In this document: piece by piece, positions 1-64,000 of the stretch | How positions within the stretch are numbered: position 1 is the stretch's first letter | Layout: each line of letters begins with the position of its first letter | Assembly: GCA_033220425.1 (NCBI GenBank) | Contig: CM065648.1 | Span: forward strand, 2,294,001-2,358,000 | Source: Lepraria neglecta | Taxonomy: Eukaryota; Ascomycota; Lecanoromycetes; Lecanorales; Stereocaulaceae | DNA: 64,000 nt | Direction of reading: 5' to 3' | Translations under genes and position numbers: made by a program | Notes under the pieces: generated by a model | Told to the model about the DNA's origin: nothing | Seen by the model: only the letters and a program-made list of their open reading frames with translations | The model's database searches: none

Positions 1-1962
1 AGGACCCAGTAGTTGTAGGCGTCATCGCGATTTGTATATCTTTCTTAGCTTGTGTTTGACAAGTCTGAGCGGAGTGGATATGTACCTAATAGGTAGACAA
101 ACAACTCGGTTCCAATTTGAATGACCTTACGACCAGATGTTACAGCCCAATTGAGTTGCAAGCTCCCGCTCGTAGGCTTGATTGTCACTCCACTACCTTC
201 CAAGATCTTGCCATTGCTGGCAGTTGCGAATGCAGCCTCGTGGGTTTCGCCAGGACCACCGTAGAGAATCAGCACCTTGTAGGAGTCATAAGCTTTCCTG
301 TATAGACATGTCAGCGTTGGTTGTCAACAGGACAGATGGGCAGCCTACCAAGTGAAGATCTCCGCAGAAGAGTAGAGCATATTCGTTCCACCAACGTTGT
401 AATCTGTCACATGGATCTTGGAATCACGGCCATTCAACGTCAACGTTGAGCTCAGCTGTGGGATATCGATATTGCCTTGGCTAGTGGGGACGGTCAAGCG
501 ATATTTGGTCGATTCCTGGCTAGTGTAGTCACTATGTCGAACCACGTAGAAACCTGTCGAGCCGCTCTTGAGCGGTGCTACAGCAAGGGAATCCGTGCTG
601 ACCATGGTGCCATTGACGGCCGACTCTGTTGGAACAGCAGTCAAGTAGACATCCCCAGAAGCCATGACAAAGTTAGCATCCAGCTTCGCCTCGGAGTACT
701 TCTCTCGAAAAATCGTCCTGTCTTCTGCAATGACGGCACCGTAATCATAGCTCGTGTAGATGCCCTGGAAATATCGCAATCAGCATGTGTCTAGCAAAAA
801 TTGGAACCATGAGAAACGTCAAGGATGTAAAGCACTTCCAGAGCATTTCTGACCATCCAGAGCACCGGTTGAAGAGGAAAGAGTGATTAGGAAACTTGCA
901 CTTACAGGAAAGCCCAAGTTGCCCCAATTAGTGCCGCCATAGGTCATGTACATGTTAATGATAGCAGTTCCAAGAATAAAGTCGTTCTTGTAAATGACCC
1001 GTTCAGCTTCCTCGTTAAACCATGCTGCACAAGTACCATATCCCGGGCCTCCCCAAGCGTCGGATGAACCGCCTTGATTTTCGATGATAGCGAAGGGAGT
1101 AGTCGGGCTCTCCAAGTCGTGCAATTCCCGAAAGTTTGACGGCAAGCTATTCACTGGCCACGTTGATGGAACCATGCAATTGAAGCCCATAGGATAATCA
1201 TCGTGTCCGTAGATGTCCACAGAACCAGTAATGTTACCAGGGGTAAACCATCCCTCGGGGGCTATGTCATTGTTGAGGAATGGGATCACGATGCCAGCAT
1301 TTTCTCCATTGATCTTCAATGTCCACAAAGTATTGACTATTGGGAAAAGTTATGCCGTTGAGTGCGTCTGAATACTCGTTTTCAATCTGCAGCAGGATGA
1401 TTGGTCCACCGTTGGTAATCTGAGCTTTCGCGAGGATCGCGCCAACATTGGAGGCGTAGTTGTCCGTGTATTTGACATAGGCTGGTGTGCGGTAGATCTC
1501 CTCAGTCCTCTGCAGCCACCCAGGGAAACCTCCGCCGGAAGTTTCAGCGTTGATGTATGGTCCTGGTCGGGCTAAGAGGTACAAGCCCGCTTGGCTGGCA
1601 GCGTCGAAGAAAGGCTCGAGGGCAAAGACTCCTTCGGCTGTGAAGGTCCCCTGCTGACCCTCAAGCAAAGCCCAATCGATGTAGAAAGAGACACCGGTAT
1701 AGCCAAGAGCTTTGATCTTTTGAAAGATGTCTAGATACAAGCCGGGGACGGGAAGACGGAAGGGGTGGACTTCGCCGCTGTAGAAGAAAATACGCTTTCC
1801 GTGAACCGACATGGAGTATTGATCCCATGTAACGATGTCTTGCAGTGCTGCACGCTTATAGGGCTTGATTAATTCATGAGGCTGTCGGCCTAGTGCTCTA
1901 GCAACGACTTGCAAGGAGAGTATTGAGAGGACAAGTGCAATGAGAAGTCTTGAGAAAGCCAT
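1..1962 (-). pseudogene. GH35 beta-galactosidase, 5' part, frameshifted, runs off left edge
   Basis: A secreted beta-galactosidase of glycoside hydrolase family 35, which removes terminal beta-galactose from oligo- and polysaccharides. The start at 1962 gives a signal peptide (MAFSRLLIALVLSILSLQVV). The family's N-terminal block follows (SGEVHPFRLP, ARPGPYINAE), then IENEY with the acid/base Glu and, in the second frame, PFAIIENQGGSSD with the probable nucleophile Glu and MTYGGTNWG. Introns at about 765-905 and 298-348 restore [12 protein letters not shown] and FTW-KAYDSYK; another is likely near 45-80. Between EDQWR and AGIVIPFLNND (about 1290-1310) the frame changes with no usable splice signals. 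A run of four A where three would keep frame explains it. The family is about 1000 residues long, so the 3' half lies outside. Whether this is a true pseudogene or a sequence error cannot be decided here. Family call is firm. Confidence 0.88.
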
Positions 1963-2964
1963 CTTTGAGTTTGCTTCTGGAGCAGGCTTGTGTTGGGACT
2001 TACAAGAATAAGAAGAGAGACTGTCACTCCATGTTATACAGCATAGAGGAGGCAATATGGCCGCGGCCTACTACTGACATATTGAGGAGTACATGGGACA
2101 ACACTTTTCATTCACAAGAAAAACGGTAGCTATCATCACCTGCACCAGCTCTATGGCACGAACATGCCGAGGGCCCAGGATCACAGGACAGTATACACAA
2201 TGGCCACTGTGGCTTTCCCCGCCTTTGTGTTGTGGTTGACAGCAGCGTAAGTAGGAGTGAAGGGCCAACTGACCACTCGTAGGCCACACATTTTGCTTCA
2301 CAGTTAGCCTAGCCCCATGTTAGAAGCTTCGCAGATTGCGGTTTCTAGAGGGCTTACCTTCTTAGTAAGCTTGTCGCGTGTTGAACCGATAAGAGAAGAG
2401 ACCCTGTTGGAGCCACACTATGAGGTGGCGTATTACACCGGCACCAGCCGAGATGCTTCACTCTGGTCGCAGCCTTTCCTCCTGACTGACTGAACTACAA
2501 AGGAGATTAGCTTGCGACTTAAGATTGATGAGTGTTGCACTGATGGAGGGGTTGACAAGGAGGCAAATGGAATTCAGTTGGTGGCCACCTCTATGTCATG
2601 TGGTACTATGCCGCCATCATCACATTAACATTACTAACATAGCCAAGCGCAGCATTCATCATAGAGTCCGCCACCTTGTGTACAGAGGTGAATCCCACTG
2701 CTTTTCCTCCGATTCGTGTCAACGCCTCGCTGGTGTAAGATTCATAATACATTCGAAAAGAAGTAGCCGCGAGCTGTCGATACCCGGCCGAAGTGTACAA
2801 GGATAATGAAAAAGGACACTCCACGGCCTATGAGGCCGTGGTGCATGAAATAAAATATTGCTGAGATGGGTCGAATCAGATCCAACGACACAAGCAGTTG
2901 TAACGATTAATTCGGCCTGTGAAAATGGAAGAATAGGTCGTCCGGATGCGACAGAGCGCGTATT
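1963..2964. other. intergenic, no supported gene
   Basis: Upstream of the GH35 gene and downstream of the regulator. Only short open frames without codon bias or recognisable protein. It holds one perfect hairpin at 2821-2841. Confidence 0.5.
2821..2841. repeat. short perfect inverted repeat (8-bp arms)
   Basis: CCACGGCC, five bases, GGCCGTGG. It lies about 125 bases past the stop codon of the neighbouring minus-strand regulator, so it may sit in its 3' UTR. Function unknown. Confidence 0.5.
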
Positions 2965-5145
2965 TTAGAAATGGCCGAATTGATTTTGCTGTGCAGGGTG
3001 ATGATTAGGAGCGACATAGTAGCTCTGGTAGGGATGGATCGGCTGGGAAAAGTCGGCTTTGGCAAGCATGGGATTAACCACACCAGCCTTTGGCATCGCT
3101 TTGATGGGCGGTGCAGGCGGCAACGAAGTCGAGATACCCTGGGCCTGCTGCTGAAATTGAGGAGCATAGTTCTGCTGGACCATGGAAGGTTGCTGAGCCA
3201 TGATAGTCGGCATTTGCGGTTGCTGGTCAAAATTGTTCTGATCGTTCCAACCCCATTTCTTGATCAGGTCATCAATGACGAACTGTATGCGCCAGCCAGT
3301 CTCCTTATGGATCTTATTAACAATGGTCAGAACTTCTTCTTGCTCGTTTCGAGCAATAAGGCATTCGCCAGCGTGGTGGATAGAACGAAGGGCTACGCTG
3401 GCAACACCACTATTCTAACATTAGTGATATACCTCATCCCTAAAGTTGACTATACACTTACCGATCTTTGACATGAGCAACGATACCGCAGGTCTCACGC
3501 GCATTATTCATTCGCATTTCCTGCATGTCTTGCATCTCTTGCTGGCTCACAGAGGCTAATGGATTGGTCTGCGACAACAAAATGAAGGCTGTGTGGTAGA
3601 ATATCCGCGCAACAACGGTGGCTCGTTTAATCAACCTATCGAGGTTAAGTACGCAGGCACAAGCCCGTAGACGCGATCAAAACTTACCAGACTTCTGGAA
3701 ATAAAGATTTTGAAGACTGTTGATAAGGGTGTAAGCGTCCCAATGGTTGCATTGTCCGTGGAATACTGCTATCCCAAGCATCGCACCAATCTTTCAGTCG
3801 CTTCCATTCTTCGTATCGGCTCTGCATTCTCATAGGGTCCTGTTGTGGGTCTGAGGGTCTTGCCGTTGTCGAGGCTCGGAAGTTCGCGACTTTCGCCAAT
3901 ATCCACATAATCCTATATGTCCAGATCTCCTCGCGTCCAGGACCTGTTGGTCGCGAAAAGTCTATGTCAAGGGCCCAATCATCTGGGTTCCACGCTAACT
4001 GCCAATTGAAGTGCAGGCAGCTAAGCAACTCCATCCCTACATTGAGCCAAAAGCATGCCGCCCCAACTCCAGTTGATTGAGCATTCCAGCCGCACTCTTT
4101 GATAAGAGCACGAGCGCCTGCGATGTGATTCATCCGTTGTAGAGCTCGTTCGCACATGAGTTCGTAAGCATTGAGAATAACAGCTGTCGTAGCGCATATA
4201 ACAGTGTCTCGATATGGGTTTTGTAGTTGCCTGAGTAGTATTCGAGTAGCCACATCGTAGTAATGTAGAGCCTTGTCTTCCTGATATGCTGGATTCACGA
4301 GGATGAGATGTCGAGCACCGCAGGCAAGGAAGGCGTTCAATAACATGGGTTCTCCCAACGAGTCGAATGGAAGAAGTCGAGAGAACTAGATTGTCAGCTA
4401 GCTTCTGATCAAATCAAAGATGTCCACGTACATGCTTGTATGGATCCATGCTATCCATCCATATGCCGACTTCCTCCACGAACACCTGCATGAACAGGAG
4501 CTCCTCTGGATCGGTCAAAGTTTCTCGGGTTTCGCTTGGCGGAGTCAACGTCTGTTTGGCATTCGTGTATGAAGACACGGAGTTGGCACCTATTGTGTGG
4601 CTTGAAAAGGTTGAGTCCGAGTTGACAGAACTATGCCTCTGATGTGGATCTTGCCCTGCATCTTGCATTTGTATTGACGCTGGATAGCCATCCATTGCAG
4701 CGTGTGGGAAGGGTTGTTGCGAAGGTAATTGCTGGTGGGCGAGGACGGGCGCCTGTATCATAGCATCAGAAAAATCGAACGGAGGTTCTTCCTTTGGTAT
4801 CACGTCGGTGTCAGATCCAAGAGCTGCGTAGCGACTCAAGCCTCCTCGATATTCGGAAGCTATTTCGCGGGACTCGTCCTGGAAGACGACATCCCACTCT
4901 TCGGTTGGGGGTGTAATTGGTGGGGTCTTGATGGTGGTATCGATGAAGTTCAGACGGACGCCCCGTTTGCACTCCCTATTCGACTTCTTACAATTCTGGC
5001 AGTCGGGCACACCCTCATCACATTTCAGATGTCGTTCCCTGCAAGTCAGGCATCCAGTGCGGACTCTCTTTGGCTTTGCTGCTGCGGCGGCGGCTGCGGC
5101 TGCGACATCCGAGGGCACTGTTGAAGCGGCAGCTTTACTTGCCAT
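2965..5145 (-). CDS. Zn2Cys6 transcription factor with fungal TF domain
   Basis: Nuclear DNA-binding regulator of 676 residues in four exons: 5145-4432, 4385-3688, 3635-3462 and 3409-2965, all joined in frame through GT-AG introns. After a run of nine alanines comes the binuclear zinc cluster, residues about 31-59, with all six Cys (CLTCRERHLKC ... CQNCKKSNREC). A Ser/Gln/Pro-rich linker follows. From about residue 225 there is a helical fungal regulatory domain of the Fungal_trans_2 type (FVEEVGIWMDSMDPYKH, FLACGARHL, AGARALIKECGW). The C-terminus is rich in Gln and Pro and ends in GHF. No target can be read from the sequence. It is divergent to the ASA1 gene with about 1.1 kb between starts. 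Confidence 0.9.
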
Positions 5146-6266
5146 TGGATATTTACAGGTGTAGACCGAGCATTAATGTTGTCGCAAACACATGAAAGGA
5201 GGGGTTGTTGGTCTTTGGCCGGGGTGACTGAAATTCGGTATTGAAGGCAGCAAAGAATGACTGTAAGCTTGACGGCGCATATACAGTATTAGCCCCGACA
5301 CGACCCCAACGCCGGAATTGCAGCTATTAAGCAACAGTTGATGATATACAATGTTGATAAATGAGGTGGATGGATAAAGCGTTGGTGGGCAGTTTAGGGG
5401 AAGTCGTACGCGAAGATCGCCCACCGGGTCCCAGCTTGTCGAACTCGAAGATCTGGGGCCAAAACAGCCGAAACCCGAAAATTTGGGGCGAAAAATGGGC
5501 ACTCAATGAGGGCGGCTTTCTGGCTCTGCAACGAAGCAATTGGTGCCGATGAAACTTGATTTTTGGAATTAATTTCGTGTATCCGAGTGGTTTCGTGAAT
5601 GATGTAGAAGTCAGAAAGATCTTCCCTCGTCTTGAGTCGGCCGATACCAGGTCTTCGCCAATTTCAGAGTCGTCGGAGATCTAGACCCAGCCGCTGACGG
5701 TAAGTGCAGCGACATGCAGTAGTGCAAAGCCGGCACAAGACAAGCATTACCGATGCACAAGCCAATTACACAAAGTCATTGGGCAGGATATAACTACATT
5801 TACTTGCTCTCCCTCACCGATAGCGATACATTGCCAGATGGGTAATAATTAACGTACCTACTTAATCACACCTGTCTAGTGACTCAACACGGCAGCGCTT
5901 CAATTAGCCACTAGGAGCCCAGTATTTGCCGCTAGTCCCTGGACGGGCCCGAGGCCTGGTTCTCTTTCTTTTTGACGATGCCGAGGTTTGGCAACATTAT
6001 CTTTTAAAAAGGCATGGCATCTTGCCTCGCTACGCGGACTGGCACAATCATCCTATCAGCAGGAGAGATGCGTGGCAGTCTCTCGGCTCTCGCGTTCTAT
6101 ATGAAACCACTGAGTATAATACCCTGTGGCATCCTCTCCAAAACTTGAAAAGTCCGGATATAATTGTTGCAACTCTCAAGATGTTCAGCCTTGTATCAAC
6201 GTCGTTCATTTTCCAAAACACCTTGTCTTTGTAAACAATCAGAAAACAACTGTATTTCACTGCCAA
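5146..6266. other. divergent intergenic region, no supported gene
   Basis: Shared upstream region of the Zn2Cys6 gene (minus) and ASA1 (plus). Open frames here are short and lack protein-like composition. A 7-bp inverted repeat (GGTGGGC at 5384, GCCCACC at 5419) is the only structure I noticed. Confidence 0.5.
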
Positions 6267-7742
6267 ATGTCTTCAACGTGCCTGCCTCCAGCACAGCCGG
6301 CCTTCATCCTCCGGGGCCACTCTGCTCAAATACATGCTCTACACTTCACAAAGAACAACGCCCGGCTCCTCACTGCCGATGCTGACGGTTGGATCGTATC
6401 ATGGAATCTGGCATTCAAACGGCCCGTAGTCGTGTGGAAGGCTCATGGGAATGCCGTCCTTGGGGTTGGATCATGGGGGACAGATCGGATTATCACGTAT
6501 GTCCATCAGGAAGTTCCAAATTAATAGGTGCTGACTATGTAATACTAGTCACGGCAGAGATGACAGGCTCCTTGTGTGGAAACTTGGTATTGAAGATGAA
6601 AGCACTCTAGACAAGACGTTACCAGTCGACGCAGTTGAAGCTTCCAACAAGCTGCCATGGTTACTGCATATGTTGACTGTCAATACTCTTAATTTCTGTC
6701 CTTTTGCAATGTGCCGCGATGGAATGCCACAAGTCCTATCGACGCAAAAAGTCTTGAAAGACAACAACATGCCAGAGCCAATCTTGATTGCTGTACCTAA
6801 TACTATCGACTCTGGTGGAGTATGCTTGGCACTATTCCTCAGGTACTGATGAGAAGCTGATAGCAAGGACAGATAGACATATATCAACTCCCTACACAAA
6901 CACGTGCCGCCAACATTGGTGCAGACCGGGATATCACCACCGGTCAGTTGAACATCATGTAGCCCACCACCACTAATTCTCAGCAGGCATGGTCATGGCA
7001 CTGTCCATCCTCGCAGACTCAACCCGAATCCAAGTCGCCGCCGGCTACGAGAGCGGCCATACCATGGTCTTCGTGCAGAACGATCCAGCCGCCGCATTTC
7101 AAAAACTCTACTCCGCGCATCAGCACACTCAGCCAGGTTAGCCAAACTCAATTTCTTATCTACATCGGCCCTTTTAGGTATTCATCTCTAACATTAAACC
7201 TAGTCCTCTCACTCTCCATCGCCCCCAGTAAAGACACCTACATCACTACCTCCGCCGACGCAAATATAGCCAAGCACCCCTTCCCCTCTGGCAAATCAAT
7301 CTGGAATACCGAGCTGAAAACTATCAAAGTTACTTCAACAAAGCATTCCGGCCAACAAGGTCTCTCCTACCGCTCCGACGGCAAAGTTTTCGCCACAGCC
7401 GGCTGGGACAGCCATGTCAGGGTCTATTCCGGCAAAACGATGAAAGAGCTTGCGGTCCTGAAGTGGCACAAAGAGGGCTCTTATGCTACAGCTTTTGCCG
7501 CGATCAAGCCGGTGACTACTAACATTACTTCTGATCAATTATTCGAGGGACAAATTGGACATTCGGCGATTCCCTATTCTGACCAAGCCTCCGAAGAAGA
7601 GACTGAGGCTTTAGTGAAGATGGAGGAACAGAGCTCCGCACTCGGTACGGTCCAGCAGCGGCGCGATGAGAAAGCACGGAATACGCATTGGCTGGCAGCA
7701 GGGGCTAAAGATGGTAAGGTGTCTTTATGGGATATCTATTGA
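6267..7742 (+). CDS. ASA1: ASTRA-associated protein 1 (WD40 repeat)
   Basis: WD40 beta-propeller protein of 419 residues, the fungal Asa1. In yeast Asa1 belongs to the ASTRA/TTT complex that helps stabilise PIKK kinases. Five exons: 6267-6496, 6549-6819, 6873-6942, 6987-7136, 7204-7742, with introns of 44-67 bases, all in phase. WD-type blades are visible: ILRGHSAQIHALHF ... DADGWIVSWNL near the start, HGRDDRLLVWKL after intron 1, LSIAPSKDTYITTSADANIAKH, and the closing GAKDGKVSLWDIY, which ends the protein as in known Asa1. The start at 6267 is the first ATG that gives the conserved first blade. Name rests on overall pattern; some other WD40 protein is possible. Confidence 0.82.
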
Positions 7743-8238
7743 AGTGGAATTACATCAGCGTTTCAGCGTTTCAGCATTTCAGCATTTCAGCATTTCAGCA
7801 TGCATTGATTAGCAGCAGGCGCAAAATACGGCATGGGCTTCGTAAGGGAGGTTTCTTGAAGCGATGTTACCACGGAGATTCAACCAAAACAGATTAGAGG
7901 CGTTGTTATAGGTGGAGAAAACAGAGATGATTCTACTCGATGATGAATAAAGGGTGCAAAGCCATGCCAGGCGAAAATCCTCCAAGAGGTGTTTTTTAAA
8001 AAGGGATCGATGACAACGTTTTGTCTAGACCAATGTACCTTTCCATATTCGTGCTTCACGGAGAAATGGAATGATGTTTCCTATAGAAAAAGGCATTGTA
8101 TTTAATGCAACATGCAGAACACCAACTCTATTCTTCGCCCATTCTCGACCTAGGTTCTATGATACACTGCGCTGGCAAACCTAGAAGGCCTCACAAGGCA
8201 TCAAGCCCTAGCCCCCACACCCCATCCTTCGTGTTTGC
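7743..8238. other. convergent 3' intergenic region
   Basis: Lies between the 3' ends of ASA1 and the Rieske gene. Apart from the 9-bp repeat I see nothing coding. Confidence 0.5.
7753..7802. repeat. 9-bp tandem repeat, unit TTTCAGCRT
   Basis: About five near-identical copies of TTTCAGCAT/TTTCAGCGT directly after the ASA1 stop codon, so probably in its 3' UTR. A simple minisatellite; no function inferred. Confidence 0.75.
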
Positions 8239-9236
8239 TCATCCAATAACAACCTTCTCATCCTCAGGGAAATCATACTCCGGCACCGCTAGATTCAGCG
8301 GCGCAGGTCCCTTCCTTGCTCGTCCACTGATGTCGTAGTGAGAGCCGTGGCATGGGCAGAACCAGCCGCCGAAGTCACCGGATTCGCCGATTGGGACACA
8401 GCCTAGATGTGTGCATACGCCTGTGGGGAAAGAAACGAGTGTATTAGAGAAGGTCTTGTTTGGGGTTGGGGCCGAGAGCAAGGGGAAACTGAGGGTTGGC
8501 GGTGGTATGGCACATACCAAGCATTATCAACCACTCGGGCTTCTTGACGCGGTCTGAGTCGGGTTGTGGATCTCGGAGGTTTTCCCATTTTGTGTCTTCT
8601 GCTTCTTTGATTTCGTCTGCAGTGCGGTGCCGGATGAAGACGGGTTTGCCGCGCCATTTGATGATTACCTGCGTCTCTATGTCAATGGCTGAAACGTAAA
8701 AGTAGGGTGAGAGAGGAGAAGGGCTTGGGGTGCGTACGTTCTTCCCCTCAGGTATAGCAGCAAGATCAACCTCGACTTTAGCTTGTGCGAGCACGTCCGC
8801 TGAAGCGGACATGTTGACTAGGAAATCTGCGTTCCGTCTTCAATATCAGCCATTGTCTCTCCATACCATATCCAACACCTGAGACCACCCTGTGACTCTC
8901 CATCACCTCCATCCTACCTTGTACCGTAGCCTTCGCCCCTGCCGCCGTCAACAGGCCCATCCCCCCGACCATAAAATACTGAAACGTCTTATTACTCGTC
9001 TCCCCCTTCTTGCTCATATAATTGGCAAAACTCGGTATCTTGGTCGTGGGGTTGTCATCTTTGTTTTTGAAGGGCGATTCGAACCGTGGTGTTTGATCGT
9101 ATTGACCGGAGGACCGCTCTACGACGTCGGCTTTCGTGCGCTGTTGAGATGTGGCGAAAGCGGGATTGAGGCATTGGAGAGGCCGTCGTGGACAGGCGCG
9201 GAGCAGAGAGCTCGCCCTAGAGGGTAATGGTGCCAT
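8239..9236 (-). CDS. RIP1: Rieske iron-sulfur subunit of cytochrome bc1 complex
   Basis: Catalytic [2Fe-2S] subunit of mitochondrial complex III, which passes electrons from ubiquinol to cytochrome c1 at the inner membrane. Four exons (9236-8918, 8826-8738, 8668-8518, 8420-8239) give 246 residues. The N-terminus is Arg/Ser/Ala-rich, as expected for a matrix presequence. A single membrane anchor follows ([27 protein letters not shown] region, about residues 84-110). The cluster ligands are all present: CTHLGC and CPCHGSHYD, plus the GPAP loop ([11 protein letters not shown]). Ends in VVIG. Neurospora calls this gene fes-1. Length and motifs fit a functional housekeeping gene. Confidence 0.97.
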
Positions 9237-9474
9237 TGCCGTGGAGTAGAGACTTGAGGTTCGCGCGAGAATGTTGGTGACGGATGACGAGAAGCTTGAG
9301 GTTGAAAGGTATTTTTGGCGCTAGTGTTGGTGGGTTTTTGGATACAGAGTACTCGGGAACAGGAACAGCCATATCCGAGATTGAAAAGCTGTTATCACAG
9401 CCTTCACGTCGCTCTCGTAAGCGGCGGCGACACCTATTTAATCATGGCCTTTCGCTTTCTAATTTGTTCTTTCC

Positions 9475-10135
9475 ATGATACGCTTCTTGCCCCGTAGTAC
9501 ACTGCGCTTGGGAAAACAACCAGTTGCAATCCTAACATCCCAGCGCTGCCGACGACGTTTGCAAGCCTCAACCATGGCGGAGACTTTACCTCCTCTCAGT
9601 CGTCAAGACAGAGATAAATATGGCCGAATGGGCGCAACGATGGAGATGTTCCACAACAGCTTCCGCCAAACGTGGAAACTCCTCTATTCTGCCTGTTCAA
9701 GCGGTCAACGCCCGCCAGGCATGAGCATACGACAGTTCCTAAATACCGGCGCTGAGTTCTGCCATCATTTGGAGATGCATCACTCCATTGGTACCCCTCA
9801 TCCACCCATCCTCGCCCAAGAACTCTTGCTAACGGTATGCCCCAGAGGAACAGCACATCTTTCCCGTCCTGGCTCAAAAGATGCCCGCCTTCAAGAAAGA
9901 ACTGCAGCTTCTGACGCAGCATAAAGAAATTCATAATGGTCTTGACAAGCTAGAGGCCTATGTGGATGAATGTAAAGCGGGGACGAAGGATTTGAGAATG
10001 GATGAGCTGAAGGAGATTATGGATTCTTTTGGGGAGGTGCTTTGGGCACATCTGTCGGACGAGGTGGAGCAGTTAAGTGCGGATAATATGAGGAAGTACT
10101 GGAGTTTGGAGGAGGTGAGGCGGTTGCCTATGTGA
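9475..10135 (+). CDS. hemerythrin-like (HHE) domain protein
   Basis: A 201-residue protein with one hemerythrin HHE cation-binding domain. Two exons, 9475-9790 and 9846-10135; splicing joins HHLEMHHSI to EEQHIFPVL, which completes the classic metal-binding helix (H..E..HH..EEQHIFP). Further His ligands are in TQHKEIHNGL and LWAHLSDEVEQL. Such domains bind a di-iron centre and may sense or carry oxygen or iron; no substrate can be deduced. The first 33 residues are Arg-rich without acids and could be a mitochondrial targeting sequence; a start at 9574 (MAETL) would remove it. Its start is about 240 bases from the divergent Rieske start, so they share a promoter. Confidence 0.88.
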
Positions 10136-11151
10136 AAGAGAGGGTTGCAAGTATCATACGGTGCTGGGATACCGTAGGAGTTCAAAAAAGGGGAAGCTAA
10201 TTGTTAGTATTCTTATGCAGTCATGGGATGCCCTATCTATCAAAGCTGCTTGATGGAACTGGATGATCATTCTTCTCGTGGGTACTACGCTACTGGCCAC
10301 ACCTTCAATCAGCCTTCACATGGCGGGTAAACATCGCAAATAGTGAACGTGAGAATAAGGAGTGTTATGGGAAAGTGTTGACGGATTAGTCATCATGTGG
10401 TCTTTACCACATTTTTGTTGCCTCAGTCCCTCAGACGTGTAGACGCTAAATTTCAGCCAGATCTGCATTAATCACTGGAATACTAATATTTCGCGATATC
10501 GCAATGCCTTAAAATTCTACGAAATTTCGGTCGGAAACTATACTCGGCGCGAGATTATCGATAGTAGAATAGATGTGTTCTCTTTCTACAGAAAATTTCA
10601 ATATATATATTAGTAAATAACGTGCAGAGCAATTTTACACGTCGATAGATTTCGACGTTAACGATTTTTATATTTCTAAGAGAAAACTTTTAGAAACCCC
10701 CATGCAAACTTCGTAACTATAACGAATTCCGGAAAATTGTAAAAAGAAAATCAGTTCGGATTCTTAAGGAGAAGCGCCGAGAAGAAAAATTTCGAGTACC
10801 ACAATTATTCTAAGAAAATCGTCGAAAGATAGGAGACCTGGCAAAAATACCGGGTCTTGGACTCAGACGTGTAGGCACCCCACTATTTAGTAAGCAACTG
10901 GGGTGTGGCCCTACACGTCTAAGATACTGAGGCAACATTTTTGTGGGACACCAGATTTACCCTCGGCACGCTGGTTGACGACTGAACTACAGACTTGATC
11001 TTTCTTACGATACTTATGCCCCTGGAAGTGCAAGCTACGCATCAAACCTGCTCTCAAGAAACAGCAACTTAGTTTCAACCTTGTCGGTTGTTCTGGGACA
11101 CAACCTCCACTCTCATTCTGTGAGAAAGAATCAATCAACACATTGGTCAAC
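10136..11151. other. AT-rich intergenic region containing a MITE
   Basis: No gene supported. Most of it is the transposon-like element at 10416-10937. Confidence 0.6.
10416..10937. mobile_element. non-autonomous DNA transposon (MITE), hAT-like by TSD
   Basis: Two 27-bp arms, 10416-10442 (TGTTGCCTCAG...AGACGTGTAG) and 10911-10937 (CTACACGTCT...CTGAGGCAACA), are inverted repeats with three or four mismatches. The sequence ACATTTTTGT occurs immediately at both outer edges. Because of overlap with the arms, the duplicated target could be 4-10 bases; reading it as the 8 bases CATTTTTG leaves perfect ends TTGCCTCAG/CTGAGGCAA, and 8 bp is the hAT-type duplication length. The interior is AT-rich and has no transposase frame. 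A second hairpin near the right end (AGACGTGTAGG.CACCCCA at about 10866 pairing with TGGGGTG.GGCC.TACACGTCT to 10920) repeats the arm sequence. Confidence 0.75.
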
Positions 11152-12589
11152 ATGACGTCCACACCCATGTCCGCACCATCGACTACCAAGTTGGCAGAGG
11201 CGCAGTTGGAACTATGGCGATTCAGCTCTTACGGTAAGATTCGTTACAGCACTTGGGCACAGGATGCTAAAGAGATTCACAGGCGACACCATCCAAGGCA
11301 TCGAGTCCAGTATCGCATCCTTCCAGTCCCTGATCGCCAACTTTCCTCGAGATGGAATGGTAACGGCTGAGATAGCAGACCTCTACGCCAAGTATTACGA
11401 AACCGCAGAATCAATTATTGTGTTGATGCTGAAGTGCCACGAGATCCACATAGATCCTACTTATCGTGTAACAAACCCGAGTGCAAGGTCCAAACTTCCG
11501 CGAAGTTCACGTAAAAAAGCTCAAGTACCACGGAAACATGCCTTCCATGAAGCAGTCTTGCAGTCGCTGGCTGCTCTAGAGAACCCTTTGTACGGCATGC
11601 TTGGCCATGGTTCTGTGCACAGATTTCTCCGAGACGTCAAAGATTTCCGCAACAAGTGGACTCAGAGGCGTCGAGAAAACGACACAAGCAACAAGCTTTT
11701 ATATTCGATGCCAGCAATGAACCTTTTTACATTACAGATGCGCGAATTAAATGGTGCCCTCGAGTCTGCGCTTACTTGCACTAAGAGAGAAGTCGAGCGT
11801 CGGAGTCTGGAACGTCCAATAGAGGCTGCCAGATTGCGGGAGCTGCAGGAGCGCGAATTAAGGTCTCGGAAAGAGGCTGAGAATCAGCGTCAGACCGAGA
11901 CCATGAAAGCTGAGCAGGAGAAGTTGATCATGGAGATTGAGAATCAGCATCATATTGAGGCCAAGGAGGCTGAGCAGGCAAATTTGATCACAGAGCTCGA
12001 GAAGAAGGTCAAGGCACTTGAAGAGCGCGAATCAAGGTCCCTACAAGAGCCCCAGCGGCAGACTGAGACTCGGAATGCCGAGCAGGCAAAAGTGATTAGT
12101 GAGCTCGGAACCAAGGTCAAAGCCCTCGAAGACGAAAAGTTTGCTCGAAGGGTCGAGTTATTGAGTTGCGAGAATCACGAATATGAAAAGGTGATTATTG
12201 ATATGGTCAAGGTTCAGGAGTCACAAGCCCCGAGAATTGAGTCGCTTCATAATGAGAACGCGGAGCTCGCATGGAAAGTCCGAACTTCGCAAGAGGATAA
12301 TTGTGTGCGAATTGCGAAGATCAGCTCAGTTGGTTTCACGGCCTGGTACGATCAACTGTACATGAGGTGGTCCAAGTACCTTATGGACGCTTTAGAGGAC
12401 CGCAATTTGCCAGGAGCCAGAGCGACCTTGGACGAAGCCTATGAACTCTCGAAAGACTCGGTTGGACCTCATTCCACTCACTTGGGGATAGCATTGAAGC
12501 TTCTTGAGAACGTACTGGCTTTGAGTGAGGCTAAGAAGAAGACTGCGGTGGAGAAACTGCAAATGGCACTAGAGGGGTTGAAAGATTGA
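11152..12589 (+). CDS. coiled-coil protein of unknown function, intact family member (copy A)
   Basis: I do not recognise a known family. 462 residues in two exons, 11152-11233 and 11283-12589; the 49-base intron has a TGCTAA branch site. Three parts are visible. Residues about 20-70 form an N-terminal helical module (YGDTIQGIES, AEIADLYAKYYETAESIIV). Residues about 105-180 form a second module (HEAVLQSL..LENPLYGMLGHG..HRFLRDVKDFRNKW and a hydrophobic stretch ending ALESALTCTKREVERR). A long Glu/Lys/Gln coiled coil, about 185-345, carries a repeated ETxxAEQxxxIxELExKVKALE pattern. The C-terminal 90 residues may be helical hairpins (ARATLDEAYELSKD, GIALKLLENVLAL). Both N-terminal modules recur downstream in copies C and D, so this is a local tandem family. 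Cytoplasmic by default: no signal or membrane segment. Confidence 0.75.
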
Positions 12590-13039
12590 GGTGCAGGGAC
12601 GACAAAGGTCAAGAGAAGAAGGGCTTGTCGCTTAAGCTTTCCGCCAAGAGTTAACTGTTATGCCTTGGTCAAGCACACAGAGTTTGATTTTCAGCAAACA
12701 CTGGATAGATAGAGCTTGGGAGGGGACACTTCTAATTTAAATGCGCGTTGCGGGGTAGAATTATTCAAGGTAGAAGAGTGAAGTATTTGCGATTTTCAAA
12801 TGGAGTCGCGCTACTGCTCTCCCGTCTCACCTCTACAGATGTCCAACATGACACAAACGAGACAAATTGAGAACCACTCGGGTCAACTTTTCAACTCCGA
12901 AAACCGCTCGCACGTGCATTGTTAAACTTGAACAGCCACAGAAGTCCGTCGTCGCCTACTTAAAGCTCAGGCCTAACAACCAGGTTACTACTCAACTCAC
13001 TTGAGATCCGCACCATCGCCTGCTTGATGCCCATACCCA
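12590..13039. other. intergenic, with a 64-bp imperfect tandem duplication at its end
   Basis: CTACTCAACTCACTTGAGATCC at 12988 recurs as CTGCTCAACTCACTTGAAATCC at 13052, just before and over the start of copy B. Otherwise nothing coding. Confidence 0.55.
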
Positions 13040-13800
13040 ATGACCACCTCGCTGCTCAACTCACTTGAAATCCGGACCACAATCATGACGGAGGCGCACA
13101 GTGATGTGTGGAAGAAGACAATGCTACCGAAGAGAGTGTTGCGAAGACGATGCCTAAGGCTACGACATTGTCGTCACAGACGTATGCACTTTATGAAGCT
13201 CTTCAAACGGCTCTTGTATGCGTCAAGAGGGAAGCAGGCCGTCATTTCAGCCACGAAACAATCTGGGAGGGTGTCAGATCGAAAGGAGTGTGCTTGGATG
13301 TCCGAGAGGAATTGCTAGACAAGCGGGAGCGTCGACTAAGAGAAAAAGAGTCTGAATATCATGCTGCAATCAGCAAGATGGCTCGTTTGGACTTGCGAGA
13401 GGCTCGGCTGCTTCTGCGTGAAAGTGACCTGCAAGACAAGGAGAATGCCTTGCGTGAGCGTGTAGATCAGGTGGAGCAGATCGACCAGCTTGAGTCCAAG
13501 ATCAGAATCTATGAGACTGGAAACAGTGAAGAGGAGATCGAAGCCTTGAAAAAGAGAGTAGTTACGGATTCTACAACTGTTGATGTCCAAACACGCTTGA
13601 TTGAGAGCCTCCAGTCCGAGATCAAAGATATGAAGCAAGCGAGAATCAATGAGGCCGGAAGGGTAGAAGGTTGGATAAGACAGATTAGCAAGCTCAGATC
13701 AGAGTACAGATCGTGCAGAAATACAAAGATCCACCAGGTGATTGAGAAGGCGGAGAGGACAAAGTCAGTCTATCTAAGTATGTCAGTCTCTGCGCTTTGA
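13040..13800 (+). pseudogene. coiled-coil family, truncated copy B
   Basis: The ATG frame at 13040-13110 has a stretch like the start of copy A (MTEAHSDVW against LAEAQLELW), but the coding frame then shifts by one. The frame from about 13108 to 13800 has no ATG until 13150. It encodes the tail of the second module (SSQTYALYEALQTALVCVKREAGRHF, matching ALESALTCTKREVERR of copy A) and then about 150 residues of coiled coil. The whole first module and most of the second are missing. A short protein from 13150 (217 residues) cannot be excluded. I call it a decayed copy because no intron of usable length repairs the frame. Confidence 0.5.
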
Positions 13801-14100
13801 TGGCCCGGTTTTTGTCTTTTTCTTTTGGTACAATATCTCACCTTTGCGTAGATCCGAACAGCATTTCTCTTGAAACAATGCCGCGTCAGCTTGGTAAATG
13901 ACGTGACCAGAAAGAGATGAAAGTGAAGCTCGGGACTTTCGCGACCACAAAACTTCGGATGCGAACCAGAGTGATCGTGTCTTCGAGACTTTGGCACCCC
14001 ACTCTATTGCCCTCTAATCATCCACAGACTGTATCAGGAGTGGTCAGCCCAGAATCATATTTCGCTCAGGTTGCTTTGTGTCTGACTACAATCCCGAGCA
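13801..14100. other. spacer between decayed copies
   Basis: Nothing supported. Confidence 0.4.
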
Positions 14101-16024
14101 ATGGCCGACTCTGATTCATCCGATGATGAAATCCCACCGTGATGTATGTCATTCAAGCCACGCATGAGCGTGCTCTGCTGCTAATGTACTTCTTGTAGGT
14201 GAGGATGAGGCTCAGAACATGTCCGAAAACCATGAAGCCTGGGGTAAGAACCCAAGGCTGCGCATCATGTGTATCATCTGAGCTTACGAATTGTCAGTGG
14301 AATATTTCGTTGCCTGTCATCAACACCTGCAAACAAGAGCGAAACTCTCATCAAGGAACAACCGCCACGCTGTTACGATATTGCGACCCGTTATATCAAG
14401 TGGTATTCAGCAGTAGAGAACTACATTGTGTAGCTTCTAGGCCGCTTTAGCATAAGCATCACCACAACATATGACCAAGGTGGACAGCACCGGCATCATA
14501 AGAACGTCTTGGAAAATCTGGGTGAACTGAAGAATCCGCTCTTCGAACTACTAGGCAAAGGTGAAGTGCATGCTGCATTTCTAGAAGCCAAGGACAACCG
14601 CAATGTTCTCAAGGATGGTCGCAGGGATCCGAGCCGGGTTACGAACGACATTCCAGCCTGGGGACATCTCGTCAAAAGGTTCAAAGTGATTGAGGCAGCC
14701 TTGCTCGTTGCCCTCTGCTTGTTTAAACTTGAGGACAGACGCAATATAGCATTCCGAAAGACCGTTACAATGCGCAAATCTACACTCGACTCCCGGGAAC
14801 TACTTATCTGGAATAAGGCGCGGAACCTCGAGGCCCAAGAGGAGAAATCAAGAGTCATGGAGGAAAGGTTGAGCTCACAGGAGCGAGACTTGAAGGATCG
14901 GGATCAACAGCTCAAGTGGTCTGAGGACAAAATTAAGAAAGACGAGGGGAGCACCCGAATTCTTTTGGCAGATCTAGAGCGTGAGCGTAAAGCTCACAAG
15001 GAGGAGGTCAAGAAAGCGAAGGAGGATCTTACGAAGATCGAGAAGCAGAACACAGAGAGCACAAAATACTGAAGACGAAGACCCAGTTGACGAAAGACAA
15101 AGAAAAGCTTGCAATAATTCTCCAAGCGGAGAAGGAATCTCGTAACGATGATGCCAAGAAGGCTCTCAAGGCCTCCGGAGAGAGAGAGACCAGGCTCACA
15201 AAGCCGAAATAGAGCAGCTGAGAATGACTTTCGAGAATGAGATCAAGAGGTTGAACGATGTGTCCCACCTTGACAAAGAAATTGAGAAGCTTCAAAAGCA
15301 CTTGAAAGAAATCACCATGGCTAGAGCAGAGGACAACAGGATAGCCGGGGCGAATTCCGAAGCGAAAGAGAAGATCCATGTGGAAGAGGTTTCGCGTCTC
15401 GGAGACCCCCATAGTCGAGAGCTGCAGATGATAATGAAGGATCATGCGAACCAAGTCCAGCAGCTGGGTGGTAGGAAGCGACTCAAAGACGAGAATACGA
15501 AGCTCAGGACGATACTAAGAAATTATCAGACCACATCGTGATGCTCGCAGAAGCATGCGTCACATTCAATAACCAGTTGGAGAACTGCAGTCCTTCGGTT
15601 CAGCGCTCGATGTACGACCATATGCTCCCGGAAACCAGGTGGCCTGCTTGCCACCAACAGGCCGAAGCATCACGATACTCACGACACAATTTAGCAGAGT
15701 TCTCAGCTGAGATTCAAACCGCTTTGAATAGTCAGAAGCCCATCGATCACAGCTTCAAAAATCCCGATAAAACCGATCATGAACAGACTGCGAATGGTGG
15801 TGTTATGGTGGATCAGCATCCACCCGGGTCTACTCAGACTGAGACTACGGGTCCAGTATTGCAGAAAGAGACAAGGCATAGTAGCGATGATCTACTTCCT
15901 CTGGAGCCTGGAGTTAGCAAGGTTCTCGATCAGCCCAAGAACCAAGAACTCATGCGCTTTCGCCGCCGGATTCGATCACCGAAGAGGATTTTATGGCCGA
16001 AGTTGAAGGGGAGGAGATTGCAGT
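14101..16024 (+). pseudogene. coiled-coil family, decayed copy C
   Basis: An ATG at 14101 opens MADSDSSDDEIPP and stops. Family-like sequence appears from about 14300: ETLIKEQPPRCYDIATRYIKWYSAVENYIV corresponds to the first module of copy A, followed by an in-frame TAG. The same frame continues into the second module (NVLENLGELKNPLFELLGKGEVHAAFLEAKDNRNVL from about 14500) and coiled coil to 15072. The coiled coil then continues in other frames at about 15060, 15190 and 15535, ending at 16024. So there is at least one stop and three frameshifts, and no intron set that I can find removes them. The heptad pattern across the breaks shows one ancestral reading frame. Function unknown. Confidence 0.6.
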
Positions 16025-16478
16025 GACTCTAGATTATGCTACATGGATAGGATGGATGTGATGAGCTTGGAGCATAGCAAGTGGTAGACAACTTGGATGT
16101 CGGCAAAAGAGGTTGGAAACGATTCTCAGCATTCCATACTTGTTTTAAGGCCGTTGTATACGAGTATCTTGTTGAAAGAAGTGTTATGCATCAAGCGTGG
16201 TTTAGAGCAGGCAGCAGGTGCGATTGAATAACATGAAAACTTATACTCGCCCTCGTGTCATATCCATGAACGTCGATTAAGACTCTGATTGGTGTGAAAA
16301 GAAGCTCCTTGGTAGGGTAGCCTGTGGCAATTTGCCGGCCAAAACTTCACTTCATCGAAACTTGTAATCGTCTCACCATCTTCAACACTTCTAAGCCACG
16401 AGTCCCACCACTCACTTCTTTCAAAGAGACCTAACTTCATTATTTTTGCCTTTACGTGTAATCGATCGCAACGGCTAG
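16025..16478. other. spacer between copies C and D
   Basis: Nothing supported on either strand. Confidence 0.4.
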
Positions 16479-17896
16479 TTGATAAGGGAACGATGGGGCG
16501 ATCCTCTTTCATTGAGAGTCGAATATACAGTTAGTCTTCAGACCCCTCCGACATTCCGTGGCTGGCCACTGACCAGACGCTTTCGTGCGATAGTCGGCTG
16601 CTACGATTCCAGAATTAGTGACGTTGAGGCGCTCAGCCAAGGCATTTTGGACGTCCAACCAGCTTGGGATGGAGCAGCGGAATACTACTTGCAATGGTAT
16701 GAAGAGGTGGAGAAGGTCATCAAGTCATTCCATGACGAATTAAACGTGCCAATCGAGAATTGACGGAGCAACGGAATGGGCGGTCACAGACGACACGAAG
16801 CAGTTCTGGAGACTTTGAGTGACCCTGCGAACCCGCTTCATGAACTTCTAGGCACTGGAAAAGCATTCGACTATCTACACCAGGCTCGAAAGTACCGCAA
16901 TGTTTGGCGAAAAGACCGCACTGAAGAGATGTGGCTAAAGAATCAGCTGCCTTCCTTTTACTTCATGGGTCAGCAATTCGGATTCATCGAGTGCATCTTG
17001 CGACATGTCGTCGAGTTTATTAGAGTGCGGTTCGGGCACGATGAAGACAATCAGAAGTCCGAAGAAAACCAGGAGATGCCTACTGACGAGAGAGAGAAAC
17101 AGCTGATGCGGAATACGGAGCGATTGAAAGAGTGGGAGAGCAACCTAAAGGCAGAGAGGAGAGAACTGAAGAGTGGCTGGAGTCAGCTGGGAGTTGAACG
17201 CGAAAATCATGCGCGGGAGACGGAGAGGACGGAAGCAGAGGCTAAGAAGCTTGTCGAGAGGATCGAGGAAGTACTAGCTCAATTGGGGACCAGGACTCAG
17301 CTCAAGAAGGAAAACCAGAAGCTCAAGGACACTCTGCAAGCCATTGAAACGAGCTGGGGGAAGCACATCAACCGAAGCAGTCCCGAGCTTGCGGACGTTG
17401 CACAGACCCATTCAAAGGACGGAGGACGGTGGCAAGCACCTGGAAAGCAGGAGGCGGCTCAGAGATGAGAACAGGAAGCTCAAGGAGGAGGTGGAGAGAC
17501 TGGAAGCCGCTTTTCAGGGGGGGAAATGATCTACACGACGGCCAAGATGATATTCTACAGAATGAAGAGTTGAGGTCCATGATCATGTGCCATCGCCAGC
17601 AATATGATCGAGAGCAACAGGTGCAGTCGGCGAGCGCTGAGCGCGAAGCGACAGTTGATGGAAACAGCCTCTCACAATTGATCAGACTTCTCATGGACGA
17701 CCACCGGGGTGCGGAGACTGAGAGACAGGCTGCGGAAGACCGGAAGGCCACTCTGCAGACTGAGCATGAGGCACTTCGCCGCCAGATTGTGCAAGTAGAA
17801 GCTGAGAAAGACGATGTTTGGGCCCAGATCGATGCATTCAAGTCCAACATGGAGGCTTTGTCGGAGGAGTCAGCACTAGGTACACCATGCTTATAG
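16479..17896 (+). pseudogene. coiled-coil family, decayed copy D
   Basis: The first frame (16479-16763) carries the first module (YDSRISDVEALSQGILD, DGAAEYYLQWYEEVEKVIKSF). It ends at a TGA, and 12 bases later the same frame resumes with the second module (HEAVLETL..ANPLHELLGTGKAFDYLHQARKYRNVW) and a long Glu/Lys/Arg coiled coil to about 17430. The coiled coil then moves to a second frame (RRRLRDENRKLKEEVERLE), and again at a run of seven G near 17517-17523 to a third frame that stops at 17896. One stop and two frameshifts make an expressed full-length product unlikely. It is the closest relative of copy A in module order. Confidence 0.6.
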
Positions 17897-18074
17897 AATC
17901 ACTATATGACCAAAGCTTAGCTTAACGTAATTCCCCATTGCTTCAAGTGATTTCGTAGAGAACAGAGTCGACGTTGATCCTGGCTCAAGACCAAAACGCC
18001 ACACCCGTAGAATAGAACTAGCGATCGACGCGAAGCTTGCAGAAGCTCCAAAGTTCCATCTCTTCTCCCAAATC

Positions 18075-19561
18075 ATGGGAGGTGCAATGGACCTCTACAA
18101 TGGTGCCATTGAGCTGGCAACCAATCCCAAGCACACAAGATGGATCTCACCGCTCTTATTTGTTGCAGACGCATGTCTCTGCGCGCTCATCATCTGGAAA
18201 ATCCCCTGTAAGCTTTCCCCCAAGCTCTCCCATGCCCAATCAGAGCTCCTTCCCACCCGAAGCCTTGCAGCTAACGATTGGATGCGTAGACACCGAGATC
18301 GACTGGAAAGCGTACATGCAGCAGATTTCACAGTACAGAAGCGGCCAAAGGGACTACACAATCATCAAAGGAGACACCGGTCCTCTGGTTTATCCAGCAG
18401 GTAAAGACGCGCTGGGCATGATACATTTTCGAGGGGGCTAAGGAGATATGCAGCACATGTCTACATCTACAATGCCCTCTACCGCGTCACCAACGAGGGG
18501 ACTGATATTCTACGAGCCCAATATATCTTTATGGCCCTATACCTCCTTACCTTGAGCTTCGTTCTACTTTGCTATCGCACAGCGAAGGCAAGCCAATGTT
18601 TAGATTTTCAAGCCCGTGAGATTATACGATAGAACTTGCTGACGTTGATGAACAGGCCCCGCCTTATGTCTTCCCTCTCCTTATCCTCTCGAAACGTCTG
18701 CACAGCATCTTCCTCCTACGCCTCTTCAACGACTGCTTCGCGGTTCTGGCACTGTTCATAGCCATCTACTTTTACCAACGACGTATATTCACAGTCGGTA
18801 GCGTGGCATACTCTTTCGGACTGGGCATAAAGATGAGCCTTCTGTTGGCGGCTCCAGCAATTGGGATCATACTGTTGCAGGTGCTACCTTTCAAGAGGGC
18901 TATGAACGCGGCGTTTCTCATGGCACAATTACAGTTTACATTGGCTGTTCCGTTCCTCCCGGCCAATGCGAAAGGGTACCTCGGAAGGTCTTTCCAGCTG
19001 GACCGGGTCTTTCTATTTAAATGGACCGTCAACTGGAGATTCATAGGGGAAGAAATTTTTCTAAGTCGACAGTTTGCAGTGACACTCCTAGTTGTCCACG
19101 CGGGGCTTCTTGCCACCTTTGCCCTAACACGCTGGACACGTCCATCAGGCCTCCCCGTGTCAGCCTTAGCAAAGACAGTATTCAAGCCTATTCCACCATT
19201 CGTCCAGCAACGGATGGCTCTTAATGTCAACCCCTCATTCATTCTGACATCGATTCTCAGCTCTATGATCATTGGAGTGCTATGTGCACGGAGCCTCCAT
19301 TACCAGTTCTATTCATATATTGCATGGTCCACACCATTCCTGCTATGGAAAGCTGGTCTGCATGCTATCCTTATATACGCAGTGTGGGCAGCACAGGAGT
19401 GGGCATGGAACGTGTATCCGAGTACCGATCTGAGTTCGAAAGTGGTGGTGGGGTGTTTGGCCGTGCAAGTTGTTGGGGCTTGGTGGGGTACAAGAGACGA
19501 CTTTACGGATATGAAAGCTACGGGCGACGTTGACAAGGAGGAGATCGGCCATCTTGAGTGA
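18075..19561 (+). CDS. ALG3: Alg3 alpha-1,3-mannosyltransferase
   Basis: ER-membrane dolichyl-P-mannose:Man5GlcNAc2-PP-dolichol alpha-1,3-mannosyltransferase, the first luminal mannose addition in N-glycan precursor assembly. 427 residues in four exons: 18075-18207, 18290-18400, 18454-18587 and 18656-19561. The family's signature blocks are all present: [12 protein letters not shown] across intron 1, [17 protein letters not shown] across intron 2, [19 protein letters not shown] and [30 protein letters not shown]. Many hydrophobic segments fit a GT58 polytopic protein. The third intron starts with GC (AAG|GCAAGC) rather than GT. The start at 18075 is in frame and matches the short cytoplasmic N-terminus of homologues. 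Confidence 0.95.
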
Positions 19562-19637
19562 AGAAACGTTCCCCACAACAGCCTGTCATTCGCCGACATT
19601 TTCAGCTGGCAGTATCTTGCCAAACCGAGTATGCCAC

Positions 19638-20106
19638 TTATTCGCCAGAATCCGACTCTTCAGCTGGAGGCATCTTGCCTACTATCGACTCTTCATCATC
19701 ACTGTCTGCGAGATAGGTGGGTTTCTTGACAAACTCGGGAGGCCTTTGGTTAGGCATTAGCTAACGTTCCTGCTTCAGGATATGAGACCCACCAATAAGC
19801 CTGCTTCCTCCATTGCTTCTCATCTCTCACCACGTTGACGATCTCCCCATTAAGCTTGTTGTCTCGGTCCTCAAAAGCAGCAGTGTCGACGATCACATAG
19901 CCTCCATTCTTGATCCAGATCTGCGAACGGAAGCGCGAGGGTAGCTCCACCAGCAATGATTCCTTTCCTGACGCCAGCTCCACCGAGTAAAGGTTTTTGC
20001 CCTCAGCTTTCTTGACGCGAGCTATGGCCTGTCCATCGCCCAATTCCGCGGGTGGAGTGCACGTTTTATCCACGGTGGCGAGTAGATTGCGCTTTGGTCG
20101 ACCCAT
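19638..20106 (-). CDS. eIF1A-like S1-domain protein (EIF1AD type)
   Basis: A 139-residue OB-fold protein related to eIF1A and to animal EIF1AD. It opens MGRPKRNLLATVDKTC and contains the S1-like core (GQAIARVKKAEGKNLYSVEL, VELPSRFRSQIWIKNGGYVIVD). A first reading frame would stop at 19750, but a 49-base intron (19792-19744, with CTAAC branch) joins exon 20106-19793 to 19743-19638. This restores YWPPEFVKKPTYL and an acidic tail (DSDDEESIVGK...EESDSGE) typical of the family. EIF1AD is linked to ribosome maturation and RNA binding; in fungi its role is poorly known. The gene is tail-to-tail with ALG3, only 76 bases apart. Confidence 0.88.
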
Positions 20107-20540
20107 TGTTGAGTTGGGACAGACGGTTTATTTGAAAGTACAACACGAGCTCGAAAGTTTGGAGGCCCAGGATAGATTTGACGAGGCAAGTGGGCCGACT
20201 CAACCGAAGAAAGGCCGACATAGCGCAAGAATTTTCGCCACGTCACCGCAAAGGGAAACTGCCCCACGGAAACTGGTGGGAGCAATTTATCAGCGTGGAG
20301 TGACAGCGACCACATGCTCTCTTTACTGACTCATATGACATGCTTCTATTTGAGGGTTGGTAATCGAAAGGTTGAACGGTCAATGTAGAAAAGCCTCTAT
20401 CTTCCCAATTGCACCTTTTTCCACTGCAATTCTCCCGTCTCTCCTGGAAGTATAATTTCATGTATTGGAATTGATACCTTTGCTTTTGATAACAGAAAGC
20501 TCAAGATTACTTCCAGATACGAGCGTAGGAGATAGTTTTC
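20107..20540. other. divergent promoter region
   Basis: Lies between the eIF1A-like gene and the MFS gene, both reading outward. No coding signal recognised. Confidence 0.5.
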
Positions 20541-22019
20541 ATGATGGCATCACACCCTTTCGGAGCTCTAATCGACATCGATGAAAGTGTCCAGATCCGT
20601 GATCCTCCACAGGTTCTCCAAAAAGAACCCCATGGGCTTCCTGATCTTCCCACAGCTTATGAGCTCGATGAGCTAAGGAGAGCCACTCATAGCAATGGCC
20701 CATGTATGCAAACGACACCGGGCACTCAAACGCCAAGAACACCCAATGATCTGGAGATGAGCAGGGCACCAAGCCCAGAATATACCGACGCAGTCGACGT
20801 CATGCAAACATGGACTAATCCACCTATCAACAAGTGGAGAGTCCTTTCCGCTTGCATGATGAACTTCGGCAACGGCCTCAACGACGCAGCCCCCGGAGCT
20901 CTAATCCCCTACATGGAAAAAGACTACCGTATCGGTTATGCCATCGTGTCCCTCATCTTCGTTACCAACGCCGTCGGCTTTCTCAGTGCTGCCCCCCTCG
21001 CCGCCATCATTCAATCACGCCTAGGCCGTGCCAGGACCCTAGTCCTTGCCCAAACAATAATGACAGCCGCATACATAATGCTCGCCTGCAAGCCGCCCTT
21101 CCCCGTCGTCGTCCTCGCTTTCTTCCTCCTAGGACTGGGCATTGCGTCCCAATTAGCCCCGAACAACATGTTTTGCGCGAATCTCGCGAACTCCACAACT
21201 TGCCTGGGCTTCTTCCACGGTAGCTACGGCATCGGTGGCACTGTCGGGCCTCTCATAGCCACAGGCCTCGTCACGCACGGCCATGTCTGGAGTACATTCT
21301 ATTTCATCGCTTTACCCCTGGCCCTCCTAAACCTAACCCTCGCATTCTTCTCCTTCCACCACTTCGAAACCGATAACCCGCCTCTCCACCTCCTCCACCC
21401 CACAGCCTCAAACCCCAACCCCACCACCTCACGCTCCCAGCTCCTAAAAGCCGCTTTACGAAACAAAACCACCATCCTAGGCGCCCTCTTCATCTTCGCC
21501 TATCAAGGCGCCGAAGTCTCCATCTCAGGCTGGGTAATCTCCTTCTTAATATCCTACCGACACTCCTCCCCCTCCCACGTCGGCTACGTAACCTCCGGTT
21601 TCTGGGCCGGCATAACACTAGGCCGTTTCCTCCTCTCCCACCCCGCCCATCGCATCGGCGAGAAGCGCGCCACCTTCTGTCTCATAGCAGGCGCCACAGC
21701 ATTCCAACTCCTCGTCTGGCTCGTTCCCAACGTCGTGGGGGAAGCTGTCGCCGTTTCGATTGTTGGACTTTTGCTGGGTCCGATTTATCCGTGTGCTACG
21801 AGTATTTTTACTAAGTTGATTCCGAGGAGGCTGCAGATGAGTAGTTTGGCTGCTATTAGTGCGTTGGGGAGTTCCGGGGGGGCTGTGGCGCCATTTTTTA
21901 CGGGGTTGCTTGCGCAGCAGGTTGGGACGTGGGTTTTGCATCCTATTTGTGTGGGGTTGTTTGGGATGATGGTGGGGTGTTGGTGGGGATTGCCTAGGGT
22001 GGGGAAGAGGGAGAGTTAG
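20541..22019 (+). CDS. MFS transporter
   Basis: Single-exon membrane transporter of 492 residues. About 95 hydrophilic residues precede the first membrane span. About 12 hydrophobic segments follow in two halves (NGLNDAAPGALIPYME, IIQSRLGRARTLVLAQ with the MFS loop 2-3 basic motif, FFHGSYGIGGTVGPL, LGRFLLSHPAHRIGEKRA in the second half). The pattern resembles the fucose-permease-like/Bsc6 branch of MFS proteins rather than drug/H+ antiporters. Substrate unknown. It stands alone between housekeeping genes, so context gives no clue. Two ATGs in a row at 20541 make the exact start uncertain by one residue. Confidence 0.88.
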   Translation: MMASHPFGALIDIDESVQIRDPPQVLQKEPHGLPDLPTAYELDELRRATHSNGPCMQTTPGTQTPRTPNDLEMSRAPSPEYTDAVDVMQTWTNPPINKWRVLSACMMNFGNGLNDAAPGALIPYMEKDYRIGYAIVSLIFVTNAVGFLSAAPLAAIIQSRLGRARTLVLAQTIMTAAYIMLACKPPFPVVVLAFFLLGLGIASQLAPNNMFCANLANSTTCLGFFHGSYGIGGTVGPLIATGLVTHGHVWSTFYFIALPLALLNLTLAFFSFHHFETDNPPLHLLHPTASNPNPTTSRSQLLKAALRNKTTILGALFIFAYQGAEVSISGWVISFLISYRHSSPSHVGYVTSGFWAGITLGRFLLSHPAHRIGEKRATFCLIAGATAFQLLVWLVPNVVGEAVAVSIVGLLLGPIYPCATSIFTKLIPRRLQMSSLAAISALGSSGGAVAPFFTGLLAQQVGTWVLHPICVGLFGMMVGCWWGLPRVGKRES

Positions 22020-22817
22020 GGGATGGCGGAGGGAGGAATCGTAATTGATGGGTTGAGTGCTAGGCTTGATAGAGCTTATTGCGTAGAACATACATTCTAG
22101 AACATGAGATGGCATGGTCTTTGTTTAATCTTGCGGTAGACGTTGGCGGATCTGTCGGTATTTAAAAGTAGATGCATGCTTGGATAATGCTCTCTTTTCA
22201 AGCGTACTTTCTAGACTCATGATCTCCCAACGGGTATATTCACTGCTCTCGAGACACGGCTATTGACATAAATCCTCCTCTCAGATAGCTTTGTGTCCCC
22301 CATTTCCTGCTCTTGAGACTTGCCTTTGGTAAGAACTCTGCTTTTATGTAATCTTCTGGCTCCTATTCTCTGCTCCCGAGCCTTGGCTTTTGGCAAGAAG
22401 TCTGCTCCTCGACGCCCTTTTGTACCCTGCCCCGTACTCCTGAGACCCGCCCTTTTGCCCGAATGTATTCCTTCGAGGGGCACTGTTGGCTCCGGAATTT
22501 GCAATTGGGGTTTGGGTCAAATTAAGGTGAGCGTTCGTGGATTTATAGATATCTAGAGTGAAGTCTTGTTCGGGTGATTCGTCCAGTTGAGGAATCGGCC
22601 CGAGCAATGTATTCTTCAAGTATCTGGTTACATCTGTCAGCCGCTGTTTTTACGACCGAACAGGAAAGATGGCGTCTCGCATTCTGAGAATGGGGTAGCG
22701 TTTCAACCAAGCTGCTCTTGCCGGAAACCCATGGCAGTTTGGGCGGTGTCCGGCATCCGATACTGGCACGATGGATCGTGGTATGTGTAGAAGTGGCAAT
22801 CAGTGCCACCCACTCCC
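22020..22817. other. intergenic, no supported gene
   Basis: Between the convergent MFS and SEN34 genes. Contains a degenerate tandem repeat (separate entry). Confidence 0.5.
22243..22497. repeat. degenerate tandem repeat, about 64-bp unit, four copies
   Basis: The landmark CTGCTCTCGAG recurs with changes at 22243, 22307, 22370 and 22434 (spacing 64, 63, 64). Each is followed by a GGCTTTTGG-like block and a CTCC/CCTC-rich tail. The copies have drifted apart a good deal. Confidence 0.5.
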
Positions 22818-23777
22818 TTACATGCCTCCCCATTCAATGCAGAATGTCCTGACCCCAGTTCCACCATCCGCTTCCACTTTATCCCTTGCATCTCTCCCAT
22901 CCTCTTCCTTATCTTCCACCCCACCAATCAACCACCCCTTCTTAACCCCCGTCCCCAGCCTTCCCCCACCAACCAAGTTTAAAAGATCAATCTCCTCATC
23001 CCATTCTGCGCTCATAGCGAGAAAGTGGCTGTGGAAGCGTAGAGGATCGCCTGGGTAGACGGAAAATTGGCAGCCGAAGCGGATGCCTGGGGAGATGAAA
23101 TAGTCTTTTTCGTGGAGGTGGGCGAAGAGGGCGTAGGAGGAGGGGTTGACCTTTGGGAGGGCTGGCGACGAGGGTACCGGAGGGGCGGAGAGGGGTGGGT
23201 AGGACGTTGTGGGGGTTATTGTCCAGGGCTTTGGATCAAGCCTTGATTGTGCTTGTGTGGATTCTTGTGTTGGTGGATCGGCGAACAGAGTCTCCTCTGA
23301 GGCATCGTCCTGAGCTTGCGGATCAGGACCTGCGGCTGAGTCACCGCTCACGGTGGAGAAGCTGTTACTGCAAAGCCGCTTCAAAGCTTCCCGTGTCTGT
23401 TTTTGCTTGCTTTTTTGGAGCTCTCGAGCTACCTCTATCCCATCTCGATGTAAATCCGCGCGGATAGACTCGATCTGAGTAGTAGTCTTGGACGCCATAT
23501 CTTTTGTATGCCAGTCTAGATCATTGACCGTATATGCTAGACCCTTCTCGACGAGTAGGCGTGCTTCTTCGGGCTGAAGCTCGAGTGGTAGGCCGAGGAA
23601 GACATTTTGCTGTGGGATTTGGGGCAGGGTGCCGATGAGGACGCCGAGGATGTTGTGGTTCTTCCGAAGCCATGTTATGGTATTGATGTCGTATAGGAGG
23701 TAGCGCTCGACTTTCGCGGAGGCCTGGAATACGGGAAAGGGCAAGTCAGGCGCTGTATGGCCGTTTAAAGCAGGCAT
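22818..23777 (-). CDS. SEN34: tRNA-splicing endonuclease subunit Sen34
   Basis: Catalytic subunit that cuts the 3' splice site of nuclear pre-tRNA introns, as part of the Sen2-Sen34-Sen15-Sen54 complex. Single exon, 319 residues. The N-terminal domain has the Sen34 pattern (KVERYLLYDINTITWLRKNHNILGVLIG). After a disordered Pro/Ser linker comes the nuclease fold: SYALFAHLHEKDYFISPGIRFGCQFSVYPGDPLRFHSHF. The catalytic Tyr is in VYPGDP, the His in RFHSHF and the Lys in GVKKGWLIGG near residues 280-290. Length and arrangement are normal. Start at 23777 gives the conserved N-terminus. Confidence 0.93.
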   Translation of the reverse strand: MPALNGHTAPDLPFPVFQASAKVERYLLYDINTITWLRKNHNILGVLIGTLPQIPQQNVFLGLPLELQPEEARLLVEKGLAYTVNDLDWHTKDMASKTTTQIESIRADLHRDGIEVARELQKSKQKQTREALKRLCSNSFSTVSGDSAAGPDPQAQDDASEETLFADPPTQESTQAQSRLDPKPWTITPTTSYPPLSAPPVPSSPALPKVNPSSYALFAHLHEKDYFISPGIRFGCQFSVYPGDPLRFHSHFLAMSAEWDEEIDLLNLVGGGRLGTGVKKGWLIGGVEDKEEDGRDARDKVEADGGTGVRTFCIEWGGM

Positions 23778-24579
23778 GGCTCAATGTCTTGTGTTCTAGC
23801 CAACCTTATGAATTAGCCAATCTTCCCGAACCAAACTTATGATCTTCAGGCCAAAAGTGATAGACAAATATTCATAAGGCTCAGTAAGCATCGATTTTGA
23901 CATCAAGGACCCCAAAAAGAGTTCTCAGTGGATTGACAGATTGTGATTGTTCTTAATCATGCGAGATGTAGCTAGCGGAGACAGATCCACTCACCGTTGT
24001 GCTGCTTTACCATCCTTCAAACTAGAATACCGACTTCTGTAAAACCCCAAAACTGCAGTCATGCGGATCTGGTGATCGGTGATCGTTAGTATTGCTCAGA
24101 CCACAATCGCTCAATTGGCTGCGTTAAAGTGCGTTGGGTGCGCAGAAACGACTCGGAATTAGTCCGCTTGTGCGATTCGCTGATGCTTTAAGGGTCCAAA
24201 TCGTGCCAATGAGATAGTTTGAAAGATTTTGATTCTCGCAGTAAGCTACGGCACTAGCTCCTTCCGATAAGGTGCCTCTCTTATCAGTAACGTCGACCGT
24301 TGGGCTATTCCTAGCTGGGCACCCTTACTATCACTGAGCCACTCAGAGCACCCCAAACCGATCAGTCTCACTTATCAGGCATGGCTTTCATGCAAGTCAA
24401 TGCCTCAAAATACGCTCACCTTGACGTTGGAGTGAGGGGGCCAAAAAGCATTGCCACACAACCCCATCTCCGGGCCTGCTTCCCGAGCACACGCTTACTC
24501 TACTTAACTATCCAACTCTCTTCGCACTTCCAGACATCTGGTCTGATGATTCTAAGATGTTGCGAGAAGTCTGCTGCTC
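23778..24579. other. divergent intergenic region, no supported gene
   Basis: Upstream of SEN34 (minus) and of the second Zn2Cys6 regulator (plus). Open frames here are short and unconvincing. Confidence 0.5.
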
Positions 24580-27256
24580 ATGGCTACCACTACTAGAACA
24601 GTTCAGTCTCCTGTGAGCAAAGCTCCAGCCAGAAAGAAGTTCGCTGTCCCGCCAGTCAAAGTCGCGTGCCTTGCCTGGTATTATCCCACTTCCATTATTA
24701 ATTCTTGTTTCTTTTTCTATCTCCAGTATAGAGAGCTAACCTGTTCGCTAGCCGTGCCTCTCGCACTCGCTGCGATGGGAAGAAGATATGCACAAATGTA
24801 TGATCCTCCCAATACCGTGTACCGCCGGGTCTCAATGTTGCATTTTTAATGACCGAAATTCCTCCAGTGTGCCTCCAAAGGTAGAGAATGTTCATACAAG
24901 CCAAGCAAACGGGGAGGTCCTCGAGTTTCCAAGGCAAAGGCTACCCAAGAGCAGGAGCAGCCTCGGAACGAGGATGTCGATATGCTATTGGATGTGAACC
25001 TGGATGACTGTAGGCTAAAGCCGTCCGATGCGATTTGACTATCCCACTCATCGATTAACAGTTCTTTTTGATCAAATGCCGTCGTTCATCGATCCTGGAG
25101 CAGGACTCAATCAATTGGACTTTTCCCAGGACAGCGACTTTATTTTTGACAGTATCTTCACCTATCGCCCTGATGATACCAGCCAAGAGAATGGGACCTC
25201 CATCGCTTCTGGACCGGGCTCAGACACTACCGAATTAGGCCCGATCGTGAGATTATATGGTAGCGACAGAGACATGTAAGTCCACGTCGCTTTCACATTT
25301 TGCCCTTCATTCTTATTGCTCTGCCTGCGCAATGATCTGACCCAACTTCATAGTCTGGATGCGTATTATGTATTCATTCATCCATACTTCCCTGTATTGC
25401 CGCCTCCAGTCTCCACGCCTGTATGGGATCGCCCCTTAGCTGGTCACATGGAAGCGCCCAGTCCGGCCGGCGATTTCGAACCATCTTCTCCAATTAGTCT
25501 TGCAATATCAACGATCTTAGCTCTGGTTCCCCATCCCGATGAAGTGGATCCTTTGAACTCAGTGTCGGTACTTTACCGAAGGAAATTTGCTCATTCGTTT
25601 GCCGAGTCGACTATGGAGAGCATCGAGATCGAGTCTGAAATCCTTGACTCCGATTCTTCACCATCCCGCGCTCTCACCAGAAACTCACCTTCATGCCGCC
25701 GTCAACCGCTTCATCCCAAAGTGCCTGTTGAGTTGGAAAGTATCCTTGCACTTTGCGTTATGTGTATCTACGAGTATGCTCAACGCGGAAACCTGAGTAA
25801 GATGCGCAGCCGTGCCGGACAAGCGCTGGTTCTAGCCATGGATAAGTCTCTTCATTCACAAGGGGACAGCGAAGATGATTTTGCGGAAGCGAAACGTAGG
25901 GCTTGGTGGATGTGTGTGAGTATTAACCGTCTTCAGCAAATCTTTCGGTAATGCTAAGGCTTTTCCGGATCTTTTCAGTACACCTGCGTATGCCAAGGGT
26001 CCATCGTTAGCAGTACGGTAAGTTTAGCTGAATGATAGTTTTGATCTGTTCTCCTGTCAGCTAATGTACCTTTTGGTTACAGCCTCCCGCAATCTCGGTA
26101 CATGACCCTAGATTTACAACAAAATACCCAAGCAATGCAACAGACCCGGACGTACGTGGACCTAGCTTGACCTCTTGATTTAAACTTCGAAGCCGGACTG
26201 CAACTAATTGACTGACACAGGCATGGTCCATCTTCTTGCAGTCTCAACAGACAATTGTTGCTGCCACTCAATTCATAATCGATCAGAATAAGGCACTGGA
26301 ATCAAAAACTAACTTAGCCTACGTGTATGAGAGAATGCAGGAGCTCAACAGCATCATGGAACCCTTGATTGCTAGGGCTGATACTTGGATTCTTGAGCCA
26401 GGATCCAGCCTGCCGGTCGATCAGTCCGAGACTGTTGTTGCACAAGCTCTCAAGGGCATGGCGCGCATCAAGCTTAATAGTGCAAAGATCAAGATCCATC
26501 GCTATTGCGCCTTTTCGGACACCCCAATATTCTCCGAAAGGCACTGCGATCTTAAGCCGGCGGCACGGGACGAGCCGATGCAAGATGGAGAGCAAGGTGG
26601 AGCAGGGCCCAGGTCTGCTTGTGCTTGTGGTAGTTTGTTCGAGGACTCGTCAGCCTCAACATCTTCACAGCCTTCAACCTCTCCATTTTCATCGCCTTCG
26701 TCATCTTTGAGCTCAGCGTCCGGCACCAACCCATCCATTTCCGAGTTCCTGGGTTGCAATATGCCATTCAGCAGCCATCTCTCAGCCAAGTTCTGCTTGA
26801 AGGCCGCCCTGAGCATCGCCCAAGCTTTCGAAGCTTTGCCATACCCAAATACCAGCGGTCTCCAAACCTCACCAACTCAGACCTTTTCGAATTCTAGCAA
26901 GGCTCCCCGTACAATGCCGGCGTTCGCCTGCTGTGCAATGCAGAGTAGCTATGCGATGCTGATGCTCTGTCGCAAGACTCGGGCAACGAATGAAGGGTCA
27001 CTGTACGGTCGAAATGACCAGATGGTCAGCAGTCTACTAAGTCAGCTTCGTCAAGGTTTGGAAAAGGTAGTTGGAGCTTTGGAAAATTTTTCGCTCAGCT
27101 TTGAGGCGTTAAGTGGGATGCGAGGCAAGTATTCGTTTCCTCTTCAGTTACCTGTGATTGATTGCTCGCTTGGATCCAATGGAAGAGAAATAGCTGACCG
27201 TCCTTCTAGATCAAATCAAAGGGGCCGCGGATGCCGCTTTGCATGACGTACTGTGA
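24580..27256 (+). CDS. Zn2Cys6 transcription factor next to the O-acetylhomoserine cluster
   Basis: Nuclear regulator of 706 residues. Nine exons: 24580-24677, 24752-24797, 24868-25009, 25062-25275, 25354-25915, 25979-26017, 26083-26151, 26221-27124, 27210-27256. The first two introns cut the zinc cluster; joined, it reads ACLACRASRTRC then CTNCASKGREC, with all six Cys (residues about 30-57). The middle region has the fungal TF pattern (DAYYVFIHPYFPVLPPP, ELESILALCVMCIYEYAQRG, RRAWWMCY). The last intron uses a GC donor (GAG|GCAAGT); unspliced, the protein would stop at 27246 with a different tail. The gene ends 481 bases from the convergent homoserine O-acetyltransferase gene, so it is a candidate regulator of that cluster, by position only. 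Confidence 0.88.
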
Positions 27257-27737
27257 GATATACAACGTTATGAACAGTTCTTCGACTTTTCCGTCTTGCT
27301 AGAGAGACTTAGAGAAGAGAGACGGATATAATAAAGCTATTGTGTATTTGTTGAACATTAGAGAGATCATGTTGCTTGATCGTCTCCTTCTAATCTAAAA
27401 ATCTCATTTCGTCAAGCCGTTAATGATGTAATGTGTAAGAGTCTAAGGGAAATTAATATTTATATCACAATGTTGACGACATCACACAACGACCGATGAT
27501 CATCGAGCCAAATGGTTCAGCAGGACTTTTGACTATATAAGGTAGCTAGCTAGGCGGTGAGAGTAGTACACGACTATCTAGCAAGCTTGGCCTGCATACC
27601 CCAACCGAAGATCTGGAGGCAGACGTTCTCCAATAATCAGACACGCTAGCGATCATAGTTCTACACCATGTTTCCCATGAACAAAAGCCTGAAACTCCCA
27701 GGCGCCACGCACCGATACAAATCCTAGGGTGTCCTTG
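27257..27737. other. convergent 3' intergenic region
   Basis: Between the ends of the regulator and the acetyltransferase. AT-rich, nothing coding. Confidence 0.5.
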
Positions 27738-29247
27738 TCACCACTCCGATTCAACCTCACCAAAGACGCTGTCCTTGACAGCAGTGGATCCATTCCTGTT
27801 AACCTCGAGTAGAGGGGGCCCTTCGTACACCCATGGACATCGTTCTCGAAGCCGTTCAGTTATGATCTTGTCCAACTCTTCGAAGGCCAAAAGGAAACCA
27901 TCGTGGCCATCTGGCGAGTCCAGCGTCGCGAGAGTGGCATCAGGTAAATACTCTGCCAGTCTGACTTGCTGGTCCGGCTCAAAGAGGGCATCTGTATTGA
28001 CGCTGACGACCAAAGCCCTGGGTGGCGCGGCTTTTAGAACCTCCTTGAAATCCTCACCAGTTGGCTCACGCTCATGGTCTAGCCTCCCGTCCGTCACGTC
28101 GTGGGAGTCCATCTTATTCGTCAGATTGATGTAACAGTTTGCGTCGAACCGCTTGATGAATTTCTCTCCCTGGTAATTCAGATAGCCTTGGGCAGAGAAC
28201 ATTGGAGACCGAGCGCGGTGTACCGATTCGGCGGCTCCAATAGTTGCCTCAACGCGGGCACGCTTGGCGGACCGAAACGCATCGCATTTTGGATCCTGCC
28301 CCACACAGTTCATAGGCTCTTCATCGTTCGCAGGCTTGTCACCGTTCACAAGCTTCTCGGGATTTCCGCCTGCACCGTTCGTTGTTGCCTTGGGTGCGTT
28401 CTTTTTTGGATTGAATTTTCTCCCGAATCGACGATCAAAGGACACACAAGAACGATATGTGAGCATCGCGATCATTCTTGCTGCGGCCAATCCAGCAGTG
28501 GGCGGATGCGATATATCATAGTACCCGTCTTGATAATTCGCATCTGCATATATGCATTGCTTTTGAGTCTCGGCCCACGAAATCCCCCAGGCGCTGTGGT
28601 CTGCTGAAGTGGCGATTGGAATGATGGTGTTGACATAGCCAGGAGGGGTACATAACGGCCATTCCAGTGCTGCCATGCCACCCATAGAGCCTCCTATCAC
28701 CGCGGCTACCGTCTGAACACCCAGGGCATCAAGCACGAGTTTGTGTGCCCTTTGGAATAAGTCAGCCGACGAGACTGAGGACATCAGTAGAAAGCCTACC
28801 GAACATCATCTCTAATACTCGTCTCCGGAAATTCTGGACCATACGGCTCCCCAGTCTTCGGATTCGTCGTCAGGGGCGATGCTGATCCATACGGGGAACC
28901 GAGGAGGTTGCCACAAAAGACGAAATACCGCGTGTAATCGAATGTCTTCCCCGGTCTCAACAGCGGTTCCCACCAGTCTGAAATATCACTGCTTCCTGAC
29001 AGCGCATGGCATATGACAATAGCGTTGTCGCGCTTCTCATTGAGTACGCCCCATGTCTTGTATGCGATCTCAACTTTTTCAAGCACAGGCCCTGAGTCGA
29101 GAGGTAGAGCTGAGATTAAAGCGAATTTCTGGTCTTTTATTAAATCAACATAGGGATTCCTCCTCCCAGGATTATAATCGAGTTCTGTAGCACCAGTCAG
29201 AACCACGCTCGTCTGATTTCAGGAGAGCGATTCTTACGAGTCGTCAT
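27738..29247 (-). CDS. homoserine O-acetyltransferase
   Basis: Alpha/beta-hydrolase enzyme that makes O-acetyl-L-homoserine from homoserine and acetyl-CoA. 468 residues in three exons: a 10-base first exon 29247-29238 (ATGACGACTC), then 29184-28801 and 28750-27738. The tiny first exon is inferred because the main frame has no ATG; splicing yields MTTQLDYNPGRRNPYVDLIKDQ. Motifs: YKTWGVLN, VICHALSGSSD, GNLLGSPYGSASP, the nucleophile Ser in GGSMGGM, and the catalytic Asp/His near the C-terminus (SVNTDALF, DGHDGF). It has the long fungal insertion between core and cap (about residues 270-340), rich in Asn, Lys and Ala. Divergent to the nitrilase. Equivalent enzymes are yeast Met2 and Fusarium FUB5; a serine O-acetyltransferase activity is possible in this family. 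Confidence 0.92.
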
Positions 29248-29722
29248 ATTTGATTAACAAAGCCACACGGGTAGGAATTTTCTGAGGCGTCTACCATTAC
29301 TGCCATCCTCCACCTAAAGCTTTTAGACCGTCTAGCTATATGGAGCATCTTATTCGGCATGCTCCCCGCGAACTGTTGCACAAGGTTGTTTTGGAGTTTG
29401 ATGTTCCCTCTGTGCTATCAATCCGGGATCTGCGCTTTCGGGATTTGCTATTGCATCAGCTATCGGCAAACGCCTTGCATACAACATTTCGCTCGTGCCA
29501 AACCCCACACAATTCTCCCCACCTGCTTGCATGATATAATATCGATTTATATCCGAGAATATATTGGTGGTGTTGCAGACGCTGCTATTAGTCCACGTCA
29601 TCGCTGCGAATTCCATATTTACAAGCCACCAAATATCTATTCAATAATCAATCCGCGATCCAGAACGCCCGTTTTTTTCCAGCTAGCTATCCATCAGCAC
29701 TTTTGCGAAAATCAGACCGACG
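29248..29722. promoter_or_regulatory. bidirectional promoter, acetyltransferase / nitrilase
   Basis: 475 bases between two divergent starts. Contains AAATCCCGAA on the minus strand at 29437-29446, a 10-mer also present in the other divergent promoter of the cluster, and a nearby CCGGGAT at 29423-29429. Role inferred from position only. Confidence 0.45.
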
Positions 29723-31079
29723 ATGCCAAGGACGGAAGAGATCGTTAAGGTCGCTGCTGTGCAGGCTGCTCCGGTGTCCTTCGATCTTCCCAAAAGTTTG
29801 GCAAAAGTAGCACACTTCACCACGGAGGCGGCAAAGGCCGGTGCTGATCTAGTAGTATTCCCGTAGGGCACAAGTTCCTTGTTTTTTGGGCTGCTGTGCA
29901 TGCATCTAGATGCATGCCTGGGGGTTTATCGATTAGTGCTAACGCTTTTTGTGCAGTGAAGGGTTCCTATCGGCTTATCCTTGGCGCTATGCTTTCGATG
30001 CTACTATTGGTGCAAGGGAGCCTCGTGGTGAGTAAACCCTAAGCTACTCCTCATGGGGCGATTTTCATACACCAGACTGCTGATATTGTTGTGCTCAGGT
30101 CGACAATGGTATGCGAAGTACTACGACTCTGCCGTTGCGATCCCTTCGGCGGACTTTGATGCCCTGAGCCGCACCGCGAAGGAGAATCATATCTACCTAT
30201 CCGCTGGTATCATAGAACAGGACAGCAGCACGCTCTACTGCACGGCTATCCTGATCGACAGAGAAGGCGTGCTTCTACACAAACACAGGAAAGTAAGTCT
30301 TCCTTAACAAGTAAATGTTGACTGCCTTTCCATCTGACCTTGACAGTTAATACCAACAGCAGCTGAACGACTCGTCTGGGGTCGTGGTGCTGGAGACGGG
30401 CTCGTTGTGTCTGATACTGAAATTGGAAAGGTCGGAGGTCTCATATGCTGGGAGAATTACATGCCAGCTGCCAGACTGGCGCTGTACCAGAAAGGAATCG
30501 AGATCTATGTCGCGCCTAATGCTGATGATTCACCTTCCTGGACGGCTACTATGCAGCATATAGCCAAGGAAGGGCGGTGCTTTGTTATTAACTGCAATCA
30601 GTTCTGCAAGGTAACGCTCTCATGTCCTTTCCCTTTCCTCTTCTCCCCTTCTTCCCCTTCCAACTGTATTGCCCCCTTCCCAAAAGCTCGCTATAACAAT
30701 ACCCAGGTCTCCGATTTCCCACCAACCTACCCCCCTTCGCCGCCACCAACCCCAGCGACAAGAAACCCGACGGCTCAGTCTGGGAAGCAAACGACATACT
30801 ATCCCACGGCGGCTCATGCATCATTGGACCATTAGGCACGTTCCTAGCTGAGCCAGTTTGGGACAAGGAGGCGATTCTGTATGCGGAGTTGCCTATGACT
30901 GTGCTGACGGAGGCGAAGATGGATTTTGATGCTGTGGGGAGCTATTCGAGGCCGGATATTTTGTGAGTGCATTTTCCTTTCTTGAAGGGGAAGCGGGGGA
31001 TTTGGTGAAATGGCTGACATGAAGGAACAGCCAATTGAAGGTTAACACCGCCGATAGCACGAACGTGAGCTTTGTTTGA
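29723..31079 (+). pseudogene. nitrilase, complete but for a one-base frameshift
   Basis: Carbon-nitrogen hydrolase of the nitrilase branch, which turns nitriles into carboxylic acids plus ammonia. Six exons: 29723-29862, 29957-30027, 30099-30292, 30347-30610, 30707-30962, 31031-31079. The catalytic triad is present: Glu in FPEGFLSAYPW, Lys in LLHKHRKLIPT, Cys in GGLICWENYMP. Late motifs HGGSCIIGPLGTFLAEP and GSYSRPDIFQL are also there. In exon 5 the frame entering (VSDFPPTYPP) and the frame leaving (ATNPSDKKPDGSVWE) differ by one base. The shift coincides with a run of six C at 30730-30735, where seven would give 324 residues. Upstream splice choices do not fix it. It may be a sequence error or a recent break. 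Confidence 0.8.
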
Positions 31080-31919
31080 TGAGTGGTTCAAGGACGTGTC
31101 CATGGAGGATGAATGAACAAGGAAAGGTAATCCACAGAAAGGAAGTGAGGAGGTGGTAGATGATAGAGATACATAGCTTGCCCAAAAATATCATCTCCTT
31201 CTAACATTGCATCATTTCTATTTCCAGTTCCATTCCAACCAGTTTTTGCAAATCATTTCTAGTAGAGTACTCGACTGCTCTCGACATCATTGCAGCCAAT
31301 TCCCATAAATTCTTCTCTATAAAACTACCTTATGGAATTCTGCGCCAGCATAGCATTCCATATCACAGAACTGCCATCATCTCTCTCCTTCCGCACTACA
31401 CAGCGCAGCCGTCGTCAACCTGGCTCCACCAACTCTAAGAAAAATACCATATCCTATGCGCATTTTCTACTTTCAAGAATCCAAGGGGCTCAGTAGTAAA
31501 TATCCATTTCATTGGAGCTGTCTCGAGGGAAGGAAGAAATCTCAGTGTTCAATTCCGCGCCGTAGAGCAGATTCTACCAACCTTAGGAGCTAGGAATCTG
31601 TACAGTGGTGCTTTGAATTGGGCTGATCTTGCGTGGTTCCTTACTTCAGGGAGGTTTAGATTGGAGTGTATTTCCTGTGGTCTGGCGTGTTTAAGTATGG
31701 TTGCTTCCGCATTCGTTTGCTTTGAAGAGAAAAGTTGTTTTTAAATTATTTGGAAGATGATCATCACAGGAATCTCGCATTACTAATTTCGACATGAAGC
31801 CAGAACAAACGAGAACACCAAAGTTCATTGACTACCTATGTAATATACAAAAGCGATATAAACTCGCCAACACCAGCCACCAAGACATCCAAGCGTCTAA
31901 AAGACATCAAGGGAAAAAT
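31080..31919. other. convergent intergenic region
   Basis: 840 bases between the 3' ends of the nitrilase and the sulfhydrylase. No open frame or RNA gene recognised. Confidence 0.5.
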
Positions 31920-33564
31920 CTAAGCACTCATAGCCATCTGCCTCTTCGCATACCCCTCCGTACCATCCGTACCCGGCTTGGGTCCTCTCGTCATCAAATC
32001 CTTCATGAATCCACCCGTAGCGTGCGTCGACGCAGTCTTGAAAGGATCAATGCCCTTCTCCGCTGGCTTAAGACCAGCAGCAACGAACGCTTGCTCAAAG
32101 TCGTAGATGATATCTTTGATATCTTCCAAGCCGGGCGAGACGCGGATGAGATCGGGGGTGACACCGCCCTTGATCTTCTCCTCGTCGGGAAGCTGTTGGT
32201 GGGTGGTGACCCATGGGTGGATGATGAGGGTTTTGGCGTCGCCGACGTTGGCGAGATGGGAGCAGAGTTTTAGGTTGTCGACGACGGCGCGGACTTCGTC
32301 GATTTTGCCGGCCTGAGTGATAATCATCAGTCCATCATTTCCTGGAACAACGAAAACTTAGTTGAGTGGGTACATACCACACCGAAAGTAAGCACACCAC
32401 CAGGGCCATTGGGCATAGTCTTCTTGCCGTGCTCGTAGTCCTTGTGCGACTTCAGACCCGGGTAGAGTACCCAGCTGACGCAAGGGTGGGCCTCGAGCCA
32501 TTCAGCGAACGCCTGGGTGTTCTCGACGTGCTTCTTGCCGCGGAGGGCGAGAGTCTCGAGACCCTGGAGGAAGAGCCAGGCGTTGAAGGGACTCATACAG
32601 GGGCCCAAGTCACGCATGGAGTCCATGCGTAGTTTGGCTGCGAGGGCTTTGTAGCCGTATGTCTCCCAGAAGCGCATACCGTGGTATCTAGAACCGAGGT
32701 CAGCGGTTAAGGGTTCAATGCCGGGAGCAAGCAATTGCGAAGGACTGTGCGTACCCGTCTGCGGGCTCAGTGAAGCCGGGGAATTTGCCGCTGGCAGACC
32801 AGTCGAAGTGGCCACCGTCAATGACAATACCACCCATGCTTGTACCGTGGCCGCCAATCCATTTGGTGCAGCTGTGAGTGACGATATCAGCGCCGAGAGT
32901 GATGGGTCGCGAGATGTAGCCGCCCATGCCGAAGGTGTTGTCGATGATAAGGGGAATTCCAGCATCGTGAGCGACTTTGGCGATGGCGGTGATGTCGGGA
33001 AGATTGTGCTTAGGGTTTGAAATTGTCTCGATGTAGACACATCGGGTCTTGTCGTCAATTTGCTTTGCGATTTCAGAGGCGTCGTCGCCCTCGACGAACT
33101 TGACCGTGATGTGGAACTTCTTCATGTAGACACGGAACTGGTTGTATGTGCCTCCGTAGAGCCAGCTTGTGCTGACGAAGTTTTGACCGGGTTCGCAGCA
33201 GTTTGTGATGGCCATGAACTGTAAATCCCAATCAAAGATAGGCTAATATTGGAGGTGTGTCATTTCTTACCTGAGCGGCGTGACCTGATGCAGTTGCTAC
33301 GGCACCAACTCCACCCTCGAGCATGGACATTCTCGTCTCAAAGATGGTGTTTGTGGGATTGCCCATACGGGTGTAGACGTAGCCGTCTTTCGACCAGGCG
33401 AACTTGGTGGCACCATCGGCCGCGTCTGTAAAATTGTATGCACATGTCTGGTAGAGAGGAACGGCACGAGCTCCGTTGATGGGGTCTGGCTCTTGGCCAC
33501 CATGCAAGGCAATGGTTTCCCACCCGGGTTCTTTGACATCCCTGAGAGATCCTGAAGCGACCAT
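31920..33564 (-). CDS. O-acetylhomoserine sulfhydrylase-type PLP enzyme
   Basis: Cys/Met-metabolism PLP enzyme of 486 residues, class gamma-elimination/replacement: it swaps the acetate of O-acetylhomoserine for another nucleophile, normally sulfide. Exons 33564-33271, 33218-32755, 32687-32378, 32312-31920. Visible: [13 protein letters not shown] and [15 protein letters not shown] at the start, YTRMGNPT, the PLP-lysine motif [25 protein letters not shown], and [11 protein letters not shown]-type block ([15 protein letters not shown]). A C-terminal extension of about 35 residues follows the usual end (after IIYDFEQAF) and finishes RQMAMSA. Divergent to aspartokinase across 723 bases. It could be the housekeeping Met17/CysD or a dedicated paralogue like FUB7; the sequence alone does not decide. 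Confidence 0.92.
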
Positions 33565-34287
33565 GATGAAGGTTGTATTGTTTTCAGTAGTGTATGTGTT
33601 AATTGGTAGATATTGTTGTGTAGAGATCGAGATAGAAGAAGCTGCTGCAGCCCCATTATATGTGAGAAGGGTGCATATACACTCATGGTATCGATCTTCC
33701 CGATCTGCAGATTGGCGTTATCTGCTGCCACATTCGTCACGTTGCGCATGCTTGATAGAGTCGAATTGGTCTTGACCTGTTCGTTTTATGTCTCTAATCC
33801 CGAATTTGGAACCTGACTTTCAAATCCCGAAGCTAGTCACGTGACCTTGCGGAGAACAACCACGATAAACGCATCAGCCATCATTGGCTACCGATCAACA
33901 ACGTGAAAGATGTGTGTCTCTCCGGAAGCAGAAAAGATCGACGTCCATGGTCGTCGTCCCCGAATGTCAAATCCTCGGTCTTTGCATGGACCCCCAGTGC
34001 ACGACGGTGAAACGGAGACCCTGTCCTCCACCCGATGCGGAGATTAAATGGGTGTAGAGATCCGGAGCGTAGAGTCTGGACGTGACAAAGATATTTGTGA
34101 AATTGAAGGGATCTGAAATGCCAGTGTAGGCTACTGCACATGTGACAAGCGCTGACCGTATTCTTCGCCACTTTTTGAAGTTTTTCGCCTCGAAGCATAT
34201 AATCCGAGACTAGTTGTCACGCAAGAGAAACGCATTCCTGCCTCTCTCAAACCTTAGTATTTGTACTCCCTGCTTGAGTTGTTCAAA
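33565..34287. promoter_or_regulatory. bidirectional promoter, sulfhydrylase / aspartokinase
   Basis: Contains the palindrome GTCACGTGAC at 33836-33845. Its CACGTG core is the Cbf1-type E-box known from sulfur-regulated yeast genes. Two copies of AATCCCGAA lie just beside it at 33796-33804 and 33823-33831; the second extends to AAATCCCGAA, matching the other cluster promoter. No coding signal. Confidence 0.5.
33836..33845. promoter_or_regulatory. GTCACGTGAC palindrome (E-box / Cbf1-like site)
   Basis: A perfect 10-bp palindrome about 270 bases from the sulfhydrylase start and 440 from the aspartokinase start. CACGTG is bound by bHLH factors such as Cbf1, which with Met4 controls methionine genes in yeast. 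Use here is inferred. Confidence 0.5.
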
Positions 34288-36505
34288 ATGAAGGAATTAG
34301 ATAGTAGCTACGTCGTGCAGAAGTTTGGGGGTACCAGTTTGGGCAAGCTCCTGGACACGATCACTGGCACCATAATTCCCGGCTCCCTTGAGTCCGATAG
34401 AGTGATTGTTGTTTGTTCAGCTCGGTCTGGGACGAGCAAGTCAACAGGAACGACACAATTACTGCTCGAGGCCATCAACCATGCTACAGACCCTAGCGCA
34501 GGTTCTGGAGAGAGACTTGATTCCATCATAAACCTGATCCGAGACGAGCATTTGAAGGCCATTGAATCGGCCGTGGTAAGCGGGTCTGTACAATCTGGTC
34601 CGCTAGAGGAGAGTATAGTTGAAGACTGCGAAGGCCTCCGGAGCTTTCTTCATGCGGCCCACGTAAGTCAATTTCCATAGCCGCCATAGTTGTATCAAGA
34701 ACTGAATCAATTAATTTACCCATTCAACTAGACCATTGGAGAATTGTCTCCTCGCTCGCAAGACCGAGTAATTGCCCTTGGTGAAACATTAGCATGCCGC
34801 ATAACGGCAGCGTCATTGGAGAGCAAGGTTCGTCAAGCCTCCTCTATGCTATCGAGACACTGGTGGACCTTCTCCTAATCCGACACATTAGGGTGTTAGT
34901 GCCGAAGTCGTGCTATTGAACGACATAATTGAGCAAGCTTTCCAAGGCAGCCCACAAGGACCAGAAGCAGCATATGAGGAGCTTGGTGCTCAATTTTTTG
35001 AAGTTATCTCTCAAAAGATTGGCGAAGCTGTTGTGAAATGCGGCGACAAGGTGCCCGTAGTCACCGGTACGTGGTTGATAGATGCAAAAGCGAGAGTATC
35101 CACTAACAAACAGTACAGGTTTCTTTGGAAAGATGCCAACTGGTCTTCTTCAAAGCGTTGGCCGTGGTTATTCTGATCTTTGCGCAGCGATGTGTGCCGT
35201 AGGAGTTGGTGCTCGAGAACTCCAAATCTGGAAGGAGGTCGATGGAATATTTACTGCAGATCCAAGCAAAGTACCATCCGCAAGGCTACTTGCCACGGTG
35301 ACTTCGGAAGAAGCAGCTGAGTTGACTTATTTTGGGAGTGAGGTTAGTAATTTTCACGTCTTTTGGGAGTTCCCTCAGCCTCCAGATTGCTGTCAAGTTT
35401 TCACCTATGTTCAGCTGACGTTGCGTGATCTAATCATCTAGGTCATACATCCCTTGACCATGGAACAAATCCAGAAGTCAAACATTCCCTTGCGGTTAAA
35501 AAACGTCAAAAATCCTGATGGAGCTGGGACGGTCATATATCCAACCAGTCTTCCTTCATATTTCGCTTCGGTTGCAACGTCAAACGGCTCCAACGGCTAC
35601 AACGGCAATACAACAACAGCTTATTCCGGCACCTCGACACTACAATCTGTCTTCATGAGAACCAACGGTTATCATGGTGACGGAGATATGCAAAACCCTT
35701 ATCGGCGGACACCAACGGCTATGACAGCCAAGGATTCCATTGTCATCATCAACGTGCTCTCTCACAGCAACAGCAAATCCCACGGCTTCTTAGCCAAGAT
35801 TTTTGAGCGACTAGACCATCACAAACTCGTAGTGGATCTAGTTACAACAAGCGAGAAATCAGTCAGCCTCGCTGTGTCGTCGGCGACGGAAGACGAAAGT
35901 GCTCTCAAGAAAGCAACGGCTGAGATCGGAAAACTAGGCACTGTAAGTTAGAGAAGATGGCTTGCAACAGCTCGAAATACGAACGTTTTCTGACATTATG
36001 CGAACCAAACAGGTCTCTATAACCACTGGAGTGTCGATTATCTCTGTTGTGGGCCACAAGATGCGTAACATGGTTGGTATTGCTGGTGAGCTTGCACTTC
36101 GCTCTGCTGGATGAAAGAAAAGATCTGTTGACTAATGGCCGCTTTGTTCTTCGCAGGCGAGGTATTCTCTACCCTTGCAAGCGCCAAAATCAATATCTAC
36201 CTTATTAGTCAAGGAGCAAGTGAGATAAATATATCGTAAGTGATGTATCCTGAGAGCCTTGACTCGCCTGGTGACTGATAAATATGTAGGTTCGTTGTTA
36301 AGGAAGAACAAGCGCTGGTTGCCATGAACGCAGTCCATGCGAATATTTTAAAGATTCCGGCTTTGTCAGAGCAGCAGAATAGCTTCTCTTACGGTCAGTA
36401 TAGTAGTGGACTTTTGACAGTCCATCCCTGCATCAAGCAACCTTCTAGCTCTAGGAAAGACATTGGCTAACGTATTTCGTGAGTAGGACCTTGGTTCTTT
36501 TGAGA
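34288..36505 (+). CDS. aspartokinase
   Basis: Aspartate kinase, first step from aspartate toward homoserine, threonine and methionine. 547 residues in nine exons: 34288-34662, 34732-34827, 34892-35066, 35119-35342, 35442-35942, 36013-36085, 36157-36235, 36290-36393, 36489-36505. Catalytic region: VVQKFGGTSLGK, VVCSARSGTSK, GETLACR, GFFGKMPTGLLQSVGRGYSDL, WKEVDGIFTADP and the EVIHPLTMEQI block. Two C-terminal ACT regulatory domains follow (INVLSHSNSKSHGFLAKIF; VGIAGEVFSTLASAKINIYLISQGASEINIS). A Gly/Asn/Thr-rich insertion of about 45 residues lies between kinase and ACT parts. Equivalent to yeast Hom3 and Fusarium FUB3. The ACT1 segment TTSEKSVSLAV departs from the yeast STSEVHVSMAL, which could alter feedback control (inference). 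Confidence 0.93.
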
Positions 36506-37059
36506 GTGGATCGACAGCCAGTACGGCAGGGTTTTGTTTGGCGTTCATTGGACGGAGTGGTTCGATTTCTCTGCGAGTGTGATGGCAAGGGAACACAGGA
36601 GTTTCTTGCCCATCGAAAAAGCGACCTTAGTCTGCTTAGTCGTGTATAGCATGTCGTCTCGTCGAAATACGAATACCCGATAACCAGTTCAGAGTCCATG
36701 GGGAACTTGGGACAGTCCGGAAGTAAGAATACAAAAGCAGAGGAAATCGCGAAGAGGAAAATCAGTCTAATTTAAATTTTTAGCGCGCCAAATCGCGTCA
36801 GTCTCAGCCCTATAATTAAACAACCTGTTAGCAAGGAAAGCTTTGAGGGTGCTCTAAGTAGGCATCTTGCATTTCTTTCATAGATATTGCATTTGAATCA
36901 CTTCTATCGTAGGATCGTATCATGGAGAATGGAGACTATACTTTTATTGTAAGGGAATGTGGGTATATCAGGGGAATAGATCTCCCAATGCTCCAGACAT
37001 ACAACGCCAAGCTAGCAAAACCCCATAGGAAAGTCGTAGAGGGCGAACATAGGACCTGC
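36506..37059. other. intergenic, no supported gene
   Basis: Between the convergent aspartokinase and secreted-protein genes. Nothing recognised. Confidence 0.5.
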
Positions 37060-37815
37060 CTAGTAAGCTGTTAACACCATCGCCTGCGTGTTAACAAACC
37101 AGCTTTTCTCATCAGCCGTCTGCACCATGTCGCTCTGAACAGTGCTAGGGGCTACGGAGACGCCAGCGACACTGCCGGCCCCAACATATGCTGTAAAGCT
37201 CGCCATCAGCTGGAAGAATTGCACCACGTCAGCTGGGGCATTGGTATCCATGTAGATGTGCGTCAATTCGCCGTTCGAGCCTTGCTGGAGGTAGTACGAG
37301 GAGACAAGTAGTTGCGCTTTGTTGGTGGTTTTCGGCCAGGCAGCATTAGCTTTGGCTAGGGTATTCTGCTCGCCGCTGACGGAGGGCAGCTGGTGACCGT
37401 TGATATTCCGTGGCTGGCCATCTGCGGGGCCAAGTGTGCTATCACTCATGCCGAGTTGGTAGTCGACATCGTACCACGTGCCCTCCATGCCATCTAAGGG
37501 CGCTGCGAAGTTGATCTCGTGCCGCGCACCATTGACGTTGTTTATTATAGCTGTGATGGCACCATTGAAGCCTGAGCCGGGATGAATAACTATTGTTTCC
37601 CCAGGATTGACAGTGAAGCCTGGACTTGACTCGCAGGAAGGTGTGGGGAAGTATCCCGAGGTGAATTCGACTTTGTAGCAGATCCATGTGGAGCCGGTAT
37701 TTTGGATATTGATGACGGGATCGTAAGGGGACCAAATGCCCGGAAGGCCGGTGCTTTGGGCCGAAACCACCGCCAGAATGGTGGCCAGAGCTGCGAATTT
37801 GTAGGGAGAAAGCAT
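37060..37815 (-). CDS. secreted protein of unknown function
   Basis: Single-exon gene for 251 residues. A clear signal peptide is present (MLSPYKFAALATILAVVSAQ, cleavage likely after SAQ). The mature part is rich in Gly, Asn, Thr and Ser, with only two Cys (WICYKV and PTPSCESS), which could form one disulfide. Mid-protein it has a beta-rich look (GETIVIHPGSGFNGAITAIINNVNGARHEINFAAPLDG). I recognise no enzyme family or catalytic motif. No GPI-type tail: the C-terminus (QAMVLTAY) is too short and not preceded by a hydrophobic stretch. Could be a wall or host-interaction protein; no evidence for either. Confidence 0.75.
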   Translation of the reverse strand: MLSPYKFAALATILAVVSAQSTGLPGIWSPYDPVINIQNTGSTWICYKVEFTSGYFPTPSCESSPGFTVNPGETIVIHPGSGFNGAITAIINNVNGARHEINFAAPLDGMEGTWYDVDYQLGMSDSTLGPADGQPRNINGHQLPSVSGEQNTLAKANAAWPKTTNKAQLLVSSYYLQQGSNGELTHIYMDTNAPADVVQFFQLMASFTAYVGAGSVAGVSVAPSTVQSDMVQTADEKSWFVNTQAMVLTAY

Positions 37816-38634
37816 GCTTATTGCTCTTTATCTTCGTCGCCAGCGAGAAGTTTGCAAAAATATGGTGACCTTAGAAGAAATGGTCTCCACAAAGTGTCGC
37901 TTTGGCGATAAACCCTAGATCCTGTGTGTGAGGTCTGCAAAAACTTGGCAGAGCTGCAATTTTACTTTCCTGACGGAGAAGGGTGCTTGTCGATCATGTA
38001 AAACGAGTGGAAATGAGCAATTGATATCAAAGACAAAGCACCATTATTCGGCACCAGTTTGGTTCAATAAGAGGCTCGTGGAACAAAAAAGAAGCTGAAA
38101 GGGCTAATTTTTTCGAGGAGCGCATTATTCAGCCGGATGTTCTCTTCGTTAAGAATCCATGTGTGTTTTTTATTTATACATCATAGGAAAGCCACCGGAA
38201 GAGATTAGAAGCAATTCAACTTCTCCGATTGGCTAAATGGGAAAGTGTCTGGAGAGGGTGCAATGCAGACAATGCCGCACAATACTAAGAGCACTGAGTG
38301 GAATAAAGTGCTGCTAGACATGGCAAAGGACGAACTTGTTCGCGGTGCTGCAAGACTTCGAGACTTGACTTTAAAAGAACTCTAGGAGATTGTCCCACTT
38401 TACTTTTGACCTAGGTCAGATACCGAGGCCTCTCCTAATCAAGCTATCCACAAGTGGGTGATACTCGGCCTAAGGGTCACTATACAGTGCTTGAGGGGGT
38501 AAGTCTTGCATTCATAGCACGTAATTCATAGAAGCTCCCAGGTGTAGAATTCAGTTGCAGGAATGCTAGCCAGATGAGCCAGAACCTCTAATTGCGTCCA
38601 CGTCCAGCTGGAGAGGTCTTGAATCTGCTCTCAG
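37816..38634. other. intergenic, no supported gene
   Basis: Upstream of the secreted-protein gene and downstream of the histidine-phosphatase gene. Nothing recognised. Confidence 0.5.
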
Positions 38635-39715
38635 TTACGCAGCAATGCTCGTGGGTGACAAGCTCGCGGGAAATGTCTCCGCCTTCACCAATACAGGGAT
38701 CACACCGCCTGTCTGCAAGCGAAATGGCCGATGCCAAAGGTCCCTTAGAAGTGCGGAGATAGCCCCTGAGTGGGCAGTGAATGATATATAGGTGCTGCTA
38801 TCATGCGTAAAAACGTCATCTAGCAGTTTCTTCAACCGAGCATCAAGGTCCGGGTCGCTCTCGCGGACATCAGGACTCCAGAGCTCGTCATTCTCAGCGA
38901 AACCAGGTTCGAAGACGTAAGGCGGGAACTCGCTATGAAGGTAAGTCTTGTTGCTACGACGGTCACAGGTATGGACTCCATTGACTTCTCGGAGAAACTC
39001 TTTTACTTCTGGGATGAATGGCTGGGTGTCTGGGAGTTCCAGCTCGGAGAATGTTATGTTCGCTGTGGCCAGACATCGATGCAGTGGACTAGTGTAGTAT
39101 TTTTGGGGAACTGGTATCTTTTGGGTGGTGATCTCGGCCTTCCAAAAGTTGTTGGCTATCTGGGCTTGCTGGATGCCTTTGTCAGTCAAATGAGCGTCGG
39201 CCCAGGTGACGGTGTCGTTCCCATCGAGCTTTGACCAGTAAGCCTTTTCCTCATCAGCGTCTCAACAGCAAAACATAATCGAGACAACCCACGTCCCAGG
39301 CCAAAGTGCCGTAAAAGTCCTCTGCTACGTTATGTACACCTTCCCCATGCCGTCCCTGTCAACACATCAGTCCAGTTTCTTCCTAGCCGCAGGGTTCCAT
39401 ACAATGTAGAGAATCTTGTATTGCACATTGTCTGCACTCTGGATGTTCAACTGCGAAACTTGGTGATCAAAACGTTGCCATTGGGTCTTCTTGCGTTCTG
39501 GATCATATGGGGCGTCTGTGTCGTAGGTTCTGTTGATCAATCCGAAATTAACAGCTGTCTAGATTGCATTAATCGCTAACTTTACGTCTCAGGTTTGAAT
39601 GCAGTACATAGTCGAATATTGACGGGTCGGTGCCAGGCTCATCTTGAAGGAAGAAGCCCGTTAGAGTTGTGTATTTGATGCGCGAGGATCTCGCTTCTCG
39701 ACCAGATATAACCAT
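38635..39715 (-). CDS. histidine phosphatase superfamily (PGAM-like) protein
   Basis: A 311-residue member of the phosphoglycerate-mutase-like phosphatase family (yeast Pmu1 type), using a phosphohistidine intermediate. Four exons: 39715-39608, 39558-39403, 39355-39293, 39243-38635. Joining exons 2 and 3 creates the catalytic motif IGRHGEGVHN. Upstream is the family's N-terminal block (YTTLTGFFLQDEPGTDPS, FGLINRTY, TQWQRF). Downstream are GNDTVTWADA, LTDKGIQQA, YYTSPLHRCL and the second catalytic His in FTAHSGAISALL. The longest single frame begins only at 39189 and misses the active-site histidine, so the exon model matters. Substrate unknown. The region 39243-39715 has no long open frame of its own. 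Confidence 0.88.
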
Positions 39716-40159
39716 CAAGAAATAGAGCACTGTCCCAAGGAACAGGCAGACTCTAAACCAAACTACCGATCAGTATCAGGGTGTTCGGAGTCGTCTCAGC
39801 AGATCAATGGCTTTGAATATGAGTGCGGAGCGTACACAAAAACCTCGATTCTGCAGAGACTAGCCCACAGCCTCAGCCTGTTTCGTCTTATATACATTCC
39901 ATATCAGGACCCCAAGAGCGGCGGAGCTATCTTCTAGTAATCATCCGGTTTAAAATCTCTTGCAAACAGGCAGGCACGCTGGTGGTGGATATTTCTCGAG
40001 GGCAGGCGATATGATTGTGGTAGGGCTGAGCGACCCAAAGACGCCAAGGCCGACTAGCGCGTGTCTCAGCTTCTTCCGGCGGCATTATTGACCTTCTGAC
40101 CCCCAGCATATCAACGACGTATTCGAGGACACAGACTACAGGCAGTAACACTCCTTACA
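39716..40159. other. divergent promoter region
   Basis: Between the phosphatase and GILT-like genes, both reading outward. Nothing else recognised. Confidence 0.5.
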
Positions 40160-40972
40160 ATGGACGAGAAGAACGATATGGAGAAACACCTTAGCCGCAA
40201 GTCACCTCTGCCTATATACCAGACAAAGCATGAACCACCGCCGTCAAACACGCTGGGACGCCGCTCACGGCGGTCACTCACCCTCTACGCTACTGCTACC
40301 TTCTTCACCTTTCTAATCATCACGTATGGCTCTCCCCTCTTGTTCCCGAGCCTCTACCCAAGACCATATCCTGGACAATCGAGCCCGCAGTCGAGCCTGT
40401 CCAGCACAAATCAGTCCAGTCTTGTGCCGCTCGAAGCGCACATCATGAGCAAATGTCCAGATGCCAAAACGTGCCTCGAAGAATTAGTCGTTCCTGCTAT
40501 GCAGCAGATCGTTGACAAAGTCGACTTCCGGCTGTCGTATATTGGAAAGGTTGATGAGAACGATACAATCCACTGTATGCACGGATCGACCGAATGCCTG
40601 GGCAACATGCTGGGCCTCTGCGCCAATGATCTTTTCCCAAACAATCCAAAGATCTCGTTGGGCTTCAGCACCTGCCTGATCATGTCGTATCAACGCATAC
40701 CTTCGCGAGATCTTGTCCAGAGTTGTGCCTTAGAACACGGCATCTCATTCGACGACCTGAACGCCTGCATAAGTGAGGAGGGGAAAGGGCTGGATCTTTT
40801 AGAAGCCAGTGTGAAGAGAAGCGAGAAGGCTGGCGTGAAGAAGAGCTGCACGGTGCGGGTGGGAGGAGAGCAATGGTGTGTGATGGACGGAGGGAAATGG
40901 AAAGATTGTGAAGGAGGCCATAAAGTGAAAGATCTGGTTGAGGAGGTGGAACGACTTTACAGAGCGAATTGA
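40160..40972 (+). CDS. GILT-family (lysosomal thiol reductase-like) membrane protein
   Basis: Single exon, 270 residues. A basic cytoplasmic start (RRSRRS) is followed by one membrane span at about residues 40-62, then a luminal or extracellular part, so a type II protein. The luminal region has the GILT thioredoxin-like pattern: HIMSKCPDAKTCLEELVVPAM, DFRLSYIGK, CMHGSTECLGNMLGLCANDLFP. In animal GILT the active site is CXXC; here the two N-terminal Cys are five residues apart (CPDAKTC), so thiol-reductase activity is uncertain. Nine or more further Cys suggest a disulfide-rich fold. Close fungal relatives appear to share this spacing, from memory. Confidence 0.82.
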   Translation: MDEKNDMEKHLSRKSPLPIYQTKHEPPPSNTLGRRSRRSLTLYATATFFTFLIITYGSPLLFPSLYPRPYPGQSSPQSSLSSTNQSSLVPLEAHIMSKCPDAKTCLEELVVPAMQQIVDKVDFRLSYIGKVDENDTIHCMHGSTECLGNMLGLCANDLFPNNPKISLGFSTCLIMSYQRIPSRDLVQSCALEHGISFDDLNACISEEGKGLDLLEASVKRSEKAGVKKSCTVRVGGEQWCVMDGGKWKDCEGGHKVKDLVEEVERLYRAN

Positions 40973-42133
40973 ATTGCTGAAGTTGCCATATCCGACCTTT
41001 CCCTTAAGAAAGTGCAGTTTCTCATGATTGACTCAGTTTGGCCGTACCGTTCGCGTCTCAAGGAAGGGTGGCACGTGTTTTGCTATCCTTGGCCTCGATA
41101 AATTTTGAGGGCAAAAGTCTAATGGTTATGATGGATGGTGCACTGGCCTTTCAGGCGCCACAAACCTTTCCTAGAAGCCCAAAACACCTTGATCTAGGGT
41201 GAGCTTTCCCAGAATGGGAAAGCAAGGTCTTGCGCCGTGATTGGAAACCAATCAGGTCAGACTCAATTGCTGACCACTGCCGCAAGAGGTTGAGGTTTAA
41301 GTGATGATAACAAAGGAACCCAAAATACAATCCGTCAACATTACCTCACATCAAGAAATACGAGCAATGTCTTCATTGTACTTTCTCGTCATGGCGTTTA
41401 TGCAGTGTACTCATACTGAAACCCGCAGTTATCCAGCGAAAGAAATCTCATGGAATTTGTGTCTGGAAAACTCAAGTTCTCCACTTTCAAAATTCTATGT
41501 GTGGGAGCAGCCTTACTCTCAATATTCCTCCCTTGCAAGAAAAGCTACTGACGAATGTGTCATCTCTGTGGTTGATCGGAAGCTGGCGGATAATCATAGG
41601 GTAATGTCGGAGCTTTCGTCAAAAATTTGCATATGTGTTTATACTTCTGGACGCCTCGTTTTAAGCTAATGATGGCCTTATTGCTCAGTACATTCAATAG
41701 CAAGAGATCTATACCCTGCACGTTCCACCCTTTGTGGATCGAGGCTGAGGAAGTTTCCATTTGCTTTCTAGGGCTCTGGACGCCAAGCTCGAACTTAACG
41801 GCGAATCGCTGCCTTGGGGTTACCAATAGGGTTAATGCACTGACATAGTTTGAGCAAGATATCTCAGCCTTACTACCCTCGAACATGTTTCAGAACGCCA
41901 TCAATAGCTCGCGCGAAAGCTATCGCTATGTTTGGAAACGCGACTCCACTCCCTGGCGATGAGTCCTCTTAACAACAGCGAGTGGTAATGCGCACTGGCC
42001 CACTTGGAACTGTGGCCTGGTATAAGAGCAGTCTTCACTCCCATTGAACTTCTTCCGTCCTTCAACCTCATTCGCTCGTTACTTTTACTTCACACACCAC
42101 CACACTCGTTAATCACCTGCGTTCACTGCAGCC
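40973..42133. other. intergenic, no supported gene
   Basis: An open frame at 41301-41669 has no recognisable domain and poor composition. The last part is the promoter of the wall-protein gene. Confidence 0.45.
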
Positions 42134-43366
42134 ATGCAGTTCAGCATCGAATTGGTGGTCTCCTTCATGGCCTTCGCCATGGCCTCCCCATGTTTGGGAT
42201 GCAAATGGCACGGCTATGGCACAGGCACCGGCACCGGCACCGGCACCGGCACCGGCACCGGCACCGGTTCCGTGCCAACTGGCAACATGCCCATGTCTAT
42301 TGGCGGCACAGCTCCTCCAATGTCAACCAGCACACCTCCTTTCCCCATGAGAAACAGCACTGCCCCGATGCCCACTGGATCAATGGCAACCGGCACTCCA
42401 ATCGCTGTTCCATTCCCTGTCACCATCACCATGACCAGGCCTTGCCCAACTTGCCTACCTGTACCAGTGACCTTTACCAGCGGCATCCCCGTCACCAAGA
42501 GCTTCCCATTCATCCAGACAGTGACCAAGCCTTGCCCTACCTGCCTTGTGGCTTCCATCTCTACAATCCCCAACGTCCCAGTCACCACCGTCACTCTAGA
42601 TTTCACCACTGGATTTGCTGTCGAGACCATCACAGAGGAAGTCGTCGTCTCGAGTTGCCCACCTGTCCTTGTTACCTCCACCGCTGCCAACGGAGCTGTC
42701 ACCGTGGTGACTGAGACTGCTGTTGTGGTCCAATCCACCGCCGCCAACGGCGAAGTCATCGTTGAGACTCAGACTCTGGCTCCAGCCATCGCGACTGCCG
42801 CTACTAGCCAAATTGCTGGTGAGACTGCCACTACTGTTCTGGACACTTCTACTGCCGCCAACGGAGTTGTTACCGTTGAGACCGTCCCTGCTGTTCTGGT
42901 CACTTCCACTGCCGCCAACGGAGCTATCACCGTTGAGACTGTCCCTGCTACTTTAGTCGCTTCCACTGCCGCCAACGGAGCTATCACTGTTGAGACTGTC
43001 CCTGCTGGTTTGGTCACCTCCACTGCCGCCAACGGAGCTATCATTGTTGAGACTTTTCCTGCTGTTTTGGTCACCGCCACTGCTGCCAACGGAGCTGTCA
43101 CCGTCCAGACTCAAGCCGCTGCCCCAGGCACCGCACAGAGCCCTGCTACCGCTCAAAACCCATCTACCAACCAGAGCCCTGCTACCAACCAGAGCCTTGC
43201 TACCAACCAGAGCCCTGCTACTGCCCAGAACCCATCTACCAACCAGAGCCCAGCCACCAACGCCAATACTGGTGAAACTCCTCTAGCATTTACTGGCGCT
43301 GCCACCTCATTCAGGGTGCCTACCTCCATGATGGCTGCGTTCGCTCTATACGCTATGGTCTTGTAA
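42134..43366 (+). CDS. repeat-rich GPI-type cell-wall protein
   Basis: Single exon, 410 residues. Signal peptide at the start (MQFSIELVVSFMAFAMASP), then a GT-dipeptide run coded by (GGCACC)n at about 42225-42268. A Thr/Pro region follows with two copies of a TKPCPTCL-like Cys motif. From about residue 175 to 335 come 19-residue units of the form STAANGAITVETVPAVLVT, roughly seven or eight, the middle ones nearly identical. After them is a NQSPAT/NPST repeat. The end (hydrophobic MMAAFALYAMVL after a small-residue site) fits a GPI anchor signal. Ser/Thr content suggests heavy O-mannosylation. Likely a wall or adhesin-like surface protein; ligand unknown. Confidence 0.85.
   Translation: MQFSIELVVSFMAFAMASPCLGCKWHGYGTGTGTGTGTGTGTGTGSVPTGNMPMSIGGTAPPMSTSTPPFPMRNSTAPMPTGSMATGTPIAVPFPVTITMTRPCPTCLPVPVTFTSGIPVTKSFPFIQTVTKPCPTCLVASISTIPNVPVTTVTLDFTTGFAVETITEEVVVSSCPPVLVTSTAANGAVTVVTETAVVVQSTAANGEVIVETQTLAPAIATAATSQIAGETATTVLDTSTAANGVVTVETVPAVLVTSTAANGAITVETVPATLVASTAANGAITVETVPAGLVTSTAANGAIIVETFPAVLVTATAANGAVTVQTQAAAPGTAQSPATAQNPSTNQSPATNQSLATNQSPATAQNPSTNQSPATNANTGETPLAFTGAATSFRVPTSMMAAFALYAMVL
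42845..43135 (+). repeat. intragenic 57-bp minisatellite
   Basis: Near-identical 57-bp units coding STAANGAITVETVPAVLVT follow each other within the wall-protein gene, flanked by more diverged copies from about 42670. Such arrays change copy number by recombination or slippage. Confidence 0.8.
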
Positions 43367-43982
43367 TCAAAAATGATCTTACTTTAGGCGTTGGAGGAGT
43401 TGGAGGAGTGGGAGTAGTTGAAGGAGTTAAGGAATTGAAGATAAACTTGATTTGAATATTTGAAGTGGTAATGGGCGGATTGAAAGGGAAAGGGAAAAAT
43501 TAAAAGCCTGGATCTTGATGTTTTTAATAGAATGTCGTTATTTCGTGTTCTGAGCACTAATGTCTTTGCTAATAGCGATCGTCCAGCCATACAATTTAAA
43601 CCAGCGCTTCTTGATCTTATCCTTCATGCGTTCTTGCGTTCACGGATAGATCATGGTGACTGCATAGCGCTTGGAGTCATGGAATAGACATTGAGCAGAT
43701 AGATCAATCGAACCGCTAGTGCTTACCAATTCTTCTTAACATCACCATCGCCATCATTCATCATCCAAACGATCCTTAGTCTTCAACAAATTATAGCGAA
43801 TGGGAAAATGAAGCTATTCGCAAAGGCCATTCGTCAGCGTGTATAAATTAGCCGAGCCGATCCGAATCTTCAACTTCTTTTGTCCCCTAGCCCGTCACCC
43901 CCGTCGCAAAACCACCAAGCTTGCGCAAGACTTTGAATACAACTTCACCTACTCCAAGAACTGTATAGTCCCTTCCACCAGC
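43367..43982. other. intergenic, no supported gene
   Basis: 3' end of the wall-protein gene and promoter of KEI1. A purine-rich GGAGGAGTTGGAGGAG stretch follows the stop codon. Confidence 0.5.
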
Positions 43983-45145
43983 ATGGGTCTCTCAACCCGC
44001 TTCATCCGCATACCGCGGCCAAAAGTAAACCCCCCTAACCAACCCCCAGCGCTTCCTGGCCCCATCTTCTCAGCTAACAACCCCCAGACATTCCTCTACC
44101 TAATGTCCCTACGCACAGGAACCGAACTCTCAACCCTCTCCCTCCTCCTAAACAAAGCATCCGGAATTTACGGCCTCCTCGCCCTCCTAACAGGCCTGCA
44201 CCTCTCCCCCCTGCAACTCTCAATGTACATCTACAGCGTGCTCGCGCTCATTCTCGTCATCGTCCTCGTACCACACATACGCACTCAAAGTCCATTCCAC
44301 TGCCTCGCGCTGGCGACGTTTTATGTCCTGGATAGTGTTATTAACGCGGCGTATACGGCTGCGTTTGGCATTACGTGGTTTTTGGTTATTAGCCAGCATC
44401 ATAGCAATGAGAGTGGGAGTGGAGCGCCGGGGGTGGGAGGGGAGACGATGAGTGATGCCGCGGGGTTTCCAAATCCGGAATTTAATGTTAGTCGGGTTGA
44501 TGTGGCTGTGGGACCAGACGCAGGCATACCGGGAAAGAGGGAAGAGGCGGTCACTGCAGGGGTCGGAAGCGGAACGCCGTCGACAGCTGCATCGCCGAGT
44601 CTAGGCCACGGCGTGCTTCAGTCTGAAAGCATCAGCAGCATCGTTGTCATTTGTGCGCTATGGGCTGTGAGGGTCTATTTCGTGCTGATTGTGATGAGCT
44701 ACGCGCGGCTTGTACTACGGAGGCATGTGGCTTCTATGTCGAGGGCGAGTACGGCATTGTATACGCCTGGAAAATCCTCGAATTTGATCGAGAATCCATT
44801 CGCGACGCATTTACCTGAGGGTAAAGGATGGAAGGGCCGGTTGGGAAGGGCAATGGTCAGTGTCGGGCGGAGTTATTGGTTGGGCACTGAGGAGGGGGAT
44901 GATGTTTGGATGAATGAGGAAATTGCTATGGGGAGGGTGAGGAAGAGGGAGGGAAATGGCAGTGAGGCGCTGGGGGTTGTGGAGAGGGAGAGGAGGAGAA
45001 GGAGTGGGACGGTATGTTAATGATTCTTTTTGAAAGGAAGCCAAATACTGATGACTTTCCCCAGGGGCCGCCACCGCCAATGCCACAGCTGCAGGGCGTT
45101 CAGGGCCAGCACTTGAGGGTGCAGGAGGTCAGAGACGGGAAGTAG
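43983..45145 (+). CDS. KEI1: Kei1, inositolphosphorylceramide synthase subunit
   Basis: Golgi membrane subunit of IPC synthase (with Aur1), needed to make complex sphingolipids. 369 residues in two exons, 43983-45011 and 45065-45145; the second codes GPPPPMPQLQGVQGQHLRVQEVRDGK. Family hallmark: FLYLMSLRTGTELSTLSLLLNKASGIYGLLALLTG, then LQLSMYIYSVLALILVIVLVPHI and AAYTAAFGITWFLV. These are three to four membrane spans, with a fourth at SISSIVVICALWAVRVYFVLIVMSYARLV. The cytoplasmic tail is basic and variable. The frame is open further upstream to 43839, but the MGLSTRF start looks like homologues. In yeast Kei1 is cut by Kex2; I did not identify a site. Confidence 0.9.
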
Positions 45146-45939
45146 GATGTGGACAGCCCAACTTGGATACCTCCAGCCTTTCGAGCGCTTCATTGCATTG
45201 GTTCAGCTGGGGGTTAGGATCGATTTAGCTGAGACAGGCTCTCTATGCATTTGCGTGGCGTTAGGAATACGGAGCGGGATTTGCAGCTTTCGTTATCGAG
45301 CTCGGATGAAGCTCCTGTGTGCTGTACATATCGAAACATTGCATAAGCGACGCTCGTTTACCCCTTGCACCTTAGTGCGCCAGCTTCGTTTCTAGAAGAA
45401 GAAACACAGTCCCAGCGCAATACCATCAAGATCTATACCATTGCTAAATCTCAACTTGTTCCAAAACTTACAATTTCAGCTTCCCTTACAATGCAAAGTC
45501 ACAGTCACCCAGCTAGTATCCAGTGGACTCTCTTTCCTCCTTGGCTCGTTATCAGGTCAAAAGTGAATACAATATTGGTTATGACTTGCCATTCGTGCAA
45601 GGTCATGTCTACTCTGCATCAGGATGTTTACCCTTTGGCCTAGCAAGACACTCCACGAATTTGCTTAGGTACCAGATCTGTCCAGCACGTCAGATTAATA
45701 ATTCAATTAGCGTATTCTACATACTCGAACTCTACAGAGAATTAAGAAACCCTGACAATGCTTGCTCTGAGTTTCCCTCCGCATTCAGCACCAAAAGGTA
45801 CCGACTGCCCAGATTAAACGCCATGCTACACACCCGCAAATGTACATCGCTTACCGGCCACATGCTGAAAACCTGGTATCATCCTCAACGTTTATTATAC
45901 AGCACTCTTTCGTTACCCCCTTACTCAGCTTGAACTCTT
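45146..45939. other. convergent intergenic region, no supported gene
   Basis: Between the 3' ends of KEI1 and the Rab gene. Open frames (for example 45523-45933) lack domains and appear fortuitous. Confidence 0.45.
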
Positions 45940-46776
<837 letters not shown>

Positions 46777-47041
46777 GATGAAGGAACGACAACGTGGCCA
46801 ATGGATGATAGATGAACGACAGGGTAGAGAAGAGAAGATGCTCGCCCGTTGCCTCTTTCACAAAGTAACTATTATTTTTCTTCAGGAGAGTCTTCTAAGC
46901 CGTCGGCCGAGCATCTAAAACACGGCATGTTCCGCTTGCGGCGCGGGAAAAGACTTGGCGGCTCGGGAAAATATTTAAGCCACGATCTTGAATATTCAAA
47001 TCCGATCTCAAACAAAGAATCTGGCCTAACTGCCCCGCATT

Positions 47042-48447
47042 ATGGATAGATCCGTTGAAGAGCCAAAGCAGCATAAGCAGCCGTCCCGGAAGGGCAAGAA
47101 GGCGTGGAGGAAGCATGTCGATGTCTCAGATGTGCAAGCGGGGCTTGAGCAGGCTCGAGAGGAGGTGATCAAAGGGTCAGTATTTTCGACTCTACATGTT
47201 TTATAAGAATGGGCCCAGTCTAAAGAATCAATAGCGGTATCATCGCTGAAAAGCCCTCTACCGACCTCTTCACCCTCGATACTAAAGGCTCAGAAGCCAT
47301 CCAAAAATCCTACAATAAAACCCATAAACCGCTCAAGGCCGACCAAATCCTAGCTCAGCGCTCTGCAATCCCAGCCATCGACAGCCACAAGCGCCCTGGT
47401 GTTACAGATGGAGTGATTGTTCCCAGCAGTAAGAGACGCAAGACCGATGGTGTCAACCCCCAAGAGTATGGACGGCTAAGGGAGGTTGCCTGCGGAAGCC
47501 AAAGCGTTAAGGATGTTATCAAGACGGATGATGCTCCGGAGTACGACCCATGGGCTGTAAACTCAGGAGAGGAAGATCCCAAATTTTCATACCTTGAGAA
47601 GAAAAAGCCTATTAGAGCCCCGCGAACCTTGAAGGAAGCCCCCATATCTCTCGCAGCAGGTAAGGGAGCAGTCCCTGCTGTGCCAGCGCCGAAACCGGGA
47701 ACGAGCTACAATCCTGCGTTCCATGATTGGGATGCGCTTCTTACGGCTGAAGGGGAGAAGGAGGTTGAGGCAGAGAAGAAGCGTCTACGAGAAGCTACTC
47801 TAGAGCAAGAGAGGCTTGCTCGTATAGTGGCTGCTGAGAAAGAGCGGGACAAAGATATACAGACTGAAGATGAGAGCGCGTGGGAAGGGTTTGAGAGCGA
47901 CTATGAGGCAGCTGAGTGGTTGAAGAAGCGGAGACCGGAGAGAAAGACGCCCTCTGAGAGGAATAAGATTAAGAGGAGGAAGGAGGCGGAGAGGAGGGAG
48001 AAGTGGGAGAAGAAGGAGAAGGAGAGGGAGAGGCAGCAGAAGCAGATTGGGGAGATTATTAAGAAGGCGAAGGAAGTGCAGAAGATGAAGGCGTTGGTGA
48101 AGGTTAAAGGGGAGGGAGAGGGAGCCGAGCAGCAGGAGGTGGATGAGCGGGTATTGAGGCGGAGAAAGTTAGGGAAGGACATGTACGTCCACCGTGCTTT
48201 TGCTTTTCCTACAGACTACTCACAAGCGAATAGGTTGCCAGAACCGCCATTAGAGCTCGTTCTACCAAATGAGCTACGGGACTCGCTTCGCTTGCTTAAG
48301 CCAGAGGGGAATCTGTTGAAGGATCGCTTTCGAAATATCCTTGTGAGAGGCAAGATAGAGACTAGGAAGCCGATCCAACAGCCCAAGAAGAAGAGAAGGA
48401 CCCTCACGGAGAAGTGGACATACAAAGATATGGAAATCCCTACGTAG
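47042..48447 (+). CDS. NOP53: ribosome biogenesis protein Nop53
   Basis: Nucleolar 60S assembly factor that recruits the exosome to process 7S pre-rRNA. 448 residues in two exons, 47042-47175 and 47235-48447. The N-terminus has the Nop53 pattern SRKGKKAWRKHVDVSDVQAGLEQAREE and, after the intron, DLFTLDTKGS. In yeast the exosome-recruiting motif (AIM) binds Mtr4; the sequence EYDPWAV here may correspond. The middle is a long Lys/Glu/Arg helix, and the C-terminus has LPNELRDSLRLLKPEGNLLKDRFRNILVRGKIETRKP, the most conserved part. Basic KKKRR clusters fit nucleolar targeting. Confidence 0.93.
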
Positions 48448-48818
48448 CGTTCTAGATCTAGAAGGGTTTGGAGTGGTAGGCCTAATTTATTCAATAAGTC
48501 AGACCGCATTGGATTAGAAGCTGTTGTCCAGATGCCTGGACTTCGTTGCATTGATGCTAGTCTCGTCTCAACAATCCCTTTGAAGAAGGAGATTATACCC
48601 TTCGTGATCTAGCAAAGGCGCCTGCATGCATTCTCTGTCACTCACGCTAGGTTCACTAACACGTACTCTCTAGGAACTCGATGAAAACTTGTAAGCGAGG
48701 ACTGACATATCTAGCTGACCAGGAGTCCTTGTGGTATGTTCTGATTCACACTTAGTATCCTGTCACATTCGATCTTCGAGTCCCTCTCTACTACATACAC
48801 AATTCCACAAAAACAACC
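48448..48818. other. intergenic, no supported gene
   Basis: Between NOP53 and the beta-propeller gene. Nothing recognised. Confidence 0.5.
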
Positions 48819-49862
48819 ATGGCTCCACTCGAGACCAAATGGCAGTCCAATTTCGCCTCCGGATACGAAATCACCAGCATCCTCGCCACCAACAACGGCG
48901 TCTACACTGCCAAAAACGGCGCAGTTTTCCACCTGGACGACAACGGCAGTGTGACAGCATCTAACAACCTCCCCGGGACCGGCTACAACGAAGTCCGACT
49001 GGCAGCATCTAACGGTGGCTCACTCCTCATTGCAGGCACGAACGGCTACGTTGTAGGTCTGAACGCGCAATCACTCCAAGCGCAATGGACGACAGACTTG
49101 CCAGATTCCGGGTATGATGTGACGAACGTTTCCTGTGTCGACGGCCGAGTCTATACCGGCTGCAACGGCCATTTATATCGTCTCAGAATCTCCAACGGTA
49201 ACGTGGAAGCTCACAATCCGCTATCGAAACACGGCCACAATGAGGTACGCTTTGGGCACGCCGCGAGTTCCAAGACCGTGGTAGTAGGAACTGATGGCTG
49301 GGCTGTTGGCCTCAGAGACGAGACCTAGGAGGTCGTCTGGACCAAAGAGCTACCTGGTAGCGGTTATGCTGTCTGTTCCGTTGTTGGCACGGAGAATGTT
49401 GCTTATGTTGGCACTGCTGGAATCGTCTATCAGCTGGAAGCTAGCACAGGCAAGCTGCTGAATCGGAATGATTTGAGCGGTGTTGGGTCGCAAGAGGTTC
49501 GCCTGGCGTTGAATAAGGGTGCCAATATGCTGTATGCTGGTACTAATGGGTACGGTGTCGGATTGCGGCCGGACAATGTTGGGACGGTGTACTCGACTAG
49601 CTTGCCTGACTGCGGTTATAATGTCACGAATGTTGTATGCTGGAACGGTAACGCCTTCTATGCATGCAATGGATACGTGTATGCAGTCAATAGTCGGGGA
49701 GATATGACTGCTCGGAATAATCTCGATAGGTATAGCAAGGATGAGACCCGGCTTGCTGTTGATGGTCAGCTTTTTGTGGGCTTGAGGGGTTTGCACTGGG
49801 GTTATCATTGCGCTGATCTGAGCGACCAGTGTGTTGACTTTGTCGTAAATCTCAACCTTTGA
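48819..49862 (+). pseudogene. beta-propeller-like repeat protein split by one in-frame TAG
   Basis: One frame of 348 codons without introns, broken only by TAG at 49326-49328. Before and after it the same repeat continues: units of about 40-50 residues with GYNEVRLA / GYDVTNVSC / GSGYAVCSVV / GSQEVRLAL / CGYNVTNVVC and AGTNGYVVGL / GTDGWAVGL / AGTNGYGVGL. This is a PQQ- or WD-like beta-propeller built from paired blades. No signal peptide. Sequence context is RDET-stop-EVVWTKELPGSGY; a change of CAG to TAG would explain it. A shorter 169-residue half-protein, read-through or sequence error are alternatives. Function unknown. Confidence 0.65.
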
Positions 49863-50325
49863 GAGGATGGACAAGCCTTGTGTATAGAGTCAATAGCTTT
49901 GGTAGAAACAGAAGTGGAGGATCTTACACATTGCTCATGTCCTTTTGACAGCGTGTATCGTTCACATGAATCATCCTAAAATCATAAAATAGTGGTTGAC
50001 CAATCACTCCATCTCAATACTTGATTTTCCCGGGCTACTTTCTATATGGCAACGTTCTTTAGCATGTTCATTCATTTGTCATATCTCCGGTAGAATACAC
50101 CCATGATCTCGGGCGCCTGCTGTCTGACTACGTGAGGACATCGATCAGTCTAGATCAGTCTTGGTAAAGCGAGTTTTTGACGGCGAACAGGTGGTAGTAG
50201 GAGATTGTATGTTGTACACAGAGAGAATAGGTGTTGATAAGTGTAGTCGTGATGGGTTTGAAGAATATGTACATTAGCCGTCTGGAGACGGCATCACCTA
50301 TTAAGGAATCTCAAAAGCATTTAGA
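49863..50325. other. convergent intergenic region
   Basis: Nothing recognised. Confidence 0.5.
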
Positions 50326-51735
50326 TCAGAGTGTAGTACCAGTCGACCGGCGTTCGTCCTCAATCCTCCTTTTAATGTCATCAACATCGAACTGGAGAGT
50401 TTCCAACCCACGCCTTGTAAAGCAAGTATACCCGAAGAAATGCCACCACTCAACATAGTCCTCACGGTCACATGGGAAATGAGGGCTCAGACATGTACAC
50501 CTGTCCCTTTTATACTGCGAGTATAATTCTTCCCCGAACTTTTGGCGTTCTGCACAAGCTTTCATATATAGGGGTGAACCGAAAAGCATTCGGTGGTCAT
50601 CGGTGTACCTCCTCGATAGGAGACCCCATGACTCCAGACGCTCTTCGTCCGAGATGCAGAAGCCCCAGCGGCGGAGATATCTGAACGAGCTTCTCAACAC
50701 GGAGTTTTGCTGAGGCATATCAGGGTGGAAATACTGCGAGCCGACGTTTGGAAGTGATGTATCGCAATTTCCGGAATTCCATGTAGCGTCGGGAATCTGG
50801 CCCGTAATCAATGGCTTCAGTCGTTCCGAGATCGACGAGATATAGACTCGACATTGAGATAATAGAGGACGTATAAGCAATTCACGGAGGGATGGGTTGT
50901 CTCGTAGCTCCCGAGATACATAATCTGGATCTGTCCTAGACAAAGTTAAACGACGCTGGAGGAAGACCAGACCTTCTGACAAGACACGAGAGCTCACGCC
51001 AGAGTTCAGCTTGTCCGCGGCTGTTGGATATATTATCTTCTGAAGCTTTAGACAAAGATCGACATCTGAACATTCAAGATCCAGGTCCATATTGGCATCT
51101 CCCAGCAGAAAGCCCTCGAGATGGTCATACACACATTCTAGCTCTTCTGCTTCCTAGGGCGTCAACGTTCTTAAGTAATTGTACGGGCGGTTCAAACGAG
51201 TGCTGCTGAGTCTACCGTACTCTATGAAACCGCCATTTGATGTCGGGCTTCGGTAGAGCTCACAGCATAACTCAAATCTCCAGAGTGCGCGATGTATACA
51301 TTCCAATTCAGTTCTCGTAGGTGGTTGCGAGTATTTTCCTTTGTCTGGATAGCATTGCTTTCGTACGAAGCCTTGAACGAAGAAATCAATGGCGGATTGG
51401 ATATCCACAAGCAACTTCAGATTAAGTAAAGCCTTAGTTGACCAATCGGCTTGAACACCGTAGAATTTAACGCGACGGCCTGGGAAAAGTGGTTCTGCAT
51501 CAGCTGTTGAGGGGTTGGCGCGGACTGTGAGGATTGCATTGACAAGCTGCTCGAGCTCAGTAGGCATATATCGTGATATGACGGCTGGCATGAGCACTTC
51601 CGATGTTCGTTCCAGCTCCGGTGCCAAGTCTGGGTGTGCAGCAGAAATATTAAGCAGGGTTTTGAGGTCGGGAGCATGAGACATAACCATGACTCTGAGC
51701 TCTGCAGGCAGCTTGCCGAAGGAGTCTACCACCAT
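50326..51735 (-). pseudogene. hypothetical F-box-like protein split by one in-frame TAG
   Basis: Starts MVVDSFGKLPAELRVMVMSHAPDLKTLLNISAAHP, which looks like a fungal F-box-type N-terminus. It runs in one frame to TAG at 51156-51154, and resumes in the same frame (EAEELECVYDHLEGFLLGD) to 50326, about 470 codons in all. From memory, relatives have a Trp where the stop lies (TP-W-E-x-E-x-L-x-C). TGG to TAG is a one-base change of the type made by RIP on the opposite strand. The second half is rich in Trp, Tyr and Arg with no named domain. No intron can remove the stop. Could be two separate proteins, but the second lacks an ATG at its start. Confidence 0.6.
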
Positions 51736-52393
51736 CTTGGCGGACCAATGACGACACTGTCCTCTTCTTGAGGTTGATGGCTGTCAGGATGTTGAGGTAT
51801 AAAAGACAATGAAGCGTCAAGCTGGAAAGATTCATGGTAAAAGAAGTGAGAGAAAATATGAGTGAATTTTGAAGGCGAAGACTTCTAAATTAGCTAAAGC
51901 GAAAAATTGTACATCGTGTTCCGAGTCCGACGAGGCGTCCATAGAGTACAGTGACCTCCTAATTGATATTAATGGGGAGATGCTTGCAACAGCCTTCTGC
52001 TCATCTAACATCGACCTCGGTGTCTTGACATCATACAAAGATTTAGTAATTGAATGAATAAGACTCCTCGTTATTATACACAGGAAGTAGCAAATTGTCA
52101 ACCGAATGCCTCTCCGACACGTAGAAAATCCAGAGATTCATAGTCAATGGTGATATGTTGCACACATACAGGTTGAGTGTTTGCCTGCCACGGCCCCAAC
52201 GTTAAGATTTGGCTCCTCCCACAGCCTCTAACCCGATTCGTCAATCTCTAAATTGACTGACACCTTTGCGGAGCCAGCATCTATCGAGTCACCCCCATCA
52301 AACGACACGACCAAGGCCAACAATCACCCTCCTTCGGCGTTCATCTATCCCTCACTCATACAACACCCTACTGAACTCACTAAACCAATACGT
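51736..52393. other. divergent intergenic region
   Basis: Between the F-box-like gene and the large disordered-protein gene. Short open frames only. Confidence 0.5.
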
Positions 52394-55300
52394 ATGTCAT
52401 CGATCGACCATGTTCACGAGCAGGAAACATCCGACCCACCGGCGGAGCAGATAGCAGTCGATGGCAGTGTTGGCTCCGATACCGATACAGGAGGACCTCT
52501 GAGATCTGAAGCAGCAAGCAAGGATGAATCCGATACTCAGCATCATGCACGCTCAAACTCCGTCAAGAAGCCCATCACATTCAAGGCGGTATCAGTCACG
52601 AAGAATTTCCTCGCCAAAGCGGGCACGCCGACCGCACCAGCTGCCAAGACCAACGGCGATACTGGTAAGATCACCTTTCATGAAGCTTGCAACTTGCGAC
52701 TGACCGAGGTAGCCACAAACACAGCAGCTGTCGGAAACATCATGCCACCAGCACCGCGCCCCCGACTCGTCGCCAAGACCGCAAGCGGAAACAAGGCCTC
52801 AACTCCTAAGTCCTCGCACTTTGGATCCAGACAAGAGGGTTCGGGACCGGATCCAATGCAAGTCTGGAATAGGAATAGAGGTATATTGCTATCCAGCATC
52901 CTGACATAGCTCCTGTACTGACAACCTGTCCAGCTGCCCCACAACCTACACCAAAGCATTTCACAGACGAGGAGCTCAAGCAGCAGTATGGCATACATCT
53001 TGCTACAAGACTCCAGGCGGATGCGGATGGTAAAGAGTCCAAGTGGGCGGATATCGACGACGATGAAGACGATTGGGCGCCGGAAACGATCGAGTGGAAC
53101 GACGGTACGAAGATAACACTATCACAAAACGAACCTGCGGCCCTGCTTGCGGAAGAGCAAGCTAGAGCTATCGTCGAGAAGGACCGCCAGGAAGAAGAGG
53201 CTAAAGCCAAGCTGGCAGCGCAGCAAAAGCCTACGACCACAGTTGGGCCAAATGCGACTGTATTGAAACCTCGCTCTGCTGCTCAACCAAAGTCTGGCGG
53301 ACTCGTCCTGAAAACTCCCTCGGAAAAGCCAACACTAGTCGCGAAACCCTCAGCTCCTACCCCTACGAGATCTCCATGGGCACCTTTACCACCCGTTGAC
53401 AAGGTCCCTCCCGTTGATATCAATCCTCCTAGTCAACAATCTACTTCAAGACCACAATACAATGATCCTTATGGAAATAATGCTATGCCACCTCTAGCCG
53501 CCATGGAAATCGCTGCCGATGATTTCACTCGAACAAGACGGGATAATCAGAACGCCGGACAGCTATACAACGCACAATCTGGACAGTACGAGCCAGCCAA
53601 TGCTGGCCGCCGAGGATCAGTCCGGAAAGATCAAAATTTCAGATCTCCTTCCCTGCTCCAGAGAGGCTCAGCACGCGACCAACACGAACCCGCAGAACCA
53701 TCAGCTGCATTCCAAACCCACCGTTCCGGCAGCCAACAAGATGCCGCTCCGTGGGCGCGCCGAGGCTCCTCCACTGTGAGCGGAGAGAGTGGACCGCAGG
53801 GTCGACGAATGTCAACGAGCAAGGGATCCGATATGATAAGGATACCTATAGAGATGCTCCAGCAACGTCGTGATTCGCAGCATTCGCAAGCACTACAATC
53901 TCCGTCGACTCCTGGCCATGCACAACCCGCGTTTCCTCACCGTAGTGCCTCTCCGGCTCAACAGCTGCCGCACTCAGCAACGCAGTCTCCTATAATGCAG
54001 CATTCTCAGTTATCGCAAGAAGCGCGACCAACAGCTGTATCCCCATATCAGAGCAGACCGGACCAAGCCGCAGCTACCGTACGTGATGATGTGGCGGTTC
54101 AGATGCAAATGATGAAAGAGAAGCGAGAGATGGCGATCAAACGCAAGAAAGAGGAAGAGGAGCGGGAAGAGGCTGCCAAGAGAGAGCGGATTCGATTGAA
54201 GATGGAAGAATTAGGCTTGCCTCCTCTAGAAGAAAGACGCGAGCCTGCAAAGGAGGAACCTGAGAAGAAACAGATCGAAAAGAGACAGGCAGAACCGGTT
54301 AGTGTCGAAAAGAAGGAGCCGGAAAAGCAGGAAGTGTCTCCAAAATCTCGAGTTCCTAAACCAGCCCAAGAAGTATCTACATCGACATCGCGGTCTCCAC
54401 CAAAGCCTCCAGCGCCTGATGCGTCTGGAATGCCTCAACAGTATGGGATGATGAAATTACATGGTGCCACCTCAAACAATGTGCCACAGCCTCCAAGTGA
54501 ACGCTTGACTGCGGAGAAGACCAGGCTTAAAGCACCAAGTCAGATGATTTCACCCCCAGGACTCGAACCCAAAGCTGAGCAACCCGAGCCTCTACCCTCA
54601 CCAAGGGTCAACGGGGTAACGCCCTCGAAGCATCCGGATGCGCTTATCTACCGAGCGCCAGATGCCCCAAACCTGAACATAGCCCGAGAGGCAAGGCAAC
54701 AGCCATGGAACAACGCTTCAAGAGATCCCAATGCATATACAGGCTGGAGTGGGCAGGGTATGGCAAGAGAACCGTCTGCGTCCAGTAGTGTATGGGGTTT
54801 ACCATCTCATGCCAGGAACCTTGGAAATGGTACCTTTGACAGGAGCGTACAGAGGCCGCAGTCGAGGCCGCAAGAGCAATTCGCATCGCCAGCCCTTGAG
54901 CCAATTGGCCCACCAAGACACTTACAGCGGCCGCGCGAGACATCAGAACTTCGATCGCACGAGACGGGTACGTCCCCTGTTGTTGAGGACTTTCAAACAA
55001 TCCCAACCTTCCCTCCCTCTGAGGCACCGACTCCGGCAAATAGACCTGAACTCCCAGGCCCCCAAGCGAACGGTGACGCACATGTTGCACCTCCTCAATT
55101 CGGCATAGGCCCACAATTCAAGCCTCAAATCAACAATGTCGAGCGGCCTGTACGAGGTCCTGAGCCACAGAAGTCGACTCTAGTTGCATGGGGTAACTTT
55201 CAGACTTCGGATGCCGAGAGAAATCGTCAAGCTGCGCAACAATATGCGGCCAGGCAGGCAGAAGAAGCTCGATTGGGCATTCGACGACCAGAACCTCAAC

Positions 55301-56484
55301 TGCCGATTATGAATGAGACTTGGCGGCAGGCTAAAGTTGATGAGCATGGTCAGCGGCAGATCGTTGGTGTCGTCAAAGGACAGAACACTCATGATCGATT
55401 TGTGGGCCCACAGATTAACGGAGACGTCCAAACCCCCTTATTCGCAACTCCAGTCAGTTTGCCTCCCTACACTGGTGGCGGTATAGGTCGTGGATCGCGT
55501 TTCTTCCCAGCCGGAACAGCCTTGCATCCGCAGTATCAGAATGGAGCACAGTTTCCGCCTGGCTATCGTCCTTCGTCTTCACCCCCGCCGCCAGAGGATG
55601 GGTCTCACTTCCATCCGGCCTACGTTCGTGACTCTATGCGCCCACACGTCAACCTGCCTTTCGTCAAGGATAAGCCAAAAGTCAAACTGCCACCTACCAT
55701 TAACACTCCAGTGCAGTCTCCACAGCTGGCAGAGGTCCGAATGATCCCCTTACGTGCGGCATCGCAACCATTAGTAAACAACCCTTCCTGGCAAGATAGG
55801 TTCAATGGGCTGCTGGGCGTCAAAAAGCTTTCGCCAGAGAAGAAGTTTATCCATGTCGCTGAATTTTCAGCTACGAAAGTACCTCTAGACTCACCCGCAG
55901 TGCAGATCTCTGCAGCGGTCTCGCTTCCTCCAAAAACTGGAGAAGCCATTAGTCGGTCATTAGAGGTAGCTTCCAAGGCCATGGAAGACGAAGAAGCGCT
56001 CTTCGAAAATCGTGAATTTGGATCCCTCCCGGCTGTGCAGATTCCGACGCAAGCTCCAGAGGTTGGGTGGTCTGCTGTTCAAGCTCCCAAGCGAGGTCAA
56101 TACCGGAATTCGAAGTTGAGCAAAGAAGTCGAATCTGCCAGCAAGGAGGTCTTCATTGAGAAGGACATCGCCTCCTCAAATGGCGGCGTCTTGATCTTTA
56201 TCAGGATGTTGGGAATGCAATTCCCAAAATCAGTGTCGATGTCACGTCCGGGATCTCAGGGTGCTAGTCATGGGCAATCAGCTTCTCGTCCTTACCAAGG
56301 GCGAAATCCGAATAAAGGCTTTAAGTCTCGGGAGAGCTCAGGGAACTTCAGTAATGATCAAAAGAATACTCAGCGTGGACCACAGAGGAATACTCCACAG
56401 AGTGGTCCACCTCCACAGGCACGCGGACAGCCCAGCAAAAATCATCCTGCTTGGGGCCAGCGTGCTACGAATCCGGTCCATTAG
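52394..56484 (+). CDS. large disordered protein with WADIDDDEDDW motif
   Basis: 1345 residues in two exons, 52394-52880 and 52934-56484. I do not recognise an enzymatic domain. The conserved-looking part is near residues 165-245: TPKHFTDEELKQQYGIHLATRL and WADIDDDEDDWAPETIEW, then an acidic/basic helix. This resembles the N-terminal region of BAT2/PRRC2-like RNA-associated proteins, but only loosely. The rest is Pro/Gln/Ser-rich and disordered, with a charged helix (MQMMKEKREMAIKRKKEEEEREE, about residue 570) and a C-terminal RG/Gln-rich end (SRPYQGRNPNKGF ... RGPQRNTPQSGPPPQARG) that could bind RNA. The frame is open upstream of 52394 but without an ATG. A role in mRNA control or granules is inference. 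Confidence 0.75.
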
Positions 56485-56911
56485 GGCTGCAGCTACTATC
56501 ATGGCCTTGGGCCACTCGTTCGATCATACATCCGACAGAGGTTCTCTCAGAAGAGCCTGCGTCAGCCATTATTCCTCAGTTTCGAAATTTTTCTTTCATC
56601 CTCCCTCCATATATGCATGGAGTCTCTCAGATGCGCACATCAGCCAGGGGTTCAGCGTTGTGCTTTCACCATAGGCGAAGGCGCTTGTCCGTTGGCTGCG
56701 ACCATTCGCTTCGGAGGCACTTTCCTGTACTTACTCCAGAGATAGAAACCGGGGGTACGGGTTCGTTGAATACGACACTGTAATTGCAGATCTGTACCGG
56801 GATAGGAGTCTCAATTACTGCTACTGAGCATAACCAAGCATTCAACCTTGATACACCTCGTGCGGCCTTCCGAGTGGTTTTGCAAATTCTATTCGATTGT
56901 CGAGGAAGTAT
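56485..56911. other. convergent intergenic region
   Basis: Nothing recognised. Confidence 0.5.
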
Positions 56912-57439
56912 CTACTTCTCTTCATCCTCTTCCTTTCGCTTTCTCTTCTTCCCTTTTTCCTCTGGCGCCTCCTTCCTCGTCTGATCCTTATCCCACTCCT
57001 TCTGCTCCTTCAAGAACTCCTTCTTCTTCATCTGATACCCTTCATGATTCCTCGCCCTCTCCCAAACCTCCCTGAAAATCATACTCGCCTCCTCCTTCTC
57101 TTTCCTACCCTCCCAATCTTCGGCTTCCCCAAACTCAATCACATTCCCATCAGCACCATACTTCCTCCCGTTCTTGTGATTCGCATACCTCCTCGCCCGC
57201 GTCATACCCATCTGTATAAACTTTCTACACATATCCATGCCCACGAAATCATCTTCCCTTTCGTAGGTCAGAAAAGCATCCCAGAGTGCAGCAGAGGATG
57301 TGCGGGCTATAGCTGGAGTTTTGAAGTGCCATAAAGGGAGGAGGGCAGACTTGTAGGGCTCGTGTGTTAGAACGCCGGTTTCGCCTCGTCCAATCCTGTA
57401 GGTTGCCCATGGAGGAGGAGGGAACGGAGATGGGGGCAT
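56912..57439 (-). CDS. DUF4385-type protein
   Basis: Single exon, 175 residues. The pattern YRIGRGETGVLTHEPYKSALLPLWHFKTPAIARTSS..LWDAFLTY, then DDFVGMDMCRKFIQMGMTRARRYANHKNGRKY matches a small conserved family of unknown function found in bacteria and fungi (DUF4385, from memory). The C-terminal 60 residues are a Lys/Glu helix ending in a likely nuclear localisation stretch (KGKKRKRKEEDEEK). No catalytic motif is evident. The start at 57439 directly precedes a Pro-rich leader. Confidence 0.82.
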   Translation of the reverse strand: MPPSPFPPPPWATYRIGRGETGVLTHEPYKSALLPLWHFKTPAIARTSSAALWDAFLTYEREDDFVGMDMCRKFIQMGMTRARRYANHKNGRKYGADGNVIEFGEAEDWEGRKEKEEASMIFREVWERARNHEGYQMKKKEFLKEQKEWDKDQTRKEAPEEKGKKRKRKEEDEEK

Positions 57440-58557
57440 CGTATCGGGTGGGCGAGGTTTGGAGGAGGAATAAAGGATCCTTTAGCTCCTCTGAATTTCA
57501 TGCTTGTGTAGCTTAATAACCTGCCAGCGGTCAATTCTCATGATCGTGGTCAATTGGCCTGCAAAAACATGTTGAGAGCTTCGAGAGCGCGTCATGATTG
57601 CAGAGAGCATGCCAAGACTTGCAAGGCTTATCGTTATCTTAGCGGCATGCACGAAATTCCAGCGACGCAGCTTAATAGAAAATGTTTACAACGGTAGTAT
57701 GATCCTAAATATTTTTTCAAGAGTCCCGTCGCGGTTAGTCAGCCTCGGCGCCTTTGCGCAGGTGCGATTCACCCTCCGCTCACCCACCGCTCATGATGTT
57801 CACCATCTGCTTAGGCGCCTCCCCTCTCGTTCTCCGATGCACCAATTATGCTGTCTCTGAGGTGGTTGGCCTCTGGAGTCGTTTTGGTCAACTCTAGACG
57901 GCGTTGCGTGGGCGACCAGTTTTTGGACCCCTAGGTCCTAAAACTGGAACCCTCCGAAGCCCCCAACATAACAGGGAGGCACACGCGGAGCGAGACCGAA
58001 TTCGTCACCAGGAAAAGCACGTTAAGAAGACGAAAGATGTCGAGACGTGGACACGCTACAGAAGTCTTCCGGAAATCTCTGCAAAAGCTTCACGCAATAA
58101 CTGTATATCAATAGTAACCCAATATTGTATGCAGTCCATAGATTGACCCCAATATTTCCTGGACCCATCATAGATCTCCAAAAAGCGTAGCAATATCTTC
58201 CTCGTACATCTTCAATCTTCATCTGCTATCTCATCTGAAGACACCATCGGCCCGATCAGCATCTACTATAAGACGCATACCTCACTTCATGGAAACGAAA
58301 GCCAGAACGTTGAATGCAACGAACATTTTCTGCACACCACTCCCATGACTGACTCTACATGAAGCGTCAGGTTGAGCTAAAGGGAATTAGAAATTTGTAC
58401 TGAGGACTCAAGATATGAATTGAGACTGACGAGGAGTAGAATGAGGGAAGGGAGTTTTGTGCTCAAAAAAGAACACGTCCGACAGTGTCAGCAACATTTA
58501 GACTCATACATGATCGGCTTTGAGGCAACTTTCGATGTTCTGCTTCAATAACGGCTC
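57440..58557. other. intergenic, no supported gene
   Basis: Over 1.1 kb between the DUF4385 gene start and the end of the NLR gene. Open frames at 57594-57860 and 57904-58146 have no domain and no codon signal that I can see. Confidence 0.5.
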
Positions 58558-61500
58558 TTAGCTCCTGAGCGTAGCGCATTTGATCACAGCCACCTCTCCG
58601 TTCCGTGGACACAACACTGTCCCGTCACTTGTGACAGCACAAAGCGCGAGGCAATCTGGGCTGATCCAATCCCCAGGTAGGAAATAATGCCGGCGGATCT
58701 CAGACATTCCACCTCCTGATAACGTTGTCTCGCTAGTACGGCGTCTTGATAACATTGAGGGCAGATTTGAGCCGCCTCTCGACACCGTCGTCTCACTGGT
58801 GCGGCGCGTGGAAATGTTCGACGGTAAAGGCAGACGCCATGAGCAAGCCCAGAAGTGGCGATCCAGGAACACGAGTCGGTCTCGGGAGAGGAAACCTAGT
58901 GGTATCTCAATATCGCAAGCCAGATTCTCGGGAAGCGTGATGTAGTCTAGCTCTTGTTGTTGGCTGGCGCTCTGAACACTAGCACTTGATGCTGATAAAT
59001 CGATGTCACTGAAACGAGGGCGGCTCCCCTGAGAACTTCCCAATGTTGCCACCTCAAACAGAATAACTTGCTTGTGCCTATGGCGAGAGCTGTCCAGCGG
59101 ATGGGAAGTTTGCACCAGTATGTACTTGTCCCCTGGCGTAAGAAGCACTCGGTCCACGGTTTCCTGGGCTTCCCAAAGGTTGACCGATCTGGAAAATCTT
59201 GCAGAGCTTCCGAGGTCTGATTGGCTAGCCTCGACCTCTGTCTCATCGTTGGTCATCAATGATAAGCTGGCCAACTGGTCCATGTATGGGGAGGCAGTAT
59301 GGAACGTATTGACCTCTTGCAAATCAACCCAAGCCCACATCTGTATCGTACCTGGCCCCACAGCTATCAGAATATTTTGATCAAGGGGATGATTGATCCA
59401 TTTGTATGACTGGTTCGGAGGGCTCAAGACAACTGAGGCATCCACATTCTTCGTAGAAATTGTGACAACACTCAATGTCGATGACGTGTATACAAATAAT
59501 TTTGTTGAGTCAGGATGAAAAAGCAGCTGCAGGATCGCCCCACGTGAGGTGCTGATAGGCATCTCAAGCTTCGACTCGGTTGCCCATTGAGCAGAGACAT
59601 CGCTCTTGGGCTGAAAAGTTTTGACAGACAATCCTCCGCTCAAATCGGCGATAGCAATGTAGCGTCCATTTGGGCTCCAAACCATTTGCTCCGTAGTCAT
59701 GTAACTCCTTGACCTTCCAAGATTTCCGACCTTACCACGAGATGTGTCAAAAAGCTCAGTGATTCCATCCTCTGTACCTAAGCTGTAGTAACGACCATTC
59801 GGATGCGTGGCCAAGGCCGTGATAGTATCGATGTTTCGGGACTGAACTCCTGGCATTGCCGATCGAGATACTATACTTTGCGAATCGCTCGCGTTGTCAC
59901 TGCTCCTCTCTGTCATCTCGGAGAGTTTGATCAAAGCGCTAGGTTCCCAAACGTTACCGAAGGAACCGCGGATATCATAGAGACGATGCGAATCTGGACT
60001 GAAAGACATGTCCAGTACCGGATCTTGGGCCGCAAGTTGGTATATGAGACAGAAGTCTGATGTGCTGAAGATTTTCACGTTCCCGGTTGCGTCTCCAGTG
60101 GCAAAGAAACTGCCATCTTGACTAACGACAAGCTTCGCGCCTCCGGTACGAATTTCCTCGACATCGTAATCATATGGATTCCACTTGAAGACTATCCCCT
60201 CTAGGTAGAGGCCGAGGATCTCTCCACTGTAGGGATGCCAGGTGATCTGAATCACTTCACCCCAGGCATTCTCAGCGTCACGACGCGAGCAGTGGCCCAC
60301 AAATTCGGGCCCTTGGACTTCCCAGACCGATGCTGGGTGGCCGCGATAGCCAAGAGCTACCTGGTTGCCATCTGGGCTAATAGCCATGCAACTGGGAGAG
60401 TTGACGAACGTGCCTTCTAACCGTTGCTCATCAAGCTCTGCAATGACTTCCCATCCGGACCCGGATTCGAACATTCTCCAGAGACGCACTCGACCGTCAC
60501 CGGAGCCTAGCATGATGGCCGTGTCGTCTTTCACAAAAGTCATTGACTGCGGTCGAGCACTCCTCGCTGGATTCCATGCGGATGCAATGCATTTACCGGT
60601 TGATACATTCCATACTCTAGTTGAGACAAACCCATATGTTACTAGCAGTATACCATTGGAGTTGACTTGCATCAAGCGGATACGCTCGCCATGTTGTAGT
60701 TGATGTAGTTCCTCAAAGCTCTTCTCTCCATAAACGTAGACCTTCCCTGCAGGATCCAAGATGGAAATGTAGGCACCGACGGCAGAAATGCTATCTGCAT
60801 GAGTTCCCGACCCAAAGGAGAGACGAGCAAGAGAGTCATCCCATGAGGTATTGGAAATCCCACTAATATTAAGAGACTTGATCTCTCTTCGGCCATACTG
60901 CTGATAGAGAATAGAGTCTTGCGGACAGAATGGCGGTATCAGGCGGTGGATCGCTTCAGGATTTCGGGCGAGATTGGCGCCAAACTTGCCGACTATCTTA
61001 ACCAAGTCCGAAGACCATTTTTCAACCATTTCACGTTCTGGTATCTGTCTATCAGACGGAACAACGTCTAGATCGGCGTTTCTCAGCTTATCCGCAAATC
61101 TTGAAAGGTAGATTGAGGCGGAAATCAATGTGCGAAGTTGCTCGTGGCTGGCCAGGGCTTGTATCCACACGAGCATAGAAGATCCTTTCGTGAATTTCAT
61201 CAGTATGGACATAGTATCCTGAGAGATTGGAGCCCCTTCGTAGAGATGACGGAACCACCCCGCAAGCGAATAACGCAGGAACATAGACTCCTGACCGCGG
61301 TTCACTTTTGCGCGAAGGTTATTCTCCATCAATCCGGTCATGCAGCGTACGAAAAGTTGTTCGTGCGCAGCTCGTCTGTTAATGTTGAACGGCCGGATCT
61401 GATCGCCAAGCAAGTACTCGCGAGCTGTCTGATGTACCATGGCCACGTTGCCATCACTGTCAACCACAACAAATCCGCCGCAGAGGTCTTCAATAGACTT

Positions 61501-63760
61501 CGGTAGATCGATGATCTCTTCTTCTCCCGTTTCCAGCGCCTGACAGAGTTCCTGAACATTCAAGGCCCGCGAAGCGCATGAGACCCAAGCCATTATATCA
61601 TGAGCACGTCTTCTATTCGTTCTTTCTGGGATGTCAGCCACGGACTGCGCCATTCGGCCATACAAGGCCTCCATCCCGGGAGGCAATTTCTCGAATGCTT
61701 TCCTGACATCTGCCTTTGTCATGCACTTGTTGATATTCTGAATTGCTAGGTGTACCCATAGAAAGTTCCCTCTGGCGCTCTCAAGAATTTCGTTGGTAAC
61801 CTCATCCTTGAACTTTCGCTCTGGAATATTCAGCTCTTGGTCAATGAAATGATGAAAGTCACGCTCGTGACCCTCGTTAGCCAAAATGTCCAATTTTGAA
61901 CCATCAAACGCTTTGAGGAACGCTGAAGTCAGTTCCTGAGTTTTGCGACTGATGATCAATATCCTGATGGGCGCTGGTGCCAGTAGCACATCAGACAGTA
62001 ATTTGAGGATTGTTCTTGGGGTATCAGATTCCTCAAGTCCATCGATGATCCAGTAGAGAGGTTGAGACATGGGAACTTTGAACAAGATCGCCCTGAATAA
62101 TTTCTGCCAAATACTTTGCACTTCCGCGCTCTTGACCTTTGAAATGTCTTCTGACATCTGGACTAGCTTCTGACGAAATGCAGGAACAGCGGCGGCAACT
62201 TGCGAGGCCAGTGATCGCAGCAACGTACTGGTTGACCGTTTGTTCTGATCGCCGAACCGAATAAAAAAGTACTGGCACAACCTATGTGATTCAACAAGAT
62301 GATTGATGACGAAGGATGCTAAAACAGATTTGCCGCTGGCAGCTGATCCGTGAAGCCACAGTGCTCGAGGACTTGGGCCGTTGTCGTATTCCCAGTCGAG
62401 GAACACCGGATTTTCAAGTATCCAGCGACACGTCCCTGCCGCCCAACGACCTCTGAAGAAGCTATAGTCAGTGTCAGGCGCGTCTGTTATACCCAGGGTA
62501 TATTCGACACCGAATCTGTCGTCTTCAAGTGATGTAGTTGCTTCATACTTGATTCCAGGAATGGGGAGCTTTCGAATGAGCGACTTCAGAACATTCCTCA
62601 CCGTGACATAGATGGGGTCTTGCGGACTCTCATACTTACACACCCCATGATGGTCCGCATGGAGAGCTTTGCAAGTTTCACCTGGGTACCCTAACACAGA
62701 AGATTCCTTTTCTAAAACCATGACCTTGTTTCTCTGAAGACCAACGGGCGTCATCTGGGTTTCGTAAAAAGAAATGATGTCGAGCTTTGGGGCGACGTGC
62801 CGAAATTGGTCATTCAACTTCTGCAGAGTGAAGGAATTCTTTGCAAGGTCACCAATGAACTGCTTCGGGGCGGAGATGAAAGAGGCCTGTAGAATACGAT
62901 TGAGGGTCTCTGCAAGGTTGGTCCCTCTATGCGGCGTAGATAAGAAAAGTATCGCGGAAACCATTCGAACAATTGTTTCATATTCTGGATCGTTTTGGCC
63001 TTGCAGATATGCCTACTCATTATCAATTGAATGCAATCAAAAAAGGAGAAGCTAGACTCACTTCTTTGACGATCAGACCTCCCATCGAATGCACAATGAA
63101 GATGATTGGCACCTGTAGAGTTATCAGACTTTTGGATCGAGGCGAGCGCAACGTGCCTTACAGCGCCAATGTCCAATTCGTCTGTTTTCTCATCTTTGGC
63201 ATATTTCAGCTCAAAGAGGAGCTCTTTCGCAAAGTCCAGTACAGACGAGGACTTGTTCGACACATCACGAACGATGTTGGCATCGTACCCGAAGGTCAAT
63301 ATCCTACCCAAGCATATTTCGGGTTCCAGAGGAAGAAATTTTGATGGCCAAAATTTATTCAGATCTTTGTTCTTTGACCACGAAAGCCGACTTGTTCCAC
63401 CAAGCCCGTGGACAAAGACGATGTCAAGCCTACGGTTTTCCTTCGGGGTGTGTACGACGTGCAGGCCTAAAGGATCTCTTGCTCCAGGGCTTCTACTTCG
63501 ATTGGGTAGAGATGGGTCTGCTGTGAGACTTCTATGAGGCACGTTTCTGCCCAACTCCTCAGTTTCAGCACCCGACTCGAGGACAGACGCATGTGGTGTA
63601 GACAAGGTTCGATCGAGTTGCGTTGCTTCGTTGGATTCCACAAGGGTTTTCTTTGAAGTTCTGGAACCGAAATGTTTCCCGAACTAGACCCATCGTACAC
63701 ACGTCAATCATAGCATTGTCTTACAATTGCAAGTGCACTGACCATCCTCGAAGCCTCCAT
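58558..63760 (-). CDS. NLR-type STAND protein: alpha/beta hydrolase - NACHT - WD40
   Basis: 1681 residues in four exons: 63760-63743, 63683-63162, 63112-63062, 63012-58558. The 18-base first exon (MEASRM) is inferred because the next frame lacks an ATG. Residues about 90-320 are a SesB-like alpha/beta hydrolase: VFVHGLGG, nucleophile Ser in VHSMGGLIVKE (exon 3), STPHRGT, and a probable catalytic His in ADHHGVCKY. The NACHT ATPase follows with P-loop GSAASGKS (about 419-426) and Walker B YWIIDGLEES; then a helical region. From about 950 to the end are degenerate WD40-type repeats (GSGDGRVRLWRM, VALGYRGHPASVWEV, ATGDATGNVKIFS). Such fungal NLRs act in non-self recognition and heterokaryon incompatibility, with the WD40 part as sensor and the hydrolase as effector. 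Exact role here unknown. Confidence 0.9.
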
Positions 63761-64000
63761 TACGATCGCCTAAGATCACACAGGTCATCTGATTTGGTGC
63801 CACGTATGGCCGTATAGCATGTATTAGCGCTTTTCTCAGCTGGACGCAGTGCGCCAAGATAGTTGGTTTGCTACAGGTTAGGTAACTGAGTTGCTCGACC
63901 AGAAGGTTATGATACGGTGGAACGAAAAGTCGCAGGTTGGCCAAAGGAAGCAACTACGCAAGAACGACGGTGTGAGGGGGGCGATTGCCCGAGTCAAACT

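Follow-up and report, generated by a model that had tools for sequence, protein, structure and literature searches.

A putative dedicated O-acetylhomoserine gene cluster with a NIT4-related nitrilase in Lepraria neglecta, tentatively assigned to cyanide assimilation

Fungi encounter cyanide from plants and bacteria. The plant β-cyanoalanine synthase is a PLP enzyme of a different family from the O-acetylhomoserine (OAH) sulfhydrylase type, and in the Fusarium fusaric acid cluster FUB3 is an aspartokinase and FUB5 a homoserine acetyltransferase. According to the accessible text of PMC9317851, a bacterial OAH sulfhydrylase is a γ-cyano-α-aminobutyrate synthase, an enzyme that the available part of PMC13257105 lists as a route of bacterial cyanide assimilation; in flax, cyanide passes via cysteine and β-cyanoalanine, not OAH (PMC7407305, in the portion available). 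Cyanide hydratase is given as a known fungal enzyme for cyanide in the available text of PMC7503981, and the natural substrates of fungal nitrilases are described as largely unknown in the accessible sections of PMC6214922. We found no description of a eukaryotic cluster for OAH-dependent cyanide assimilation in the literature searched, and the available text of PMC4198257 describes no such cluster.

The locus studied here lies in a 64-kb window (the whole stretch of DNA that was analyzed) and consists of five genes in the order Zn2Cys6 regulator, homoserine O-acetyltransferase/nitrilase, and OAH PLP enzyme/aspartokinase, both pairs being divergent. The gene models were built manually from the sequence, the stop in the last exon of the nitrilase being placed by eye.

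24580-27256, + strand: Zn2Cys6 transcription factor; 9 exons, 706 aa, one GC-AG intron
27738-29247, - strand: homoserine O-acetyltransferase (MetX/Met2 type); 3 exons, 468 aa
29248-29722, no strand: divergent promoter of acetyltransferase and nitrilase; one TTCGGGATT at 29437-29445
29723-31079, + strand: NIT4-related nitrilase; 6 exons, E48-K135-C169 present, one-base frame slip
31920-33564, - strand: OAH sulfhydrylase-type PLP enzyme (γ-substitution); 4 exons, 486 aa
33565-34287, no strand: promoter region between the divergent PLP enzyme and aspartokinase genes; two tandem AATCCCGAA copies, 33796-33804 and 33823-33831
34288-36486, + strand: aspartokinase with ACT domain; 9 exons, 552 aa

All five genes are present where the initial annotation had placed them, and profile matches confirm their families. 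The regulator matches Zn_clus (PF00172, E 3.7e-6, above cut-off) and, slightly below the cut-off of 23, Fungal_trans (21.4 bits). The acetyltransferase scores 416 bits against MetX TIGR01392, which is below the 500-bit cut-off, and 350 bits against NF001209, which is above its cut-off of 331; its closest solved structure is deacetylcephalosporin C acetyltransferase (2vat, 314 bits), followed by a MetX at 233 bits. The aspartokinase exceeds the cut-off of asp_kinases TIGR00657 (294 bits) and contains AA_kinase and ACT domains, and the nitrilase carries a CN_hydrolase domain (PF00795). Except for the nitrilase, the reading frames of the cluster genes are intact. The left flank holds ALG3, an eIF1A-like gene, an MFS gene and a tRNA endonuclease, and the right flank an ORF without a Pfam match, a histidine phosphatase, GILT, Kei1, a Ras-family GTPase and Nop53. 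That no polyketide synthase is visible, as had been claimed, holds for the ORFs scanned: no PKS or NRPS domain was found in 26 ORFs of the window, two of which are pieces of the regulator, in a scan that left out ORFs of at least 190 aa at 41989-42711, 48756-49325 and 52232-52906 as well as shorter exons. The cluster itself has no backbone, oxidase or reductase gene.

The annotation had proposed a dedicated gene set and had set against it the chance linkage of the genome's only methionine genes. This linkage is ruled out, as each of the three primary enzymes has a second copy elsewhere in the host genome: an aspartokinase at C8:1136975 (35-57% identity to the cluster copy, by pieces), an acetyltransferase at C8:3536954 (43% identity overall, 58 and 44% by pieces) and a PLP enzyme at C6:2716080 (54 and 67% by pieces). 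The cluster set is thus not the housekeeping one. We conclude that the locus is probably a dedicated, co-regulated specialized-metabolism cluster that makes OAH and swaps its acetate for a nucleophile. These second copies also count against the view that the genes provide extra OAH or homocysteine, for sulphur use or for methionine under stress, with the nitrilase as a mere neighbor. That view draws on the PLP enzyme, which passes the general OAH/OAS sulfhydrylase model (OAH_OAS_sulfhy TIGR01326, 590 bits, above cut-off) and shares 54% identity with yeast Met17, but we consider it improbable, since the nitrilase and acetyltransferase also share one 475-bp divergent promoter containing a 9-mer that recurs in the promoter of the other pair.

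The 9-mer AATCCCGAA occurs three times in the window, with all three copies located within the two divergent promoters, and the tandem arrangement is unique in the 42-Mb genome. It was selected post hoc, after inspection, and three shared copies were reached in 46 of 2000 shuffles and in 67 of 1744 random window pairs; with one mismatch tolerated, the window shows no enrichment, with 17 copies against 14.9 expected. That the two divergent promoters both contain it speaks with moderate weight for their joint control, which would presumably be exerted by the regulator encoded in the cluster. The promoter of the regulator gene itself does not contain the 9-mer.

The initial annotation had likened the three primary enzymes to FUB3, FUB5 and FUB7 of the fusaric acid cluster, a comparison that stands for the enzyme types but fails for the descent of the PLP enzyme. 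FUB7, matched among solved structures as PDB 8erb/8eqw, is 68% identical to the host enzyme on C6 as compared to 49% to the cluster enzyme, and a tree of seven sequences unites the C6 copy with FUB7 and Met17 (bootstrap 94). The cluster enzyme lies outside this group on its own branch. Its 49% identity and separate branch lead us to reject derivation from FUB7, and judged from these sequences the two enzymes appear to be of separate origin. The TKWIGGHG motif, whose lysine we take to be the PLP-holding residue, is intact, and the enzyme deviates at 18 positions where the five or six aligned comparison sequences agree. These deviations are compatible with a dedicated cluster for some other γ-substituted amino acid, in which OAH would react with a carbon, nitrogen or sulphur nucleophile and the nitrilase would act on a nitrile of the partner or the product. 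Such chemistry has precedents in FUB7, CndF, AnkD and FlvA, but to our knowledge few ready nitrile nucleophiles exist in fungi, and the cluster lacks backbone, oxidase and reductase genes as well as, in the ORFs scanned, any PKS or NRPS domain. The available text of PMC10367076 describes PLP enzymes of fungal specialized clusters that perform γ-substitution with varied nucleophiles, and FlvA combines OAH with α-ketoisovalerate (PMC8902786, in the part accessible). We regard this alternative, which is also favored by a nitrilase that falls outside the NIT4 clade, as possible but rather doubtful.

A nitrilase acting on a cyano-amino acid had been suggested at the outset, and the enzyme's relationships bear this out by score but not by clade. 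Among solved structures, it matches plant NIT4 best (243 bits), with a cyanide dihydratase next at 133 bits; this far higher score to a β-cyanoalanine nitrilase supports the cyano-amino-acid idea. It is 48% identical to NIT4, and E48, K135 and C169 are common to both, although the invariance of K135 and C169 in 80 bacterial relatives is not evidence, as their loci were fetched with patterns covering both residues. Arg67, also present in NIT4 and in 80 of the 80 relatives, may correspond to position 80 in the numbering of PMC6214922, whose available text describes an interface arginine conserved in plant NIT4. In a tree of 85 nitrilases, for which the 80 bacterial sequences were chosen by similarity, the cluster enzyme lies outside a clade of 82 members (support 0.966) that comprises all 80 bacterial sequences together with plant NIT4 and another nitrilase of the host; its placement adjoining this clade has a support of 0.236. 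The substrate preference of NIT4 is therefore not simply transferable to it. An argument about substrate length from A141 (leucine in NIT4) was dropped because alanine occurs in 30 of the 80 relatives. The host genome carries further nitrilases. NitTv1 and NitAb offer a fungal likeness, being plant-nitrilase-type enzymes that act on β-cyanoalanine, and NitAb has an extra loop (both from the accessible part of PMC7503981). By eye, an insert is seen at the NitAb loop region in the host nitrilase at C7:1833627 and none in the cluster nitrilase.

The nitrilase is also shifted in frame in the assembly. The spliced six-exon model meets an early stop in exon 5, as the frame shifts by one base at a run of C residues (30730-30735); the match to homologues reads D-F-P-P-x-Y-P before the slip and resumes after it in another frame with HGGSCIIGPLG. 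GC-AG splicing that would keep the gene open is unlikely by eye, as the resulting residues lose the D-[FY]-P motif of the homologues. The slip is either an assembly error or the mark of a pseudogene and, if real, the last step of the proposed route would be lost in this strain. It invites the reading that the cluster is decaying, with the nitrilase a recent pseudogene and the remainder being lost or re-used, as might two sequences elsewhere in the genome: contig C2 carries a 75-bp relic of a PLP gene of the cluster type, and C4 a Met17-type copy that appears to have decayed. However, on either side of the slip the nitrilase retains its splice sites and conserved motifs, the other four genes are intact, and a run of six C residues is a typical site of assembly error, so that we give decay a low probability.

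The reading we prefer, at a probability of roughly 40%, is a dedicated OAH cluster in which OAH and cyanide would most likely be joined to γ-cyano-α-aminobutyrate and converted to glutamate or glutamine. The aspartokinase would drive aspartate towards homoserine, with primary metabolism supplying the two intermediate steps, and the acetyltransferase would activate homoserine to OAH; the presence of both genes in the cluster argues that the acceptor is OAH rather than O-acetylserine. The PLP enzyme would then carry out γ-substitution via a vinylglycine-type intermediate, with cyanide as the most likely nucleophile, and the nitrilase would turn the resulting γ-cyano-α-aminobutyrate into glutamate and/or glutamine, a route that would parallel the plant conversion of cysteine via β-cyanoalanine to asparagine or aspartate. 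We infer cyanide as the nucleophile, the product and the production of an active nitrilase; the lack of a transporter or a cyanide source in the cluster counts against the cyanide route. A bacterial gene neighborhood lends it weak support: in one Chloroflexi MAG locus, as read from translations, a MetA-like gene is followed by an OAH PLP gene, from which a NIT4-like nitrilase gene runs divergently. This arrangement is seen in 1 of 80 loci and, class-wide, in 1 of 27 (25 of 249 genomes with loci), the locus being the same. Plasmid records gave 859 nitrilase matches, all below 60% identity. That the locus is a dedicated eukaryotic cluster assimilating cyanide via homoserine to glutamate or glutamine under its own regulator is, taken as a whole, a somewhat unlikely proposition. 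If true, a clustered and regulated path from cyanide to a central amino acid would extend fungal nitrogen metabolism by a new branch and provide a natural substrate for a fungal nitrilase. It would also mean that duplicates of methionine enzymes were recruited to specialized metabolism more than once, given the apparently separate origins of FUB7 and the PLP enzyme of the cluster.

Three known systems frame the proposed route. The γ-cyano-α-aminobutyrate synthase of Bacillus stearothermophilus resembles the PLP enzyme in its OAH sulfhydrylase family and, on the proposed route, would share its reaction; that enzyme is bacterial, whereas the Lepraria enzyme is a fungal paralogue whose gene is clustered with those for OAH supply and with a nitrilase gene. 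The plant pathway of β-cyanoalanine synthase and NIT4 likewise pairs a PLP enzyme with a related nitrilase, and the PLP enzyme described here would possibly also install cyanide; however, it would do so on OAH, an acceptor longer by one carbon, and the nitrilase adjoins the NIT4 clade rather than falling within it. Finally, the fusaric acid cluster shares the aspartokinase, homoserine acetyltransferase and OAH PLP enzyme, which are here clustered with a regulator, but contains a polyketide synthase, in place of which the Lepraria locus, in the ORFs scanned, presents a nitrilase.

Spliced gene models, made from direct reading of the DNA, and family searches place five genes side by side in the window, which lies at C3:2294001-2358000 of a 42.0 Mb assembly of 11 contigs. 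From left to right they are:

24580-27256, + strand, Zn2Cys6 regulator (leftmost)
27738-29247, - strand, homoserine O-acetyltransferase (second)
29723-31079, + strand, nitrilase (third)
31920-33564, - strand, O-acetylhomoserine (OAH) sulfhydrylase-type PLP enzyme (fourth)
34288-36486, + strand, aspartokinase with an ACT domain (fifth, rightmost)

The five-gene arrangement reported in the initial annotation is correct, and intron-rich genes identify the window as fungal. Both enzyme pairs are divergent, with 475 bases (acetyltransferase/nitrilase) and 723 bases (PLP enzyme/aspartokinase) from start codon to start codon. The last intron of the regulator, at 27125-27209, begins with GC (GCAAGT) and is a GC-AG intron in the spliced model. 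A Pfam scan of 26 window ORFs (batches of 8, 8 and 10, two of the ORFs being regulator fragments), which left out shorter exons and three ORFs of at least 190 aa (41989-42711, 48756-49325 and 52232-52906), detected no PKS or NRPS domain. Elsewhere in the window, a long minus-strand ORF (58561-63012) carries a NACHT-like NTPase and WD40-type repeats and resembles fungal NLR-like proteins, and a plus-strand open frame of 1201 aa (52879-56481) has no Pfam match at E 0.001.

Protein searches across the whole host genome located relatives of the three OAH enzymes (identities to the window gene are from tblastn pieces):

C8:1136975, second aspartokinase, 35-57% identical
C8:3536954, second acetyltransferase, here named Met2-type, 43% identical
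C8:1009974, further acetyltransferase relative, presumably serine-acetyltransferase-like
C6:2716080, second PLP enzyme, here named CysD/Met17-type, 54-67% identical

The second copies are scattered, two lying 2.4 Mb apart on C8 and one on C6, and the exons of the second aspartokinase, as read, contain no internal stop. Since copies of all three enzymes occur elsewhere, the window genes form an additional set that is clustered; copy number supports the dedicated set proposed initially, and we estimate the probability of a dedicated OAH cluster at about 0.85.

An 11-mer is common to both divergent promoters. Its 9-mer core, AATCCCGAA, has three copies in the 64 kb, each inside one of these promoters. 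Three copies were attained in 3 of 100 whole-window shuffles, and with one mismatch the core was found 17 times in the window versus 14.9 expected. Among 2000 dinucleotide shuffles of both promoters, a three-copy 9-mer common to the two arose in 46, a common 11-mer in 215 and both together in 13; for 1744 random pairs of window stretches the counts were 67 (9-mer) and 250 (11-mer). A tandem pair of the core, with 5-35 bases between, is present once genome-wide, in the PLP enzyme/aspartokinase promoter, and is absent from the reversed control; a set of 23 further loci of the host, 80545 bases in all, contains the core once, and the regulator's upstream region holds a partial match alone (TCCCGAA at 23824). 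As the motif was picked after inspection, the evidence that the two divergent pairs may share control is moderate.

Among solved structures, the nitrilase is closest to the plant beta-cyanoalanine nitrilase NIT4 (243 bits; 48% identity by pairwise alignment), followed by cyanide dihydratase (133 bits). A FastTree analysis of 85 nitrilases comprised the window enzyme, NIT4, two host nitrilases, cyanide dihydratase as the root and 80 bacterial relatives, the best 80 of at least 587 confirmed matches. The window enzyme falls outside an 82-member clade (support 0.966) that holds NIT4, all 80 bacterial relatives and the host nitrilase at C7:1833627, which argues against a simple transfer of NIT4 function; the enzyme is NIT4-related rather than a proven NIT4. 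It reads NQFCKVSDFPPTYPP as far as a six-C run at 30730-30735, and homologues are similar before the run (e.g. NQFSRRSDYPPDYP versus NQFCKVSDFPPTYPP in the window). Past the run, the conserved HGGSCIIGPLG lies in another frame, and the spliced translation, which uses ordinary GT-AG sites, hits a stop in exon 5. This frame slip, left unmended in the model, is either a homopolymer assembly error or a mutation. A nitrilase of another branch (C1:5073355 onward, about 1490-2715 of its excised locus, L032) has coding pieces in changing frames, which may reflect introns or decay.

In the proposed working of the cluster, the aspartokinase and acetyltransferase would raise OAH, from which the PLP enzyme would remove acetate and place a nucleophile on the gamma carbon. 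Published work describes gamma-substitution as a known action of such enzymes (PMC10367076) and a bacterial OAH sulfhydrylase as a gamma-cyano-alpha-aminobutyrate synthase (PMC9317851). Because a NIT4-related nitrilase adjoins the PLP enzyme, cyanide would be the simplest nucleophile fitting all four enzymes, with glutamate and/or glutamine as the predicted end product; the presence of the aspartokinase and acetyltransferase favours OAH over O-acetylserine as the acceptor. This cyanide route, initially offered as speculation, gains from the nitrilase type but loses from the frame slip and the tree position, and we regard it as tentative, at somewhat below even odds.

The 80 bacterial loci chosen by nitrilase similarity total 839848 bases, many being shorter than full 6-kb flanks. 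An OAH PLP gene stands divergently beside the nitrilase in one, from a Chloroflexi MAG (L074), and in none of the 80 did tblastn (E 1e-5) match the acetyltransferase or the aspartokinase of the window. Positions 349-4405 of L074 carry a MetA-like gene, the PLP gene next to it and the divergent NIT4-like nitrilase; a glutamate-dehydrogenase-like gene lies ~2.5 kb past the nitrilase, and it and the MetA-like gene were named by reading of their translations. Within the same class, 25 of 249 genomes have a nitrilase match (E 1e-60), and among 27 loci cut with 1.5 kb each side, the PLP gene occurs at the L074 locus only. L074 is a possible independent parallel, to which we give little weight.

Among solved structures, yeast Met17 (8ovh, 500 bits) and FUB7, the PLP enzyme of the Fusarium fusaric acid cluster (8erb, 495 bits), resemble the window PLP enzyme to about the same degree. 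The window enzyme is 49-56% identical to each of six aligned sequences, fungal and bacterial alike; Met17 and FUB7 share 67-68% identity with the C6 copy of the host, of which a partial sequence (365 columns) was aligned. Two further host loci bear on this family. A relic of the window-type PLP gene at C2:3771211-3771303 (L063, 812-904) retains 75 bp at 80% DNA identity, and 31 of its residues match exon 1 at 68% identity, other PLP enzymes tried matching more weakly; the remaining cluster genes have no convincing match in the 3 kb of this locus. A Met17-type gene on the minus strand at C4:4630852-4632123 (L052) is apparently decayed, with stops and frame changes, introns being left in the reading. 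In a tree of seven sequences, Met17, FUB7 and the C6 copy group together (bootstrap 94), as do the bacterial enzymes (99), and the window enzyme sits on its own branch. This grouping and the identities suggest that FUB7 branched off from the housekeeping enzyme and that the window enzyme belongs to a distinct and older lineage. The resemblance to the FUB3/FUB5/FUB7 trio noted initially therefore holds for enzyme type, but for the PLP enzyme it does not extend to descent.
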